Positions 1-64,000 of a DNA stretch of 64,000 nt are shown one piece after another. The position numbers and the translations under genes were made by a program. The stretch spans positions 2,790,001 through 2,854,000 of the forward strand of contig NZ_CP097127.1 of the NCBI RefSeq assembly GCF_023330665.1. The letters run 5' to 3'. The notes beneath the pieces were generated by a model. It was not told the origin of the DNA, did not search any database, and worked only from the letters and a program-made list of their open reading frames with translations. Positions within the stretch are counted from its first letter, which is position 1. Every line of letters starts with the position of its first letter. The stretch is from Conexibacter sp. S30A1. GTDB taxonomy: Bacteria > Actinomycetota > Thermoleophilia > Solirubrobacterales > Solirubrobacteraceae.

Positions 1-1
1 T

Positions 2-286
2 CTGGGGCTATCGGAGATCGAGAAGCCGTCGCTGTTGAGTGGGCGTGGTGGAGTGTGGTTCGCGCTGGGCTCCCATCAACTGCACATTGGTGTCCAAGAA
101 CCGTTCTCACCGGCGCGCAAGGCGCATCCCGCGCTGCGGGTGACACCCGGACGGCTCGACGAGATGGCGGCACGGCTGGTGAGAGCTGGCGCCCCGGTCA
201 GCTGGGATGAGGCCCTCCCCGGATATCGGCGCTTCTACACAGAAGATCCCTGGGGCAACCGGATCGAGCTGCTGAGCGCCAGATAG
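2..286 (+). CDS. VOC/glyoxalase-like protein, 5' truncated by window edge
   Basis: The reading frame is open to the left edge, so only the C-terminal part (about 94 residues) is visible. It reads as the second half of a vicinal-oxygen-chelate domain: a beta-strand LHIGVQEPF, a loop with HPALRV, then the usual ending FYTEDPWGNRIELLS, in which the final E of R-I-E-L is a typical metal ligand of the fold. Families include glyoxalases, dioxygenases and antibiotic-binding proteins; nothing here says which. The TTG at 35 is an internal codon rather than the true start. Confidence 0.7.
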   Translation: MGLSEIEKPSLLSGRGGVWFALGSHQLHIGVQEPFSPARKAHPALRVTPGRLDEMAARLVRAGAPVSWDEALPGYRRFYTEDPWGNRIELLSAR

Positions 287-407
287 GCAGAGCCCTAGGA
301 CGCACCGCGCGACCCCAGGGAGACGACCTGGTTTCGTCCAGCGGCGTGCGCCTCGTCGACGCTAGCCAGCGTAATGCTTTGTGCTGGTTGCGCGGAAGTC
401 GCGTTCG

Positions 408-809
408 CTAGCTGGGTACTGCGATGAGTCGGAGTCCGGGGACCCGATTGAACTCGCGTGCGTTGCCGGTCGCTAGACCCAGTCCGTGAGCCAACGCGGT
501 TGCGGCGATCCAAAGATCGTGCGCGCCGATTACTTCACCTCGTGCGGCGAGCTGCGCCCAGATCTCGGCGTGAACGCGCGCGACCTGCTCGGTGATCTCA
601 AGCGCCCGCATACCGGCGAGGAGATGCTCGACGAAGGCGCTACGGCGCGCGCGCTGTGCGCCGTCGGCGCGGTGTACGGCGTGCAGCAGTTCGCTGACCG
701 TGATCACGCTGATGGCACGGTCTTCGTCGCCGATTGCGGCATCAACCTTGGGGTTCGCGACGCCGCGCTCGAGATCGACCAGCAGCCCGGTGTCGATCAG
801 GACGGCCAC
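408..809 (-). CDS. PIN-domain toxin of a VapBC-type pair
   Basis: 133 residues, the normal size for VapC ribonucleases. The N-terminus VLIDTGLLVDLERG carries the first PIN acidic residue (D6), VSELLHAV carries the conserved Glu near residue 41, and IGAHDLWIAATAL near residue 96 carries the later acidic pair. It starts at GTG 809 and overlaps the antitoxin stop by 13 bp, so the two are translationally coupled and transcribed leftwards. In the family the protein is an Mg-dependent endoribonuclease cutting tRNA or rRNA; the target here is unknown. Confidence 0.85.
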   Translation of the reverse strand: MAVLIDTGLLVDLERGVANPKVDAAIGDEDRAISVITVSELLHAVHRADGAQRARRSAFVEHLLAGMRALEITEQVARVHAEIWAQLAARGEVIGAHDLWIAATALAHGLGLATGNAREFNRVPGLRLIAVPS

Positions 810-1045
810 GGATCCTTGGGCGCCGCTACGGCTTCACGGATGGCTTTGACATCGTCGATGAACCCGGTGTCGGGCGCCGGCGCGGTGGCGATCGACTCGC
901 GGAAGCGAGCTGCTGACATCAGCTTGCCCCTTGGTGGTGAGATCACGGCCACAGACGCGCCGCTGCGTGTGATTTCGATCTCTTCTCCGTCGGCGACTCT
1001 GTTGAGCACGTCGGAGAAGCTCCTTGAGGCGTCGGTGGCGGTCAT
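797..1045 (-). CDS. Antitoxin of the Phd/YefM-VapB type
   Basis: 82 residues from the ATG at 1045. The N-terminal half (TATDASRSFSDVLNRVADGE, then EIEITRSGASVAVISP) is the usual Phd/YefM DNA-binding fold: a helix beginning A-x-x-x-F-S-x-L/V-L-x-R-V followed by a strand with R-x-G. The acidic C-terminal tail would wrap the PIN toxin encoded immediately downstream. A GTG at 1063 is possible, but the ATG has a GAGG 12 nt upstream. A perfect palindrome lies 22 bp upstream, as expected for an autoregulated toxin-antitoxin operon. Confidence 0.8.
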   Translation of the reverse strand: MTATDASRSFSDVLNRVADGEEIEITRSGASVAVISPPRGKLMSAARFRESIATAPAPDTGFIDDVKAIREAVAAPKDPWPS

Positions 1046-1066
1046 CTGGGTCACAAACCTCACGCT

Positions 1067-1082
1067 ATCAGATAAATCTGAT
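1067..1082. promoter_or_regulatory. Palindromic operator of the VapBC operon
   Basis: ATCAGAT-AA-ATCTGAT is a perfect inverted repeat with 7-bp arms and a 2-bp spacer, in an AT-rich island just upstream of the antitoxin start. The position suits binding by the antitoxin dimer; this is inference from placement and symmetry. Confidence 0.6.
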
Positions 1083-1247
1083 GGTGGTGAACTGTGGCTG
1101 CTGCTGCTGCTGCTCTCTGGGCGTAAGGACCTCGACCTCAGCGCCTAAGCAACGTGCAATGCGCGGCGTGCGCGGCCGGGGCGATGGAGGCCATCTTCGC
1201 TACCTCGCTGGAAGCCCTCAGTGGTGGTTGCCGTAGGCTGTGTTTTG

Positions 1248-1652
1248 ATGTCTCTCACGGTCGAGGATCGCAACCGGAGGATGCTCCGAGCGCGTGACGC
1301 GATGGACAGCGGCTTCGCGCAGGCGCTTGACGTGGCGGCCTTGGCTCGGGTCGCGCGTGTCTCGCCCGCGCACTTCAGCCGTCAGTTCCGCGCCACCTTC
1401 GGGGAGACGCCGCACAGATACCTGCAGCGACGGCGGGTGGAGCGGGCGATGGAGCTTTTGCGCGAGACCCGCCGCCCGGTGACCGAGATCTGCTTTGATG
1501 TCGGCTTCAGGAGCCTCGGGACGTTCAGCCGCACCTTCCGGGAAATCGTCGGTGAACCGCCGTCCGCCTACCGCGACCGATTTGCCGGTAACGGCGCGAG
1601 GCTGCGGGTCCCGGCATGCTGGGCGATGACCTGGCTTCGCCCCGTCGGCTGA
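1248..1652 (+). CDS. AraC-family transcriptional regulator (HTH domain only)
   Basis: 134 residues from ATG 1248 (a GTG at 1221 would add nine). Nearly the whole protein is the double helix-turn-helix of AraC/XylS proteins: LDVAALARVARVSPAHFSRQF, then TPHRYLQRRRVERAMELL, then ICFDVGFRSLGTFSRTFR and GEPPSAYR. There is no N-terminal sensor domain, so it resembles the short SoxS/MarA-like members. The VOC gene 53 bp downstream on the same strand is a frequent partner of such regulators and may be its target. Confidence 0.88.
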   Translation: MSLTVEDRNRRMLRARDAMDSGFAQALDVAALARVARVSPAHFSRQFRATFGETPHRYLQRRRVERAMELLRETRRPVTEICFDVGFRSLGTFSRTFREIVGEPPSAYRDRFAGNGARLRVPACWAMTWLRPVG

Positions 1653-1704
1653 TTGAGCAGGTTCGGAGAAGCGTTTCCCGCCCGTGGCGGGTAGCGTGCG
1701 CGCC

Positions 1705-2148
1705 ATGCTCAAGCGAATCACCCACACGTTCATTCACGTCCTGGATCAGGACGAGGCGACCGAGTTTTACGTCGGGAAGCTGGGAATGGTTGTCAACACC
1801 GATGCCGACCTTGGCAACATGCGCTGGCTCACCGTCAGTCCGCCAGGGCAACCAGAGTTCCAGCTGGTTCTGATGCAGCCCGGGCCACCCGCTTATGACG
1901 ACGCCACCGCCGAGGAGATCCGCGCACTCGTCGCCAAGGGCGGAGGCGGCGGCGGTCTGATATTCGAGACCGACGACTGCCGGGGCACATACCAGAAGCT
2001 CCGAGCAGCGGGCGTCGAGTTCACCCAGGAGCCAACCGAGCGCTTCTACGGGATCGACTGCGCGTTGCGCGACCCCTTCGGCAACCCAATCCGGTTCACG
2101 CAACCTCCCGCAGACCCGGTCGTCGTGCCACCAGCGGACAGACTCTGA
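1705..2148 (+). CDS. VOC-family protein (glyoxalase/bleomycin-resistance fold)
   Basis: 147 residues from ATG 1705; a GTG at 1684 is less likely. It starts LKRITHTFIHVLDQDEATEFY, a standard first VOC module, and ends with the second module VEFTQEPTERFYG followed by RDPFGNPIRF. The usual metal residues are H/Q in module 1 and E/H in module 2; here the ending has F-G-N-P-I-R-F without a Glu, so metal-dependent catalysis is not assured. It probably acts with the AraC regulator just upstream. Confidence 0.75.
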   Translation: MLKRITHTFIHVLDQDEATEFYVGKLGMVVNTDADLGNMRWLTVSPPGQPEFQLVLMQPGPPAYDDATAEEIRALVAKGGGGGGLIFETDDCRGTYQKLRAAGVEFTQEPTERFYGIDCALRDPFGNPIRFTQPPADPVVVPPADRL

Positions 2149-2937
2149 GCAAATATGTAACCCAGTCGGCAGCAACCGGGTTCACGACCGGTTCCGCCCG
2201 ACCACACGAGACCCGGCTTTCTGTCTCCTCGGGCACGCAGCCGCTGCCGCAAGGCGCTGGCGGGCCGTCCCGCTCCACTTCGAGGGTGTGCATCTGAACG
2301 TGCGGCAACGATCGGACGTGACCACGCATTCGCCCGACCCGCGTTGCCGACCTGGGCTTGCCGCCACCGCTAAGACCTCACCGGCAAGCCGCGCGCCATC
2401 GGCGAGTCCGATGCCCCGAATCGTCTCCTGCGCGGTGGAGTTGGTGGCGAAGGCGCAACTCCGCGGAGTTGTGCTTGCGTGCACAACTATCGTCCGCCCA
2501 GGAGAGGCGATCCGGTGGCTGCTCGCTGCGCCTCAGGCGTGGCCCGAGTGGTCTCGCATCCAGGAGTCGAACTCGGCTGCGACTGTCCGGGCGTCGTGTA
2601 GACCGGTTGGCTCGTGTGAGGCGAGCCACGCGATCGGTGGTCTGTTACCGCGGGGTCCTGCAGTCGACTTGCGCCTCGGCCGGTGAATCTTCGGGGTCGA
2701 TATGTGCACGACGCGCAGCCGCCAAGCACCCGAGCGCTTTATCTAGACGACGTCGCCGAAGCCGGTTGCGCTCACCTTCCAGAACGGCTGAGGCTCCTCG
2801 ATGGACCGGACGTTGACGGTCGACATGCCGATGCCGCGTCGTTGGCGGGCATGTCAATGACGCCGAGTTGCCCCCAGGTTTCCTGCACTGCGCGCGACGC
2901 GGGCGGGTCTGCGATTGCTCTTCCTGCGGCCAAGAGC
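2149..2937. other. Intergenic stretch without a convincing gene
   Basis: About 790 bp. Every open frame here is short, overlapped by others of equal quality, and lacks recognisable motifs. Just left of the insertion sequence the minus strand reads as fragments in two frames (MLLAAGRAIADPPASRAVQE, then STVNVRSIEEPQPFWKVSAT), which suggests a decayed coding sequence that I cannot name. Confidence 0.4.
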
Positions 2938-2946
2938 ATTTCTATT

Positions 2947-4726
2947 GGGTGCGGCTCGTCTGAGGGACGGTGTGGCGCGGTGGAGTCGGCGCGTAGGAGT
3001 GGTCCGGGGGGGAGCCGGCAGGGGACGCAGAGAGGGCGCCGAAAGGAGGCGTTGTCTATGCAACGTCGACCTTGGAGGTCTCCGTGCTCGCCTCGTTTGG
3101 CGCCCTTGCCGATGCACTTTACGTGTCGGCGGTCGTTCTCCTGCTTGGGCAGAGGGCTGTGCATCACTGTCGCGGTGGGGGGCGGCGATGACCGCGCCGG
3201 CGCGGTCCGGGCTGGGCTTTGATGCCTCGCGCGCGAAGTTCGAGTCGCTGGTGGTTCTGCTGGACGGCGCTGATGCCGGCGCGCTGACGCACGGGCAGCT
3301 GGAGGAGCGTCTGCAGGTCGAGGGCCGTGAGCTGATGCGGCTGCTCTTTCAGGATCATCTGGACCTGCGCGCTGGCCGGGAGCGGCGCGCCGCGAGCGTC
3401 GTTGATGCTGCGGGGGTGAGGCGTGAGCGGGTCGAGGCGGGGCGCGGCCGGGCGCTGGCCAGCGTGTTCGGTGAGTTGTCGGTTTCGCGGCTGGCTTACC
3501 GCGCCGGCGGTTACAGCGATCTGCATCCGGCCGACGCACTGTTGAACCTGCCAGCCGAGCGTCACAGTCACGGGCTGCGGATGCTGGCCGCGGTGGAGTC
3601 CTCCAGAGGCTCGTTCGACGATGCCGCGGCGGCGGTCACGCGCTCGACCGGGCAGGTGCTGGGCAAGCGCCAGGTCGAGGATCTCGCGGCCCGCAGCGCC
3701 GTCGACTTCGACGCGTTCTACGCCCAGCGCGCGGCACAGGCCGTCGGTGAGAACGCGGTCCTGGTGTTGTCGTTCGACGGCAAGGGCGTCGTGATGCGCC
3801 GCGACGCGCTGCGCGAGCAGACCGCAAAAGCGGCAGCCACCGCGCAGAACAAGCTCGGCAGCCGCTTGTCGCGGGGCGAGAAGGCGAACCGCAAGCGGGT
3901 CGCTGAGGTAGGCGCCGTCTACGACGCACAGCCCGTGCCGCGGACTGCCGCCGACGTGATCGCGCTGACCGACAGCGAGCGCGACAGCGCCAGCACCGAG
4001 GCGCCGAAGGCGACCGCCAAGTGGCTGACGGCCAGCATCAACGACGACGCCGCGACGGTCATCGCGGCCGTCTTCGACGAAGCCGAGCGCCGCGACAGCG
4101 ACCACGACCGCACGTGGGTCGTGCTCGTCGATGGCAACAACCACCAGATCCACCGCGCCCGCGCCGAAGCCAAGGCCCGCGGCGCGCCGGTCTCGATCCT
4201 GATCGATTTCATCCATGTCATCGAGTACCTCTGGAAGGCCGCCTGGAGCTTCCACAACGAGGGCGACCCCGCCGCCGAGGCATGGGTTCACAAACACGCC
4301 CGCCAGATCCTCGAAGGCCGCGCGAGGGTCGTCGCGGGAAACATCCGCCGCCAGGCGACCAACGCCGGCCTGGACCCAAAGCAGCGCACCGGCGCCGACA
4401 CCGCCGCCCGCTACCTGACCAACAAGGCGCCATACCTGGACTACCCGACCGCCCTCACCGCCGGATGGCCGATCGCGACCGGCGTCATCGAGGGCGCGTG
4501 TCGCCACTTGGTCAAGGACCGCATGGACATCACCGGCGCCCGCTGGGGGCTCGACGGCGCCGAAGCCATCCTCAAGCTGCGCGCGATCGTCAGCAACAGC
4601 GATTTCAACGCCTATTGGCGCTTCCACCTCGACCAAGAACACCGCCGCGTCCACCAATCACGCTACGCCCACGCCAAAATCCCGCATGCCGCCTGAGAAC
4701 TCACGCCCCTCAGACGAGCCGCACCC
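2947..4726 (+). mobile_element. ISKra4-family insertion sequence, complete
   Basis: Bounded by perfect 20-bp terminal inverted repeats, GGGTGCGGCTCGTCTGAGGG at 2947-2966 and its reverse complement at 4707-4726. A 9-bp direct repeat ATTTCTATT flanks it (2938-2946 and 4727-4735), the expected target duplication. The 1,780-bp unit holds a single transposase gene. Intact ends, duplication and reading frame suggest a fairly recent insertion. The GH3 gene begins 140 bp beyond its right end. Confidence 0.85.
3188..4696 (+). CDS. ISKra4-family transposase
   Basis: 502 residues from ATG 3188; the open frame extends further upstream but lacks family-like sequence there. Recognisable blocks are LSVSRLAYR, a central VLSFDGKGVVMRRDALRE with the first catalytic Asp, a long charged segment, WVVLVDGNNHQIHRARAEAK with the second Asp, IDFIHVIEYLWKAAW, and the C-terminal block GVIEGACRHLVKDRMDITG with the catalytic Glu. 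That D-D-E layout with an IEGAC-x-H-L-V-K-D motif is typical of this family. The gene fills most of the element. Confidence 0.85.
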   Translation: MTAPARSGLGFDASRAKFESLVVLLDGADAGALTHGQLEERLQVEGRELMRLLFQDHLDLRAGRERRAASVVDAAGVRRERVEAGRGRALASVFGELSVSRLAYRAGGYSDLHPADALLNLPAERHSHGLRMLAAVESSRGSFDDAAAAVTRSTGQVLGKRQVEDLAARSAVDFDAFYAQRAAQAVGENAVLVLSFDGKGVVMRRDALREQTAKAAATAQNKLGSRLSRGEKANRKRVAEVGAVYDAQPVPRTAADVIALTDSERDSASTEAPKATAKWLTASINDDAATVIAAVFDEAERRDSDHDRTWVVLVDGNNHQIHRARAEAKARGAPVSILIDFIHVIEYLWKAAWSFHNEGDPAAEAWVHKHARQILEGRARVVAGNIRRQATNAGLDPKQRTGADTAARYLTNKAPYLDYPTALTAGWPIATGVIEGACRHLVKDRMDITGARWGLDGAEAILKLRAIVSNSDFNAYWRFHLDQEHRRVHQSRYAHAKIPHAA

Positions 4727-4866
4727 ATTTCTATTGGCGGGCTTCATCCTTGATGAGCCGGTGGTCAATTCTGGCGGCCACTGGCTCTAGCATGGCCCGA
4801 ACGGGACGTACATCGCAGCGTTCGCCAACGGCAACCCAAACTGCCCAGCCCAAGGACGTTTCGTCA

Positions 4867-6087
4867 GTGTTCAGGATCCCAAGCCTCCGCGAACTGTCAC
4901 CGCATCTGCGCCTGCGCATTCTCGCTGCGACGACGCTGCTTGCCGCGATCCTCGCCGTCGTGCTCATCCCACACAACGCCGCAGCGGCCCACTCGACCGC
5001 GAACCGGCGCGCGGCAGGGCTTGTAAGCACTCAACCGGCGGCGACCGGCTCGCCAGCGCCGACCAGGACCACTCCGGACACGACCAAGGCCGCCGCGGCA
5101 ACGACCAACCTGCCGCTCGCCAGAGCCGTCGGACAGCTGATCATCGCCACGTATGCCGGCGTGGCACCCCCCAAGCGCTTTCTGCGGGCTGTTCGCGCGG
5201 GCAAGATCGGTGCGGTCATTCTCATGGGTGGCAACACCACGGGCGGAGTCGCTGGAACGCGCAAAGCGACGGACGCGTTGCAGCACGCGGCGCGCGCAGG
5301 CGGAAACCCGGGCCTGCTGATCATGACCGACCAGGAAGGCGGGCAGGTCAAACGACTGCCCGGCGCGCCCGACTACCCCGCCTCAGCCATGGGCAACCCA
5401 CATCTTGCCGCACAGCAGGGCCTTGCGACCGCAAAGGTCCTCAAGGCGGCAGGCGTCAACGTCGATCTCGCACCCGTTGCGGACGTGAGCACGATCGACG
5501 GTTTCATGACCCAAGAACAGCGTACGTTTGGCAGTAGCGCGAGCGTCGTGGCCAACGCAGCCTGCTCATTTGCCGAGGCTCTCGCGCGCAGCGGGGTCGC
5601 CTACACGCTCAAGCACTTCCCCGGTCTTGGCGACGCTCAGACAACCACCGACAATGCACCAGTCAGCATCCCGGAGTCCGCCGCCAGCATCTACGCCAAC
5701 GATGCTGCCTACCGCAAGTGCGGACACGGCAAGCTCGCGCTGGTCATGGTCTCAAGCGCGAGCTACCCAAAACTGACAGGCACCGCGCCCGCTGTACTCT
5801 CGCCTCTGCTGTACCGGAAGGTCATCAAACAGGACCACATCAATGCTCCCCTGATCAGCGACAGCTTCGAGTCGGGCGCGATCGAGCACCTGCGAACGCC
5901 AGCGCTCAGGGCGCTCAACGCGGGCCTCGACATGGTCATGTACCCAGGCGACGAGAGCGCCGGCCTGAGCTCCTACTCAAAATTGCTGAATGACGCCGAG
6001 CATGGGTTGCTCAGCAAAGAGCGCGTATACGCTGCCGCTGCTCGGGTGCTGGAGCTCAAGCGAAACCTCGGCGTAGCCAAAAAGTAG
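4867..6087 (+). CDS. Secreted glycoside hydrolase family 3 (NagZ-like) protein
   Basis: GTG 4867 is preferred (AAGGA about 10 nt upstream) because it puts a membrane-entry segment, ILAATTLLAAILAVVLIP, near residues 20-37, followed by a Ala/Thr-rich linker. ATGs at 4753 and 4792 would prepend sequence next to the IS. The catalytic domain (about 85-406) has LIATYAGVAP, ILMGGN, TDQEGGQVKRLPG, VDLAPVADV, KHFPGLGD and LISDSFESGAI, whose Asp is the likely nucleophile. The classic NagZ loop G-H-G-x4-D-S-H is altered to G-L-G-D-A-Q-T-T-T-D, so both usual histidines are missing; such variants occur in actinobacterial homologues. The expected role is beta-N-acetylhexosaminidase-type peptidoglycan or glycan trimming outside the cell. 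Confidence 0.8.
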   Translation: MFRIPSLRELSPHLRLRILAATTLLAAILAVVLIPHNAAAAHSTANRRAAGLVSTQPAATGSPAPTRTTPDTTKAAAATTNLPLARAVGQLIIATYAGVAPPKRFLRAVRAGKIGAVILMGGNTTGGVAGTRKATDALQHAARAGGNPGLLIMTDQEGGQVKRLPGAPDYPASAMGNPHLAAQQGLATAKVLKAAGVNVDLAPVADVSTIDGFMTQEQRTFGSSASVVANAACSFAEALARSGVAYTLKHFPGLGDAQTTTDNAPVSIPESAASIYANDAAYRKCGHGKLALVMVSSASYPKLTGTAPAVLSPLLYRKVIKQDHINAPLISDSFESGAIEHLRTPALRALNAGLDMVMYPGDESAGLSSYSKLLNDAEHGLLSKERVYAAAARVLELKRNLGVAKK

Positions 6088-6462
6088 TCATTTGCCGTTG
6101 GCGGAGCCGCACAGTATGTGCTGTTACCCCCGGATCGTGGAGGGTTGATCTATGCGGATAGCGCCTCGAACCTGGGTGGGCTCATCTGTCGGATATGGCT
6201 GTGACGTCGCCTTTGGCTGTAGTACCCGTAGCAGCACTCTTGGACGACTGAAGCTGGCGGCGCAGGTTGGTGAAGGGCTCCGCGGTATACGTGTTCGACT
6301 CAACGGGTCCGCTGGTCAGCGATGAAACGAGCCACGGTCATCTCGTCGCCTCCCCCGCCCGGAGGACCACGGATCGCTTGAGCACATCACGCTCCATCCG
6401 CTGCGTCGCGGCCTCTCGCGCACGGTCCGCCGCGCGGTCGCTGTTCGCGCCTGCCCGGGCGC
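6088..6462. other. Gene-free interval
   Basis: 375 bp between the GH3 stop and the stop of the convergent aldo/keto reductase. No open frame with family-like residues, no strong hairpin with a T-run and no repeats seen. Confidence 0.4.
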
Positions 6463-7458
6463 TCACCAGGCGTAGTGCTCAGGAGCGGTCTTGTAGCCCG
6501 GGAAGATCTCGTCCAGCCGCGCCAGGGCGCTGTCATCAAGGTGCACGTCGAGGGCTCGGACCGCATCGTCGAGTTGCTGCTGGTTGCGCGGGCCGATGAT
6601 CGGCGCGGTGACGGCGGGCTGGTGCAGCAGCCACGCCAGGGCAACATCACCGGGCTCGTGTCCGAGCTCGGCGGCGAAGTCCTCGTAGGCTTCGATCTGG
6701 CTGCGCTTGGCCTCAAGGGCTTCGGCCGCGCGTCCTTCGAGGCGCCGCTTGCCATCGCGCTGCTTGCGCAGCACGCCGCCGAGCAGCCCGCCTTCGAGCG
6801 GTGACCACGGGATGATCCCGACTCCGTAGTGCTGCGCTGCCGGGATGACCTCGAGCTCGATGTCGCGGGTGTAGAGGTTGTAGAGCGACTGCTCGCTCAC
6901 CAGCCCGGTCAGGTTGCGTTGGCCAGCTGCCGCCTGGGCCTGAGCGATGTGCCATCCGGCGAAGTTGCTCGAGCCGACGTAAAGGATCTTGCCGGCTGTG
7001 ATCGCGACCTCGAGCGCCTGCCATATCTCATCCCACGGGGTGTCGCGGTCGATGTGATGAAACTGGTAGAGATCGATGTAGTCGGTCTGCAGACGCGTGA
7101 GGCTGGCGTCAAGCGCGCGACGGATGTTCAGCGCCGAGAGCTTGCCTTCGTTCGGCCAGTCTACCATGGCGCCGTAGACCTTGGTCGCAAGCACGGTCCG
7201 CTCCCGTCGGCCGCCGCCTTTGGCGAACCAGCGGCCGATGATCGCCTCGGTGTAGCCCCTGCCCTCTCCGAGACCGGAGACCCCGGCCGAGCGCAGCCCG
7301 TAGACGTTGGCCGTGTCAAAGAAGTTGATGCCGTGCTCGTGAGCTGAATCCATGATCGCGTGCGAGTCGGCTTCGCTGGTCAAGGGCCCGAAGTTCATGG
7401 TGCCGAGGCAAAGACGTGAGACCGACAGCCCGGAACGGCCAAGATTGGTGAACTGCAT
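6463..7458 (-). CDS. Aldo/keto reductase
   Basis: 331 residues from ATG 7458, with AAAGGA 10 nt upstream; a longer GTG start (7497) is unlikely. It is a cytosolic NADPH-dependent TIM-barrel oxidoreductase. The catalytic tetrad is visible: D and Y in FFDTANVYG, K in VLATKVYG, H in LYQFHHID. Cofactor-binding blocks IIPWSPLEGGLLGG and APIIGPRNQQQLDDAV follow near the end. The N-terminus LGRSGLSVSRLCLGTMNFGP matches the YajO/Gcy1-like group. No neighbour indicates the substrate. Confidence 0.9.
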   Translation of the reverse strand: MQFTNLGRSGLSVSRLCLGTMNFGPLTSEADSHAIMDSAHEHGINFFDTANVYGLRSAGVSGLGEGRGYTEAIIGRWFAKGGGRRERTVLATKVYGAMVDWPNEGKLSALNIRRALDASLTRLQTDYIDLYQFHHIDRDTPWDEIWQALEVAITAGKILYVGSSNFAGWHIAQAQAAAGQRNLTGLVSEQSLYNLYTRDIELEVIPAAQHYGVGIIPWSPLEGGLLGGVLRKQRDGKRRLEGRAAEALEAKRSQIEAYEDFAAELGHEPGDVALAWLLHQPAVTAPIIGPRNQQQLDDAVRALDVHLDDSALARLDEIFPGYKTAPEHYAW

Positions 7459-7599
7459 CAGAACAGGTCCTTTCTGTTGACGGCGTAGCGCGACCACCTA
7501 CGAGCCTAGTGCAGTCGATCCGCAACACCCCGGATGCTTGACTGCTCCTCGCGGCTGAGTAACGTTGCGGCCGTCAAATCGCGTGTAAAGGGAGCTACC

Positions 7600-8274
7600 T
7601 TGCGGGTCACGGCGGCGCGTCTTGCGGTCGTCTGCCTATTGGTTTCGCTATCGCTGCTAGCAACGGCGGGGGGTCGCGTCGCGCGCCACCGGCCGAAGCC
7701 CGCGCAGGCACTGACCCTGCTCGAGCGGCGCCCGCCCGCGTTCGCGGGGATCGACTGGAGGGCGCAACGCTACCCCGAGCCGTCGCCGCCGCCTCTGCTT
7801 CACCGTCTTCCGCTGCACCCCTTTCCGCGCTACCTGCGGGTTGGGCGCCGGCAGGTGGCTGTCGTCGGTTACTACCTCACCGGGTTCGCGAGCGTGATGC
7901 CGGCAGCGGTGACTGTCTTTGGCGGCGGTCCGGGCCACCACGTGAAGCTGCTCGAGACGCTGATCGACAGCTACGGCATGCGGCAGCCCCGTGACGTGAG
8001 GGTCGCTATGGCAGAGCGGAGGCTGCGCCCCACGCCGAGCAACCCGCTGTTTCTCGGGCCTAGGATCACGGGCGGTGTGGTGGGCCGCTGGTTTGGTGTC
8101 TCCGGCCCGACACTGTGGGTGTGCGTTTCCGCGCTGGCGGGGGGCAAAAGGTCGCTGGTGGACGATCGGGCCTGGTTTTACGCGGTCGCTTACCGGTGGG
8201 CTGGCGCGGGGTTCAGGGAGGTCGCCCAGGTCGCATCCAGGTCGGAGCGCAAGGTGATGTCGCGGTGCGGCTGA
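7600..8274 (+). CDS. Exported protein of unknown function
   Basis: A TTG at 7600 preceded by AGGGAG gives 224 residues beginning RVTAARLAVVCLLVSLSLLA, a clear signal peptide or anchor. The remainder is basic and proline-rich (PEPSPPPLLHRLPLHPFPRY) followed by a compact domain with RQVAVVGYYLTGFASVMPAA and GRWFGVSGPTLWVCVSALAG. I do not recognise a family. Its stop overlaps the next gene by 10 bp and both encode similar-sized exported proteins, so they are probably a co-translated pair with a joint envelope role. Confidence 0.65.
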   Translation: MRVTAARLAVVCLLVSLSLLATAGGRVARHRPKPAQALTLLERRPPAFAGIDWRAQRYPEPSPPPLLHRLPLHPFPRYLRVGRRQVAVVGYYLTGFASVMPAAVTVFGGGPGHHVKLLETLIDSYGMRQPRDVRVAMAERRLRPTPSNPLFLGPRITGGVVGRWFGVSGPTLWVCVSALAGGKRSLVDDRAWFYAVAYRWAGAGFREVAQVASRSERKVMSRCG

Positions 8275-8987
8275 ACGTAACCCGCGGTGCGCTTGCGGCG
8301 CTCGCTGTGCTGATGGTTGCCGCCGGGTGGGCACGGGCGGCCGAGGGTCGTGGCCCGGCGCAGGCGCGAGAGCGGCTCGTGCCCCTGTCCGGCAGGAGCT
8401 TTGCGATCGACTGGGAGAAGGTCCGCCTCCCGGGCGCCGACATAATCCCGCCGGGCGCGAGCGCGCGCTGCGCGATGAAGCCCTCCGAGGAGAACAAGCT
8501 GCGGGGTGTGGCGGTGTACTACTTCTCAGCCGGCCGGCAGGACTTCGCGGTGCTGCCGGCCAGATGCGCCGCTCTCAACCAGAGCCAGGAAAACTTCTTC
8601 CTCTATGCGCTGGGGCGCCATCGCAGGCCGAGGCTCCGGGAGGTCATCTACCAGTCAGAGGGAGCGGCCACTGGGTTACTGACGCGCTCGGTTACCACCG
8701 CGGCCGTGGCGGCCACCCGCCCTCACAGCTGGTCTGGGTGGTTTGAGTGGGCCAGCCCTACTCTCGTCGGCGCGTCGAAGGTGCCGGCTGGCACCAGGGG
8801 CGTCGAGCTCACCGGCTCGCAGCTGATCATCCGTGGGCTGGTGATTCCGGTCGGTGGTCACCTGCCCGACCCCGCCTACAGCTTCCGGGGCCTGGAGCTC
8901 GGCGCCTACATCTTCACCTGGCGTGACGGCCTGTTTCGCTACGTGCGCGCAACCGCGGGCGCGCCCCCGGCGCGCCCGGCGCGTTAA
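8265..8987 (+). CDS. Exported protein of unknown function, partner of the preceding gene
   Basis: 240 residues from GTG 8265, with AAGGTGATG about 10 nt upstream. Signal peptide RGALAALAVLMVAAGWARA, then a domain with SFAIDWEKVRLPGADIIPPG, VAVYYFSAGRQDFAVLPARC, HSWSGWFEWASPTL and RGLELGAYIFTWRDGLFRYV. Two cysteines in the exported part (the ARCAM and PARCAAL segments) could form a disulfide. No family recognised. Its TAA stop shares four bases with the stop of the opposing methyltransferase gene, so the two transcripts end on top of each other. Confidence 0.62.
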   Translation: MRLNVTRGALAALAVLMVAAGWARAAEGRGPAQARERLVPLSGRSFAIDWEKVRLPGADIIPPGASARCAMKPSEENKLRGVAVYYFSAGRQDFAVLPARCAALNQSQENFFLYALGRHRRPRLREVIYQSEGAATGLLTRSVTTAAVAATRPHSWSGWFEWASPTLVGASKVPAGTRGVELTGSQLIIRGLVIPVGGHLPDPAYSFRGLELGAYIFTWRDGLFRYVRATAGAPPARPAR

Positions 8988-10426
8988 TCCCCGAGCTCGA
9001 TGCGACGGCGGTCGACGAACTCCTTGAGCTCGTCGCGGACCGCGTCATCCAGTGGCGGCGGCTCGTAGGCCGCCAGCTTCTCGGGCCAGATCTCGGCGGC
9101 GCGGGCGGTCGCGTCCTTGCTGCCGCGACGACTCCAGCGGTCGAAGTTGTCGGTGCTGGACAAGAGCGGCCGGTAGAAGCAGTCGCGGAAGCGCTCGAGC
9201 GTGTGGGCGGCGCCGAGGAAGTGCCCGCCGGGCCCAACCTCGGTGTGCGCGTCGAAGGCGAGCGCCGCATCGTCAAAGACCACCGGGGTGAACTCGTGCC
9301 TCAGCTCGCGCAACAGCTCGATGTCGACGATGAACTTCTCATAGCAGGAGACCAGGCCGCCCTCGAGCCAGCCGGCCGAGTGCATCACGAAGTTCGCGCC
9401 CGCAAGGAACGTCGGCAGCATAGTCATCAGCGACTCGTACGCCGCCTGGGCATCGACCACGGTCGAGGAGTTCAGAGCGCCGCCACCGCGCCAGGGCAGG
9501 TTGAAGTGCCGGGCGATCTGGCCTGTGCAGAGCACACCGATACCCGACTCGGGCGTACCGAACGACGGTGAGCCCGACTGCATGTCGGTGTTTGACAGAA
9601 ACGAGCCGAAGACCACCGGCGCGCCCGGCCGGATCGTCTGCGCCAGCGCGATCCCGGCAAGCGCCTCGGCCATCTGCTGGGTGAGCGTGGCGGGCAGCGA
9701 CACCGGTGACATCGCCCCCATCAAGAGAAACGGGGTGATCACCACGGCCTGGCCGGCCTTGACGTACTCGACCATCGCCGAGAGCATGCGGTCGTCGTAG
9801 CGCAGCGGCGAGTTGACGTTGATCAGGCTGATCGACACCGGCGCGCGCTCGATCGCCTCGCGCCCGCCGAACAGGATCTCGCCCATCCGGATCGTGTCGG
9901 CGGCGTTCGGACCGCTGGTGACCGAGCCCATGTACGGCTTGTCGGTCAGGGTCTGCAGCGCATAGACCATGTCCAGGTGGCGTGAGTCAAGCGGGCGGTC
10001 CTCCGGCTCGCAGATCGTGCCGCCCGGCGAGTCGAGCTCGTCGAAGATCTGGCTCAGCTTGGTGAGGTTCTCAAAGTCGGCCATCTTGGCGTCGCGGCGC
10101 ACCTCGCCCTCGCGCACGAACGGGCAGCCGTAGACGGGCGCAAAGGCCATGTTGTCGCCGCCGATGGTGAGCGAATGGGCGGGGTTGCGGGCCTGCAGCT
10201 CGAACTGGGAGGGGGCCTTGGCGACCTGCTCGAGGATGAACTCGGGGTCGAAGCGGACACGGTTCTCGTCCTCGACGATCTGGCCGGCTGAGCGCAGGAC
10301 CTCGACCGCCTCCGGCAGCAGGAACTCGATTCCGATCTCGGAGACGATCCGGCGCCAGCCGCGGTCAAGCACGGCCATCGCCTCCTCGCTCAGGATCTCG
10401 TAACGGGGCATTGAGTTGACGAACAT
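8984..10426 (-). CDS. MttB-family corrinoid methyltransferase (non-pyrrolysine)
   Basis: 480 residues, close to trimethylamine methyltransferase MttB (about 500), with no in-frame TAG, so it belongs to the pyrrolysine-free branch that includes glycine betaine methyltransferase MtgB. Typical segments are MPRYEILSEEAMAVLDRG at the start, GGDNMAFAPVYGCPFV, YALQTLTDKPYMGSVTSGPN, VSISLINVNSPLRYD, LLMGAMSPVSLPATLTQQ and GAPVVFGSFLSNTDMQSG. It would move a methyl group from a quaternary amine or similar substrate to the corrinoid protein encoded at 11296. ATG 10411 is an alternative start. It is divergent from the IclR gene with only 24 bp between start codons, so one short region controls both. Confidence 0.85.
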   Translation of the reverse strand: MFVNSMPRYEILSEEAMAVLDRGWRRIVSEIGIEFLLPEAVEVLRSAGQIVEDENRVRFDPEFILEQVAKAPSQFELQARNPAHSLTIGGDNMAFAPVYGCPFVREGEVRRDAKMADFENLTKLSQIFDELDSPGGTICEPEDRPLDSRHLDMVYALQTLTDKPYMGSVTSGPNAADTIRMGEILFGGREAIERAPVSISLINVNSPLRYDDRMLSAMVEYVKAGQAVVITPFLLMGAMSPVSLPATLTQQMAEALAGIALAQTIRPGAPVVFGSFLSNTDMQSGSPSFGTPESGIGVLCTGQIARHFNLPWRGGGALNSSTVVDAQAAYESLMTMLPTFLAGANFVMHSAGWLEGGLVSCYEKFIVDIELLRELRHEFTPVVFDDAALAFDAHTEVGPGGHFLGAAHTLERFRDCFYRPLLSSTDNFDRWSRRGSKDATARAAEIWPEKLAAYEPPPLDDAVRDELKEFVDRRRIELGD

Positions 10427-10450
10427 GATTGGTGTCGTATCCTACACGCC

Positions 10451-11299
10451 ATGGAACTGGAGTTTCAAGTCGGGTCCGCGGTGGCGGTCGAGGCGCCGGA
10501 CGAGATGGCGCCGGCAGGTGTCGAGACCCCGTCGGCGGGCACGACCGCGATCGATCGCGGCGCCGACCTGCTGGTGCGCGTGCTGGAGTCCGAGCAGCCG
10601 GTCGCGGTGAGCGACCTGGCGAGTGCCGCCGGCCTGCCCAAGAGCACCGCCTCCAGGCTGCTCTCGGCGCTCGAGCGCCGCGGCCTTGTCACCCAGGACG
10701 GCGAGCGCGGGCGCCTGCGCCCCGGACCCGCGATCCTGCGCGTCGCCGAGCGCGGCATGCTCGAGCGAAACCTGGTGGAGATCGCCCGCCCGGTGCTGGC
10801 GGCGCTCTCCGAGCACACCGGCGAGACGATCAACCTCGGCGTTCCCGGCGCCGGCGGCGTCGAGCACCTGCTGCAGGCCGACGGCCGCCACTTCCTGGGC
10901 AGCGGCCAGTGGGTCGGCCGCACGGTCGACTTTCACGCGAGCGCCAACGGCAAGGTGTTCCTCGCGTATGGGCGCGCGCTGGCGCCCGCTGGCGCAAGCG
11001 CGCTAACCGCCTACGCCCCCGCGACGATCACCGATCCCGCCGCGCTGCGGGCCGATATCGAGCGCGTGCGCCGCACCGGCTACGCGGTCGCCGTGGACGA
11101 GCTGGAGGTTGGCCTGGCAGCGGTGGCCGCGCCCGTGCGCGGGGTCAGCGGCGAGGTGGTGGCGGCGCTCAGCGTAACCGGACCGACCGTGCGCATGACG
11201 CCGGCACGGATCGGCGAGCTGGCGGCTGTGTTGGTCAAGGAGTCGGGCCGTCTCAGCGCCCGGCTTGGATACATCGAAGGAGGAGCAAGCGCGGCATGA
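10451..11299 (+). CDS. IclR-family transcriptional regulator
   Basis: 282 residues. N-terminal winged helix-turn-helix about 37-95: IDRGADLLVRVLESEQPVAV, SDLASAAGLPKSTASRLLSA, LERRGLVTQDGERGRLRPG. Ligand-binding domain about 110-275 with ARPVLAALSEHTGETINLGV, GRTVDFHASANGKVFLAYG, GYAVAVDELEVGLAAVAAPV and GEVVAALSVTGPTVRMTP. An internal ATG at 10505 could also serve as start. It heads the corrinoid operon (ATGA overlap with the next gene) and faces the mttB-type gene, so it is the obvious local regulator, responding to a pathway substrate. Confidence 0.9.
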   Translation: MELEFQVGSAVAVEAPDEMAPAGVETPSAGTTAIDRGADLLVRVLESEQPVAVSDLASAAGLPKSTASRLLSALERRGLVTQDGERGRLRPGPAILRVAERGMLERNLVEIARPVLAALSEHTGETINLGVPGAGGVEHLLQADGRHFLGSGQWVGRTVDFHASANGKVFLAYGRALAPAGASALTAYAPATITDPAALRADIERVRRTGYAVAVDELEVGLAAVAAPVRGVSGEVVAALSVTGPTVRMTPARIGELAAVLVKESGRLSARLGYIEGGASAA

Positions 11300-11961
11300 C
11301 CGACGAAGAGATTCTGCAACTGCTGTATGAGGAGACGCTCACCGGCAACGCGCCGGCTGTGGCGGGCGGTGTCAACGACGGGCTCGCCCAGGGTATGCCC
11401 CCCGAGTCGATGCTCTTTGACGCGCTGATCCCGTCGCTTGAAGAGGTCGGCGCGCGGTTTGAGCGCGGCGACTACTTCGTGCCCGAGATGCTGATCGCCG
11501 CCCGTGCGATGCAGGGCGCCCTTGACATCCTGCGCCCGCTGCTGGCCGACAACGAGTCGGCCCAGATCGGGACCTTCCTGATGGGCACGGTCAAGGGTGA
11601 CGTGCACGACATCGGCAAGAACCTCTGCAACATCATGCTCGAGGGCGCCGGCTTCAACGTGATTGACCTGGGTGTCAACGTGCCGCCGGAGAAGTTCATC
11701 GAGCAGATCGAGGAGCACCAGCCCGATGTGGTCGGCTTCTCGGCGTTTTTGACGACGACGATGCCGATGTTCAAGGCCAACATCAACGCGCTTGAGAAGG
11801 CGGGCCTGCGCGACCGTGTGATCGTGATGGTCGGCGGCGCCCCGGTCACCCAGGAGTACGCCGACGCGGTCGGCGCCGACGGCTACGCGGCCGACGCGTC
11901 GACGGCGGTGCGCAAGGCCAAAGAGCTGATCGAGCTCCGGCGCGAGAAGGTGCTGGTCTAG
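11296..11961 (+). CDS. Corrinoid (B12-binding) methyltransferase protein
   Basis: 221 residues. Residues 1-85 form the helical cap (EEILQLLYEETLTGNAPAVA, EEVGARFERGDYFVPEMLIA), followed by a Rossmann-like B12 domain with the lower-axial-ligand motif GDVHDIGKNL (D-x-H-x-x-G, His near residue 107), then VIDLGVNVPPEKF, VGFSAFLTTTMPMF and VMVGGAPVTQEYADAVGADG. This is the MtbC/MttC/MtgC class that shuttles a methyl group on Co. Its ATG overlaps the IclR stop (ATGA) and the next gene follows without a gap. Confidence 0.93.
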   Translation: MTDEEILQLLYEETLTGNAPAVAGGVNDGLAQGMPPESMLFDALIPSLEEVGARFERGDYFVPEMLIAARAMQGALDILRPLLADNESAQIGTFLMGTVKGDVHDIGKNLCNIMLEGAGFNVIDLGVNVPPEKFIEQIEEHQPDVVGFSAFLTTTMPMFKANINALEKAGLRDRVIVMVGGAPVTQEYADAVGADGYAADASTAVRKAKELIELRREKVLV

Positions 11962-12828
11962 ATGGACACGGTTCTGCGCTCGCGCACAAAGACGGTTGTG
12001 ATCGGCTCGGACAAGCCGTTCTGCATCATCGGTGAGCGGATCAACCCGACCGGCCGCAAGGTCTTCGCCCAACAGCTGCGCGACGGCGATCTGTCGACTG
12101 CGGCGGCCGACGCCCAGGCTCAGGTCGCCGCCGGTGCCGACATGCTCGACGTCAACGCCGGCATCCCGCTGGTCGACGAGGCCGAGCTGCTGGTCAAGCT
12201 GATTGGCCTGGTGCAGGACACGGTCGACGCGCCGATCTGCATCGACTCCTCGGTGGTGGAGGCGCTGGATGCCGGGCTCTCGGCCTACGAGGGCCGGGCA
12301 CTGGTCAACTCTGTCACCGCCGAGGACGATCGCCTCGAGGCGGTGCTGCCGCTGGTGGCAGCGCACGGCGCCGCCGTGATCGGCCTGACCAACGACGAGA
12401 CCGGCATCCCGCACACGGCCGAGGAGCGCCTGCGCCACGCGCGCAAGATCGTCTCGGCCGCCGCCGATTACGGGATCGAGGCCTGCGACGTGGTGATCGA
12501 CCCGCTGGCGATGCCGGTGGGCGCCGACACCGAGGCGGTCGCCAACACCCTTCAGGCGATGCGGATGATCCGCGACGAGCTCGGTGTGAACATGTGCGTC
12601 GGCGCCTCAAACGTCTCCTTCGGGTTGCCGGACCGCCTGACCCTGAACGCCGCGTTTTTGCCGATGGCGATGGCCGCCGGCCTGACTTCGGCGATCATGT
12701 CCACCGCCGATGTGGTGGTGCGCAGCACGCGCGCCGCCGACCTGCTGCTCGGGCACGACGAGTGGGGAGCGAGCTGGATCGCCGCACACCGCGCGCGCCA
12801 GGCTGCGGTGGAGGCGACCGCTTCGTGA
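11962..12828 (+). CDS. Methyltetrahydrofolate:corrinoid methyltransferase (pterin-binding)
   Basis: 288 residues forming one pterin-binding TIM barrel of the dihydropteroate-synthase fold: FCIIGERINPTGRKVFAQQL, AAGADMLDVNAGIPLVDEAE, DAPICIDSSVVEALDAGL, ALVNSVTAEDDRLE, CDVVIDPLAMPVGADTEAV, VGASNVSFGLPDRLTLN. Same class as AcsE and MtgA, which transfer methyl between corrinoid and THF. Here it would pass the methyl from the corrinoid protein to THF, feeding the MetF encoded nearby. Its first base follows directly after the corrinoid gene's stop. Confidence 0.9.
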   Translation: MDTVLRSRTKTVVIGSDKPFCIIGERINPTGRKVFAQQLRDGDLSTAAADAQAQVAAGADMLDVNAGIPLVDEAELLVKLIGLVQDTVDAPICIDSSVVEALDAGLSAYEGRALVNSVTAEDDRLEAVLPLVAAHGAAVIGLTNDETGIPHTAEERLRHARKIVSAAADYGIEACDVVIDPLAMPVGADTEAVANTLQAMRMIRDELGVNMCVGASNVSFGLPDRLTLNAAFLPMAMAAGLTSAIMSTADVVVRSTRAADLLLGHDEWGASWIAAHRARQAAVEATAS

Positions 12829-14738
12829 GCGCCTCCGCGCAGCGGGCAGCACGGCTGCGGCGGGCGGCACGCGGGGATCAGGAGGACGCGGGCGAGCCCG
12901 ACGACGGCGCCGGGCGCGTACGCCTGCGCTTCCAGCCCGAGGGCGCCGAGGTGCGCGTGCCGAGCGGCACGCCGGTCTTTGACGCCGCCACCTGGAACGG
13001 GATCGCGATCGACTCCACCTGCGGCGGCTACGGCACCTGCAAGAAGTGCAAGGTGCGCGTGGTCTCCGGCGAGCTGCCCGTGGGGCCGATCGACCCGCGC
13101 GCGTTCAGTCCCGCGGAGCTGGCCGACGGCTGGCGCCTGGCCTGCCGGGCGATCGCCCGGGAGGACCTGGTTGTGGAGGTGCCGCCGCTGCAGACCCGCC
13201 CCAAGGCCGCCCTGGCCGGGGTCGGTCGCCATGTCATCCTGCGCCCGTCGGTGCAGAAGCGCCACCTGGTGATGGACGAGCCGACGCTCGAGGATCAGCG
13301 CTCGGACCTGCAGCGCGTGCTGGACGCGATCGAGGATCTGGAGCCGACCGCGTCAGTGGCGCTGCTGCGCTCCCTGGGGGGCACGCTGCGCTCCTCGGGC
13401 TACGACGTGACGGCCGTGGTCGTGGATGAGGAGCTGATCGCCGTCGAGCCCGGCGACACCACCGCACGCCGCTTCGCGATCGCCTTTGACCTCGGCACCA
13501 CGACGGTGGTGGCGACGCTGCTCGACCTCGACTCCGGCCAGCCGCTGGCGGTGCGCTCGATGCTCAACCGCCAGCAGCCGTTCGGCGCCGACGTGATCAC
13601 GCGCGTGTCGGCGACGATGATGGAGCCGGAGGCCCTGGGCCGGTTGCAGGAGCTGGCCCACGCCTCCTTTGCCGAGCTCACCGCCGAGGTCTTGGCCGAG
13701 GCCGACGTGGAGCCGCACGAGGTCTACGAGATCACGGTCTGCGGCAACCAGACGATGATGCAGCTGGCGCTCGGCATCGACCCGGAGCCGCTGTCGATGG
13801 CACCGTTCGTGGTCGCCACAAACAGCTTCCCGTCCACCCGCGCCGCGGACTTCGGGGTGGCGATCCACCCGCTCGCGCACGCCTACGTCTTCCCGTCGCT
13901 GGGCGCCTACGTCGGCGGTGACATCGTCGCCGGCCTGCTTGCGACCGGCATGACACGCGACCAGCGCCTGCGGCTGTTCATCGACGTCGGCACCAACTCG
14001 GAGATCGCGCTGGGCTCAAACGAGCGCGTGCTGGCGACCGCCGCGCCCGCCGGGCCGGCCTTTGAGGCGGCGCAGATCCGCTGCGGCATGCGCGCGGCGG
14101 AGGGCGCGATCGAGGGCGTCAAGATCAAGGACGACGCGCTCACGCTGCAGGTGATCGGCGACGTCGAGCCGGTTGGGCTGTGCGGGTCGGGCGTGGTGGA
14201 CGTGGTCGCCGAGCTCGTGCACAACGGGCTGCTTGACCATTCGGGACGGTTCGCCGAGGCCGAGGCGGTGGCTGCCTCGGGCCGGCCGCAGCTGGCGCAG
14301 CGCTTTGCGATGATCGGCAAGGAGCGCGTCTTCATCCTGCACCCGCGCGGCGACGGCCCCGAGGACTCGGTCTTCATCTCCCAGCGCGACGTGCGCGAGC
14401 TGCAGTTCGCCAAGGCCTCGATCGCGACCGGCTGGCAGCTCCTTCTGCGCGACCTCGGCGTCGAGGCCACAGATATTCAGCAGGTGCTCCTGGCGGGCAG
14501 CTTCGGCGCCTACCTGACGCCGCTATCAGCGGTGCGGATCGGCCTGGTGCCCAAGCTCGCGCTGCCACGGATCATCTCGGCCGGGAACGTCGCCGGGGAG
14601 GGCGCGAAGATCGCCGCGCTCTCGGCCCGTGAGCGCGCCGAGGCGGACGCGATCGTGCACGAGGTCAAGTACGTCGAGCTCTCCGGGCGCACGGACTTCA
14701 ACGACCTGTTCATCGACCAGCTGTCGTTCCCGGGGTGA
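12825..14738 (+). CDS. Ferredoxin-ASKHA corrinoid activation protein (RamA-like, DUF4445)
   Basis: 637 residues from GTG 12825, overlapping the previous stop as GTGA. A basic N-terminal tail is followed by a [2Fe-2S] ferredoxin domain (about 25-125) with CGGYGTCKKCKVRV supplying three cysteines and LACRAIA a fourth. A linker leads to the ASKHA ATPase-like part: FAIAFDLGTTTVVATLLDLD, VTVCGNQTMMQLALGIDPEP, LFIDVGTNSEIALGS, GLCGSGVVDVVAELV and QVLLAGSFGAYLTP. Such proteins use ATP and low-potential electrons to return accidentally oxidised Co(II) corrinoid to Co(I). It serves the corrinoid protein two genes upstream. Confidence 0.9.
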   Translation: MSASAQRAARLRRAARGDQEDAGEPDDGAGRVRLRFQPEGAEVRVPSGTPVFDAATWNGIAIDSTCGGYGTCKKCKVRVVSGELPVGPIDPRAFSPAELADGWRLACRAIAREDLVVEVPPLQTRPKAALAGVGRHVILRPSVQKRHLVMDEPTLEDQRSDLQRVLDAIEDLEPTASVALLRSLGGTLRSSGYDVTAVVVDEELIAVEPGDTTARRFAIAFDLGTTTVVATLLDLDSGQPLAVRSMLNRQQPFGADVITRVSATMMEPEALGRLQELAHASFAELTAEVLAEADVEPHEVYEITVCGNQTMMQLALGIDPEPLSMAPFVVATNSFPSTRAADFGVAIHPLAHAYVFPSLGAYVGGDIVAGLLATGMTRDQRLRLFIDVGTNSEIALGSNERVLATAAPAGPAFEAAQIRCGMRAAEGAIEGVKIKDDALTLQVIGDVEPVGLCGSGVVDVVAELVHNGLLDHSGRFAEAEAVAASGRPQLAQRFAMIGKERVFILHPRGDGPEDSVFISQRDVRELQFAKASIATGWQLLLRDLGVEATDIQQVLLAGSFGAYLTPLSAVRIGLVPKLALPRIISAGNVAGEGAKIAALSARERAEADAIVHEVKYVELSGRTDFNDLFIDQLSFPG

Positions 14739-15334
14739 GCCGGGTTGCGGTGATCGCCTGCGGCGCGCTGGCGCTCGACGTGCGCGCGATCAGCCGCGCG
14801 CGCGGCTGGGCGGTCGACCTCTACCCCGTCCCGGCGCCGCTGCACAACCGCCCGGCGCAGATCCCGGACGCCGTGCAGGCCGAGCTCGAGCGGCTCGAGG
14901 GCGAGTATGACCGCGTGCTCATCGCCTACGGCGACTGCGGTACCTACGGCGCGCTCGATCAGCTGCTCGAGCGCCACGAGGGGATCGAGCGCCTTCAGGG
15001 TGATAGCTGCTACGACGTGCTCGCGCGCGAGGAGGTGCGCGCGGCGCTCGAGGAGCAGCCCGGCACCTACCTGCTGACCGACTTTCTGGCCCGCACCTTC
15101 GAGCACACGGTCGTGCGTGAGCTGGGGCTTGACCGTCACCCCGAGCTGCTCGGCGACTACTTCGGCAACTACACGCGCGTGCTGTGGCTGGCGCAGCGCC
15201 GCACGCCCGCCAACCAGGCCGCGGCGGAGCGCGCCGCGGCGCGGATCGGCCTGCCGCTGGAGGTGCTCGAGGTGGGCAACGCCGGGCTTGAGCGTGCGCT
15301 CGAAACGGCGCTCGCCGGTGCGGTGAGGGCCTGA
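14735..15334 (+). CDS. DUF1638-domain protein
   Basis: 199 residues from GTG 14735, again with a 4-base stop/start overlap. Motifs VAVIACGALALDVRAI, LHNRPAQIPDAVQAELERLE, VLIAYGDCGTYGALDQLL, GDSCYDVLAREEV and GTYLLTDFLARTFE are those I associate with DUF1638. Cys residues in ACGAL, GDCGT and DSCYD together with conserved histidines would suit a metal or cofactor site. It is the last gene of the IclR-corrinoid operon; biochemical role unknown to me, but its place suggests service to corrinoid methyl transfer. Confidence 0.75.
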   Translation: MSRVAVIACGALALDVRAISRARGWAVDLYPVPAPLHNRPAQIPDAVQAELERLEGEYDRVLIAYGDCGTYGALDQLLERHEGIERLQGDSCYDVLAREEVRAALEEQPGTYLLTDFLARTFEHTVVRELGLDRHPELLGDYFGNYTRVLWLAQRRTPANQAAAERAAARIGLPLEVLEVGNAGLERALETALAGAVRA

Positions 15335-15498
15335 GCGCCGATCCCGGTTATTGATCGCTAACCCTTATGGCTTACGAGCAATATCCGTATTGGACATATC
15401 AATCGCTGTGACCGATGATCCATCCGTGAACTCTTCGACGCCGCCGCGGGACGCGCCCGGGCGGCGGGCGAGCCAGAGCTTCATCTCTCTCCTCTCTG
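15335..15498. other. Spacer between convergent operons
   Basis: Non-coding. It is notably AT-richer than its surroundings around 15345-15425. Nothing gene-like was found before the hairpin at 15499. Confidence 0.35.
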
Positions 15499-15533
15499 GC
15501 CGGGGCCGGCGCCCGAAGGGCGCCGGCCCCGGC
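15499..15533. terminator. Bidirectional hairpin terminator between convergent operons
   Basis: A perfect 16-bp stem (left arm 15499-15514, right arm 15518-15533) closed by a GAA loop, all G/C. The arms sit in a further weak CTCTC/GAGAG pairing. No long T-run follows on either side. Placement between the DUF1638 stop and the stop of the ligM-like gene supports termination in both directions. Confidence 0.7.
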
Positions 15534-15553
15534 GGCTCAGGGAGAGCGCCCGC

Positions 15554-16978
<1,425 letters not shown>

Positions 16979-16981
16979 TTA

Positions 16982-17010
16982 TTGCATGCAGCTAGCGCCA
17001 TTGTATGCAA
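16982..17010. promoter_or_regulatory. Paired TTGCATGCA boxes upstream of the ligM-like gene
   Basis: Boxes TTGCATGCAG (16982-16991) and TTGTATGCAA (17001-17010) with starts 19 bp apart, in the 73-bp gap between purU and the ligM-like start. The same box pair at the same spacing lies upstream of metF (19528-19556). Two turns of helix separation suggests a dimer-of-dimers operator for a common regulator. Confidence 0.6.
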
Positions 17011-17030
17011 GGCCAACGGCCCGCGGCGGC

Positions 17031-17888
17031 TCAGAAGACGATCGTGCGGTGGCCCTGCAACAGCACGCGGTCATCCAGATGCCAGTTGACCGCGCGGGCG
17101 AGCACCGTGCGCTCGACGTCCGCGCCGATCCGTTCGAGCTCACCGGGCCCCTCGCGGTGGGTGACGCGGATCACGTCCTGCTCGATGATCGGACCCTCGT
17201 CGAGGTCCTCGGTGGCGTAGTGCGCTGTGGCGCCGATCAGCTTCACGCCGCGGTGGTGGGCGCGCAGGTACGGGCCCGCGCCGGCGAACGCCGGCAGGAA
17301 CGAGTGATGGATGTTGATCACCGGGCAGCCGATCCGCCGCAAAAAGTCGTCGGAGAGCACCTGCATGTACCGGGCCAGCACGATCAGCTCGGCCTCGCCA
17401 CAGAGCAGGTCGATCTGCGCCCGCTCGGCGTCTGACTTGGTCTCCTTGTTCACCGGTATGTGGTGGTAGGGAACGCCGAAGCGGGCCACCTCGTCGCGCA
17501 GATCGGGGTGGTTTGAGACCACGGCGATCACGTCCATCCCGAGCTCGCCGCGACGCCAGCGCCACAGCAGGTCGAGCAGGCAGTGGTCGTAGCGCGAGAC
17601 GAACAGCGCCACCCGCTTGCGCCGGCGCGCGTCGACGAGGCGGTAGTCGAGCTCCAGCTTGGAGCCCAGCTCCGCCAGGCGCTGCTCGAGCTGCGCCAGC
17701 CGCTCGTCCGGGTTGGGAACGTAGAACTCCATACGCAGCGAGAAGCTGCCGCCGTAGGGGTCTGATGAGAACTGGTCGGAGGTGATGATGTTGGCGCCCA
17801 CATCCGCCAATGCGCCCGACAGCGAGGCGACGATCCCCTCGCGGTCGCGGCAGGAAACGAGCAGCCTGGCGACGTTCGATCGGCTCAT
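17031..17888 (-). CDS. purU: Formyltetrahydrofolate deformylase
   Basis: 285 residues, matching PurU (about 280). ACT domain about 1-85 (LVSCRDREGIVASLSGALAD), then the formyltransferase-like domain with VALFVSRYDHCLLDLLWRW, DVIAVVSNHPDLR and PYHHIPVNKETK. The catalytic trio is visible: N and H in VINIHHSFLPAF and D in YATEDLDEGPIIEQD. It hydrolyses 10-formyl-THF to formate and THF, freeing THF for further methyl acceptance. It lies 2 bp after the metF stop on the same strand, so they are co-transcribed. Confidence 0.93.
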   Translation of the reverse strand: MSRSNVARLLVSCRDREGIVASLSGALADVGANIITSDQFSSDPYGGSFSLRMEFYVPNPDERLAQLEQRLAELGSKLELDYRLVDARRRKRVALFVSRYDHCLLDLLWRWRRGELGMDVIAVVSNHPDLRDEVARFGVPYHHIPVNKETKSDAERAQIDLLCGEAELIVLARYMQVLSDDFLRRIGCPVINIHHSFLPAFAGAGPYLRAHHRGVKLIGATAHYATEDLDEGPIIEQDVIRVTHREGPGELERIGADVERTVLARAVNWHLDDRVLLQGHRTIVF

Positions 17889-17890
17889 CT

Positions 17891-19468
17891 TCAGTGCTTC
17901 CCCCTGTCCGGCCCCGTGTCGGCGGTGCCGCTGTGCTTGGCGTTGTGGTCACGACCCAGGAACGTGTTGGCCCAGGCGCTCGTGCCTCGCAGCGCGTTGT
18001 TCTTGATCACCACCGGCCCGTCGACGAGGCCGTCCTCCTCGCCGTAGGCCTTGAGCCGTTCGTAGGCCTGCGCCCAGATGCACTCGCTGTCATAGACCTC
18101 GCAGAGGCCGTCACGGGTGCCGCCGCAGGGGCCGTTGCGCTGGTTCTTCGCGCACGGTCCCTCCGGGCAGACGTAGGCGATGTCCGGCAGCGAGCAGTCG
18201 CCACAGTCCTGACAGCCAAACATGGGCACCTTCACCGCCTGCTCGAACGCGTGCGCGACGCGCCTCAGTCCGGGCGAGGATTGCTCGAGCTGCCCGTAGA
18301 CGCGCGTGCCGACCCCGAACAGCGGGGCGTCCTGGGCGAAGAGCGCGTTGTGCATCACGCGGCTCAGGCGGTAGCGGGCTGGGACCTTCAGGTCGGTGCG
18401 CCGCTTGCGGCGGCTCTCCAGGTACTCCTCGCGCTCGATGCCGTTCGATAGGCCCGTCTGCTCGTCGCGCCCGTAGAGGTAGAACTCCCCGGGCCGCCCG
18501 TAATGGATCTCGCGTGCGGCCTCGCGCCACTGATCGCCTGAGATCGCGGCGGCGCGCTCGAGGATCTCCACGTAGGTGTCGATCGGCATGTGCCCGCCCA
18601 GGTAGGCGCCCGCGAAGCCCATGCCGCGGGCTACCGCGACCTGCTTGGCGGCGAAGTCGACGAAGAACTCGCGGCCGCGGTCAGCTCCGGCCCCGTGGTG
18701 CTCGGCGAGAGCCAAAAGCTCGTCGGAGACGACCACGCCCGGGATGCGGCCCGCGTGGAAGACGCGTGCCACCCCACGCGTCAGCAGATAGACGTTGGCG
18801 ATCAGCTTCACCGGCAACCCGCGCGCCTGCGTCCAGAGCAAGAGCTCGCTGTCCTTGCGGGCGTTGAACCCCACCTGATTGATCGCAAACGACGCCCCCG
18901 CCCGCACCTTCTTCTCGAGTTTGAGGTACTGCGGCATCACCTCGCGCTCGTGCAGCTTGTGGTTGGTGACCACACAGCCCAGAAAGAAGTCGGTCTGCGC
19001 CAGGCGGCCGTCCGGCGCGCGCGCCTCCTCGACACCGGCGTTCATGTCGGCAAGCAGCTTCAGCAGCCCGACCGAGTCGATGTCGAAGACCGGTGCCGCC
19101 GTGCCCGACTGGCCCGCCACCGGATAGTCGCCGGTCAGCGCCAGGATGTTGTTCAGGCCGGCCGAGGCCGCCTTCCACGCGCGCGACTCGATGCCGTTGC
19201 GGTTCATGTCCTTGCACGCGAAGTGCAGGATCACCTCCTGGCCCAGCTCGCGCATGCGGTTGGCGAGCATGTCCGGCGCGATCATCGGATTGCCACCGGG
19301 GTTGTCGGTCAAAGACACCACATCCACCTGCGGACACTCGGCGAGCTGCTGGGCCAGGTCCCAGACCTGCTGGCCGTCACGCTGCTCGAGCACGCCGCGG
19401 CTCGTCACAAGCTCCGCGGCGATCACAAACGCCTCCGGCGCAGCCAGGCTCTCGCGCAAACTCCCCAT
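17891..19468 (-). CDS. metF: Methylenetetrahydrofolate reductase with C-terminal Cys-rich domain
   Basis: 525 residues from ATG 19468, with GGGAGGG upstream. Residues about 1-310 form the MetF TIM barrel: AAELVTSRGVLEQ, VDVVSLTDNPGGNPMI, ILHFACKDMNRNGIESRAW, ILALTGDYP, FAINQVGFNA. The C-terminal 200 residues are the MTHFR C-terminal domain, with a cysteine cluster FGCQDCGDCSLPDIAYVCPE and PCAKNQRNGPCGG that probably binds metal or Fe-S. In C1 catabolism it would run toward methyl-THF oxidation to methylene-THF. Similar long MetFs accompany ligM-type genes. A box pair at 19528-19556 lies upstream. Confidence 0.92.
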   Translation of the reverse strand: MGSLRESLAAPEAFVIAAELVTSRGVLEQRDGQQVWDLAQQLAECPQVDVVSLTDNPGGNPMIAPDMLANRMRELGQEVILHFACKDMNRNGIESRAWKAASAGLNNILALTGDYPVAGQSGTAAPVFDIDSVGLLKLLADMNAGVEEARAPDGRLAQTDFFLGCVVTNHKLHEREVMPQYLKLEKKVRAGASFAINQVGFNARKDSELLLWTQARGLPVKLIANVYLLTRGVARVFHAGRIPGVVVSDELLALAEHHGAGADRGREFFVDFAAKQVAVARGMGFAGAYLGGHMPIDTYVEILERAAAISGDQWREAAREIHYGRPGEFYLYGRDEQTGLSNGIEREEYLESRRKRRTDLKVPARYRLSRVMHNALFAQDAPLFGVGTRVYGQLEQSSPGLRRVAHAFEQAVKVPMFGCQDCGDCSLPDIAYVCPEGPCAKNQRNGPCGGTRDGLCEVYDSECIWAQAYERLKAYGEEDGLVDGPVVIKNNALRGTSAWANTFLGRDHNAKHSGTADTGPDRGKH

Positions 19469-19527
19469 CGCATCCCTCCCGAGTAGAGTCGTCTCCAGGG
19501 GTGCAGCTTAGCCGTCTGAACCCGAAC

Positions 19528-19556
19528 TTGCATGCACCAGGCTAGGTTGCATGCAA
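19528..19556. promoter_or_regulatory. Paired TTGCATGCA boxes upstream of metF-purU
   Basis: TTGCATGCAC (19528-19537) and TTGCATGCAA (19547-19556), starts 19 bp apart, 60-88 bp upstream of the metF start. They have the same sequence and spacing as the pair before the ligM-like gene. Confidence 0.6.
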
Positions 19557-19745
19557 CAGCCCGTGCAGGCAGGCCGAGCCGCCAGTCCTGGCGTGCGCTC
19601 GCTACCATCGGCCGTCGGTGCGGCGCCCGAGCGCACACTCTGCTGCGCCTTGGACGGCCCGCCGGCCACTGCCGCAGGCCGGCTGAAATGCAAAAGGAGA
19701 CTTGATGGACCGCAGTCATCAGACGGTTAGCGACGAGGGACGCCG

Positions 19746-20573
19746 GTGACCGCTCAAGAAGCGGGCGCCGCCACGCTCGAGCAGGAGATCCTCGCCCGCC
19801 CGGCCGAGGAGCGAGACGCTGTGCGCACGTTCTTCAGTGCCCATCCTGCCGGTGAAGGCGCGCCGATCGCCGTTGTGATCCCGGCCTTCAACGAGGAGCC
19901 CACCGTGGCCGCGGTCGTGCGCGGTATCCCCCGCGAGATCGCCGGCAAGGCCGTGGAGGTGATCGTCGTCGACGACGGTTCCAGCGACCGCACGGCCCAG
20001 GAGGCTGCGGACGCCGGCGCGCTCGTCTGCGCCGTGCCCGTCAACCGCGGTCAGGGGCTGATCTTCATGCTCGGGTACTGGCTGGCCTACAAGCGCGGTG
20101 CGACCGTGATCGCCACCACGGATGCGGACGGGCAGTACAACGAGAGCGAGCTTGACCGTGTGCTTCAGCCGATCCTGGACGGTCGCGCGGACTTCGTCAA
20201 CGGCTCTCGGCGCCTGGGGACGGAGCTCACGACCGACCCGGTGCGCCACGCCGGCGTCATCTTCTTTGGCGGTCTGATCACGCTGCTTTTGCGCCAGCGC
20301 ATCACCGACCCGGCATCCGGGATCCGCGCCTTCCGCACCGTGGTGCCGTTGACCGTCAAGCTCGAGCAGACCCAGTACCAGACCTCAGAGCTGCTGATCG
20401 CCACCGCCATGAACGACTTCCGCATCATGGAGGTGCCGACCACCATGCGCGACCGCCCGGACGGTGCAACGCTCACCAAGAAGGGGCCGAACCTGCTCTA
20501 CGGGTTGCGCTTCGCGCGCGCGATCCTGACGACCTACTGGCGCGAGCTGAGGCGCCGACGCCGCGGCGCATAG
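19746..20573 (+). CDS. Family 2 glycosyltransferase (DPM1/DolP-mannose synthase-like)
   Basis: 275 residues from GTG 19746, preceded by GAGGGA. GT-A fold motifs: IAVVIPAFNEEPTVAAVVRG, VEVIVVDDGSSDRTAQEA, and the DxD-type TDADGQYNESELDRVLQPI. It goes on with SGIRAFR-like PASGIRAFRTVVPL. No transmembrane segments follow, so it belongs to the soluble or peripheral DPM1-type group that charges a polyprenyl phosphate with a sugar. The GtrA membrane protein facing it is a typical functional partner in glycan decoration of the envelope. Confidence 0.88.
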   Translation: MTAQEAGAATLEQEILARPAEERDAVRTFFSAHPAGEGAPIAVVIPAFNEEPTVAAVVRGIPREIAGKAVEVIVVDDGSSDRTAQEAADAGALVCAVPVNRGQGLIFMLGYWLAYKRGATVIATTDADGQYNESELDRVLQPILDGRADFVNGSRRLGTELTTDPVRHAGVIFFGGLITLLLRQRITDPASGIRAFRTVVPLTVKLEQTQYQTSELLIATAMNDFRIMEVPTTMRDRPDGATLTKKGPNLLYGLRFARAILTTYWRELRRRRRGA

Positions 20574-20583
20574 CCGGGCCCGC

Positions 20584-21162
20584 CTAGGCTGAGATGCTCG
20601 TCGAGAGCGCGGGCTCGCGCTCGACCTGCGGCTCGGCTGCAAGCGCGCCACGCTGGGCATCGAGCCCAGCCAGCGCCCGCCGCGCCTCGCGGCGACCCGG
20701 GAAGATCAAAAACTCGTAGATCGCGAACTTCACGAAGAACAGCACGACCGTGATCAGGACGAACGATCCGGTCACGATCAGCAACCGCAGGCCCGTGTGG
20801 TTGGGGATGTTGTAGACGTGAACCTCGTGGTTGGCCAGCCCCGTGGCCCATGACGTGGCGACCAGCACGATCGCCGAGACGGCGGCGTAGGCGACGATCT
20901 GCTTCACGGGAGCCCGGCCGGTCTGCTGCCATGCCCAGCGGCGGTTCATGATCCAGTTGGGGACCGCCGCGGAGACGAAGGCGATCACCGAGCAGGCCGT
21001 GGTGCCCAAGCCGAGCCAGTAGCTGAAGGCGAAGGCGACGTTCGAGAGCATGAACGCGATCACCGAGCTCAGCGCGTACTTGGTCATCTTCGCCGAGAAG
21101 GGGGTCCGCGTGAGCCACTGCCACCACGGGTGCTCTCGGATGAACTCCGCGAGGTTTTCCAT
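20584..21162 (-). CDS. GtrA-family membrane protein
   Basis: 192 residues from ATG 21162 (GTG 21189 adds nine). Four membrane segments: about 30-50 (SSVIAFMLSNVAFAFSYWLG), 55-75 (ACSVIAFVSAAVPNWI), 90-110 (IVAYAAVSAIVLVATSWATG) and 130-155 (LLIVTGSFVLITVVLFFVKF). The conserved NWIMNRRWAWQ after the second segment and KFAIYEFLIF near the end are GtrA marks. These proteins help flip or hand over polyprenyl-linked sugars; with the convergent glycosyltransferase it probably acts in cell-surface glycan synthesis. No clear ribosome-binding site precedes either start. Confidence 0.85.
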   Translation of the reverse strand: MENLAEFIREHPWWQWLTRTPFSAKMTKYALSSVIAFMLSNVAFAFSYWLGLGTTACSVIAFVSAAVPNWIMNRRWAWQQTGRAPVKQIVAYAAVSAIVLVATSWATGLANHEVHVYNIPNHTGLRLLIVTGSFVLITVVLFFVKFAIYEFLIFPGRREARRALAGLDAQRGALAAEPQVEREPALSTSISA

Positions 21163-21369
21163 GGAGGGTTGGTAGCGAGTCGGGATCACAGCTGCTATGA
21201 CGGTCGCCCGACGTAGGAGTAACCGCGTCAGCGGGCCCGCGCCGGACTCTAGCGCGACGATTCTAGCCGCGCCTGTCTTCTATACCCAGCCTAGCTGGCC
21301 ACGTGTCAGGTTCGTGTAAGCAAACCCCGTCGTCCGCGGTTACGCGGCGGTCGATCGCCTGCCACCATC

Positions 21370-22308
21370 ATGGGCATGACGACCATCCCCACCCGCCCGC
21401 TGGGGCACAGCGCCATCCCCGTTTCGGTGATCGGCCTCGGCTGCAACCAGTTCGGCAATCGCCTGGACCTCGCCGGCACGCGCGCGGTGCTGGAGCGCGC
21501 CATCGCGCTCGGCGTCACGTTCCTCGACACCGCCGACCGCTACGGCAACACGCTCAGCGAGCAGTACATGGGCGAGGCGCTCAGGTCGCGCCGGGAGGAG
21601 GTCGTGCTGGCCACCAAGTTCGGCATGGACCTGGGTGATGGCTGGGAGGGGCCGCGGGGCGCGCCCGAGTACATCCGCCACGCCTGCGAGGGCTCGCTGC
21701 GCCGGCTGCAGACCGATGTCATCGACCTCTACTGGTACCACCGCCCCGACGGGGTGACGCCGATCGACCAGACGCTCGAGGCGCTCGATGAGCTGGTGCG
21801 GGCCGGGAAGGTGCGCGCGATCGGCGCCTCCAACTTCAGCGCCGCCCAGATCCGCGAGGCCGACCAGGTGGCGCGCGCGCACGGGCTCACCCGCTTCACC
21901 GCGATCCAGAACGAATACAGCCTGCTGCACCGCGAGCCCGAGCAGGAGGTGCTGGGGCTCTGCGATGAGCTCGAGCTGGCCTTCATTCCCTACTACCCGC
22001 TCGCCTCAGGTCTCTTGACCGGCAAGTACCGTCGCGGCCAGGCGGCGCCCGCTGGCGCGCGCCTGGCCGGGCGTGAGCAACTCGCAAGCGAGGAGCAGTG
22101 GCGGGTGGTCGAGGCGCTCTGCAGCTACGCCTCCGCGCGCGGCCTGGAACCCGCGGAGGTGGCGATCGGCGCGCTGCTCGCGCGGCCCGCGGTCGCCAGT
22201 GTGATCACCGGCGCGACCGGCCCCGAGCAGGTGCAGGCCAACGCCGCCGCGGCCCGCTGGGCGCCGGATTCCGCCGAGCTCGCACAGCTGTGGGCGGCGC
22301 TGACGTAG
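21370..22308 (+). CDS. Aldo/keto reductase
   Basis: 312 residues, cytosolic NADPH-dependent barrel enzyme. Tetrad residues: D and Y in FLDTADRYGN, K in VVLATKFGMD, H in LYWYHRPDG. Cofactor and barrel segments IGASNFSAAQIREADQVARA, FIPYYPLASGLLTGKYRRG and ASVITGATGPEQVQANA follow. Distinct from the aldo/keto reductase at 6463, with a shorter loop set. The start at 21370 (ATG) is internal to a possible GTG upstream; no good ribosome-binding site separates them. Substrate unknown. Confidence 0.9.
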   Translation: MGMTTIPTRPLGHSAIPVSVIGLGCNQFGNRLDLAGTRAVLERAIALGVTFLDTADRYGNTLSEQYMGEALRSRREEVVLATKFGMDLGDGWEGPRGAPEYIRHACEGSLRRLQTDVIDLYWYHRPDGVTPIDQTLEALDELVRAGKVRAIGASNFSAAQIREADQVARAHGLTRFTAIQNEYSLLHREPEQEVLGLCDELELAFIPYYPLASGLLTGKYRRGQAAPAGARLAGREQLASEEQWRVVEALCSYASARGLEPAEVAIGALLARPAVASVITGATGPEQVQANAAAARWAPDSAELAQLWAALT

Positions 22309-22319
22309 CGGCGTCGGTG

Positions 22320-22343
22320 GGCGCGGGCCAGCGGGCCCGCGCC
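22320..22343. terminator. GC hairpin between convergent genes
   Basis: GGCGCGGGCC at 22320-22329 pairs perfectly with GGCCCGCGCC at 22334-22343 around a 4-base loop. It lies between the aldo/keto reductase stop and the stop of the opposing small gene. There is no T-run, so termination efficiency is uncertain. Confidence 0.5.
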
Positions 22344-22350
22344 AGCGCTC

Positions 22351-22647
22351 TCAGCGGGCGTGCGTGAGGTCGCGCGGCAGCTCTGGGCCACAGGCGCGCA
22401 GATCCTCGATCAGGCGCTCGGCGGTGACGCGCTCCCAACGGCCGCTCTGCACCAGCACCTCGCAGAGCAGCTCGGTGTCCTCAAGCGAGTCACGGGCCGT
22501 GTCGTCGTCGCTCAGGTCGGCGCAGAGGATGAGGTTGTCGGCTGTGTAGCGGATCCGTTCCTGCTCGTCCGGCTGCAGCTTGGCGGGACCCAGCTCGGAG
22601 AGGGTGTGGACGACTCGCTGGTATGCCCGGGCTCGTTCAGTGTTCAT
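22351..22647 (-). CDS. Small acidic protein of unknown function
   Basis: 98 residues, start ATG 22647 preceded by a GGGAGGCG-like site. Mostly helical and charged: NTERARAYQRVVHTLSELGP, then DEQERIRYTADNLILCADLS, then LEDTELLCEVLVQSGRWERV and ERLIEDLRACGPEL. No signal peptide and no membrane segment. I do not recognise a family; the even helix pattern suggests a small helical-bundle cytosolic protein. Its codon use looks native. Confidence 0.65.
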   Translation of the reverse strand: MNTERARAYQRVVHTLSELGPAKLQPDEQERIRYTADNLILCADLSDDDTARDSLEDTELLCEVLVQSGRWERVTAERLIEDLRACGPELPRDLTHAR

Positions 22648-22739
22648 CTTCGCCTCCCGCGATCGTGAGGTTTGTACAGATGATCGCGGTTTGCGGCGCC
22701 GGGTGCTTTGTCCCGATGTCCAGAGATCGTCCGCTGCGC

Positions 22740-23486
22740 TCAGCCGCTGCGCGGCGCGGTGGTGATGCTCTCCAGCGCAAACGACGCGTAGAGCTCATCG
22801 CCGTCGGTGGCGGCGATCCAGCGGCGCTGGCCGGCGCTCAGGATGCGGGCCGGGCCGGGCTGGGCGGGGGTACGGAACTCGAGCTCGGCGTCGATCTGGG
22901 TGAGCTCGTGCTCGGCGCCGAGCAGCTCGTCTTCGAGCGGCTCCCAGTAGGCGGCATTGTTGACGTGATCGGCGATGTCGGCGTCGGTGCGGCGGAAGCG
23001 CCAGCGCCACTGGCTGTCGATCGTGCGCCCCTCTGGACGGGGGTGGCGCAGCCGGGCGAGCACCTTGCGGCCACCGGCGGCGGCGGCGTAGACGGCGCGC
23101 TCGGTCTCGGTGACCAGGCTTGGCAGGCGTCGCTCCGGATCGAGGTGAACCCAGAGCGCGACCGACTCGACCAGCGGCTTGCTCGTGCTGGATGCGAGCG
23201 TGACCGTGGTGCGGCGCTCGGCCCACATGCGGCCGATCCCGCTGCAGAACGTGCGCACCTCGCAGCTGTCGCCGAAGCTCGGGAAGTGCAGCACCTTGAC
23301 GCGGTGGCGGCGCAGCACCCAGACGGCGACGCGCTCCAGGCCGGCGTCCTCCATGTCGGCGTAGGCGGCGTCCTGCATCCAGCGCGCCAGGGCGTCCAAC
23401 CGCATCCTGCCTGAGGGCGCGCAGTCGGCCAGATGCGCGCGCCGATGGATGGCGTAGACGCGCCCCTCCGCGGGCTCGTCCGCCAT
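22740..23486 (-). CDS. Acyl-ACP thioesterase-like protein (double hot-dog)
   Basis: 248 residues from ATG 23486; upstream codons run into the divergent gene. Two hot-dog repeats: the first with SGRMRLDALARWMQDAAYAD and WVLRRHRVKVLHFPSFGDSC, the second with WRWRFRRTDADIADHVNNAA. This is the FatA/FatB layout, releasing fatty acids from ACP. The usual active-site pattern D-x-N-x-H of plant enzymes reads D-I-A-D-H here, so the Asn is replaced by Ala. Divergent from a YbgC-like thioesterase starting 69 bp away. Confidence 0.8.
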   Translation of the reverse strand: MADEPAEGRVYAIHRRAHLADCAPSGRMRLDALARWMQDAAYADMEDAGLERVAVWVLRRHRVKVLHFPSFGDSCEVRTFCSGIGRMWAERRTTVTLASSTSKPLVESVALWVHLDPERRLPSLVTETERAVYAAAAGGRKVLARLRHPRPEGRTIDSQWRWRFRRTDADIADHVNNAAYWEPLEDELLGAEHELTQIDAELEFRTPAQPGPARILSAGQRRWIAATDGDELYASFALESITTAPRSG

Positions 23487-23555
23487 CGGGTCAAGCGGGT
23501 GTGCTTCCTTTACAGATCCCACTGATCTTCGCAATGTAGAAGGGAACGCCGCCAA

Positions 23556-23987
23556 GTGTCAGCAACAGCACCGCAGCCGGACCGTACGGGTCGCTACCAG
23601 GTGGCTCTGCGCTGGGGCGACATGGATGCGCTCGGGCATCTGAACCAGGCCGTCTACCACGAGCTGCTGGAGGAGGCACGCATCGCGATGATGCAGGCGC
23701 TGGCCACGCCGGCGGGCGGCGCATTTGTGCTGGCGCGGGTGGAGCTCAACTACCGGCGCGAGATTCCCCTGACCTATCGCCACGTCGAGGTGACGATGGA
23801 GGTGCTCGAGGTCGGGCGCTCGAGCATCACAGCCGCACAGCGGATCGTGCGGGCCGACGGCGAGCTGGCGGCCGACGGAGTCTCGGTGCTCGTTGCCTGG
23901 GATGTGCAGCAGCGGCGCTCGCGACCGCTGAGCGACAGTGAGCGGGCTGCGCTCGAGCAGTTCCGGGCCGAGCAGCGGCCGTCCTGA
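23556..23987 (+). CDS. Acyl-CoA thioesterase (YbgC/4-HBT hot-dog)
   Basis: 143 residues, GTG 23556 with GAAGGGA upstream. The signature LRWGDMDALGHLNQAVYHEL holds the catalytic Asp and the G-H-x-N turn of 4-hydroxybenzoyl-CoA thioesterases. Then ARVELNYRREIPLTYRHVEV and SSITAAQRIVRADGELAADG complete a single hot-dog domain. Cytosolic, probably a tetramer hydrolysing acyl- or aroyl-CoA. Its stop abuts the stop of the convergent dehydrogenase without a base between them. Confidence 0.88.
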   Translation: MSATAPQPDRTGRYQVALRWGDMDALGHLNQAVYHELLEEARIAMMQALATPAGGAFVLARVELNYRREIPLTYRHVEVTMEVLEVGRSSITAAQRIVRADGELAADGVSVLVAWDVQQRRSRPLSDSERAALEQFRAEQRPS

Positions 23988-24911
23988 TCAGTATTCGCCC
24001 TGCACGACGTTGACGAGCGGCTCGCCGCTGACAAGCCGCCCGAGCTGCGCGCGCACCAGCGCGTAGGCGCGCGCCGGGAAGCCCACGACGGTGCCGGCCA
24101 CATGCGGTGTGAGCAACAGGTTGGGGGCGTTCCAGAGGGGGTGGTCAGCCGGCAGCGGCTCCGGGTCGGTCACGTCCAGTGCCGCCTGCAGCCTGCCCGC
24201 CTCGAGCTCGGCGAGCAGCGCGGCGGTGTCGAGCACCCGTCCGCGGGCGGCGTTGACCAGCAGCGCGCCGTCGGGCATCGCCGCCAGGAACGCGGCGTCC
24301 ACCATGCGCTCGGTTTCGTGGGTGAGCGGCACCACCACCACCACGATGTCCGCGTCGGGAAGCAGGCCAGGTAGCTCGCCGGTCCCGTGCACGGCGACGC
24401 TGCCTTCGTTGCGAGCGTGCCGCCCGACCAGCGTCGGTGAGGCGTCAAAGGCCCGCAGCCTGCTGGCGGTCTGCTCGCCCAGGTCGCCGGCGCCGACGAT
24501 CAGCACCCGTTTGCCCGCCAGCTCGGCGGCGGGGCGCTGCGCTGACCACTCGTGTCGCGCCTGCGCGTGGATGAAGTGCGGCAGCTCGCGCAGGCTCGCG
24601 AGGATCACCGCCAGGATCCACTCGGCGACCGCGGCGCCGTGGACGCCGCGCGCGTCACAGAGCGTGACACCGGCGGGGATTCTGCCGGAGAGGTGGTCGA
24701 CACCCGCGCTGAGCGACTGGACCACGCGCACGTTCGGCATCCGCGCGAGCATCGTCTCAAGTGGCAGACCCTGCCCGGCGAGCGCGAACTCTGTCTCCTC
24801 GATGCCCGCAGGTGGGGTGCCGGTGCCGTTCCAGAGGATCACCCGTACGCCGTCGGGCAGCGGCTCGGTGAGCTCCAGCGCGTTTCTGTCGGGCAGGCAG
24901 ACGGTGATCAT
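23988..24911 (-). CDS. D-2-hydroxyacid dehydrogenase
   Basis: 307 residues. NAD-binding segment KRVLIVGAGDLGEQTASRLR near residue 140; catalytic Arg in NAARGRVLDTAALL, Glu in DVTDPEPLPADHPLW and His in LLTPHVAGTVVGFPARA. These are the standard residues of the D-isomer-specific 2-hydroxyacid dehydrogenase family (phosphoglycerate, glyoxylate/hydroxypyruvate and related reductases). The glycine motif G-A-G-D-L-G keeps the fold but departs from the commonest G-x-G-x-I-G. Substrate not deducible. The downstream MFS gene ends 13 bp from its start on the same strand, so they may be co-transcribed. Confidence 0.88.
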   Translation of the reverse strand: MITVCLPDRNALELTEPLPDGVRVILWNGTGTPPAGIEETEFALAGQGLPLETMLARMPNVRVVQSLSAGVDHLSGRIPAGVTLCDARGVHGAAVAEWILAVILASLRELPHFIHAQARHEWSAQRPAAELAGKRVLIVGAGDLGEQTASRLRAFDASPTLVGRHARNEGSVAVHGTGELPGLLPDADIVVVVVPLTHETERMVDAAFLAAMPDGALLVNAARGRVLDTAALLAELEAGRLQAALDVTDPEPLPADHPLWNAPNLLLTPHVAGTVVGFPARAYALVRAQLGRLVSGEPLVNVVQGEY

Positions 24912-24924
24912 CGCGTGCTTGAGG

Positions 24925-26334
24925 CTAGCCGCGCAGCGCCTGGCCTGCCGCCGGATGCAGGCGCAGCGCCTGCGCCGTGGATAGGAGCGCCACGCAGGCG
25001 ATCAGCGTGAGGGCGACGGCGTAGGCGGTGCGGGCATCCGCAGTTCCCCCGAACAGCCGGCCGAGCGGGTCGCCCAGGCGCAGTGCGATCGCCGCCAGCG
25101 CAACCCCCCAACTGCCGCCCAGTTGCTGGGTGGTGAGTGAGAGCGTGTTGGCATGGCGCATCTCGGCCGGGGGAACGTCGGCGAAGATCACGGCCGCGTA
25201 GCCGGTGGCGCCGACCGAGCGGCCTGCGCCGGACAGCAACAGGACCGCGGCCAGCAGCACGAGTGGCGTCGCGGGCCCGGTGAGCGCCAGCAGCACGAGC
25301 GACACGGCGAGCGCCGCGGTGGAGGCGACCAGCACCGGCCGGAAGCCGTAGCGGCCATAGAGGCTGTTGGCCACCGCCTTGGCGCCGACGTTACCGACGA
25401 AGATCAGCAGCACGACCGAGCCGGCGTGGACCGGGCTCCAGTGAAAGACCTCCTCAAATAGCAGCGGCGCCAGAAACGGCGCGGCGCTGAGTGCGGTGAA
25501 GTGAAACGCCGTGCCGGCCAGGGCCGCACGGAACGTGCGGATGCGGGCCAGGCGTAGGTTGACCAGTGGCTCGGTGGCCTTGCGCAGGTGCACCACGGCC
25601 CCGGCGAGCAGCAGCGCCGATGGTAGGCCGATGGCCGCGACCAGCGGCCAGTCGATGCGCTGTTGCGCCAGCAGGTCGGCGGTGAACGTGATGGCGCCGA
25701 GCCCCGTGCCGACGAGCAGCAGGCCCGCCACATCCAGCCCACCTGCCGGCGGGAGCGAGGGCGGATGCACGATCCGCACGCCCACCAGCAGCGCGAGCAG
25801 GCCGAGCGGCAGGTTGATCGCAAACAGCCAATGCCAGTTCGCGTAGGTCGTGATCAGGCCACCGGCCAGCGGCGCCAGGACCGGTGCAATGAGCCCGGGC
25901 CAGACGAGCAGCGCCGTGAGCGCCAGCAGGTCACTTGACTTCGCCGGTGCGAGCACCATCAGGCGGCCGACGGGCACCATCATCGCGGCCCCGGCACCCT
26001 GCAGGACGCGCATCGCCACGAGCTCCGCGAAGCTTGCGGAGAGCGCGCAACCGGCGGAGGCGAGCGTGAACAGCACGATCGCCGCCAGGAACGTGGCCCT
26101 CGCCCCGACGCGCGCGGCGAGCCAGCTGCTGAGCGGGATCAGCACCGCCAGCGTCACCAGGTAGGCGGTGATCACCAGCGCGATGCTGCCGACCGGCACC
26201 GCCAGCGCACGGGCGATGCGCGGCGCCGAGGTTGTGACGATCGTGCCGTCGAGCATCTCCATGAAGAAGCAGCCCGCGACCAGCAGCACGACGGCGCGCT
26301 GCTGGTCGCGGGCTGGTGGCGTGTCGTTGCTCAT
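24925..26334 (-). CDS. MFS drug exporter, DHA2/EmrB-QacA type (14 TM)
   Basis: 469 residues from ATG 26334. About fourteen hydrophobic segments. First helix VVLLVAGCFFMEMLDGTIVT carries the D-x-T/S-I-V-T mark of DHA2 proton-drug antiporters; SSWLAARVGARATFLAAIVL is motif A; LQGAGAAMMVPVGRLM is motif B/C; INLPLGLLALLVGVRIV closes helix 6. Inner-membrane efflux of toxic compounds is the likely job. The gene lies directly upstream of the hydroxyacid dehydrogenase. Confidence 0.88.
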   Translation of the reverse strand: MSNDTPPARDQQRAVVLLVAGCFFMEMLDGTIVTTSAPRIARALAVPVGSIALVITAYLVTLAVLIPLSSWLAARVGARATFLAAIVLFTLASAGCALSASFAELVAMRVLQGAGAAMMVPVGRLMVLAPAKSSDLLALTALLVWPGLIAPVLAPLAGGLITTYANWHWLFAINLPLGLLALLVGVRIVHPPSLPPAGGLDVAGLLLVGTGLGAITFTADLLAQQRIDWPLVAAIGLPSALLLAGAVVHLRKATEPLVNLRLARIRTFRAALAGTAFHFTALSAAPFLAPLLFEEVFHWSPVHAGSVVLLIFVGNVGAKAVANSLYGRYGFRPVLVASTAALAVSLVLLALTGPATPLVLLAAVLLLSGAGRSVGATGYAAVIFADVPPAEMRHANTLSLTTQQLGGSWGVALAAIALRLGDPLGRLFGGTADARTAYAVALTLIACVALLSTAQALRLHPAAGQALRG

Positions 26335-26463
26335 CGGTGGCTGCTCGCGGCGGCGCGCCGGGGTTGGCGCTGCGGGCCGGCTGCCTGGGAGGTATACGGC
26401 AGCGTGGGTCGCCATGTACGCTCGCGCTCCAGCGGGTCACGAGCGTGTGCGGCCGTTCACAGC

Positions 26464-28182
26464 TCAGCACACACGGGGGCGGCAGCGTGCCTGCCGGGAG
26501 GCACCCAGCTTCTCAGCGATGGCCACGCGCCGCCAGCGTCCGCCGCTATGTACGCGCAGCACCAGCGTGTATCGCCCATCCTGTAGGCGACGGCGACCGT
26601 GGAGCAATAGCCGCAGGCCGCGACGATCGACTCGCACACTCGCGCCGGTCGCATAGACGACGCCTCTGTGCAGGAGCTGTGCGTGGACCAGCGCGCCACG
26701 GACGACGAACCTGATGCTTCCGGACACCAGCTTGGTGACGCACTCGCGGCGCGTGAACCTGTGGCCGTGGATATGCCTGGTCACCGTCAGACAGGTGACC
26801 AGCTCAAGCGCACCTGCCTGCCCTCGCGGGCCGGCGGGGCCGGCGGGGCCGGCGGGACCCTGCGGGCCAGCGGGACCGGTCAGTCCGGTCGCGCCCTGTT
26901 GCCCGGCGGGACCCTGAGGTCCGGCAGGTCCCTGCGGGCCGGCTGACCCCATGGGCAGCTGGCCACCGGTGCCGGTGAGGCTCACCGAGCCGGGAGCTTG
27001 CGGAGCGCTGGTGAGCAGCGTCAGCGTGGCAGCGCTGGCACCCTGCGCCTGGGGGTCGAAGCGGAGCGTGATCTGGCAGCTGGAGCCGACGGCGACCTGC
27101 TGCTGGCAACCATTGCTGACCAGGTAGTCGCCCGGATCCGCACCGGACAGAACGACCCCCGAGACGCTCAGTGGCGCGGAGCCCGTGTTGGTGACGCTCA
27201 GCACCTGGCCGACGCCGGCGAATCCCTGTGGAACGGTGCCAAACGAGAGCGCGCTGCTGCTCAGCGTGACCGCCGGTGCCGCATAGGTGATGTACACCGC
27301 TGGCGCCTGGGAGCTCAGCCCCTGGTCGCCCGTGCCGATCACGTCGGGAGCGATGTAGCTTGCGCCACCGCCACCGCCACCGCCACCGCCTGCCTCGGTG
27401 GCGCCCCCGCCACCACCACCGCCGTAGTAACCGCCGCCGCCACCACCGCCACCCCAGCCGAGGTTTGAGGTGTCACCGCCGGTGCCGCCGCCGCCGCCAG
27501 CACCAGCAATGCCGTTGCCACCGCTCGTGCCAACGCCGTCAACTGCGCCGCCAGCTCCGCCGGCAGAGGTGGTTCCAGGCGCGCCACCGCCCGCCCCGGT
27601 TGGGAAGCCGCCAAGCCCGCCAGCGGCACCAGCGTCACCACCCGCACCGCCGAAGGACCCGGCACCGCCGCCGCCTCCGGCGACGACCAGATAGGAGTCC
27701 GGCCAAGCTGAGAGCGACACGACCGACGCGCCGCCGCCGCCGGCTCCGCCGGGTCCGGTGTCGGCGCCCGTGCCGCCGGCTCCACCACCACCGACAGCTC
27801 CCGTGCCAGCGGGCACCACCGGGTTTTGGCAGTCCACGCTGTTGCTGGCCCCGTCGGCACCGACACCAACCGTCAGCTGCTCCCCTGGCGTTACCGCGAA
27901 GGAGCCGACCACCGCCGCGCCGCTACCGCCCGGGGTGCTGGTCGACCCCAGGCCACAGGATGACCCGCCTGCCCCGCCGATCGCCTCCAAGGTGATCTGT
28001 GTCACTCCCGCGGGCACGGTGAAGCCGTAGGTGCCCGGCGTCGTGAACGACGTGGATGTGAGGACCGTCCCAGCTTGCGCGGTGGAGGCGGTCGCCAGAG
28101 TTGCCAAACCCACGAGCAGGGCGAGTACGCGTCTTGGTCTGATGAGCCTGTGAGCCAGGCTCTCCGATTCACGTTTGGTCAA
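26464..28182 (-). CDS. Secreted glycine-rich/collagen-like surface protein
   Basis: TTG 28182 is chosen because AGGAG precedes it and it yields a good signal peptide ([20 protein letters not shown], cleavage after AQA), giving 572 residues. Order of parts: a beta-rich lectin-like start (about 37-90), a long Gly-rich region (about 90-290) in G-G-x-G-G repeats, a choice-of-anchor D/ASH-like domain (about 300-395: [38 protein letters not shown]), a G-x-y collagen-like run of about 14 triplets (about 400-445), then a basic C-terminal domain with three or four Cys. No LPxTG sorting signal. Likely extracellular or wall-associated, structural or adhesive; function not known. Confidence 0.8.
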
Positions 28183-28341
28183 GGGAGCTCCTATCGGGCT
28201 GATTCGCACGGTGACGCCGTTCAGGATGCGGCTAAGCGCCACCGCGCGCATCGGGCAAACGCCCATTCTGGTCGCCGGCTGACGGCTTAAGCGCTGCTGT
28301 CTGCGTCCTAAGCGGACCGCTGTGGGGGGCGCCGGGCGCGC

Positions 28342-31300
28342 TCAGGCATCGCTCGCGGGCGGCTGATGGCGACCGTGAGCGTCAAGCAGGCCGAGCCGGT
28401 AGGCCGCCCCCACGGCCTCGGCCCGGGTCCTGGCGTCCAGCTTCGTGAGGATGCGCGAAACGTGCACGCTCGCGGTCTTGGGACTCATGTAAAGCGTCTG
28501 CCCGATCTCCCGGTTGGTCCGGCCGGCAGCGACCAGGTCCAACACCTCGAGCTCCCGTGCGGTCAGGCCGGTGTGTTCCTGCGACGCTGCGCGCGGCGCA
28601 TTGTCACCGACGCGGACCCGCGCTCTGCGCGCCACCTGGTCAATCTGCCCGACCAGCGGACCTGCGCCGATCGCGTGAGCTAGCGCGCGAGCCACTTGAA
28701 GCGCCTGTGCGATCCGGTCGCGCTCGTGTCCGTCGGCCAGCCCGGCCTCGGCTTCGCGCATGCGCGCGTATGCGCAGTCATAGGGCCGCTCGAGTGTCTG
28801 CCAGCGATCGGCCAGCGCGTGCCACCTGATCGAGTCACCGACGGCCAGTGCTCGCCGATGCTCCAGCTCGCAGAGCTCGAGTTCAGCCAAGGTCGGGGCA
28901 GGCGCGTCCGCCAACGGCCACGTCTCGCGGCCAGCGAGAGCCCGGGCCCGTTTCAGTAACGCCAACGATCGTGACTGCGCCTGCTGCTGCACCGGCCCGT
29001 CAGCGCTGAGCCCCGCCTGCGCTGCCAGCTCAGCCTCGGTCCGCAGCGCCAGCGCCAGAACCGGTAAGGCGAATACCGCATGGCCGGCGTGCAGGGTGAG
29101 CTGGCTTGGGTCTAAGAGTCGTGTGGAGAGGGTGAAGTCCCCGCGAGCCAGCTGCAGCACCGCGGCTGCCCGGGCGTAAACGATCGGCCAGTCGCCATGC
29201 GGCGGCATCAGCGGGCGCGCCATGCGCAGGTACCGCTCGGCCTCGTCGGTCTCGCCGCGCATGGCTTTGAGTTCCGCCAGGGCCGCCAACGTCATGCCGG
29301 CGAACGGCGTCTTGTGGTCCTGCTCGAGCGCGTCGCGCAGCAGGCTATCCGCGGCCTGCCAGCGCCCGAGTCTGGTCAGTCGCAGGCCGGCCTCGGCTGC
29401 CAGGAAGATCGCTGAAGCGCCGAGCGGACCGCGCAGGCGCTCCCAGCCTGCCAGGGTCAGATCGGCGGCATCGCCCAGGCGTCCAAGCTGCTCGAGCGCC
29501 TCGGCGCGGTTGATGTAGGCGCGGCGTAACTGCTCCAGGGCACCCAGGCTCTCGGCCATCGTCTGGGCCTCGCTGAGCAGCTCCGTCGCCTGCTCCCGTG
29601 CGCCCAGAATCACCAATATCGCGCCGAGCGTGTTCAACGCATCGCAGGCTGTGGCCCGGTCGTCGCCGGCCTGCGCCAGTTCTATCGCCTGCTCGCAGGG
29701 CCCGCGTGCCTCGAGCGCGCGCCCCTGCAACATCAGGATGTGCGCCTGGCCGGCAAGGATGCTCGCGCGCGTCCGCGCCGACCGCTCGCCGACCAGCGAC
29801 GCGGCCGTTTGGTACTCCGCCAGAGCCTGCTCTGCAGCGCCCTCCTCGGCCAAAAGGTATCTGCCGAGCCGTGCGTGCGCGACGCCCAGCGCTTCGGTGT
29901 CGGTGGAGTCGCCGAGCAGGGCAAGCGCGCTGCGCGCAAGCGCCATCGCACGATGATTGTCACCGGAAAGGTGTGCCGCTTCTGCCGCGCGCGCCAGCAG
30001 GTCGAGCTTCGAGGTGCCGTCTGGCCGCTGCCCGGCCGCCACTCGCTCCCAGAGCTCCAGGGCTCGCTCCAGATGACCGAGCGCTTCGGCAAACGCCCAG
30101 ACCAGCTCGTCCTCGGTCGCCGCCTGACAGCAGGCCTCCAGTGCCGCGGCCTGCTCGTGCGCGGCGTACCAGTGCGTGGCGCGCTGGGTTGCCGCACGAT
30201 GTGATCCCACGGCCAGGCTCGGGTCGCGTTCGATCGCGCGTGCGACCTCAACATGCAGCGAGACCCGCTCGTGCGGCAGCAGCTCGTCGTAGAGGGCCTC
30301 TCGCAACAGCGCGTGTCGAAATGAGTAACCCTCATCCGAGTTGGCAGGCACGAGCACGTTGTGCTCCACGGCCTCGCGCAGCGTCTGCGCCAGAGCGCTG
30401 GCCTCGAGCCCGCTCACCGCCTCGAGCAGCCGGTGACCGGCGCCACTGCCGATGACGGCGGCGTGACGGACCATCGCTCGCGTGGGTGGCGAGAGGCGTT
30501 CGACACGCATCAGCACCAGCTCACGGACGCTTGATGGGAGTCCTTGGGTGGTGGTGTTGTCGGCCGCGGCCAACAGCTCCTCTGCGAAGAACGGGTTGCC
30601 CTGAGACCGCGCCAGGAGCGCGTCAAGGAGCTCGGGCGACGGTGACTCGCCCCTGATCGTGGCCAGCTGTTGGGCCAGCTCGGAGCGCTCGAATGGCCTC
30701 AACTCGAGCCGTTCGACAGCAGCCAGACGTTCCAGTTCCGCGAGGAACACGCGCAGTGGGTGGCGGCGGTGCAGCTCGTCGCTGCGATACGTGGCCACGA
30801 GCAGCAGTCGCTCGCTGCGTGCGTTGCGCAAGAGAAACGACAGAAACGCCTTGGTTGACTGGTCGGCCCAGTGCAGATCCTCGATCACGAGCACCACGGG
30901 GGTTCGGGAACCGACCCGGCTGAGCAGTCCGAGCAGGCCCTGAAAGAGCCGGGACTGGGCGAGCGGGTCGGCCACCGCGCCCTGGCTGTCCGGGCCCCCC
31001 GGCTCGCTACCCACGGTGATCTCCGGTACGAGCCGTTGCAGGTCGGAGCTGGCAGCACCCGCGAGCTGGCCGGTCGCCCGGGCTCCGATGGTGCTCATCA
31101 GGTACCGCAGCGCTCCGATGAGCGGCGCGTAAGGCAGCTCTTCACCACCCACATCGACACAGCCGCCAACCAGAAGCTGGGCGCCCGTGGCTGTGGCACG
31201 CCGCGCGAACTCGCTCACCAGGCGGCTCTTGCCGATGCCGGCCTCGCCAGCCAGGAGCACCGCGTTGGGTGACCCGAGCTGGGCGCGGGCGAGCGCTTCG

Positions 31301-31362
31301 CTGAGTGCGGCCAGATGCTCGTGCCGGCCGACGAATGTGGGGCTCGATAGACGCCGTGGCAT
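28342..31362 (-). CDS. Large LuxR-family ATPase regulator (LAL/MalT-like)
   Basis: 1006 residues. An N-terminal AAA/NB-ARC-like ATPase starts FVGRHEHLAALSEAL, with Walker A LLAGEAGIGKSRLV and Walker B VVLVIEDLHWADQS. The middle (about 400-880) is alpha-helical with TPR-like repeats. The C-terminal LuxR helix-turn-helix is LTARELEVLDLVAAGRTNRE, IGQTLYMSPKTASVHVSRIL. Such proteins are ATP-dependent, ligand-sensing activators. Its start lies 20 bp from an IS982-type element that separates it from the cytochrome b and molybdoenzyme genes it may once have followed in one operon, so its present promoter is probably in or from the IS. Confidence 0.9.
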   Translation of the reverse strand: MPRRLSSPTFVGRHEHLAALSEALARAQLGSPNAVLLAGEAGIGKSRLVSEFARRATATGAQLLVGGCVDVGGEELPYAPLIGALRYLMSTIGARATGQLAGAASSDLQRLVPEITVGSEPGGPDSQGAVADPLAQSRLFQGLLGLLSRVGSRTPVVLVIEDLHWADQSTKAFLSFLLRNARSERLLLVATYRSDELHRRHPLRVFLAELERLAAVERLELRPFERSELAQQLATIRGESPSPELLDALLARSQGNPFFAEELLAAADNTTTQGLPSSVRELVLMRVERLSPPTRAMVRHAAVIGSGAGHRLLEAVSGLEASALAQTLREAVEHNVLVPANSDEGYSFRHALLREALYDELLPHERVSLHVEVARAIERDPSLAVGSHRAATQRATHWYAAHEQAAALEACCQAATEDELVWAFAEALGHLERALELWERVAAGQRPDGTSKLDLLARAAEAAHLSGDNHRAMALARSALALLGDSTDTEALGVAHARLGRYLLAEEGAAEQALAEYQTAASLVGERSARTRASILAGQAHILMLQGRALEARGPCEQAIELAQAGDDRATACDALNTLGAILVILGAREQATELLSEAQTMAESLGALEQLRRAYINRAEALEQLGRLGDAADLTLAGWERLRGPLGASAIFLAAEAGLRLTRLGRWQAADSLLRDALEQDHKTPFAGMTLAALAELKAMRGETDEAERYLRMARPLMPPHGDWPIVYARAAAVLQLARGDFTLSTRLLDPSQLTLHAGHAVFALPVLALALRTEAELAAQAGLSADGPVQQQAQSRSLALLKRARALAGRETWPLADAPAPTLAELELCELEHRRALAVGDSIRWHALADRWQTLERPYDCAYARMREAEAGLADGHERDRIAQALQVARALAHAIGAGPLVGQIDQVARRARVRVGDNAPRAASQEHTGLTARELEVLDLVAAGRTNREIGQTLYMSPKTASVHVSRILTKLDARTRAEAVGAAYRLGLLDAHGRHQPPASDA

Positions 31363-31386
31363 GGGCGGGCGCGACCTTTCGTCTAG

Positions 31387-32501
31387 ATGAGTAGTGCCAC
31401 GGGATTAGGCGGTGTAGTCGACCAGCGCGCGGGTGGGGCGGCCGAGTTCGTGGTTGAGCATGACGGCGGCGGCGAGGGCGGCGAAGCGTGCGCATAGGCG
31501 GACGCGGAGGTTGGAGAGGGTGCGCGCGCCGTGGCGCTCCAGGGTGAGGATGTCTTTGAAGGTCCAGAAGATCGATTCGATCCGTTGGCGGATCGGCGCG
31601 AGATGCAGCTGGTGGGGTTTTGCGTGGGTGCGCCGGGGCTGGGGAGTGATCTCAGAGGCCGGTCGGAGCGCCGGGGTCGATGCTGCCGCGGTGCTGGCGG
31701 CTTGACGCTTCTCGTCCTTGCGACGGGGACGGTGGATCGTCGCGTCGAGCTCAGCGAGCTCGGCCTCGAACTCCTTGCCGCGGAAGTTCTTATCGCCGAT
31801 CAGCATCAGCATCACCCCGGGCTGGCGCTCGCACCGCGCGACCATCTGCAGGCACACGAGCTTCTCGTCGATCTTCGGGGAGGTCAAAGCCAACGCCCGC
31901 GGGGTGCCGTCGGGGGCGAACAGGGCGTGCAGCCGGAATCCGTAGAAGTAGCGGCTGTGGCTGGCGCAATACCCGTAGTCGGCGGCGTTAGCGAGCGCGT
32001 CAGTCAGGCTGGAGTGCCCGCCGCGCTTGACCGTCTCCCGCGATCGGGCGCACTGCACCGGGGTGGAGTCGACCAGCAGCATGTCGTCCATGTATCCCGC
32101 GCTGCGGCGGGCGAGCTCGCTGATCAGCGCCTCGATCTGCCGCGAGAGCCGCAGCCGTCGCTTGTGGTAGGCGGTTCGCTCCGGCAGGTGGGGGAACAGA
32201 TGCCCGATCTGCCGGGGCGCGAGCGCGAGGAACCGATAATCGGACGGGATCCCCATGATCGACTGCGCGATCGAGATGGTGATGATCTCCGCATCAGTGA
32301 TCTTCCGACGCGCGTTTCCGGGCCGTTGAGGCAGGAAATCGTCAACGATGCAGTAAACAACCGTAAGCAGCAGGTCGAGGTTGGCGTCCATCGAGTCCCT
32401 CCACAGGGTCGGCGCTGGGTATTGAGTACCGCCAACTTCGACCTGCGCTGTTATGTCTCCTTCAACGCCACGACCCCGCCGCCGGCCGTGGCACTACTCA
32501 T
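31387..32501 (-). mobile_element. IS982-type insertion sequence
   Basis: Inverted ends ATGAGTAGTGCCACGG at the left (from 31387) and its complement at the right (to 32501), flanked on both sides by CTAG (31383-31386 and 32502-32505). Because CTAG is itself palindromic it may be target duplication or part of a 20-bp inverted repeat; the exact edge is therefore ambiguous by 4 bp. One transposase gene fills it. It sits between the cytochrome b stop codon and the LuxR regulator start. Confidence 0.75.
31405..32391 (-). CDS. IS982-family transposase
   Basis: 328 residues. Typical DDE blocks: DDMLLVDSTPVQCAR (first Asp), LMLIGDKNFRGKEFEAELAE (second Asp, I-G-D-K motif), and QRIESIFWTFKDILTLERHG (Glu). 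The N-terminal helical part has ITDAEIITISIAQSIMGI. A low-complexity insert rich in A, T, P and S (about 230-255) lies before the Glu block. Full length and intact, so the element may be active. Confidence 0.85.
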   Translation of the reverse strand: MDANLDLLLTVVYCIVDDFLPQRPGNARRKITDAEIITISIAQSIMGIPSDYRFLALAPRQIGHLFPHLPERTAYHKRRLRLSRQIEALISELARRSAGYMDDMLLVDSTPVQCARSRETVKRGGHSSLTDALANAADYGYCASHSRYFYGFRLHALFAPDGTPRALALTSPKIDEKLVCLQMVARCERQPGVMLMLIGDKNFRGKEFEAELAELDATIHRPRRKDEKRQAASTAAASTPALRPASEITPQPRRTHAKPHQLHLAPIRQRIESIFWTFKDILTLERHGARTLSNLRVRLCARFAALAAAVMLNHELGRPTRALVDYTA

Positions 32502-33185
32502 CTAGTCGTCGCGGCCTTCGAGCCAGGCTGGCGCGTGCCGTGCGGCCCACGCGCGGCTGACGCGGCCGGTGAGCATCCCGCGTAGCGCCTCCGGGTGGGA
32601 CAGCGCGAAGCCGATATGGCCTGTGACCGTCACGAAGATCAGGACGGCGAGCCAGTTGTGCACGAACGTCGCGCCTGACCGCCACGCCAGCGGAAAGGGC
32701 TGATACCAGCGCAGCAGCGCGCCGGTCCCGAGCATCACAAGCCCGGCGCCGACGACAAAGGCCGCGTTCAGCTTCTGGCCCGGGTTGAACTTGCCAAGTC
32801 GCGGTGCACGCGCGCCGGGCTCGTCGAGCGAGCCGTCGATCAGGCCGCGCAGCCAGGCGAGGTCGGCCTCGCTCCAACGGTTGATGCGGCCCGCGTCGCG
32901 GCGCAGTGCCCGTCCCCAGTTGCCGGCGAGCCCGGCGAGCAGCGGCAGTGGCAGCGCGAGGCCGCTGTAGAGGTGGATCTGCTCGATCAGCCGCCGACGA
33001 CCGACGAGCGCGATCAACGGCGTGAAGTACAGCGCCGCGCCGGTTGCGATCAGCACGATGAAGAGCAGCGCGTTCACCCAGTGCACCGCCCGTCCGACGC
33101 GGTCAAAGCGGACCAGGTGGCCGGTCCGCGCCGGGGTCAGCGGAGACTGGTCGGTGCTCGAGATCTCGGTTGGGCTCGTGCTCAC
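32502..33185 (-). CDS. Membrane cytochrome b (b561/FdhI-like)
   Basis: 227 residues from GTG 33185, 4 bp after the molybdoenzyme stop. Four membrane segments: WVNALLFIVLIATGAALYF, LYSGLALPLPLLAGLAG, AAFVVGAGLVMLGTGALL and WLAVLIFVTVTGHIGFALS. Histidines in GRAVHWVN, IEQIHLY, FVHNWL and GHIGF are placed as two bis-His b-heme pairs of the PF01292 type. It would link the molybdoenzyme to the quinone pool. Its TAG stop lies inside the CTAG at the IS982 edge. Confidence 0.85.
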   Translation of the reverse strand: MSTSPTEISSTDQSPLTPARTGHLVRFDRVGRAVHWVNALLFIVLIATGAALYFTPLIALVGRRRLIEQIHLYSGLALPLPLLAGLAGNWGRALRRDAGRINRWSEADLAWLRGLIDGSLDEPGARAPRLGKFNPGQKLNAAFVVGAGLVMLGTGALLRWYQPFPLAWRSGATFVHNWLAVLIFVTVTGHIGFALSHPEALRGMLTGRVSRAWAARHAPAWLEGRDD

Positions 33186-33189
33186 CGGG

Positions 33190-33987
33190 CTAGGCGCGGA
33201 CGGCCCGGGCCGGTGGATGGCCGCTGATCCAGGCGTTGATCGGATACCCGTTCTGCTCCCAGTAGCCGGGCGTCGGGCGTGTGACCAGGTCGATCCGCTC
33301 AAGCCACTTGATCGACTTGTATCCGAACATGTCGGGCACGAACAGGCGCACCGGGCCGCCGTGCTCGCGTGTGACCGGGGCGCCGAGCATCGAGTAGGCG
33401 ACGATCGCGCCGCTCTGGCGCGCCTGGGCGAGCGTCAGGCTCTCCGTGTAGATACCGTCGAAGGAGCGGAACTCGAAGGCCGTTGCCTGGGGCAGCGCAC
33501 CAGCGTGCGCCGCGAGGTCGACGAGGCGCACCCCGACCCAGTGGACATTCGGGACAAACCAGCCGGTGACGCACTGGAAGTCACTGGTCAGATACGTGGC
33601 CGGCAGGTGGCGCAGGTCGCTGACGCTCAGGGCCAGTGGCTTCTGGACGAGTCCCCCGACCTGGAGCCTGTAGTCGACGGGGGCCGCAGGGTAGCCGCCG
33701 GTGACGGTGTAGATCGTGAAGCCGCCGCCGCCCGGCAGCAGGCTGGCGACGCCCTGCGCGTGCACCGCGTCGAGCGCACCTGTGATCCCGGACTGGACGC
33801 TCGAGCCAAACAGCGTTCCGAGCGCACCGAGCCCGAGCACCGTCAGCACCGTGCGCCGTCCGATCGGGCGGCTCCAGCGCTCATTCGTGGCTGTGGTCGG
33901 AGTCCCGCTTGCGAGCGCCCGCTCGTCCACCGGCGCGGGACCGGGTTCGACCTGCGGATCTGCCTGCTTGACGGGCCCGCTCTGCAT
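33190..33987 (-). CDS. Molybdopterin-dependent oxidoreductase (SUOX/MsrP fold)
   Basis: 265 residues from ATG 33987. An N-terminal extension leads to a twin-Arg/hydrophobic segment, GRRTVLTVLGLGALGTLFGS (about 44-63), suiting Tat export or a membrane anchor. The catalytic domain has DYRLQVGGLVQKPLALSVSD, LTSDFQCVTGWFVPNVHWVG with the Cys that ligates Mo, ESLTLAQARQSGAIVAYSML, GGPVRLFVPDMFGYKSIKWL. It is compact (no dimerisation domain), like MsrP/YedY. Reaction unknown; with the cytochrome b next door it is likely a periplasm-side quinone-linked reductase or oxidase. Confidence 0.87.
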   Translation of the reverse strand: MQSGPVKQADPQVEPGPAPVDERALASGTPTTATNERWSRPIGRRTVLTVLGLGALGTLFGSSVQSGITGALDAVHAQGVASLLPGGGGFTIYTVTGGYPAAPVDYRLQVGGLVQKPLALSVSDLRHLPATYLTSDFQCVTGWFVPNVHWVGVRLVDLAAHAGALPQATAFEFRSFDGIYTESLTLAQARQSGAIVAYSMLGAPVTREHGGPVRLFVPDMFGYKSIKWLERIDLVTRPTPGYWEQNGYPINAWISGHPPARAVRA

Positions 33988-34307
33988 CGTCACAGCTCAG
34001 GGTTGGTCGCCCGGCGAGTGCGGCCGGAGTCACTGGTACGGCGGCTGCCGCAGCGGATGTTGGTTGCCACACGCATCTCTGGGTTGCACGGTGTCTGCGC
34101 ACCGGCGTCGCCTCACGTGGTTGCAAGGGTAGCCGAGGCCGGATCGACGATTGACGCGCCGGGCGGGCGATGCGTGTGCGGGCCAGCTGCAGATTTGAGC
34201 TCGCGTCGAGCTGGGGCTCGGGCCTGGGCTCTTGGGGTCCCCGCGCGTTCGCTGGGAGCGAGCGTAGGATTGATCGCCGATGTGTGGGTTCGGGCTCGTC
34301 GATATCG

Positions 34308-34946
34308 GTGATCGCGGCGGTGGGGCTGGTGTCTGAGCTGGTCCTGCGCGCCGAGGTGCTGAAGCTGGAACTCTGGCAGTTGTCGAACGGCCGCGCATTC
34401 GCGGAGGAGGACCAGGCCCTGGCCGAGCTCGAGCGCCAGCGCGAGAGTGAGCGGGGGATGGTCGTCGACACGCTGTCTGAGCTGCTTCGGCTCAGCACGG
34501 AACTGTCCGGCGCGCGTCCGACTCCAGCGCGGCTCGAGCTGCTGCAGGAGTTGGTGGTGTCGGGCCTCGTGCCCAAGCCGGTGGTCGCGCCGACACTCGA
34601 GGCGGGGAGCGTCACCGACACCGTCTGGGAGGCGATCAAGCCGCTCTCGCGGCTGCTCGCGCCACGCGCGGTCACCGACCTGGGATGGCTCATCAGCCTG
34701 TCCGGCGAGGCCGCGGACGCCGTTGAGCTGCCGGACGGTGTGCTGGGCCTGCAGGGCGAAATGTTGGATGACGCACCGCTGCCGGCCGAACAGCTGCTCA
34801 GGGCGATCATCCATCTGCAGAGCACCGGCTGGTGCCTGCAGGACGCCTTCTTCACCAGTCCACCGGGGGAAGTTGACCCCGATACGGGCTGGTTCCTACC
34901 GGACCCCATGGCCGCTGAGTTCCGGTTCTCCGCCTCGCGAACGTGA
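34308..34946 (+). CDS. Conserved-looking protein of unknown function
   Basis: 212 residues from GTG 34308; upstream codons in the same frame look non-coding. Mostly helical and acidic: LVSELVLRAEVLKLELWQLS, EEDQALAELERQRESERGMV, RLELLQELVVSGLVPKPVV, then APLPAEQLLRAIIHLQSTGW and a tail PDTGWFLPDPMAAEF. No signal peptide or cofactor motif. I cannot assign a family. Convergent with the broken BKACE gene. Confidence 0.55.
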   Translation: MIAAVGLVSELVLRAEVLKLELWQLSNGRAFAEEDQALAELERQRESERGMVVDTLSELLRLSTELSGARPTPARLELLQELVVSGLVPKPVVAPTLEAGSVTDTVWEAIKPLSRLLAPRAVTDLGWLISLSGEAADAVELPDGVLGLQGEMLDDAPLPAEQLLRAIIHLQSTGWCLQDAFFTSPPGEVDPDTGWFLPDPMAAEFRFSASRT

Positions 34947-34999
34947 GCCGATCGCTACGCGGACGCGCGAGCGTGCGCGGCTGGCGAGCCGGATGCCGC

Positions 35000-35755
35000 T
35001 CAGGCTCTCGGGTGGTGTATGCGCGCCGCGATGAGCACTGCCGACCTGACGAGCTCGGCGTTGCTGTCCGCTCTGGTCCCGTCCGGGAGTAGCAGGGAGT
35101 CCTCGAAGCCGACACGCGTATCGTGGCCGCGCTCGAACGCGTCTTGTACGAGCGGCCAAGTCCAGTGGTTCATCCCGTGTGTCAGTCTGCGGCAGGTGGA
35201 CTCGGCGTCGTCCAGCAGCTCGTTCATCTGTCCTGCAACGCCCGCTGCGGTGTCAGTAAGAAAATGCGGCTCGCCCGGAGCCAGTTCGATGCTGACGCGC
35301 TGCACCTGGTGAGCAGCCCTGACCGAGCCAGCCGGTCCACCTCAATCGGGGCCCCACAGCCCCGCGTCGATGCCGATGCCTGTCTCGAGCATGGCGAGCA
35401 TCACGTCTTCGAACCCTTCCTCGGAGAGGTTCACGGTGGCGCAATCAACGCCCTCCCACTCGCGGATCATCGCGATCCGCGACGCCAGATCAGGCTCGAT
35501 CCACGCTCCGGTTGTGAGTCCGATCTCGACCTTCACGCCCAGGCGCTGGGCGGCGGCGCGTGCCTGGCTGCATGTGTCAGCAACGGCAGAGGGGTGGAGC
35601 GTCTCTGCCCCTGACTGATCGCGAACGTGCAGATGCACTCCGGTTGCGCCTGCGTGAAAGCACGCGCACAGGTCACCGACAAGCTCCGTGGTCGAGACCG
35701 GCATGTTTGGGTGAACGTCCTTGCCCCAGGGGCCGTTTGGCGTGACCTGCAACAT
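35000..35755 (-). pseudogene. BKACE (3-keto-5-aminohexanoate cleavage) family gene, frameshifted
   Basis: The 5' part (35755 to 35342, 137 codons) and the 3' part (35305 to 35000) are together one BKACE protein of about 250 residues. Landmarks: MLQVTPNGPWGKDVHP, AGATGVHLHVRDQSGAETLH (His ligands), TTGAWIEPDLASRIAMIREW, VNLSEEGFEDVMLAMLETGI, GIDAGLWGPD, then VQRVSIEL, LTHGMNHWTWPLVQDAFERG, TRVGFEDSLLLPDG. Between them an in-frame TGA at 35342-35344 appears. Reading one base later restores EVDRLARSGLLTR, so an inserted base near 35344 and a lost base near 35306 best explain it. Members cleave beta-keto acids with acetyl-CoA. The product here would be truncated. Confidence 0.7.
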
Positions 35756-35945
35756 GACGAGGATCGTAGTGCCGGGTCAGTTAGTGTGGTTGGAGCGTGG
35801 ATGGATGGCGCCGACAGGACGGCATCTGCTGAACTGTGGGCTTGACCGTGGAACCGGCAACGGGTCATGCCGGTTGCCGGGTGGGGGCGTGACAAAGGCG
35901 GCTCACCGATCTTTCGTGGCGTTGCTACCGCTGAGGCTTATGGCG
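35756..35945. other. Short non-coding interval
   Basis: 190 bp upstream of the BKACE pseudogene; no convincing frame on either strand. Confidence 0.3.
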
Positions 35946-36137
35946 CTATGAGGTCGGTGCCTGGGACCTGGCGCGTGGCGCGGGTTGGGTCTCTCGCGAG
36001 CAGGGGGTCTCCGCGAGCACGATGGCATTGCGCACCAGCGACGCGGGCTGTGCCGCCTCAGTCAAGCCCGCTTGTGACCACTCGAGCCAGGGCGCGTCAT
36101 CGGTCAAGACGTCGAACGGAACGCTGCTGTCGACCAC
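35946..36137 (-). pseudogene. Remnant of a PIN-domain (VapC-like) toxin
   Basis: From GTG 36137 the minus strand reads VVDSSVPFDVLTDDAPWLEW then SQAGLTEAAQPASLVRNAIV and LAE, a recognisable PIN start (Asp in V-V-D-S-S, W-x-x-W-S, then the Glu of the VLAE block). After that the frame becomes Arg/Ala/Pro noise and stops after 63 codons, so the second acidic cluster is missing. Between this remnant and the intron, 36160-36290 reads on the same strand as fragments that could be the matching antitoxin, but I cannot confirm it. Confidence 0.5.
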
Positions 36138-36781
36138 TGTCCCTGCGGCAGCGCACACCTGCGCGTCAACGCGAGGATCTGACCGGCGGTCAGCTCGACG
36201 TCGCCGCAGCCACGGATCCGGTTGCGATGATGCAGCCCCCAGGCGCGGGAGGGCAGGACGCGCTCCCCATCGCGTCCGCCTACGCTCATGGGATGTTGCG
36301 CCGTGAAAGCTGTGGTAGGCCAGCCGGTGGGAGTCCGGTCCGGGTAGGCGCTGGAGCGCCCGGTAGCAGGCCCCGGTCTTGGGGAGAGATCCCTTGGGCT
36401 GAGCGGGGTGTCGAGAGCCTCTTTGGAGGGAGCAAGCGCGTGGGCTGGGATTGCAGCCTCGTTAGAGAAACAATTGGGGAGCCGAGCCGCTCATTTCACG
36501 GTGAAGGCCATGTCCGTCACGTCCGATCCAGAAATGGTGTGGCGGGTCCCTGCGGGGTAGGGAGACTTGCACGCGCGCATGGTCTGATCGCGGAACACGG
36601 GAGGCCCGTCTGCCTGGCCTTGTCAGGCAAAGACCGCTTGTATAAGCCGATGGTGAAATCGAGCGGAGGGCAGCGGGAGTCCGACGGGGTCGTAGTAGTG
36701 ATGACCGGCGGAAAGGTAAAAGCGCCGGTAGCGAAGGGCCCTGACTTTGATCATGGTTGTGTGGGAGGTAAGCGTTAGGGC

Positions 36782-37356
36782 ATGGTTGCTGTAGAGCAGC
36801 CCAACAACCCTGGCAGGCTTTTGCCTGTTGGCCCGGCCGGTGAGCTTTTGCTCTGCGGTGGGGATGCGCGAGAACTTCAGCGCAAGCTATGGGTGGCCGC
36901 CAAGCGGTCCCCGGATCGCCGTTTTCATGCTCTGTTTGACCGGATCTGGAGGAGTGACGTCCTTCGGGAGGCATGGGAGCGGGTGTGCAGGAACAAGGGC
37001 GCTGCCGGGATTGACCGGCAGACGCTTGATGCGGTCAAGGAGCACGGGGTGCAGCGTCTGCTTGCAGAGCTCCAGTCTGAGCTTCGGGAGGGGATCTATC
37101 GTCCGTTGCCGGTTCGGCGGGTCCAGATTCCCAAGCCGCAGGGTGGTAGGCGGCCGTTAGGTATTCCGACCGTGAAGGATCGGGTTTGCCAGCAGGCCGC
37201 AAGGATTGTGCTTGAGCCCATTTTTGAGGCGGACTTTCAGCCGTGCTCGTTTGGGTTCCGTCCGCGACGGTCAGCGACGGATGCGAAGGAGGTGCTCCGC
37301 AAGTCGTTCATTGAGGGGTATCAGTTCGTTTTTGAGGCTGACATCCGGGACTATTT
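36782..37356 (+). pseudogene. ltrA: Group II intron reverse transcriptase, 5' portion (split gene)
   Basis: ATG 36782 with GGGAGG upstream. About 191 codons encode RT domains 0-2: LREAWERVCRNKGAAGIDRQ, LREGIYRPLPVRRVQIPKPQ, GGRRPLGIPTVKDRVCQQAA, FGFRPRRSATDAKEV and finally YQFVFEADIRDY. The last motif carries the first catalytic Asp region and should continue F-S-S-I-E-H; here it runs into the inserted element at the TT of 37355-37356. The rest of the protein resumes at 40322 in the same frame. Confidence 0.88.
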
Positions 37357-37366
37357 GGAGCCATCG

Positions 37367-39598
37367 TCACACTGCCTTTGCGTTCATGGGGGTGGTGTCG
37401 AACAGGGTGTTTTCGGCGTGTGGGACCAGTATTCGCAGGCCTTTTCGGCGTCCGTTGCGGACGTGGATGGCTTCAAGCTCGCCGCGCTTGACACGTTGCA
37501 ACACGGTTTGGCGGGAGACGCCGAGGGCGCGCATCGCGTCGAACATCGGTATGTATCCGGGTGGGGCGTCGTCGACGAACAGGGCGCGGAGCTGGTCGTT
37601 GACACGGATCCGCCATGGTGCGCCGGGGGTGTCCTGTTCGCCGCGGATGACCCCGTCGTGGAGCCAGCGGTGGATTGTGGAGGGTGCGACGCCGAGCTGT
37701 TCGGCGGCTTTGGCGATCGGGAGCAGCTCCCCGTCGGGCGGGTCGGTGGCTGGCTGGTAGGCGGGGATGTGGCGGTAGCGGCGCAGGCCGCCGACGATGA
37801 TCTGGGTGAACCGCTCGCCGGTGGCGGAGCGGCGGCCTTGGCGGTTGAGGATCCCGGCGATCGTGCCGTCGTCGTAGTGGGTCGCGAGGCGTGTGAGCAG
37901 TTCGATCGTGTCCTCGTCGGTGCGGATCGTGGGCTGGTGGCGTGGCAACGGGACCGTGAGCTCGGTGATCGCGCCGCCGTGCCAGCGGATCGTGACGGTC
38001 GCTTGGTCCTTGTCGCGGTCGACGTTGAGGATGACCTCCTCGATCAGGCAGCGGATCAGTTGTTTGCGGTCACGGTCACTGGTGGTTGGGGCGGACCACA
38101 CGCGCCCGAGGTCGGTGCCGAGCGCAAGCAGACCTTCGCGCTCTTGTTTGGTGAGGGTGCGCGGGTGTTGTTGCTGGCGCAACGCAAGCTCCGCCTCGGC
38201 TTTGGCGAGTTCTTGCAGCGCGCTCTCCCAGTCACGCTCCAGGCCGCGGGCGACGAGCCGGTTCTCAGGCTCGACCTGTCGGTAGCGGCGCTCAGCCTTC
38301 TCGGCCCGGTAGCGGGCTTGCTCGAGTTGCAGGCGCCACTGCTTCAGCGCGGCATCATGGTCGTGCTCGAGCGCTTCGGCCGCGATGATCGCGGCCTTCA
38401 CACCGGCTGGGGTGAGCGCCGCCAACAGCGCCCCGGCGACAGCCTGGTCGATCTGCATCCCGCCGACACGCATGCACCAGCTGCCGCGGTTCTCTACCAG
38501 GATGCTGGCGGGGCAGTGGTAGTTGGGGCGTTGCTGCCCGCGTTTGCCCTGGTAGTGGACCTTCAGTTTCCGTCCGCAGCGGCCGCACACAGCGATCCCT
38601 TGCAGCAGCGCTTGGCCTTCGCGGACCGCGCCGCCGGGCTCGTGCGCGCGCGGACGGGTGTTAGCGGCGATCCGCTCACGGTTTGCCTGGTAGGTGGCCT
38701 TGTCGATGTAGCCGGGGTGATGCTCCCAGATCAACACCCCCCATTCTGCCTGGGGAAGGCGACGCAACCGCTGACGTGTGTTGCCGTGCTCATCGACATA
38801 GCGCTCACGGCGGGTTTTCCCGAACGCGTAAGCGCCAGCATAAACGGGGCTCTCAAGCACGCTGTGGATCTGATGGTAGGTCGGGGTGACCCACCGCAGC
38901 TCGTCGTGCTCCCAGCGACGCAACGGGAACTTCACGCCCTCACGACGCATCCACAACCACACCTGGCGCACCGACCCGAGCTCAGCGAACCGGTCAAAGA
39001 TCGTCTGGATCGCACCACGGATCGCCTCGTCGGGATCGAGCAGAATCTCGCCTTCCTCCTCGCCCCAGATAAGCCCGACCGGCAGCATCTTGCGCAGCTC
39101 CCCCCGCTGGGCCTTGTTACGGATCCCGCCGTTCAAACGGGCCCTGAGGACGTGCAGCTCAGCCTCCGACATTGTGCCTTTCAGGCCGAGCAGCAGCCGG
39201 TCGTTGAACGAGCCGGGGTGATAGAGCCCGTCGCTATCACCGATCACGGTGTCGGTCACCCCACACAGGTCCAAAAGCCGGTACCAGTCAACGTTGTTGC
39301 GCGCCAACCTGGAGACCTCCAGGCCGAGCACCAGGCCGGCGTGCCCGAGCGCGACCTCCGCCGCCAGCCTGGCAAACCCGGAGCGGTCAGACATGCCGGA
39401 GCCGCTGATCCCGAGGTCCTCGTCGATCACGACGACCTGCTCGCGAGAGAACCCCAGCTCGATCGCGCGCTCAACCAGCGCGTACTGGCGGGCGGTCGAC
39501 TCCGTGTTGCGTTCCAGCTGCTGTTGAGAGGACTGGCGCAGATACACGAACGCCTGACGACCCAGATGCGAGCCGGTCAGCTTCTGACGCTCGCTCAT
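37367..39598 (-). CDS. Large serine recombinase with C-terminal HTH modules
   Basis: 743 residues. Resolvase domain (about 15-165): FVYLRQSSQQQLERNTESTA with the nucleophile Ser, VVVIDEDLGISGSGMSDRSG, LVLGLEVSRLARNNVDWYRL. Recombinase domain (about 180-330) with YAGAYAFGKTRRERYVDEHG, zinc ribbon near 355-395 (CGRCGRKLKVHYQG and a later Y-H-C plus Cys), and a long coiled coil (about 425-500). Unusual extras at the end are LPIAKAAEQLGVAPSTIHRW and PMFDAMRALGVSRQTVLQRV, two helix-turn-helix modules of the excisionase/MerR type, so integrase and directionality functions may be fused. ATG overlaps the preceding gene's stop. Confidence 0.9.
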   Translation of the reverse strand: MSERQKLTGSHLGRQAFVYLRQSSQQQLERNTESTARQYALVERAIELGFSREQVVVIDEDLGISGSGMSDRSGFARLAAEVALGHAGLVLGLEVSRLARNNVDWYRLLDLCGVTDTVIGDSDGLYHPGSFNDRLLLGLKGTMSEAELHVLRARLNGGIRNKAQRGELRKMLPVGLIWGEEEGEILLDPDEAIRGAIQTIFDRFAELGSVRQVWLWMRREGVKFPLRRWEHDELRWVTPTYHQIHSVLESPVYAGAYAFGKTRRERYVDEHGNTRQRLRRLPQAEWGVLIWEHHPGYIDKATYQANRERIAANTRPRAHEPGGAVREGQALLQGIAVCGRCGRKLKVHYQGKRGQQRPNYHCPASILVENRGSWCMRVGGMQIDQAVAGALLAALTPAGVKAAIIAAEALEHDHDAALKQWRLQLEQARYRAEKAERRYRQVEPENRLVARGLERDWESALQELAKAEAELALRQQQHPRTLTKQEREGLLALGTDLGRVWSAPTTSDRDRKQLIRCLIEEVILNVDRDKDQATVTIRWHGGAITELTVPLPRHQPTIRTDEDTIELLTRLATHYDDGTIAGILNRQGRRSATGERFTQIIVGGLRRYRHIPAYQPATDPPDGELLPIAKAAEQLGVAPSTIHRWLHDGVIRGEQDTPGAPWRIRVNDQLRALFVDDAPPGYIPMFDAMRALGVSRQTVLQRVKRGELEAIHVRNGRRKGLRILVPHAENTLFDTTPMNAKAV

Positions 39599-39852
39599 CG
39601 CCCAAGCCCCGAACGCCGATCCGCAAGCTCGGCCAGCTCAAGCAAACAGAACGCCAGCCTGCGCGCCTCATCCGGGCGCAGATACGCCAACACCGGCAAG
39701 CTCGGCTCAAGCAATGAGCCGAACTCGTCACACCTCTCCCCAGTGTCCTCATCGCTCAGGCACACCGTCACCAGCTCCAAGCCACCACCACCGACCCGGC
39801 TGATCGTCCTGCCATCCAGACGGGTCAGCACACGCTCCCGGTACTCGCTCAT
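39595..39852 (-). CDS. Small partner protein of the serine recombinase
   Basis: 85 residues with 4-base ATGA overlaps at both ends (with the upstream gene at 39849-39852 and the recombinase start at 39595-39598), so expression is coupled. Content: VLTRLDGRTISRVGGGGLEL, VCLSDEDTGERCDEFGSLLE, then LPVLAYLRPDEARRLAFCLL and ELAELADRR. The C-terminal helices suggest a protein-protein role, for example control of integration direction. I have no family name. Confidence 0.65.
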   Translation of the reverse strand: MSEYRERVLTRLDGRTISRVGGGGLELVTVCLSDEDTGERCDEFGSLLEPSLPVLAYLRPDEARRLAFCLLELAELADRRSGLGR

Positions 39853-39994
39853 CGCCGCCCGCCTCGGTCGCGACCGTCTGCGCGATCAACGCTGCCAGCA
39901 CGCTCACCGCGGTCTGACGCTGCTGCTCGCCGACCAGCTCCCACAACACCGCCGCCGGTGCCGGACTCTCGGCCAAATCCAGTCGCAGCTGCAC
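39749..39994 (-). CDS. Probable small protein overlapping its neighbours (81 aa)
   Basis: GTG 39994 with GAGGAG seven bases upstream. The first 50 residues look like protein with native codon use: QLRLDLAESPAPAAVLWELV, then GEQQRQTAVSVLAALIAQTV. The last 30 residues lie in another frame of the next gene and look like noise. The same DNA is also read as the C-terminal part of the DUF5372 gene, which in this stretch is Gly/Arg-rich and less protein-like. So either true overlapping genes exist or an indel merged the frames. Confidence 0.5.
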   Translation of the reverse strand: MQLRLDLAESPAPAAVLWELVGEQQRQTAVSVLAALIAQTVATEAGGDERVPGACADPSGWQDDQPGRWWWLGAGDGVPER

Positions 39995-40277
39995 GATCGA
40001 TCTCCTCGCAACCATGATCATCGCGCTCGCCCAGGACGACACGCTCAACCAACGGCGCCAGCACCCGCCGGGTGGCCAGCAAATCCTCAAGCAAACACAG
40101 CATCCCTGTCCCGACCGGCTCCGGCACGGCCTGCAGATCGGTCCACGCTGCCGGGACCATCAAATGGCTGGCGTCCGGAAGGACCAGGATCAGCTCCAGC
40201 CGCCCACGCCGGTGCATCCAGCCCATCAGTTCAAGCGGCTGTCCCTCCCACGCATGCGCACGCCGAACGATCCGCAC
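39849..40277 (-). CDS. DUF5372-type protein, first gene of the recombinase operon
   Basis: 142 codons from GTG 40277. The first 95 residues match what I recall of DUF5372, a companion of large serine recombinases: VRRAHAWEGQPLELMGWMHR, RLELILVLPDASHLMVPAAW, the T-D-L after PAAW, then LCLLEDLLATRRVLAPLVER. The remaining 45 residues are low-complexity G/R/A/D and overlap the 81-residue frame, so the true C-terminus may be nearer 39995. Its stop forms an ATGA with the 85-residue gene. Confidence 0.6.
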   Translation of the reverse strand: MRIVRRAHAWEGQPLELMGWMHRRGRLELILVLPDASHLMVPAAWTDLQAVPEPVGTGMLCLLEDLLATRRVLAPLVERVVLGERDDHGCEEIDRAAATGFGRESGTGGGVVGAGRRAAASDRGERAGSVDRADGRDRGGRR

Positions 40278-40321
40278 CGTTGACGGAAAGCCATCGAGGT
40301 GGGTCTTGTGTCGTGTCTTCC

Positions 40322-41119
40322 TTCTCCTCGATCGAGCACGAGTGTTTGCTTGCGCTTGTCGCGGAGCGGGTTTCGGACAGGCGGGTGGTCAAGCTGATCC
40401 GTTTGTGGCTCCAAGCGGGGGTTATGGATGATGGGCAGTTCTCGCGGTCGGTTGCGGGGACGCCCCAGGGCGGGGTGGTTTCTCCGTTGCTGTCAAACAT
40501 CTATCTCCAAGCGCTCGATCGGGCGTTTGCTGATGAGGCTCACGGCAGACTGATCCGCTATGCGGATGATTTCGTCGTGGCTTGTCGCAGCAAAGCTGAT
40601 GCCAGCGCAGCACAACGGTTGGCGGCGGACGTTCTCGCCAGCCTGGGTTTGGGGCTGCACCCGGACAAGACGAAGATAGTTGACCTACGAGAAGGCCGGG
40701 AAGGGTTTGATTTTCTCGGCTGCCATTTCCATGCTCGTGTGTCGGGTCGTTTGCTGGAGCGCGGCGTTCGCCGCTACTACCTCCAGCGGTGGCCTTCCCA
40801 ACGGGCGATGGGTCGGGTTCGTGCCAGGGTCAAGGCCCTGACCGGACGCGGCCGGGTCGGGGCAGACCTCCGTGACGTGATCGCGGATCTCAACCCGATC
40901 CTGCGTGGGTGGGGCAACTACTTTCGAACCGGGAACGCCGCTATCAAGTTCAACCAGATCGACTCCTATGTCGTGTTCAGACTCCGCAAGTTGATGGTCA
41001 AGCGTTATGGCCGCAACCTCAAGCCTGGACAGACGTCGGCCTGGACACGCGAGTTCTTCGAGGCCCTGGGTCTCTATCGCTTGCGTGGCACCGTTCGATA
41101 CCCGGGGGTTGCGTTGTGA
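40322..41119 (+). pseudogene. ltrA: Group II intron reverse transcriptase, 3' portion (split gene)
   Basis: About 265 codons, same frame as the 5' part. It begins FSSIEHECLLALVAERVSDR, then VAGTPQGGVVSPLLSNIYLQ, the catalytic LIRYADDFVVACRSK (YADD), LGLGLHPDKTKIVDLREGRE, FDFLGCHFHARVSG, the thumb, and the maturase X domain ILRGWGNYFRTGNAAIKFNQ, VFRLRKLMVKRYGRN, LYRLRGTVRYPG. No HNH endonuclease domain follows. Joined to the 5' part it would make a normal RT of about 456 residues; as it stands the enzyme is split. Confidence 0.88.
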
Positions 41120-41139
41120 CCATCAGGACGATCATCGGT

Positions 41140-41172
41140 AAGCCGTGTGCGGGAAAACCGCACGCACGGATT
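41140..41172 (+). ncRNA. Group II intron domain V
   Basis: AAGCCGTGTGCGG-GAAAA-CCGCACGCACGGATT folds into a long hairpin with a GNRA-like cap. It contains the catalytic AGC triad at 41141-41143 and a central bulge, matching the conserved 34-nt domain V. Confidence 0.85.
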
Positions 41173-41281
41173 GAAAGGGGAATGGGGAAACAGGCCCTCG
41201 CGGTACTGCGCCCCTGACTACGAATGCTCGCGGTCAAGCGTGCCAACCCACAGCTCGGTCTACGCGGTTTCAGGTGCCAGT

Positions 41282-42298
41282 GTGAGTTCGCGGGCTGAGC
41301 GGTCGCCGGGACGGCCCGCTACCGAACACGACGCTCCGGGCGCGCACTCCCCGTTCTCGCTCGCGATCCACGGCGGCGCCGGGGCGCTCAGCCCGTCGCG
41401 CCTGAACGGCCAGCTCGAGGCCGCCTACCGGGCCGGTCTCGCCGCCGCTCTGACCGCGGGCTACAGGCTCCTGGTTGCAGGCGGCAGCGCCGTTGATGCG
41501 GTCACGCAGGCCGTTGTGGTGCTGGAGGACAACCCGCTGTTCAACGCAGGACGCGGTGCCGTCTTCACGTCGGCCGGCGAGGTGCAGCTCGATGCTGCGG
41601 TCATGAACGGTCTGGACCGCTGCGCTGGTGCCGTGGCCGCGGTCGTGGGGCCGCGCAACCCGGTGCTTGCCGCCCGGGCGGTGCTGGAGCTCTCCGACGC
41701 GGTCCTGCTCGTGGGCGAGGGCGCGCTGAGCTTCTGCCGGGCTCACGGCATCGCACTCGAGGATCCCAGATACTTCTACACGGAGCAGCGCTGGGAGGCG
41801 TTGCAGCGAGAACTTCACCGACGCCGTCACGGCGGTCGCGACGATCGCGACGATGCTGACCGGCACGGGACCGTTGGCGCCGTGGCGCGCGATGTCCGCG
41901 GCAATCTGGCGGCGGCGACATCAACCGGGGGAATCACGGCCAAGGCACCGGGCCGCGTCGGCGACACGCCTGTCTTTGGTGCGGGCACCTGGGCTGAGAA
42001 CGGGACGTGTGCGGTCTCGGCGACCGGTACCGGCGAGGTGTTCATTCGCCTCGGTGCGGCGCACGAGATCGCCGCCCGGATGCGGATCGGCGGGCAGCCA
42101 CTGGCGCAGGCGGCGGCTGACGTCGTCGCCGAACTGCAGGTTGCCGGTGGCGATGGGGGCCTCATCGCAGTCGATGCGGCCGGCGCCGTCGTGATGCCGT
42201 TCAACTGCCAGGGCATGTATCGCGGGCAGATCGGTGCAGATGGGGTGCCCCGAGCGGCGATCTACCGCGAGCAGCTGACGGTCGTCAATGGTGCGTGA
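41282..42298 (+). CDS. Isoaspartyl peptidase / plant-type L-asparaginase
   Basis: 338 residues from GTG 41282; upstream sequence belongs to the intron. An Ntn-hydrolase that self-cleaves before a Thr: RHGTVGAVARDVRGNLAAAT carries the nucleophile Thr. Other family blocks are SLAIHGGAGALSPSRL, ALTAGYRLLVAGGSAVDAVT, VLEDNPLFNAGRGAVFTSAG, TSTGGITAKAPGRVGDTPVF and GAGTWAENGTCAVSATGTGE. It hydrolyses isoaspartyl dipeptides and asparagine. The dppA gene follows 45 bp downstream, so both probably formed a peptide-degradation operon before the IS1380 insertion. Confidence 0.92.
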   Translation: MSSRAERSPGRPATEHDAPGAHSPFSLAIHGGAGALSPSRLNGQLEAAYRAGLAAALTAGYRLLVAGGSAVDAVTQAVVVLEDNPLFNAGRGAVFTSAGEVQLDAAVMNGLDRCAGAVAAVVGPRNPVLAARAVLELSDAVLLVGEGALSFCRAHGIALEDPRYFYTEQRWEALQRELHRRRHGGRDDRDDADRHGTVGAVARDVRGNLAAATSTGGITAKAPGRVGDTPVFGAGTWAENGTCAVSATGTGEVFIRLGAAHEIAARMRIGGQPLAQAAADVVAELQVAGGDGGLIAVDAAGAVVMPFNCQGMYRGQIGADGVPRAAIYREQLTVVNGA

Positions 42299-42343
42299 GC
42301 ACGCCGCTCTGGCGCACGAGCCCTGTAACCCAACGAGGTAATC

Positions 42344-42661
42344 GTGAAGATCTTCATCTCCTCAGACATCGAAGGTACAGCGGGCATCGTCGACTGGCAG
42401 CAGGTGATCGGACCCGGACCTGAGTATGAGATGGGTCGCCGACTGCTGACCGCCGAGGTGAACGCGGCAATCGACGGCGCCACTCAGGCGGGCGCTGACT
42501 CCTTTGTCGTCAATGACTCGCACTGGACGATGCAGAACCTCAAACCTGACGAGCTTCACCATGACGCGTCCTATCTATCGGGCAGGCACAAGCCGCTGTA
42601 CATGATGGAGGGCCTGGATGGGACCTTCGACGCAGTCTTCATGGCCCGGATCTTGCATTAA
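42344..42661 (+). pseudogene. dppA: D-aminopeptidase DppA (M55), 5' fragment
   Basis: ATG 42344 with an ACGAGG site upstream. The first 100 codons are genuine M55 sequence: MKIFISSDIEGTAGIVDWQQ (metal ligands D8 and E10), LLTAEVNAAIDGATQAGADS, VVNDSHWTMQNLKPDELH (metal His near 60), DGTFDAVFM. After the ATGG duplication at 42641-42644 the frame reads into the IS1380 end and stops at 42661. The 3' part resumes at 44352 in frame. Confidence 0.88.
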
Positions 42662-44351
42662 GTAGTCGCGCCCCGGGCTTGCCGGGGCGCGAGAACGTCC
42701 GCCTGAGCAGCGAAAATGTGGGTTACCACGCTCACGTTTCCGGTTCAGGAGGTTCACCCATATGGTGCAGCATGAAGGGCTGCTGGCAAAGGTAGATGTT
42801 CGGGCGGACGGCGCCGGTGTGGCGGGGCATGTCGGCAGCGCGCTTTTGGCTGGGGTGGCGGACCGGGTTGGGCTCACACGAGCGCTGTCTGTGGCGATGG
42901 CACCCAGTCGCCGGCGGCGCTCCGCGCACGACCCGGGGGTTGTTTTGCGTGATCTGGCGGTGATGCTTGCTGATGGCGGGGACTGTTTGGCGGATCTCGG
43001 CGCGTTTCGTGACCAGCCTGACCTGTTCGGGAACGTGTGCTCTGACTCAACAGCGTTTCGGGTGATCGACTCGATCGATCAGGAGTGTCTTGCCCGGTTG
43101 CGTGACGCGGTCGCGGTCGGCAGGGCCCGCGCGTGGGAGATCGGCGCAAGACCGGAGCGTTCACTGGCACGCTGGCATAACCGGCCGGAGCGGACCGTGA
43201 TCGACATCGACGCGTCGCTGACCACCGCGTACTCGGAGAAGGAGCAGGCGCACGGGAACTTCAAGGGCGGCTACGGGCATCATCCGCTGCTTGCGTACCT
43301 GGACGGGACCGGGGAGGCGCTCGCAGGGATCTTGAGGCCCGGGAACGCGGGGTCGAACACCGCCAGCGATCACAAGCAGGTTTTGGATCTCGCGCTTGCG
43401 CAGCTGGATGAGAAGGCGCTTGATGGGGAGATCCTGGTCAGGGCTGATGGTGCCGGCTCAACACATGAGCTGTGCGTTTACTGCCGTGAGGGTGATCTGC
43501 GGTTCTCGTTCGGGTTTGACCTCTCCCAGCCCGTTCGTGAGGCGATCATCGCGATACCTGAGAGCGCCTGGGAACGGGCGCTCCGTCGGGACGGAACAGA
43601 GCGCGAGCATTCCTGGGTGGTTGAGATCACCGATCATGTCGACCTCTCCGCATGGCCTGAGCGCTCCAGGCTGATCGCCCGTCGCACCACCCTTACAGAC
43701 GGTGATCAGCAGTCCTTCGCAGACCATGACGGCTATCGCCTGGCGGTGTTCATCACCGACCAGCAAGACGGCGACATCCGCCAGCTTGACCTGACCCATC
43801 GTGGCCACGCCCGGGTTGAGGACCGCATCCGCCAAGCGAAGGACTGCGGGCTGCGTAACCTCCCGTTCCGCCAGTTCGCCAACAACCAGGTGTGGCTCTG
43901 GCTCGTGATGCTCGCCCAGGACCTGATCGCCATAACCCAACAACTCTGCCTCAAAGACCAGGCACGTCGCTGGGAGCTCAAACGACTGCGCTACCGGCTG
44001 CTGCACCAGTCAGGCCGCATCAGCCGTCACGCCCGCCGCAGCGTGCTGAGACTCTCCGGCTCCTGGCCGTGGTCAGCACAGCTCGCCGCCGCGTTTGCGC
44101 GTCTGAAAGCGCTCGAAGCCCCCACGGGCTGACCCACGCGGCGCTGCTCAGCGCCACGGCCACCCCACCGACGATCACTCCCGCGACACCCCGGGCGTCA
44201 GCCTGCCCAAAAACAACACCCCACACCGCCCCGGGCACCGTGAGCGCGCCGAAAACCGATCCGTCAGCAGCCAAAGAGACCCCGCGCCACCCGCACCAAC
44301 GCTCCCGCGCCCCCCTGACAACCAACCCAGCCGCTTACTGCAAGATCGAGG
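42645..44351 (+). mobile_element. IS1380-family insertion sequence inside dppA
   Basis: Ends CCCGGATCTTGCATTAAG (from 42645) and, inverted, CCTCGATCTTGCAGTAAG (to 44351), an imperfect 18-bp terminal repeat with three mismatches. A 4-bp target duplication ATGG flanks it (42641-42644, 44352-44355). Length 1,707 bp with one transposase. Excision leaving one ATGG restores the dppA frame exactly. Confidence 0.9.
42762..44132 (+). CDS. IS1380-family transposase
   Basis: 456 residues, ATG 42762 behind AGGAGG. DDE-type blocks: RTVIDIDASLTTAYSEKEQA (first Asp), ILVRADGAGSTHELCVYC (second Asp), GHARVEDRIRQAKDCGLRNL (Glu), followed by NQVWLWLVMLAQDLIAITQQ. The N-terminal half has DPGVVLRDLAVMLADGGDCL and DSTAFRVIDSID. 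Full length and intact, so potentially active. The 219 bp after its stop inside the element hold no gene. Confidence 0.9.
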   Translation: MVQHEGLLAKVDVRADGAGVAGHVGSALLAGVADRVGLTRALSVAMAPSRRRRSAHDPGVVLRDLAVMLADGGDCLADLGAFRDQPDLFGNVCSDSTAFRVIDSIDQECLARLRDAVAVGRARAWEIGARPERSLARWHNRPERTVIDIDASLTTAYSEKEQAHGNFKGGYGHHPLLAYLDGTGEALAGILRPGNAGSNTASDHKQVLDLALAQLDEKALDGEILVRADGAGSTHELCVYCREGDLRFSFGFDLSQPVREAIIAIPESAWERALRRDGTEREHSWVVEITDHVDLSAWPERSRLIARRTTLTDGDQQSFADHDGYRLAVFITDQQDGDIRQLDLTHRGHARVEDRIRQAKDCGLRNLPFRQFANNQVWLWLVMLAQDLIAITQQLCLKDQARRWELKRLRYRLLHQSGRISRHARRSVLRLSGSWPWSAQLAAAFARLKALEAPTG

Positions 44352-44882
44352 ATGGTCGCCTACCACGGCGGCGTCAGTGCCGACCGTGCCGTGTTGTCAC
44401 ACACCTTCAACCCGCGCGCGGTCTGGAACGTGCGGCTAAGCGGTGTCGAGGTCGGAGAGAGCGCGCTGAATGCACTGGTCGCGCTTCACCATCGTGTGCC
44501 GGTCATGCTCATCACCGGCGACCAGGCGACCGCCGAGGAGGCGGCTCCATTTCTCCCATCCGCCGAGCGGGTCGTGGTCAAGCGTTCTCTCAGCCGCTCT
44601 GCGGCTGAGAGCCTGCATCCGCGGCGCGCCTGTGAGCTGATCCGCGAAGCGGCCACCCGCGCCGTTGACCGAGTCGCTGAAGCTGAGCCACCAGCGATCA
44701 GGCTGCCGGCCACGATCGAGATCACGTTCCTGACCGCCGACATGGCCGAGATGGCCAGCTGGCTTGACGGGGTGAGTCGCACGAGCACGCGCGTCGTCAC
44801 GTTCTCGGGCGAGCACCCGCTGCGGCTCTATCAGACTTTTGTCACCGTGATCATGCTCACCCGTGCCCTCGTGGATACGTGA
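44352..44882 (+). pseudogene. dppA: D-aminopeptidase DppA (M55), 3' fragment
   Basis: 176 codons continuing the broken dppA: MVAYHGGVSADRAVLSHTFN (the metal His of A-Y-H-G), NVRLSGVEVGESALNALVAL, VPVMLITGDQATAEEAAPFL, VVVKRSLSRSAAESLHPRRA. Joined to the 5' fragment it gives about 275 residues, the normal DppA length. The ATG at 44352 is the target duplication plus original sequence, so a stable C-terminal fragment could be made but would lack D8/E10 and be inactive. Confidence 0.85.
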
Positions 44883-45182
44883 ACGGCCACGACCGAAGCC
44901 GCGTGAGTGTCTGCGGGGGCGGACCGCTGAGCGCTCCTCGCTGATCGATGTGGGTCCGGCGATGGCGGGCCTGGTGTTCAGCAGCCAGGTTCTCGGCGCT
45001 GTCGCGATCGAGGTCGCTGCGCCTGGGGAAGTGCTGGCGCGCCTGACTGTCGGTGTTCGCGTTGCTGCCGCTCTGCTACAGACGGTGAGCCTCACACTAG
45101 AACACGCAGGCGCCCGCGGTGGCCGCGACCTGCTCATGGCCTACCCTCCCGGTGCCTGATCCTAGGTCAGTGTCCGGCGCAA
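44883..45182 (+). other. Open stretch after dppA, possible gene fragment
   Basis: One plus-strand frame ending at 45159 reads IDVGPAMAGLVFSSQVLGAV and LARLTVGVRVAAALLQTVSL, then a Y-P-P-G-A ending. It looks protein-like but has no plausible start and no family I can name. It may be the remnant of a regulator or enzyme tail. Confidence 0.3.
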
Positions 45183-45302
45183 CCCCTTAGTGATTGCGGA
45201 GAGCTTGAGCTCAAGTGCGTAGGTCAGCGTCCGGGCGCCCTGCCCGCCGTCCAAGTTCAACAACACCACAAACCTCGTTTTGTGCTCAACCAGTGTCCCG
45301 AT
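45183..45302 (-). pseudogene. IS30-like transposase remnant
   Basis: About 40 codons without start or stop: IGTLVEHKTRFVVLLNLDGG, then ARTLTYALELKLSAITKG. The I-G-T-L-V-E-x-x-T-R block is the conserved catalytic-core segment of IS30 transposases. Flanking sequence in this frame is noise, so this is an old fragment. Confidence 0.5.
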
Positions 45303-45534
45303 TGCTCAGGTGGTGCCACGCACTCCGGCCTCAAGCGCTCGTTACACCGCGGCTGCTGACGTCCACGAACCGTACCTCAGAAGGCTCCCAACCGCGTGTT
45401 ATACTGACAGGCAGGTAGGTAGGGATTGTCTGCACGCCGCTGCTTGTGAACGCAGCTGACTCCGGACGGCCACCTCAAAACATCTGCGCGGGACCGCACC
45501 GACAACTTGCCCTCCCGGGAACGGGAGTTGTCGC
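45303..45534. other. Upstream region of the ice-binding protein gene
   Basis: No gene. It contains GTTATACTGACAGG-type AT-rich sequence at 45399-45412 and a CCCTCCCGGGAACGGGAG inverted repeat at about 45511-45529, just before the start codon. Confidence 0.3.
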
Positions 45535-46722
45535 ATGAGAAGCAACACGCAACGTCGGCCACGAGGCACGATGTCGACCTGGGGCGGAAGGCGGCGGCTG
45601 TGGCTGTTTGCGCTGCTCCCGTTACTGGCGCTCGCCTGGCCCGCATACAACGCGTACGCCGCCCAGGCACCTGTGGGTTTAGGCACGGCAAGCAGCTTCG
45701 CCGTGCTGGCCGGCTCGACTGTGACTAATACCGGCCCATCGACGCTGAACGGTGACCTCGGCCTGAGTCCGGGCACGGCCATAACGGGCTTCCCACCCGG
45801 GAATGTGAACGGCACCACCCACGTGGCGGACGCCGTTGCGGTCCAGGCACAGTCGGATCTCACCACCGCTTATAACGATGCGGCCGGGCGCACTCCGGTC
45901 GTAACGGTGACCAGCGACCTCGGCGGCCAGACGCTCGCGCCGGGAGTCTACAACTCAGCGTCCTCCCTTGGACTTACCGGGACGTTGACACTAGACGCGC
46001 AAGGCAACCCGAACGCGGTCTTCATTTTCCAGGCTGGCTCGACGCTCACCACCGCGTCTGCGAGCGCGGTCAACCTGATCAATGGAGCCCAGGCGTGCAA
46101 TGTCTATTGGCAGGTCGGCAGCTCGGCAACCCTTGGAGCCTCATCGGTGTTCGTCGGCAACATCCTCGCCGACACGTCGGTATCGCTCAATGACAACGTC
46201 ACCGTCTTCGGACGCGCGCTCGCGCGCAACGGCGCCGTCACGCTCATCGATGACACGATCACGCCGTCGGCGTGCGCAACAGCCGGCGGCACGACCTCCA
46301 CCAGCACGACCGGGACGAGTTCCACCGGGGCGCCGGTGACCGGAACGGGTGGCGGGAAGGCCAAGCGCACGCACGCCGGTACCGCTTTGCTGGCCACGAT
46401 CCCGCGCGCGGTGGGCAACGGAATCGCCCGCCACGGTACGAGCCGGCGTGTCCGCCAAGCCTTCCGAGTTGCCGTGACCGGACGCCATATCCGCCTCGTG
46501 GTGTTCTCTCTAGGACGCAGGGTCATCGCCAGAGAACACCGGGGGCCGTTCCGCGCGAGTGTGGGCGCCGTCGGTGGGATTCGTCTGATCACCGCGCGTG
46601 TCAGCTTCATGGACGCGACGCACGCCAAACTGCTCCACATTCGTTACAGGGCCTGCGCGGCAGCCAAGCTCAAAGGATCACCTCCCGCCCAGCCGATCAC
46701 CGTCGTCGGGTTCACAGGTTGA
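45535..46722 (+). CDS. Ice-binding-family (DUF3494) secreted protein
   Basis: 395 residues. Signal peptide RRRLWLFALLPLLALAWPAY ending in AYA-A near residue 42. Residues about 45-245 are a DUF3494 beta-solenoid: LGTASSFAVLAGSTVTNTGP, LNGDLGLSPGTAITGFPPGN, SDLGGQTLAPGVYNSASSLG, NPNAVFIFQAGSTLTTASAS, ACNVYWQVGSSATLGASSVF, GNILADTSVSLNDNVTVFGR. A Thr/Ser/Gly linker (about 250-285) leads to a basic C-terminal domain of about 105 residues. Members bind ice or act as surface adhesins. An inverted repeat lies just before the start; the ATG has GGGAG upstream. Confidence 0.9.
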   Translation: MRSNTQRRPRGTMSTWGGRRRLWLFALLPLLALAWPAYNAYAAQAPVGLGTASSFAVLAGSTVTNTGPSTLNGDLGLSPGTAITGFPPGNVNGTTHVADAVAVQAQSDLTTAYNDAAGRTPVVTVTSDLGGQTLAPGVYNSASSLGLTGTLTLDAQGNPNAVFIFQAGSTLTTASASAVNLINGAQACNVYWQVGSSATLGASSVFVGNILADTSVSLNDNVTVFGRALARNGAVTLIDDTITPSACATAGGTTSTSTTGTSSTGAPVTGTGGGKAKRTHAGTALLATIPRAVGNGIARHGTSRRVRQAFRVAVTGRHIRLVVFSLGRRVIAREHRGPFRASVGAVGGIRLITARVSFMDATHAKLLHIRYRACAAAKLKGSPPAQPITVVGFTG

Positions 46723-46754
46723 CGACCGCCAGAGCGTGCAACGGGTGACCACTG

Positions 46755-47516
46755 ATGGCTAGCCCTTACGTGAGGGAGCGGCATGGCAGGCTTTGGAGGG
46801 CGCTGTGGGCCATCGTCGGTTCGCTCGCAGTCAGCCTCGCGCTGATCGGCGCCGCGCTCGCAGAGCCGGCGGTGGCAGGCGCGCGGGTAGCGAAACAGCA
46901 GCTGGTCGCGGTCCTGACCGCGAACGAAGCGGTGCGTGCCGCACCAAATGGTCGGCGCATCGCAATCGTGCTCGCCCGAAGGCCCCTGACCGGCGGGCCC
47001 ACCGTGCTGCCGATCCTCTCCCGGACAGCCGACCGCAGCGGTCGGACCTGGCTGCGGGTGCGGCTGCCCGGCCGTACGCTCGGCACTCGCCCGCCGCCCG
47101 CTTCGGGCTGGATCAACGCTGCGCAAACGCAGCTTCGCGTGACGCTCTGGCACATCGTTGTCGATCTCGGTTCCCGGACGGTGACCGTCTACGACGACGG
47201 ACATTCGGTGCGGCGCTTTTCGGCGATCGTCGGCAAGCCCTCAACACCCACCCAACCGGGTCAGTACTTCGTCGAGGAGGATGTCATCCTCTCAAGCGGA
47301 CAGCCCGGCGGTCCCTTCGCGCTGGCTACAAGCGATCGGTCGGCGGTCCTCAAACAGTTCGACGGCGGGCCTGGGCAGATCGCCATCCACGGGCTCCAAA
47401 ACCTCGGTGGGCGTCTGGGAACAGCGGAGTCGCACGGCTGCGTCCGGCTCGCCAACAAGAACATCACCTGGCTTGCCAAGCGCGTTGGCGCCGGCACGCC
47501 AATCACGATCAGTTAG
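46755..47516 (+). CDS. L,D-transpeptidase (YkuD domain)
   Basis: 253 residues. Signal peptide or anchor LWAIVGSLAVSLALIGAALA (about 15-34), an SH3-like or spacer part, then a YkuD domain (about 130-253): LWHIVVDLGSRTVTVYDDGH, VGKPSTPTQPGQYFVEEDVI, GQIAIHGLQNLGGRLG and the active-site SHGCVRLANKNITWLAKRVG with His and Cys. It would form 3-3 peptidoglycan cross-links or attach proteins outside the membrane. It begins 32 bp after the ice-binding gene on the same strand. Confidence 0.92.
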   Translation: MASPYVRERHGRLWRALWAIVGSLAVSLALIGAALAEPAVAGARVAKQQLVAVLTANEAVRAAPNGRRIAIVLARRPLTGGPTVLPILSRTADRSGRTWLRVRLPGRTLGTRPPPASGWINAAQTQLRVTLWHIVVDLGSRTVTVYDDGHSVRRFSAIVGKPSTPTQPGQYFVEEDVILSSGQPGGPFALATSDRSAVLKQFDGGPGQIAIHGLQNLGGRLGTAESHGCVRLANKNITWLAKRVGAGTPITIS

Positions 47517-48180
47517 TTCCGATGGTGGCCGCGGCCGAGACCAGAGCCGGGGCGACGCATGGCCTCGGCCTCGCGGAGAAGCCCGCACACCGACCGCGTG
47601 ACCGGCCGAAGGCGGGCAGGGTCACGGGGGAGGTGCCAAGGCCGCGCGGCAAGAGCCTCAGGGTCTTCCGAAATAGCGTTCGCGCGCCTGCCGGGCCGCC
47701 GGGTGTGGCTAGAACCACGCGGACTCCGGTCAGCGCGACTGGCATAGACGGATTATGAGATTGCTGGTCGGCAGCGCGAGGTCTGGCTGACCCACGGGCC
47801 CGTCGCGACCGCTGTCGGCAGGGGGAGGCTCACGCTTCTGACCGGAAGCCGACAGAGCAGACGTCGCGCGGCAGAGCATCACCGCCGCGAACGCCGCGCT
47901 GGCCGTACCGAGCTGTCGAATCCGTAGGGCGCCTCGGACCGGGGACGCTGGGAGGGTGAGCTGATCAGCGACGCTTGGAACCGATCTGCGATCGGGCTCT
48001 TGGTTGAGGGCAGACCCCGGTCCATGCTGTTGCTTGACTTGGCCGGTGCCAAGGCGCTGGTGGCTCTCGCGCGGTGCTCGTGCAGCGGGTCTGCTCTCCG
48101 CTTGGTAGCCATATCGGGCGACCGAGCGCCAATCCGTCACGCTGATCCGTCAAAAATACGCAATACGAGGTAATTCCTCG
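47517..48180. other. Gene-poor interval left of the tRNA fragment
   Basis: About 660 bp. Several short frames overlap with no recognisable content, no signal peptide and no repeats. It ends at the partial tRNA copy at 48182. Confidence 0.35.
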
Positions 48181-48181
48181 A

Positions 48182-48222
48182 TGGGCGGTGAGGGGCTCGA
48201 ACCTCCGACGTCCTGCGTGTAA
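48182..48222 (-). repeat. Partial copy of the tRNA-Val 3' half (att-like)
   Basis: 41 bp match the 3' end of the tRNA-Val gene at 49857-49929 with two mismatches, from the discriminator base through the T-arm to the anticodon loop. Similarity then stops abruptly. A copied tRNA 3' end is the usual footprint of site-specific integration at that tRNA. Confidence 0.75.
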
Positions 48223-48508
48223 CGAGTGGGCGGTCGCGATCCGGGCCCGGGAGGCGTGACGGATGCTCAATGTTTACCGGGCTCGGCTTGTGGCTGACGG
48301 TCGAATGAAGATGCAATCGTGGCGGCTGACGCTTCCATAAGGCTTTCATGAGAGCCACAGGAACGAGGAATCTGATCGTTAGTGAAAGTCGCCTGGTCGG
48401 TGCAAGCAGAGTCTCGTCGATCTGCTGATGCCGCGGAGCGCCATCGCCGAGATGCGTACCGGCCTGCGAAACAAAATAGTTTCGCTGGCCGGTACAATCA
48501 ATGGACTG

Positions 48509-49693
48509 ATGGCAGCACTCAACCCGTTTATCTGGGACCGGCCGCTGGACGACCCGGCGAAGATCGTCGGCATGGACGCGTTCGCGCAGCAGGTGGCGTT
48601 GACGCTCAAGGGTCAGACGAACGTCGCGCTGTTCGGGCCTCGTGATACCGGGAAGACGACGTTCACCAACCAGCTCGCGTTGGAGCTCGGCCGTGACCAC
48701 GGTCCGGATGCGCCCGCGTTCGACGTTGTAAAGATCAATCTTCAGCGTGTCGTGAGCATCCCCGGCTTCATCGGCTGCGTGCATGACGCCCTGTCGGCTC
48801 ACCCTGACCGTCACCTGCGGCGCTCGGCGCAACGACAGTTCGAAGCTCTGGAGAAGGAAATCGGCTTCGACATCAAGGTGATCAAGGGGAGCGTCAAAAG
48901 CGTGGCGCGTACCACCGAGCAGGACGCGGAAGCACTTCACGCCCAGCTTGTGAGCATGCGCAAGCTTTCCAACCATCTGGTCGTGATCTTCGATGAGTTT
49001 CAGCGACTGGCTCACTGTCCCGGGGATCCACTCGCGGTGATCCGCTCCGCCCTAATGAGCTCCGGGGCCAACCATGTGTCGTTGCTCTTCACTGGCTCGA
49101 TCCGGACCGTCCTCCAGATGATGCTCGAGGACTCAAGCCAACCGCTGTTCGGTGAGGCCGCGCAACTGCAGTTGCCGGTGATCGGGCGAATCGAGTTCCT
49201 GGAATACCTCGAATTTCAGTTCCAGGCCACCTCAAAGCCAGCCGAAGAAGCGGCCTTGGAGCATCTACTCAACCTAACGGCCGCTCATCCACGGCGAACC
49301 CAGCAGCTCGCCTGGGAATGCTGGAACGAGACGCGGCCCGGGAGACCCGTTCAGTTGCAGACCGTGATCGACGCCCACAACGACCTAGTTCAGACAATCG
49401 AGCGTTCAGAATTTTCCGCGATGCTGGACTTGCTCATTAGCGGCGATGACGGCGAGGTCAACGAGGTTCGCGCGCTACAGATGCTCGCTGATCGAGGAGG
49501 GCAAAAGCTCACCAGCCGGCCGCTGGTCGCGCGCTATGGCTTCTCAAGCGCCGCTCGGATCAAACCGACGCTGCTACGCCTCCAGCGGCGCGGATTGATC
49601 GACGAGCATCGCGGTGTTTGGCGAATTGTCGACCCCTTCTTCGAGGAGTGGCTGCGCCGTTCTTCCCCACTCGCCGACACCTATCCGGAGTAG
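48509..49693 (+). CDS. AAA ATPase with C-terminal winged helix (archaeal-ATPase/STAND-like)
   Basis: 394 residues from ATG 48509. That start lies 10 bp after a TACAAT -10-like box, suggesting a leaderless transcript; ATG 48428 is the longer option. P-loop NVALFGPRDTGKTTFTNQLA, Walker B HLVVIFDEFQRLAHC, sensor VSLLFTGSIRTVLQMMLEDS, and a lid with HPRRTQQLAWECWNETRPGR. The C-terminal 90 residues form a winged helix (VARYGFSSAARIKPTLLRLQ, RRGLIDEHRGVWRIVDPFF). The family (PF01637-like) is common in mobile DNA and some defence settings. It is the only gene between the tRNA and its partial copy. Confidence 0.8.
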   Translation: MAALNPFIWDRPLDDPAKIVGMDAFAQQVALTLKGQTNVALFGPRDTGKTTFTNQLALELGRDHGPDAPAFDVVKINLQRVVSIPGFIGCVHDALSAHPDRHLRRSAQRQFEALEKEIGFDIKVIKGSVKSVARTTEQDAEALHAQLVSMRKLSNHLVVIFDEFQRLAHCPGDPLAVIRSALMSSGANHVSLLFTGSIRTVLQMMLEDSSQPLFGEAAQLQLPVIGRIEFLEYLEFQFQATSKPAEEAALEHLLNLTAAHPRRTQQLAWECWNETRPGRPVQLQTVIDAHNDLVQTIERSEFSAMLDLLISGDDGEVNEVRALQMLADRGGQKLTSRPLVARYGFSSAARIKPTLLRLQRRGLIDEHRGVWRIVDPFFEEWLRRSSPLADTYPE

Positions 49694-49856
49694 CTCGAGG
49701 TTTCGCCTGGCGGTACCGTTTTGTTCTGTCTTCCGAAACCTAGCCGGAATAACTGCGAACAGTTTGGCTTCAAAAAGGCCTCCAGCCCGGCCCCCGGCCA
49801 ATGCCGCACGACCTTGCCAGAGCCCGCATCGCCCGTGACCACGAGCAGTTCAGCGA

Positions 49857-49929
49857 TGGGCGGTGAGGGGCTCGAACCCCCGACATCCTGCGTGTAAAGC
49901 AGGCGCTCTACCAGCTGAGCTAACCGCCC
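49857..49929 (-). tRNA. tRNA-Val (anticodon TAC)
   Basis: The minus strand gives GGGCGGT...ACCGCCC acceptor arms with discriminator A, D-arm GCTCAGCTGGTAGAGC, anticodon stem-loop CCTGCTTTACACGCAGG with TAC, and T-arm GGGGGTTCGAGCCCC. 73 nt; CCA is not encoded. A 41-bp partial copy of its 3' half lies at 48182-48222. Confidence 0.95.
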
Positions 49930-50118
49930 GTGTGCAGCGCGGTGAGAGTGTAGGTCGTCGGCGCGGCCGTTCGGAGTCGCGCGTCGTGGCTGCGCGCAAC
50001 GGTCCGGGCGGATATGGTCCCGCTGGGAGCGTGCCCGGCCCCGGTCGCCAAGGCCGTCGGGGCCCGGTCTGCACGCCAGCCCACGATGTGACCACCGACT
50101 CGCAGACAGGAGCAGATC

Positions 50119-51600
50119 ATGAGCGACAGCGGCGACGTGCAGCGTACGGACACCTCTAACACGGGTCGTGCCGCCATCGGTGTCACCGGCCTGGCGACCA
50201 TGGGACGCAACCTGGCCAGGAACCTCGCGCGTAACGGCTACACGGTTGCGCTGCACAACCGCACTCAGGCGCGCGTGGACGCGCTGGTGGAAGAGTTCGG
50301 GAATGAGGGAGACTTCATCCCCACGACCTCGATTGAGGAGTTCGTCGCAAGCCTCGAGCGGCCGCGGGCGATCATCATCATGGTCAAGGCGGGAGCGCCG
50401 ACCGACGCGGTGATCGATGAGCTGGTTCCGTTGCTGGAGGAGGGTGACATCGTCGTTGACGCCGGCAATGCCCACTTTGCAGACACCGCCCGGCGCGAAG
50501 CGGCGCTCGCGCAGCGCGGCCTGAACTTCGTCGGCACCGGGGTGTCTGGCGGCGAAGAGGGCGCGCTGCACGGTCCGAGCATCATGCCCGGCGGCAGCGA
50601 GGCCTCCTACCGGAAACTGGGCCCGATCTTCGAGCGCATCTCCGCCCACGTGGATGGCGAGCCCTGTTGCATGCATGTTGGCCCAGGCGCGGCCGGCCAC
50701 TTCGTCAAGATGGTGCACAACGGCATCGAGTACGCCGACATGCAGCTGATCGCTGAGGCCTACGACCTGATGCGCGAGATCACCGGGGCCTCGCCGCAGC
50801 AGCTCGCGGACGTCTTTGCTGACTGGAACACGGGCGAGCTCGAGTCGTTCCTGATCGAGCTGACGATGCAGGTGCTGGCTCACACAGACGACGAGACCGG
50901 CCGGCCGTTCGTCGACATCGTTCAAGATCAGGCCGAACAGAAGGGCACGGGACGCTGGACCGTGCAGAGCGCGCTCGACCTGGGAATCCCTGTCACCGGT
51001 ATCGCCGAGGCGACCTTTGCCCGCTCGTTGTCAGGGCATGTCGAGCAGAGGTCGCTGGTGCGCGAGACCTTCGGCGCTGCGGTCAACCCTCAGGAGCTCG
51101 ATGCCGGCGAGTTCATGGAGGACGTGCGCAGGGCGCTGTATGCCTCAAAGATCGTGGCCTATGCGCAGGGTTTCGACCAGATCAGGGCAGCATCCGCAGA
51201 ATATGGCTGGGCGATCGACCTGGGCCGGGTGGCATCGATCTGGCGCGGCGGATGCATCATTCGCGCGTGGTTCCTGAACCGGATCCGTGAGGCCTACGAC
51301 GAGCAGAGCGAGCTGCCGACCCTGCTCGCCGCCCCCTATTTCGCTGACGCCATCAGGGAGAGCACCGACTCATGGCGTCGTGTCGTGGCGAGGGCGGCAG
51401 CTGCCGGGGTGCCTGCACCGGCGTTCGCCTCCTCGCTTGCCTACTTCGACGCGCTGCGCCGGCGGCACCTGCCCGCGTCTCTGATCCAGGGGTTGAGGGA
51501 CAACTTCGGCGCGCACACCTATCGGCGCACCGACAGGGATGGCAGCTTCCACACTCTGTGGGCGGAACCATCGCGGCGGGAGGTGGCCGCCGGCGACTGA
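50119..51600 (+). CDS. gnd: 6-Phosphogluconate dehydrogenase, long form
   Basis: 493 residues, normal for the dimeric NADP-type enzyme. Rossmann start IGVTGLATMGRNLARNLARN with N-R-T after the second strand, as in NADP users; VVDAGNAHFADTARREAALA; GVSGGEEGALHGPSIMPGG; catalytic Lys and Asn in [20 protein letters not shown]; substrate-binding C-terminus LIQGLRDNFGAHTYRRTDRD. Oxidises 6-phosphogluconate to ribulose-5-phosphate. ATG 50119 has a CAGGAGCAG site upstream. Convergent with a short-form paralogue 31 bp away. Confidence 0.95.
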   Translation: MSDSGDVQRTDTSNTGRAAIGVTGLATMGRNLARNLARNGYTVALHNRTQARVDALVEEFGNEGDFIPTTSIEEFVASLERPRAIIIMVKAGAPTDAVIDELVPLLEEGDIVVDAGNAHFADTARREAALAQRGLNFVGTGVSGGEEGALHGPSIMPGGSEASYRKLGPIFERISAHVDGEPCCMHVGPGAAGHFVKMVHNGIEYADMQLIAEAYDLMREITGASPQQLADVFADWNTGELESFLIELTMQVLAHTDDETGRPFVDIVQDQAEQKGTGRWTVQSALDLGIPVTGIAEATFARSLSGHVEQRSLVRETFGAAVNPQELDAGEFMEDVRRALYASKIVAYAQGFDQIRAASAEYGWAIDLGRVASIWRGGCIIRAWFLNRIREAYDEQSELPTLLAAPYFADAIRESTDSWRRVVARAAAAGVPAPAFASSLAYFDALRRRHLPASLIQGLRDNFGAHTYRRTDRDGSFHTLWAEPSRREVAAGD

Positions 51601-51631
51601 GGCGGCGCGCCCATCGCAGGCGGCCTGGCGA

Positions 51632-52651
51632 TCACGAGTCCTTTTCCGCGTGCCCGCCGAACTGCTTGCGCATCGCCGAGAGCAGCTTGTCGGCATAGTC
51701 CGCGTTGCCGCGTGAGCTGAAACGCGTGAACAGTGCGGCGCTGAGCGTGTAGGCGGGCACCGCCGCGTCGATCGCGGCATCCACTGTCCACCGCCCCTCC
51801 CCTGAGTCCGAGACACGACCATGAAACTCCTCAAGCGCCGGTGAGTCGACGAGCGCCGCTGCGGTCAGGTCGAGCAACCATGACGCGATAACGCTGCCGC
51901 GTCGCCACACCTCGGTGATGGCGGTCAGGTCCAGGTCGTAGGCGTAGTTGCGCTCCGCGCCGGGAACCGGGGCTGTCTCGGCGTCGTGAACCTGCTGTTC
52001 TTTGCCGAAGTTCGCCTGGTGCAGGATGTTCAGTCCCTCCGCATAGGCTGCCATGAGCCCGTACTCGATGCCGTTGTGGACCATCTTCACGAAGTGGCCA
52101 GCGCCGGCGGGGCCGCAGTGCAGGTAGCCCTGCTCCTCGGTTGACGGGTCGCCGGAGCGACCCGGCGTGCGTTCGATTTCACCGAGACCAGGCGCGAGGG
52201 ACTTGAAGATCGGATCGAGCAGGTTGACCGCGCCGTCGCTGCCGCCGATCATCAGGCAGTACCCGCGCTCGAGCCCAAACACGCCGCCGCTGGTGCCAAC
52301 GTCGACGTAATGGATCCCCCGCGGCTCCAGCCTCTCGGCGCGTGAGATGTCATCGCGGTAGTAGCTGTTGCCGCCGTCGATCAGGACGTCGCCCTCTGAC
52401 ACGATTTCCGCGAGCTTGGAGATCGTGTCGTCGGTGAATGCGGCGGGGACCATCGTCCACACCGCCCGGGGGGGCTGCAGTTTCGCGACGAGATCCTCAA
52501 GTGAGGTGGCGCCGGTGGCGCCGGTCTCCTGCGCGAGCGACACCACAGCGTCTGAGGAGACATCGAAGACCACCAGCTCGTGCCCGTCCCGGACAAGCCG
52601 ACGCACCATGTTGGCGCCCATGCGCCCGAGTCCGACCATTCCCAGCTGCAT
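51632..52651 (-). CDS. 6-Phosphogluconate dehydrogenase, short form
   Basis: 339 residues, the size of the tetrameric bacterial short form. Start [20 protein letters not shown], and an Asp after the second strand ([10 protein letters not shown]), which usually means NAD preference. Then [60 protein letters not shown] with catalytic Lys and Asn, and [20 protein letters not shown]. Same reaction as the neighbouring long form but probably with NAD. ATG 52651. Confidence 0.9.
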
Positions 52652-52764
52652 GACTTGGCCTCCAGATTGCTTTGCGGTTCACCGGCCAGCTTATTGATCG
52701 CTACCCGGTGCGGCGTCGTTTGTCCCACCGGCCTCGGGATGTGTGGATCGCGGGCCCGAGGGGG

Positions 52765-53148
52765 TCAGCCGATCTTCAGCGGCACCACCGCGTAGGGGTC
52801 GAGCCTGTAGACGAGCGACACGCGGTGAAAACCGTCGGCGATGTCGGAACCGCGCTTGCCGCTCAGCACCAGGACCGGGCTCAGCTCCTCACCTTCCACG
52901 GCTTTGATCAGGTCCTTCATCACACCGGGGTCGTCCAGCGGCGCCGGGGTCAGCCCCGCGGCCCGCAGTATGTCGTTGGCGCGTCGGCTTGTGAGCTTGG
53001 CGTCCCGCAGGCGCTGCACCGCGTTCTCGACGGCGTCGTCTCCCAGCTTGAGTGATAGGTAGGCCGTGGCGGCCGCGTAGTCGTGATCGGCGACCGTCTG
53101 CCTCCACTTGATGTGGACGGCCCCGGCCGGCTCATCCGGCGCAGTCAT
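52765..53148 (-). CDS. ParB-like small protein coupled to the aquaporin gene
   Basis: 127 residues from ATG 53148, overlapping the aquaporin stop (ATGA at 53145-53148). Helical first half (KWRQTVADHDYAAATAYLSL, ENAVQRLRDAKLTSRRANDI) and a second half with ELSPVLVLSGKRGSDIADGF then H-R-V and DPYAVVPLKIG. The D-G-F-H-R segment resembles the conserved D-G-x-H-R of ParB/sulfiredoxin-fold proteins. No DNA-binding partner is apparent. Likely role: an accessory to the aquaporin; this is inference from the overlap. Confidence 0.68.
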   Translation of the reverse strand: MTAPDEPAGAVHIKWRQTVADHDYAAATAYLSLKLGDDAVENAVQRLRDAKLTSRRANDILRAAGLTPAPLDDPGVMKDLIKAVEGEELSPVLVLSGKRGSDIADGFHRVSLVYRLDPYAVVPLKIG

Positions 53149-54014
53149 TCGCCGCTCACCGCCGGGTGCTCGTCGAGGCTCGAGCCGAGCCTGCCCGAGG
53201 CCGCGAGCTGCGCCACCCGGTCGCCACCGTTGCCGCGCAGGATCACGGCGGCGCCGACCGCCAGCGCCGCCCCGGCCAGCGGGCCCACGACATATACCCA
53301 GAAGGCCCGCCAGTCGCCCGCGACGAGCGCCGGGCCGAGCGAGCGCGCTGGGTTCATCGAGGCCCCGCTCACCGGCGCCGCCCACATCCCGGCCAGCGCT
53401 ATGTACCCGCCGACGCCGATCGCGCCGATCGCACCCACGTTCTGCGCGGCCGATGCGGTGCCGAGGATCACGCTGACCAGGATGCCGGTGAGCACGACCT
53501 CGATCAGCAGCGCCTGCCAGGCCGCGTAGCCCGGCCCTGGAAGCGTCGCGCCGAGGTGGCCCACGTTTCCAAAAACAGCCAGCAGGAAAAGGCCGGCGAG
53601 AACCGCTCCAGCCAGCTGCACCACGATGTAGGCGGGCACACGCCGCCAGGGAAAGTCCCTGCGCATCGCGAAGGCGATTGACACGACGGGGTTCAGGTGC
53701 GCGCCTGAGACGGCCCCCATGAACAGGATGATCGCCATCACCATCAGGCCGGGGGCGACCACGGCGGCGTTGAGGCTGATCTGACCCTCCGCGTGCAACA
53801 GGCCGGCGCCGGCGGCGACCAGCACGAGCATGAAGGTGCCAAGCAGCTCAGCGAACAGGCGCCTGTACTCGAGCCGCGGGTCATTGAACTCAGCCCGCGA
53901 GCCGAACTCCAGCCAGCGGCGCTCGTTCTCGCGCCGAAGCTCTGCCGCATGCAGCTCCGCCTTTGACGTGGCGGGCGCTGAGGCCTGTGCTGCTGGATCG
54001 CTGCCGCTGACCAC
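53145..54014 (-). CDS. MIP-family channel (aquaporin/aquaglyceroporin)
   Basis: 289 residues. A 45-residue charged N-terminal extension precedes six membrane helices and two half-helices. The pore boxes are SGAHLNPVVSIAFAM (NPV rather than NPA) and SGASMNPARSLGPAL (NPA). The aromatic/arginine filter Arg follows the second box. It conducts water, glycerol or another small solute across the inner membrane. Co-translated with the ParB-like gene downstream. Confidence 0.92.
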   Translation of the reverse strand: MVSGSDPAAQASAPATSKAELHAAELRRENERRWLEFGSRAEFNDPRLEYRRLFAELLGTFMLVLVAAGAGLLHAEGQISLNAAVVAPGLMVMAIILFMGAVSGAHLNPVVSIAFAMRRDFPWRRVPAYIVVQLAGAVLAGLFLLAVFGNVGHLGATLPGPGYAAWQALLIEVVLTGILVSVILGTASAAQNVGAIGAIGVGGYIALAGMWAAPVSGASMNPARSLGPALVAGDWRAFWVYVVGPLAGAALAVGAAVILRGNGGDRVAQLAASGRLGSSLDEHPAVSGE

Positions 54015-54058
54015 GATGCCATTGTCACACGTCAGGTTGACGTGTGGGAAGAGGTTCT

Positions 54059-55189
54059 TCAGCCGGCTTGAAGGTGGTCCGCGTCAGCCCGCTGTTCGCC
54101 GGCCCGCGGGGTCGCCTTCGCCCCGACAAGCTCCTGCAGGGTCTGCGCACCCGCGGCGTGCGTGCGCCGCTCGAGCTCCCGGTTCACGGACCGCGGCCAG
54201 GCGGGACCGCCGTAGACGAAACCCGTGTAGGACTGCACCAGGCTCGCGCCGGCGAGCACGCGCTCCCAGACATCATCGGCCGACTCGACGCCACCGACGG
54301 ACACCAGCACCAGGCGGCCGCCGACCCGCGCGTGCAGCCGTGTGAGCACGGCCAGCGAGCGGTGCTTCAGCGGACGCCCCGATACCCCGCCGCCCTCAGC
54401 CCAGGCCTCGCGCGCGACCCGCTCGGCGGGAGTTGCGAGTCCGTCGCGGTCAAGCGTCGTGTTGGTCGCGACGATCCCCGCCAGCCCGAGGTCGACTGCC
54501 ATGTCGGCCAGCGCATCGATCGCCGTGTCCGCGAGGTCGGGGCTGATCTTCACCAGCAGCGGCGTCGTGCCTGCGGCCTGCATCGTCGCGCGCACCAGTG
54601 GCTCGAGCCGCGCCACCGATTCGAGTTCCCGCAGCCCCGGTGTGTTGGGCGAGCTGACGTTCAGCACCAGGTAGTCGGCGAGCGGCGCGAGCGCCGTGGC
54701 CGCTTTCACGTAGTCATCGGCGGCCCGCTTGAGTGGGGTCTCACGGTTCTTGCCGACGTTGGCGCCGACGAGCGTCTGGCGCGGGCGACGAGCGAGGCGC
54801 CTCGCCGCTGCTTCGGCGCCTTTGTTTGGAAACCCCATCCTGTTCAGCAGCGCCCGGTCGGCCGGGAGTCGCGCGAGGACCGGTGGTGGGTTTGAGGCCT
54901 GCGCCATCGGCGTGAGCGTCCCAACCTCGACGAAGCCGAACCCCAGCGCGCCGAGCGCCTCGTAGTGCTCTGCATCCTTGTCCAGGCCGGCGGCGATGCC
55001 GAGCGGCGACGGGAAGCGCACCCCGAGCGCCTCGATCGCGATCACCCCGCTCTGCCGGTGGGTGGCTCGCCGCAACCAGCGGCGCGGTCGTGGCCTGCTC
55101 GTTACGGCGTCTATGGCGCCGAGCGCGGCCGCGTGCGCGCGCTGCGGCGGGATGCGGCGCAGCACGCTGTCAAAGAGCGCCTCGTACAC
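54059..55189 (-). CDS. pyrD: Dihydroorotate dehydrogenase (quinone), class 2
   Basis: 376 residues. N-terminal membrane-associating helices (about 1-45) identify class 2, followed by the FMN barrel: PLGIAAGLDKDAEHYEALGA, FGFVEVGTLTPMAQASNPPP, NRMGFPNKGAEAA, GANVGKNRETPLKRAADDYV, VLNVSSPNTPGLRELESVAR with the catalytic Ser, LVKISPDLADTAIDALADMA, GIVATNTTLDR, VSVGGVESADDVWERVLAGA. Oxidises dihydroorotate to orotate with quinone in pyrimidine synthesis. No other pyr genes are present nearby. Confidence 0.94.
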   Translation of the reverse strand: MYEALFDSVLRRIPPQRAHAAALGAIDAVTSRPRPRRWLRRATHRQSGVIAIEALGVRFPSPLGIAAGLDKDAEHYEALGALGFGFVEVGTLTPMAQASNPPPVLARLPADRALLNRMGFPNKGAEAAARRLARRPRQTLVGANVGKNRETPLKRAADDYVKAATALAPLADYLVLNVSSPNTPGLRELESVARLEPLVRATMQAAGTTPLLVKISPDLADTAIDALADMAVDLGLAGIVATNTTLDRDGLATPAERVAREAWAEGGGVSGRPLKHRSLAVLTRLHARVGGRLVLVSVGGVESADDVWERVLAGASLVQSYTGFVYGGPAWPRSVNRELERRTHAAGAQTLQELVGAKATPRAGEQRADADHLQAG

Positions 55190-55219
55190 GGCTCACACGG
55201 TAGGACTCTGATCGCGCAC

Positions 55220-55504
55220 TCAGTGCTTGAGCTCGATCTCCACGAAGCTCACCGTGGCATCGGTCGCATTGATGAGGTCGTGCTCCGTGCCGGCGGTACC
55301 GGCGTACGGGGCACCGGCAACCTGGCTTCGCTCCAGTTCCGTCCCGTCCGCGTTGATCACACGAAACCGACCGCCGGTGATCGGCACGACGATGTAGTCG
55401 AGCTCGTGGCGATGTGCGCCCGTGGAGGCGCCGGGGTCAAAGACCCACGTCGTCACCCGCACGCGATCGTCGTCAACCGAGGTCGTCGCCTGTGCTTGAG
55501 CCAT
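55220..55504 (-). CDS. Small cupin-domain protein
   Basis: 94 residues, one cupin barrel: VTTWVFDPGASTGAHRHELD (the G-x-H-x-H metal box), YIVVPITGGRFRVINADG, TAGTEHDLINATDATVSFVE (the second box with His). Probably a metal-binding sensor or a small isomerase/dioxygenase-like protein; function not predictable. Divergent from the thioredoxin-fold gene at 55676. Confidence 0.82.
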   Translation of the reverse strand: MAQAQATTSVDDDRVRVTTWVFDPGASTGAHRHELDYIVVPITGGRFRVINADGTELERSQVAGAPYAGTAGTEHDLINATDATVSFVEIELKH

Positions 55505-55675
55505 CCTGCCTCCATGTTGTTGCGATTACCCGAGCGTGACCGGCTTGCGGGCGCCAGCCCTCGGCGAGGCTGCGGGCGATCCGCGCCGTGCCGATGTGTC
55601 CGACTAAAGCGTACGGTGTACCCCCAAACCAAGGTGCGATCGCGAGACCGTGGCGGTCGGCTACTGTGAGGTGGC

Positions 55676-55957
55676 GTGACCAAGGTCAGACTCCACCGCT
55701 GCTCTTACACCTTCCTGCATGTGGACGCCGACGCGTGCTCGCGGCTGCAGAAGGCGCTCGACGAGCAGGGTGTCGATTACGAGGTCGTCAAGCACGGGTT
55801 CGGCAAGAGCCAGCGCTCGCGTGCAGAGGTCGTCAGGCTGAGCGGCCAGAAGTATCTCCCGGTGCTGGAGCTCGCCGACGGGACGGTATACCGCGAGGAG
55901 ACCGACGATATGGTCACCAAGCTCACAACAGGCCAGCTGCCCGGGCCCACGAGCTGA
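55676..55957 (+). CDS. Thioredoxin-fold (GST N-terminal/glutaredoxin-like) small protein
   Basis: 93 residues from GTG 55676. VRLHRCSYTFLHVDADACSR starts the fold; CSRLQKALDEQGVDYEVVKH is helix 1 and strand 2; YLPVLELADGTVYREETDDM has the cis-Pro and the Glu-Glu glutathione-type loop. The usual C-x-x-C site is absent: cysteines at about 9 and 21 only. So it is more like a GST N-terminal domain than a redox-active glutaredoxin. Confidence 0.75.
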   Translation: MTKVRLHRCSYTFLHVDADACSRLQKALDEQGVDYEVVKHGFGKSQRSRAEVVRLSGQKYLPVLELADGTVYREETDDMVTKLTTGQLPGPTS

Positions 55958-56052
55958 GGCAGCCCGTCCGGCGTGCGCCAGCGCGTCACCCTGTGGCGCG
56001 GACTGTCAGGAAAGTGTGTCTTTTCGCGCGGCGCTTGCGTGGGTGCGCGAGC

Positions 56053-56466
56053 ATGTTCGACATGGGCTGGGAGATCGAGATGACGGCGGGCGTGGTGAGC
56101 TGGTACCGGGCGCTCGACGGTGAGTCGGCGACGAGGGTGGCCGTGGCGCTGGATCGTCTCGAGCAGCGTGGGCCGGGGCTGGGCCGACCCTTCGTCGACT
56201 CGGTCAAGGGCTCGCGTCACCACAACATGAAGGAGCTGCGGTCAATCGGCGGCAACCTGCGCGTGCTGTTCGCGTTCGACCCCCGGCGGCGCGCGATCGT
56301 GCTGGTCGGCGGCGACAAGACCAATGACTGGCGGGGCTGGTACGCCCGCAGCATCCCGGTGGCCGACCGCCTGTACGACAATCATCTGCGAAGCATTCGA
56401 GGAGGTGGGCGAAGTTGGCAGAGGGGACGCGAAGCTGGCGGGAGATACGAGCCGAGCGCGCGCTGA
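56053..56466 (+). CDS. HigB-like toxin (RelE superfamily, phage Gp49-type)
   Basis: 137 residues from ATG 56053; ATG 56062 is a near alternative. FDMGWEIEMTAGVVSWYRAL, SATRVAVALDRLEQRGPGLG, SVKGSRHHNMKELRS, GNLRVLFAFDPRRRAIVLVG, GDKTNDWRGWYARSIPVADR is the standard Gp49/HigB order with the Arg of NLRVLFAF. The last 25 residues overlap the antitoxin start and look like random extension. Ribosome-dependent mRNA cleavage is the family role. The antitoxin follows at 56415. Confidence 0.82.
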   Translation: MFDMGWEIEMTAGVVSWYRALDGESATRVAVALDRLEQRGPGLGRPFVDSVKGSRHHNMKELRSIGGNLRVLFAFDPRRRAIVLVGGDKTNDWRGWYARSIPVADRLYDNHLRSIRGGGRSWQRGREAGGRYEPSAR

Positions 56467-56747
56467 ACGAGCAGGACGTGCGGAACTACGGAGTGCTGAT
56501 GGATGCCCAGGCGCTGGTCGCAGCCCACGCGGCGAAGATCGGGATCGAGCAAGCGCGGATAGTGGAGGCGCTGTCGGCCTCGGATCCGGACAGGGTCGCC
56601 GCTGACGCCAGCGTGGACGTGGGGCAGGAGGTGCTGGCGCGCTTTGTGGCGGCGCTCGGCGGCAGGCTGGAGCTGCGCGCCGTCTTTGACGGTGGCGCCG
56701 TGGTGCTGATGCGCGACGGCGAGCTTGTGACTGAAGACGGAGCCTGA
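56415..56747 (+). CDS. HigA-like antitoxin (XRE-type)
   Basis: 110 residues from TTG 56415, with GAGGAGG 9 nt upstream and a 52-bp overlap with the toxin. It begins TRSWREIRAERALNEQDVRN, the usual start of XRE antitoxins downstream of Gp49-type toxins. It ends FVAALGGRLELRAVFDGGAV, the family's typical C-terminal strand pair. The helix-turn-helix in the middle (LVAAHAAKIGIEQARIVEAL) is more diverged than usual. Confidence 0.75.
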   Translation: MAEGTRSWREIRAERALNEQDVRNYGVLMDAQALVAAHAAKIGIEQARIVEALSASDPDRVAADASVDVGQEVLARFVAALGGRLELRAVFDGGAVVLMRDGELVTEDGA

Positions 56748-56902
56748 GCGCAAGCGAGGCCCGTCCGAGCCGCGGCGTGATATGCGGGTGCCTGCCGCGA
56801 CCAGGCACCGACGTTCACGAACTTTCCTGGCCGGGTACTTGCATTCCCGCATCTGATTGCGTAATGTCACCCGCCAGGCAGTAGTACCGTAAGAGGTAAG
56901 TC

Positions 56903-57043
56903 ATGGAAATCTTCACCAACCACACGCTCAACGTGACCGCAGCCGCCGGGCTTGGATTCGGCGTGCTCACGTCCGCCAGCCTGTCGATGCCGGGCACGGC
57001 GGATGGCACCGGTGGGTTTCTCGCTGTGAGGTGGATGCGCTGA
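56903..57043 (+). CDS. Small 46-residue protein before a terminator
   Basis: ATG 56903 behind AAGAGGTAAG with 5-nt spacing. The protein MEIFTNHTLNVTAAAGLGFG continues with G-V-L-T-S-A and ends R-W-M-R. A strong factor-independent terminator starts 30 bp after its stop, so a short transcript is likely. No family recognised; a weak hydrophobic middle (about residues 13-27) could associate with membranes. Confidence 0.5.
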   Translation: MEIFTNHTLNVTAAAGLGFGVLTSASLSMPGTADGTGGFLAVRWMR

Positions 57044-57072
57044 TATCAGCGCATCACATACCGAGCATGCGA

Positions 57073-57102
57073 GGGCGGACCCCATCGGGGCCGCCCTTTT
57101 TT
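57073..57102 (+). terminator. Factor-independent terminator
   Basis: GGGCGG (57073-57078) and CCCC pair with GGGG and CCGCCC (57091-57096) around an ATC loop with a single bulged A, followed by TTTTTT at 57097-57102. It ends the transcript of the 46-residue gene. Confidence 0.85.
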
Positions 57103-57166
57103 GTTGCCCAAATGAGGGCAGGCGCCATACGAGTGAGGGGTCGGCCACCGGCCCGGCGGACATGAT

Positions 57167-58725
57167 GTACGTGTTCAGGGGGTCTGAGCAGGGTTTTCGT
57201 CGGTGTGGGCGTAGTTATGGAGCGTGGCCGGCGATGTTGAGTTTGGTGAGCTGAGGGCGCAGAACGCGCTGTTGGTCGAGGAGAACGCGGCGCTGCGGAA
57301 GCGTGTCGTTGAGCAGGACGCGCGGATCGAGGAGCTGGAGCGGCGGGACAATCGGGACTCGCGGAACAGTTCGCAGCCGCCGTCGTCGGATCCGCCGAAG
57401 TCGCGGGCTGAGCGGCGGCGGGAGGCGCGGGAGAAGCTCAAGCAGCTCTCGAAGTCCAAGCGCAAGCCGGGTGGGCAGCCTGGGCATGAGGGCAAGCATC
57501 GGCAGATGGTGCCGCCGGAGCGTGTTGATCATCGCAGCCAGCATCTGCCGCAGGCGTGCTCGTGCGGGCATACTTTCGATGGCTCGGAGGAGCGGGTTGA
57601 CGATCCGGTGATCCATCAGCAGTGGGAGCTGCCGCCGATCCGCCCGCTGGTGTTCGAGTATGAGCTGTTGCGGTTGCGCTGCCCGTGCTGCGGTAAGCCG
57701 CGGCTGGCTGAGCTGCCTGCGGGGGTGTCGTGGTCGGCGTTCGCGGCTCGTTTGGAGGCGCATATCGCGACGCTGGCCGGTGTGTACCGGCTCTCGCGTC
57801 GGCAGGTGCGCGAGGTCTGCCAGGAGGTGTTCGGGATCCCGATCTCGCTCGGCGCGGTCGACGCGGCGATCATGCGCATGTCGCAGGTCCTGAAGGATCC
57901 GTGGGAGAAGCTGCGCGAGTACATCCAGCAGGCGGGGCTGGTGCACGCCGATGAGACCAGTTGGCGGCTTCGAGGCGCGCAGCAGTACCTGTGGCTGGCC
58001 TCCAGCGCGCTGGCGGCGTGCTATCGGATCGACCCGCACCGCTCCCAGGCAGCGGCCAAGGAGCTTTTGGGCGAGAACTTCGGCGGGTTCGTGGTCTCAG
58101 ACCGCTACGCCGGCTATCACTTCCTCGACGTGCTGCAACAGCAGCTTTGCTGGTGCCACGTGATCCGCCAACTGGTCGAGGTCTCCGAGCGCCACCGCGC
58201 GGCGGGCAGGCTCGGCAAGAAGCTGGTCAAGGCAGCGCGCGAGGTGATCAACATCCACCGCCGCTACCTCGAAGACGACCACGATCTGGACTGGCTGCGC
58301 GAGCAGCTGCAACCGCTACGCGAGCGCATCCAAGCACTGCTCGAGCAAGGCGCCCGCGGCCGGCACCAGCGCACCGCCAACTTCTGCTCAGGGCTGCTTG
58401 ACGAGTACGAGGCGCTGTGGACCTTCTGCGACGTCGAGAACATCCAGATCCCGCTCACGAACAACGCGGCGGAGCGGGCGGTCAGACACGCGGTGCTGCT
58501 ACGCCGCATCCAGGGCGGCACCCAATCAGACGAAGGCAGCCGCTGGGTCGAGCGGATCTGTTCCGTACGCGAAACGCTACGCCTCCAAGACCGCCCCGTG
58601 CTCGACTACCTCATCAGCGCCGCGGAAGCCGCCCACCACCGACAGCCGCTACCGTCACTCCTCCCAGCCGGGCCCTGAGCCGCGATCACGCCGCCAACTC
58701 CGCCGGCGACCCCCTGAACGCGTAC
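57167..58725 (+). mobile_element. IS66-type insertion sequence, single-gene form
   Basis: Terminal repeats GTACGTGTTCAGGGGGTC (from 57167) and, inverted, GTACGCGTTCAGGGGGTC (to 58725): 18 bp with one mismatch. An 8-bp target duplication GACATGAT flanks it (57159-57166, 58726-58733). Only the transposase (TnpC-type) is present; the accessory tnpA/tnpB of classic IS66 are missing, as in the ISBst12 subgroup. Intact. Confidence 0.9.
57224..58678 (+). CDS. IS66-family transposase
   Basis: 484 residues from GTG 57224. N-terminal leucine-zipper-like coil (about 5-40), basic linker with NSSQPPSSDPPKSRAERRRE, zinc finger QACSCGHTFDGSEER and LRLRCPCCGKPRLAEL. The DDE core has VHADETSWRLRGAQQYLWLA (Asp), GGFVVSDRYAGYHFLDVLQQ (Asp), CWCHVIRQLVE, and the Glu segment PLTNNAAERAVRHAVLLRRI. 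Full length. Confidence 0.93.
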   Translation: MAGDVEFGELRAQNALLVEENAALRKRVVEQDARIEELERRDNRDSRNSSQPPSSDPPKSRAERRREAREKLKQLSKSKRKPGGQPGHEGKHRQMVPPERVDHRSQHLPQACSCGHTFDGSEERVDDPVIHQQWELPPIRPLVFEYELLRLRCPCCGKPRLAELPAGVSWSAFAARLEAHIATLAGVYRLSRRQVREVCQEVFGIPISLGAVDAAIMRMSQVLKDPWEKLREYIQQAGLVHADETSWRLRGAQQYLWLASSALAACYRIDPHRSQAAAKELLGENFGGFVVSDRYAGYHFLDVLQQQLCWCHVIRQLVEVSERHRAAGRLGKKLVKAAREVINIHRRYLEDDHDLDWLREQLQPLRERIQALLEQGARGRHQRTANFCSGLLDEYEALWTFCDVENIQIPLTNNAAERAVRHAVLLRRIQGGTQSDEGSRWVERICSVRETLRLQDRPVLDYLISAAEAAHHRQPLPSLLPAGP

Positions 58726-58865
58726 GACATGATGAGCAGTAGCCAGAAGTAACACCAGCAGGTTCTAGATAGTGACGTTTAACGCGCGGCCGGCGTGGCG
58801 GTCGGACACGCCTGCGGACGTGTCACTCGACGCTGACCTTACATACATTCACAGAGAGGAAGAAC

Positions 58866-59054
58866 ATGTTGACCCGCACGATGGCGGCGATGGTGCTACC
58901 CGGCAGACGATGGCTCAGCGCGAGCCGTGATGTGCCACAGACAGTCTGGATGAAGCTCGACCAGGCTCGCCGGCGCTCACTGTGCATCCAGGACCGGGTC
59001 GAGCTTGGGCGTGAGCGCTTGATCCAGCGTCACGGCTGGGGAGGGCGGCGATGA
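58866..59054 (+). CDS. Small basic protein coupled to the GNAT gene
   Basis: 62 residues, ATG 58866 behind AGAGAGGAAG. Its stop overlaps the GNAT start as ATGA (59051-59054), so it probably is translated and couples to it. Sequence LTRTMAAMVLPGRRWLSASR then RRRSLCIQDRVELGRERLIQ shows no family marks. It could serve as a leader or a small partner; support is the ribosome-binding site and the overlap only. Confidence 0.5.
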   Translation: MLTRTMAAMVLPGRRWLSASRDVPQTVWMKLDQARRRSLCIQDRVELGRERLIQRHGWGGRR

Positions 59055-59871
59055 TCGAGCAGGCGCAGGGACTGAACACGGCGGCGCTCGAGGCGATAGC
59101 GAACCTCGAGCGCCGCTGCCTGGCCGCCGACGGCGGCCGTCTGAAGCTCGAGTGGGGGACGCTGCGCAGCCGCAAGGCCGGCGAGGTCCGCGACCTGCTC
59201 TGGTGGGAGGACGGTGAGCTCTGCGGCTTCCTCGGAATCTACGGCTACCGGGCTGGTGTCTTTGAGGTGACCGGCATGGTCGACCCGCTGGGGCGGCGTC
59301 GCGGCATCGGTCGTGCGCTGCTCGACGAGGCCCTCGCGCTGCTGCGAACCCTCGGTGGCGGGCAGGTGCTGCTGGTGGTCCCACGGGTATCCGCGGGCGG
59401 GCATGCGCTCGCGCAGAGCTACGGGATGGTCTATGAGCACTCCGAGCACGCGCTGCGCCTCGATGCGCGCCCGGCCGCCGCGCCAACTGGTCCGCAGCTG
59501 CGTCTGCGCCAGGCGACCGAGGAGGACATTGCGCTGCTCTCGGGGCTCTACCTCGACGCGTTCGGCGACGCCGCGGTCAACCCCGACAGGCTCTCCGGGG
59601 AGCGCTCGCGCACGCTCGTGATCATGCTTGACGGGACGGCGGTCGGGACGATCGCGCTTGCGCGTGACGGCGCCCGCGGCGGCGTCTACGGCTTCGTCAT
59701 CGACCGGTCACTGCGTGGCCGGGGGATCGGCGGGCGTGTGCTGCGCTGGGCCTGTGCCGATTTGTTCGAAGCGGGCGTGGAGTACGTGGACCTGGAGGTG
59801 GAGGTCGAAAACGAGCACGCGCTTGGTCTGTACACGGCCGTCGGCTTAAGGGCCCTGGCAACCGACGATTA

Positions 59872-59893
<22 letters not shown>
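59051..59893 (+). CDS. Tandem GNAT N-acetyltransferase
   Basis: 280 residues with two GNAT domains in series, as in mycothiol synthase MshD-like proteins. First (about 1-140): [20 protein letters not shown] has the acetyl-CoA loop R-x-x-G-I-G. Second (about 148-280): [20 protein letters not shown] has R-G-R-G-I-G-G. The C-terminus [20 protein letters not shown] is typical. Whether the substrate is a thiol sugar, an amino acid or a protein is unknown. It overlaps the stop of the convergent dehydrogenase by 22 bp. Confidence 0.88.
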
Positions 59894-60840
<947 letters not shown>

Positions 60841-61080
60841 CTACACTCCCCCTCTGCCTACGTGGATCCGCGCGCGGTTGCGTCGGCCGTAGCTGTCGAC
60901 CCTACTCAGAAAGCCTGCGCACATGAACTGGATCATCCCACGCGGGCGTCCGCGCGCGCTTGCGCCGAGCCCCGGCCTGCGGTCAGCGTCCGTTGACCGC
61001 AGGCCTCCCGCCGAGCCGGAGCCCGTCCGATTTTGAGCCCGACCGTTCAAGCGCCGGCACACGGTGCCGATAGCTAGCGC

Positions 61081-61809
61081 GTGTCCGGACCTCTGTTCAA
61101 GAAGCTCCGCGTCGCTGCCGCCTTCTGCGTGGTGGCGGTCTGCGCCTCTGCCGTGCCGCTCGGCGGCTTGGCCACGGCCCGTGCCGCGGCGACGCCGGCG
61201 GCCGCGCGCGCGCCCTTTGACGCCGCCTTCCTCGGTGACTCCTACACCTTCGGCGTGGGCGCCACGCAGCCGAGCGACGGGTACGCCTACCTCGTCGCCC
61301 GGGCCGAGCACTGGACCGCCCGTATCGTCGGCCTTCCCGGCAGCGGCTACGTACGGGTCGCGATCCGCGACCACAAGAACATCGCCGCTGGGCTACCGGC
61401 CGTGATCGCCGCCCAGCCACGGGTGGTGATCGTCGCAAGCGGCCACAACGACGCGATGCCGCACGTCCCCTACACGCAGACGGAGGCCGCTGCGCTGCGG
61501 GATCTGAGCTCGCTGCGGGCGGCGCTGCCGCAGGCGACGATCGTGGTGCTCGGCCCGATCTGGCTCAACGGCCACCCGGACCGCAAGGCGCTCTACGTCA
61601 ACCACGCGATCCACCTGGCCCAGGAGCGGGTCCCCGGCACGCTCTGGATCGACCCGATTACGCAGCGCTGGTTCACCGGCTCCTGGGTCAAGCGCACCGG
61701 CGATGACCGGACCATGATCAACTACACCGCCGGTCACCCGAACAACCGCGGCTACCGTCACATCGCCACTTTGCTTGAGGCCGACCTGCGCCAGCTCGGC
61801 ATCAGCTGA
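61081..61809 (+). CDS. Secreted SGNH/GDSL hydrolase
   Basis: 242 residues from GTG 61081. Signal peptide LRVAAAFCVVAVCASAVPLG and cleavage near ARAAA. All SGNH blocks are visible: Ser in AAFLGDSYTFGVGA, Gly in GLPGSGYVRVAI, Asn in VIVASGHNDAMP, and His in GHPNNRGYRHIATLLEADL. An extracellular esterase or lipase-like hydrolase; substrate unknown. Confidence 0.9.
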   Translation: MSGPLFKKLRVAAAFCVVAVCASAVPLGGLATARAAATPAAARAPFDAAFLGDSYTFGVGATQPSDGYAYLVARAEHWTARIVGLPGSGYVRVAIRDHKNIAAGLPAVIAAQPRVVIVASGHNDAMPHVPYTQTEAAALRDLSSLRAALPQATIVVLGPIWLNGHPDRKALYVNHAIHLAQERVPGTLWIDPITQRWFTGSWVKRTGDDRTMINYTAGHPNNRGYRHIATLLEADLRQLGIS

Positions 61810-61826
61810 GCGGTCGCAGACACCGC

Positions 61827-62573
61827 TCAACGGTCGCGCCAGGCACCGGCTCCAGCCAGCTCGCCGCCACGCACCAGTCGCGCGGGCGAGCGGTCGCCGG
61901 CGGCGCGGGACTCGATCCCCGCCAGATCGGGCATGCTTGCTGCCGCAAACAGGACGATGTTGCCGCGGCGCTTGGGTCCAGCCAGCGCCGCAACGGCGGG
62001 ATAGGCCTCAGCGAGTCCGGCCGCGATCGCACGCGCGTCCGCGAGCCCCGCCGTGTCGACCACGTTCACCAGCGTCAGCGCCGCCACCCGGGCACAGTCC
62101 CGCAGGGCCTCCACGGTGACCAGGTGGCGAGGCACTCGCGCGCCGGTGAACGCGTCGATCACGATCGCGTCGCCACTCGCGTCTGCCAGCCCGTCCAGCG
62201 CCCCGCGGCCGTCGCCGACCTGCACCCTGAGGCCCGGCTGGCGCCGCAGCCCCATGTGCGCTCGCGCCAGCTCGAGGACGCGGGCGTCGAGCTCGTAGAC
62301 GCGCTGGCGCGAGCCTGGATCGTCGGCCAGCAGCGCGCGCGCCAGTGTGCACGCGCCGCCGCCCAGGTGGATCACGCGTCTGGCCCCTGCGGCCCGCAGC
62401 ACCAGTCGCATCCAGCGCAGGTAGTCGAACTCCAGGTGGCTTGAATCGGCCAGGTCTACGTAGGAGGCGTCCATGTCGTCCTGGCGCAGCAACCGGCCGC
62501 TTGGGCGGTCGGGGTCGGCGAGCACGGAGAGCTCGCCGACAGTGCTGATCAGGACCCGATCACTGCGACTCAT
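61827..62573 (-). CDS. Spermidine synthase-like methyltransferase-fold protein
   Basis: 248 residues. Rossmann methyltransferase motif I RRVIHLGGGACTLARALLAD, acidic motif YELDARVLELARAHMGLRRQ, and the V-G-D-G then AIVIDAFTGARVPRHLVTVE segment typical of the SpeE superfamily. Residues that bind polyamines are not recognisable, and actinobacterial members of this type are often not true aminopropyltransferases. Starts ATG 62573 and faces the SGNH hydrolase tail-to-tail. Confidence 0.82.
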   Translation of the reverse strand: MSRSDRVLISTVGELSVLADPDRPSGRLLRQDDMDASYVDLADSSHLEFDYLRWMRLVLRAAGARRVIHLGGGACTLARALLADDPGSRQRVYELDARVLELARAHMGLRRQPGLRVQVGDGRGALDGLADASGDAIVIDAFTGARVPRHLVTVEALRDCARVAALTLVNVVDTAGLADARAIAAGLAEAYPAVAALAGPKRRGNIVLFAAASMPDLAGIESRAAGDRSPARLVRGGELAGAGAWRDR

Positions 62574-63258
62574 GATCGCCTTGACCTTCGAGTAGGTTCA
62601 GGGTGTTTCCTTGGGCGCGTGGAGCGAATGCTGACGATAGGCGAGCTCGCCGCGCTGGCCCGTGATTGCCGCACTCGCCGTCGGCGGGGCGCAGACGACG
62701 ATCTACAACACGCTGATCGCGACCATTGTGTAGACCAGCCTGCCCAGCGACGCTTACGGCCTTGCGACTTCGATCAGGAGGTGCGGATCGAAGCTGCTGG
62801 TCCCCGCCGGCGTCGGTTGCGCCGGCCTGCTCGCCGGTGCGCGCTTTCTCTCCAAATTGCGCGAACACTCGCTGCGACGGCTTGCAAACACCACAGGCGC
62901 TGGGGTAAGTTTCAGCGCAGCGGTTCGGGAGGGAGCAGGCCCAGCGAAAGCCAAGCGAGGCGGCTCCCGACGGCTGGCGACAGAGCTTTTTTCCGCGCGC
63001 AGGCTACGCGTGAGAGCAGGCACGGTCGTCGCCCCCGGACCGCCTTTTTTGTTTCTGGCGCGGTCACGTCCGACCCGCCAGCTAGCTTCCCGGGCGCGGC
63101 ATCAACACCGCCGAAGCAGCTCGGGAGCCTGCCCCCGAGCTGCAGGGCGACCGGGGCGCCACCGGGAGCCGGGCGCTGAGGGTAGACCCCGTACGCACAA
63201 CACCTCAGCTAGCCCGCCCGCTCCCCCGCAGGCGCCGCTCCGCGTAGCATTTTCTGTG
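62574..63258. other. Long non-coding interval with possible RNA structure
   Basis: 685 bp without a convincing gene. Around 62930-62965, CGGGAG pairs with CTCCCG around a region with several GCC/GGC arms, followed by T-runs at 62989-62995 and 63045-63050. The second T-run follows a 5-bp CGGTC/GACCG stem. This resembles a leader RNA with terminators ahead of the methyltransferase gene, but I cannot match a known riboswitch. Confidence 0.35.
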
Positions 63259-63927
63259 ATGTCTGCTCCGGACCGACACACCGAGCTCGACGCCCAGCAG
63301 GAGCACTGGCAGCGCATTCTCGCCGCGAGCCCAGACCGCTTCGGGACAGACGCGAGCGTACCCGCCCGAGCCGCCGCGCAAGCCTTCCGGGAGGTGGGCG
63401 CCACGCGTCTGCTCGAGCTCGGCGCCGGGCAGGGGCGCGACACGCTGTTCTTCGCCACAAACGGCTTCCTGGTGACCGCCCTTGACTACGCCGCGAGCGC
63501 GACCGCGGCGACAAGCGCCAGGCTCGCAGCTCACGGCCTGGCCGACCGGGTGCGGGTGCTTGGCCACGACCTGCGCGAACCCCTGCCGTTCACCGACGCG
63601 AGCTTCGACGCCTGCTACTCGCACATGCTCTACTGCATGGCCTTCACTGAGGCGCAGCTCGCGCGCCTCTCGGCGGAGATTCTGAGGGTGCTCAGACCTG
63701 GTGGTCTGAACGTATACACCGCCCGCAGCACCAGCGACCCCGACTGGGGCAAGGGCACACACCACGGCGAGAACCTCTACGAGAGCGGCGGCTTCATCGT
63801 CCACTTCCTCTCCGACGAGGCCATCGCGCGGCTCGCCGAGGGTTACGGGCTGGTTTCGGTCGAACCGTTCGAAGAGGGGCCACTGCCCCGCCGGCTGGTC
63901 CGCGTCACGATGCGCAAGGCCGAGTAG
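63259..63927 (+). CDS. Class I SAM-dependent methyltransferase
   Basis: 222 residues from ATG 63259. Motif I RLLELGAGQGRDTLFFATNG, acidic loop TALDYAASATAATSARLAAH, DLREPLPFTDASFDACYSHM (motif II) and EILRVLRPGGLNVYTARST (motif III). A UbiE/Methyltransf_25-type enzyme of small molecules or tellurite-type detoxification; substrate not evident. A possible structured leader lies upstream. Confidence 0.88.
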   Translation: MSAPDRHTELDAQQEHWQRILAASPDRFGTDASVPARAAAQAFREVGATRLLELGAGQGRDTLFFATNGFLVTALDYAASATAATSARLAAHGLADRVRVLGHDLREPLPFTDASFDACYSHMLYCMAFTEAQLARLSAEILRVLRPGGLNVYTARSTSDPDWGKGTHHGENLYESGGFIVHFLSDEAIARLAEGYGLVSVEPFEEGPLPRRLVRVTMRKAE

Positions 63928-64000
63928 GACGCAGCTGCGGTGGCAGGGCGCGTCAGGACGCTCTCGTGGATCAGTCTCGGCTGGATGACGGTTGAGGGCG
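63928..64000. other. Right edge, unassigned
   Basis: 73 bp after the methyltransferase stop. No gene can be judged in the remaining bases. Confidence 0.3.

Follow-up and report, generated by a model that had tools for sequence, protein, structure and literature searches.

Organisation of the locus

The window, by which we mean the whole 64,000-nucleotide stretch of DNA that was analysed, carries nine open reading frames at positions 8984 to 19468, as the initial annotation had claimed, and all were confirmed in the ORF listing and by Pfam matches above gathering cut-offs. They do not form one continuous run of genes but two modules that face each other tail to tail. Module 1 comprises, in order, an MttB-family enzyme, a divergent IclR regulator, a corrinoid protein, a pterin methyltransferase, a 2Fe-2S RACo-type activase and a DUF1638 protein, while module 2 is read from MetF, which includes a MetV-like domain, through PurU to LigM.

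8984..10426, minus strand: MttB-family non-pyrrolysine methyltransferase of the MtgB clade, likely a glycine betaine:corrinoid methyltransferase (PF06253, 621 bits)
10451..11299, plus strand: IclR-family regulator, divergent from MttB (PF01614, PF09339)
10452..10467: palindrome TGGAAC-N4-GTTYCA, probable IclR operator (0 mismatches to TGGAACNNNNGTTYCA)
11296..11961, plus strand: corrinoid (B12-binding) protein, MtgC/MtbC-like, with a DVHDIG motif (PF02607, PF02310)
11962..12828, plus strand: pterin-binding methyltransferase (methyl-corrinoid:THF), MtgA/AcsE-like (PF00809, NF005719)
12825..14738, plus strand: corrinoid reductive activase with 2Fe-2S ferredoxin and RACo linker, middle and C-terminal domains (PF00111, PF17650, PF17651, PF14574)
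14735..15334, plus strand: DUF1638 protein, which probably assists corrinoid activation (PF07796, 87 bits)
15554..16957, minus strand: LigM-type THF-dependent aryl O-demethylase (NF047885, 835 bits)
16982..17010: twin element TTGCATGCA-N10-TTGTATGCA, between purU and ligM
17031..17888, minus strand: PurU, 10-formyl-THF hydrolase (TIGR00655, 359 bits)
17891..19468, minus strand: long MetF with an MTHFR domain and a C-terminal DUF5981 (MetV-like) domain (PF02219, 53 bits; PF12225, 88 bits)
19528..19556: twin element TTGCATGCA-N10-TTGCATGCA, upstream of metF

The LigM module

The score of the LigM-like protein against the NCBIfam model for vanillate/3-O-methylgallate O-demethylases (NF047885) exceeds the cut-off of 580 bits, and the protein also yields 699 bits against 5TL4 and 137 bits for the Pfam GCV_T domain; the model for the syringate O-demethylase DesA (NF047633) gave 575 bits, below its cut-off of 800. 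Placement in a non-demethylase GcvT group was checked with a tree, in which the protein falls instead into a 28-row clade with LigM of SYK-6 (support 100/99), apart from GcvT and DMGDH-type proteins. Both the window protein and SYK-6 LigM carry the catalytic-residue string YQHRY, for the residues Tyr247, Arg122, His60, Gln57 and Tyr29. The curated model, the tree and the catalytic residues all identify the window demethylase as a LigM, as had been proposed, and it probably removes the methyl group of lignin-derived vanillate.

PurU carries Formyl_trans_N and ACT domains and passes the TIGR00655 cut-off of 286 bits. The genome has two MTHFR matches, of which the long MetF is one. The association of LigM with a MetF partner resembles the ligM-metF-ligH operon of Sphingobium SYK-6, which is regulated by DesR, but the window has purU in the position of ligH and its MetF bears the DUF5981 domain (PMC6888825).

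Promoter elements of the two modules

The IclR gene adjoining MttB is conserved in relatives, and the palindrome TGGAAC-N4-GTTCCA is present at all 19 of the IclR starts examined, which makes it a probable IclR operator. It is overlapped by the apparent IclR start codon, ATG 10451, the earliest start available in the frame; the mRNA may be leaderless or the true start may lie further inside. At the genome level, sites with at most one mismatch to TGGAACNNNNGTTYCA (9 forward, 8 reverse) are not above chance, since the backward control gives more (16 and 19). One other exact palindrome site occurs in the genome, at 2708168, and pathway queries against the surrounding stretch (L236) gave no match.

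Module 2 carries a different element, a twin TTGCATGCA with a 19-bp period, before metF and before ligM. A search of the window for an operator shared by the two halves was negative: allowing up to two mismatches, the palindrome of the cassette does not recur upstream of metF or ligM, and the twin element has no match at MttB/IclR. The palindrome-like site nearest to a match on module 2, with two mismatches, lies within the metF coding region (18756). Judged by their promoter elements, the modules look like neighbours and not like a single unit under joint control.

Distribution and linkage

Among 28 genomes of the genus, LigM occurs in 12, MttB in 16 and both in eight. Evidence of linkage was obtained for three of these eight, and in the other five the two halves are unlinked or linkage was not seen. 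MetF, PurU, FolD-type and LigM genes occur together in one congener, and none of 80 named LigM loci contains MttB. A plasmid search with MttB gave 196 records, 121 of them from Sinorhizobium, every one below 60% identity. The initial annotation regarded the locus as one compact cluster, unusual in an actinobacterium. Adjacency holds, but the single-system reading is weakened by the five genomes without seen linkage and by the differing promoter elements; the linkage is indeed unusual but its parts are not, MttB being present in 72 of 299 genomes of the class, and close LigM relatives in many other Actinomycetota, including Arthrobacter and Microbacterium. Both kinds of gene set are known, and it is their juxtaposition that is lineage-specific.

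We favour, with a probability of roughly 0.7, a reading of the sequence as two separately controlled methyl-entry modules, of betaine and vanillate type, arranged tail to tail in a probable Solirubrobacterales bacterium. An integrated methyl-catabolism island appears unlikely; in this reading, the MetF and PurU of the LigM operon came to adjoin the betaine cassette because they serve to oxidise the methyl groups from both sources, and selection maintains the linkage. In its favour, a MetF-type match lies within the cassette in 5 of 22 compared stretches (L075, L078, L079, L203, L206) and purU adjoins it in one (L203), neither of which the window cassette has, and partial linkage also occurs in G216 and G313. 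However, evidence of linkage comes from three of the eight genomes with both halves, the cassettes of G192 (L065) and G309 (L190) also lack MetF yet have no adjoining LigM, the promoter elements differ, and the genome has a second MetF. We are equally doubtful of the related proposal that, in one Solirubrobacterales lineage, betaine and lignin methyls share a fused MetF-MetV-like methyl-THF oxidase together with PurU in a dual-source island.

Substrate of the MttB-family enzyme

The MttB-family gene is the sole MTTB match of the whole genome and lacks an internal stop. Its product is 43% identical to DhMtgB (2QNE) of Desulfitobacterium hafniense and 46% to 4YYC, both of them distant homologues. 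The DhMtgB residues Y94, N199, R309 and H345, which are predicted to bind betaine (PMC6855144), align with Y99, N203, R313 and H349 of the window protein, while the aromatic residue F353 of the modelled site is replaced by Gly, as it is in 4YYC. The window's line joins DhMtgB and 4YYC in a 43-row clade (support 99/97), in a tree that did not include characterised superfamily members acting on carnitine, proline betaine or choline and in which the very long branches of L224 and L229 were disregarded. The residue of L235 at the Tyr94 column is G in one alignment and Y in a second.

The reading as a pyrrolysine-type trimethylamine methyltransferase was rejected, with 278 bits against the TIGR02369 cut-off of 525 and no in-frame amber codon.

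Of the 22 MttB-bearing stretches compared, 16 also have a gene of betaine-pathway type, counted as an ALDH, an ETF, a CCG Fe-S protein, a DMGDH-type protein or a BetA with at least 70%. Three BetA proteins in these stretches pass the equivalog cut-off; an ALDH neighbour (L075) scored 368 bits, below the betaine-aldehyde model cut-off of 669, a GMC gene (L077) lies below that of BetA, and the DMGDH-type label is based on FAD plus GCV_T domains, with no NCBIfam model assigning that name to the protein. In the window's own genome, where the cassette starts at 2.799 Mb, ALDH and BetA lie at 2.762–2.773 Mb, SdaA at 2.757 Mb, and DMGDH-type, EtfB, EtfA and CCG genes at 2.747–2.753 Mb, so that choline-, aldehyde- and dimethylglycine-dehydrogenase/ETF-type genes are 26–52 kb distant.

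The original proposal of amines or betaines can thus be narrowed: the substrate is likely to be glycine betaine and not trimethylamine, because there is no internal stop, the trimethylamine model score is below cut-off, the protein falls in the MtgB clade and its neighbours are of betaine-pathway type. Module 1 shares with the MtgB-MtgC-MtgA system of D. hafniense this 43% identical enzyme with the predicted betaine residues retained, and differs from it in that D. hafniense is an anaerobe, the window corrinoid protein falls under the MtgC models and the pterin protein matches an AcsE-type domain model (PMC6855144, PMC12478193). Action on another quaternary amine, whether carnitine, gamma-butyrobetaine, proline betaine or choline, is also unlikely. 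The MttB superfamily includes such members (PMC8604678), and the site N, R and H are common to some more distant alignment rows, but the BetA, ALDH and DMGDH-type neighbours suit glycine betaine and the protein clusters with MtgB, away from the other rows of the class used in the tree.

Partner proteins of module 1

The corrinoid protein scores below both MtgC NCBIfam cut-offs, those of MtgC_2, its best match (204 vs 370 bits), and of the second model (157 vs 310), both models being of type 'exception'. The pterin methyltransferase passes NF005719 (316 bits, cut-off 259) and yields 148 bits against 1f6y. The ferredoxin-type activase of the initial annotation was confirmed, with the correction that it has Fer2 plus three RACo domains in Pfam and resembles AcsV (405 bits against a cut-off of 800) more closely than RamA (TIGR04270, 122 bits against 500).

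The DUF1638 gene recurs in relatives' cassettes. Its AlphaFold model is of good confidence (pLDDT 90.6), but comparison with PDB folds gave nothing convincing (best E 1.5e-3, TM 0.30), and there was no match to PDB sequences at E <= 1. By analogy it is a probable partner of corrinoid activation: in Phaeobacter inhibens, a split methionine synthase requires a DUF1638 family member and shows the same pairing of activase kind (DUF4445) with DUF1638, although there the pairing serves methionine synthesis (PMC5764234).

A close parallel in composition is seen in Ruegeria pomeroyi and relatives; in the aerobic R. pomeroyi, proteomics and mtgC and mtgD mutants define a homologous MtgBCD/RamA/DUF1638/MetF2 route, likewise built from a pfam06253 enzyme, an activase, DUF1638, an extra MetF and corrinoid and pterin components that are separate proteins (PMC12478193). 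Unlike that system, the window has a single compact cassette that includes the IclR gene, belongs to the Actinomycetota, and comes from a genome which additionally has a two-part MetH, consisting of a 364-aa homocysteine protein and an 883-aa pterin/B12/activation protein beside their own MetF. Module 1 is therefore very improbable as mainly a split methionine synthase, even though in R. pomeroyi the corrinoid and pterin components are shared between the two functions (PMC12478193); moreover, the cassette lacks a homocysteine domain. A further homocysteine methyltransferase of 290 aa, encoded at 323 kb in the genome, may partner module 1.

Proposed route and implications

In the two-module reading, the MttB-family enzyme, as an MtgB, would demethylate glycine betaine to dimethylglycine, with Co(I) of the corrinoid protein as methyl acceptor, and the pterin methyltransferase would pass the methyl group on to THF. 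Inactive Co(II) would be re-reduced by the 2Fe-2S/RACo activase, aided by DUF1638, and IclR would control the module through TGGAAC-N4-GTTCCA. LigM would demethylate vanillate or 3-O-methylgallate with THF as the direct methyl acceptor, such that both modules yield 5-methyl-THF. Conversion of the carbon to formate and CO2 could follow through MetF, working in the oxidative direction, FolD/FchA and PurU, together with a formate dehydrogenase of NAD type. The search beyond the window located FolD/FchA and NAD-type formate dehydrogenase genes elsewhere in the genome, the FolD match being weak (61 and 58 bits), and the predicted route from methyl-THF to CO2 is therefore complete on paper. This agrees with the earlier proposal of two methyl-entry routes into THF followed by oxidation. 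The sequence analysis establishes the identities of the genes, the clade membership and conserved residues of their products, the remaining pathway genes of the genome, the gene neighbourhoods and the promoter elements. We infer the substrates, the direction of MetF, the role of each regulator and any use of this MetF and PurU by both methyl streams.

No new biochemical principle is revealed. A predicted operator sequence for the betaine cassette is now open to checking, and the gene content would extend aerobic-type B12-dependent betaine demethylation to actinobacteria of the Solirubrobacterales line, as a compact cassette linked to an IclR gene, with osmolytes and lignin as methyl sources: osmolyte methyls and lignin methoxyls would both be tied to one folate pathway.

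Organisation of the C1 locus

Domain and curated-model searches bore out, with the same identities, the nine ORFs at 8984-19468 that the initial annotation had read as one compact C1 cluster. The genome is a single contig of 3.46 Mb (window, G000:C1:2790001-2854000) and the genes form two modules, the first of which we term the cassette:

MttB-family gene, minus strand, divergent from IclR
IclR gene, plus strand, followed by corrinoid protein, pterin methyltransferase, activase and DUF1638 genes
metF, purU and ligM, in that order, minus (opposite) strand, tail to tail with DUF1638

Every start in the run from IclR to DUF1638 overlaps or abuts the preceding stop, and the gap between DUF1638 and ligM occupies 15335-15553. 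The MttB and IclR starts lie just 24 bp apart (10426-10451). DUF1638 (14735-15334) yielded a confident predicted model (pLDDT 90.6), with no good match among solved folds, and its DCG and CY motifs are invariant in 12 homologues. The window also carries two DDE transposases and one large serine recombinase (31405-32391, 37367-39598, 43062-44132), and a gene just to its right (L097:8441-9511) has the same start as the transposase at 43062-44132.

The MttB-family enzyme and its substrate

The MttB-family gene is the sole PF06253 match in the genome and has no in-frame stop; its product scored 278 bits with the trimethylamine methyltransferase model, below the cut-off of 525. It is 43% identical to MtgB of D. 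hafniense (2QNE) and 46% to 4YYC, whose source we take to be Sinorhizobium. In a tree of 56 rows, where long branches were flagged elsewhere, it falls with MtgB and 4YYC in a 43-row clade (support 99/97) that excludes other rows of the class. Residues Y94, N199, R309 and H345 of MtgB were predicted by docking to bind betaine, according to PMC6855144; all four are kept in the alignment, with Gly at the F353 position. Some of the more distant rows share the N, R and H, so that Tyr94 is more telling, though its column in the distant row L235 depended on the alignment.

Neighbourhoods were compared for 22 MttB-bearing stretches, the window and 21 chosen from class and genus searches. All five partner genes are present in 14 (DUF1638 cut by a contig end in two), a contig end cuts the cassette in seven, and L204 lacks the pterin gene on a contig cut within the activase. 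Betaine-pathway-type genes, defined as BetA at >=70%, ALDH, DMGDH-type, ETF or CCG Fe-S protein, with BetA from L062 and ALDH from L075 as queries, occur on 16 of the 22; none was found on the window, L063, L077, L192, L198 or L205, four of these six being contigs of <7 kb. BetA of L062, L065 and L075 passed the TIGR01810 cut-off, while the GMC protein of L077 fell below it, as did the L075 ALDH with the betaine-aldehyde model. In the window's own genome such genes lie 26-52 kb from the cassette:

2.747-2.758 Mb, SdaA, CCG, EtfA, EtfB and DMGDH-type gene
2.762-2.773 Mb, ALDH and BetA (93% to L062 BetA)

Mainly because of these neighbours, including the distant ones in the own genome, glycine betaine would be our preferred substrate. 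In the betaine cassettes of L075, L078 and L079, MetV-like and MetF proteins are two ORFs, whereas a single fused gene encodes both in the LigM operon of the window; a MetF match is also present in those of L203 and L206.

A role in methionine synthesis was also considered. Corrinoid and pterin parts are also used for making methionine in R. pomeroyi (PMC12478193), and methionine synthesis in P. inhibens needs the activase and DUF1638 (PMC5764234). In the own genome MetH comes in two parts, accompanied by a MetF, at 2.943-2.947 Mb, and the cassette is therefore not obviously needed for methionine and not simply a methionine synthase, although another homocysteine methyltransferase, encoded at 323 kb, may be a partner for it. 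This MetH is split into two genes after the homocysteine domain and adjoins a standard MetF (L093:4808-8579).

LigM and the downstream path

The LigM-like protein passed the LigM equivalog model (835 bits, cut-off 580) and fell below the DesA cut-off (575 bits against 800). It is 65% identical to SYK-6 LigM and groups with it in a 28-row clade of a 51-row tree (support 100/99), well separated from the GcvT and DMGDH-type proteins of the same genome; phylogeny, proposed earlier as a refuting test, thus places the gene with LigM and not with GcvT. The catalytic positions of LigM are identical in the alignment of the two proteins. The nearest named records come from MAGs labelled 'Actinomycetes bacterium' or 'Solirubrobacterales bacterium'; among the matches listed, the closest three are 98, 95 and 90% identical. 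A LigM/DesA-like paralogue, 48% identical, lies at G000:C1:1004285-1005622 (L072:9271-10629); in it, His takes the place of both Tyr29 and Arg122.

SYK-6 carries a ligM-metF-ligH operon (PMC6888825), and its MTHFR oxidises 5-methyl-THF (PMC12585457). The congener G314 has, in this order, MetF, PurU, a FolD-type gene (332 bits with its best model, short of the cut-off of 421) and LigM. FolD and formate dehydrogenase, noted initially as missing from the window, are both encoded elsewhere, which fills the gap: FolD lies next to FchA at 878 kb, with both domains above cut-off if weak (61 and 58 bits), and 3.425-3.43 Mb encodes the alpha subunit of a formate dehydrogenase (793 bits, cut-off 666) together with a NuoE/F-type partner.

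Promoter elements

The palindrome TGGAAC-N4-GTTCCA occurs at the IclR start in the window and 18 other loci, 17 divergent and L075, where it is upstream of IclR. Eleven matches are exact, seven (including the window) have one mismatch and one (L078) has two; in 38 stretches scanned, all 18 matches with at most one mismatch sit at these starts. For the window and its congeners, where it overlaps or directly adjoins what looks to be the IclR start codon, coding constraint could account for some of the conservation; the copies in L075-L079 are upstream of the IclR start as called or matched. In the window a -10-like TATCCT, seen by eye, stands a few bases ahead of the point where IclR start codon and palindrome overlap, a placement that would fit a leaderless IclR transcript. 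Genome-wide there was no enrichment over control, so that only putative local control at the cassette is claimed.

The second module instead has a twin of TTGCATGCA, spaced at a period of 19 bp, ahead of metF and again ahead of ligM, and with up to two mismatches allowed the genome has it nowhere else; three mismatches admit two further sites (control hits, 1 + 1). Both genes of L061 and L199 retain this twin element, as does ligM of L197, a contig without the metF upstream region, while eight further LigM stretches from the genus lack it. A lone TTGCATGCAA in L069 lies between metF and a gene for a GntR/FCD regulator, a possible lead to the type of regulator. The different elements of the two modules argue against common control, without proving the point.

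Linkage of the two modules

Of 28 genomes in the genus, counting the window's own, LigM was above cut-off in 12, MttB was found in 16 and both occurred in eight (G000, G216, G236, G304, G308, G309, G311 and G313), three of which gave evidence of linkage. Both modules share one contig in G000. The LigM contig of G216 starts with activase and DUF1638; its MttB sits on a second contig, and where the two contig ends overlap they are 87% identical, not the same sequence. The LigM contig of G313 has at its end a fragment of DUF1638, 4.5 kb away from ligM. These ~4.5 kb hold few called genes (L102/L197). On the LigM stretches of the other five (drafts, 6.6-15.6 kb) no cassette gene was found, save an IclR-family match of 36% in three genomes. 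Of 138 named LigM loci the best 80, which include some on short contigs, contained MttB in no case and DUF1638 in two, on contigs sized as those of G216 and G313.

Both halves are real and well identified, each being a known kind of system, and their adjacency is specific to the lineage. Titles and abstract openings listed from a library of open-access papers yielded no report of LigM combined with a betaine/MttB system, and none of the papers listed as matching most of the corresponding terms contained LigM. The juxtaposition is of interest for actinobacterial C1 metabolism, if only modestly surprising.
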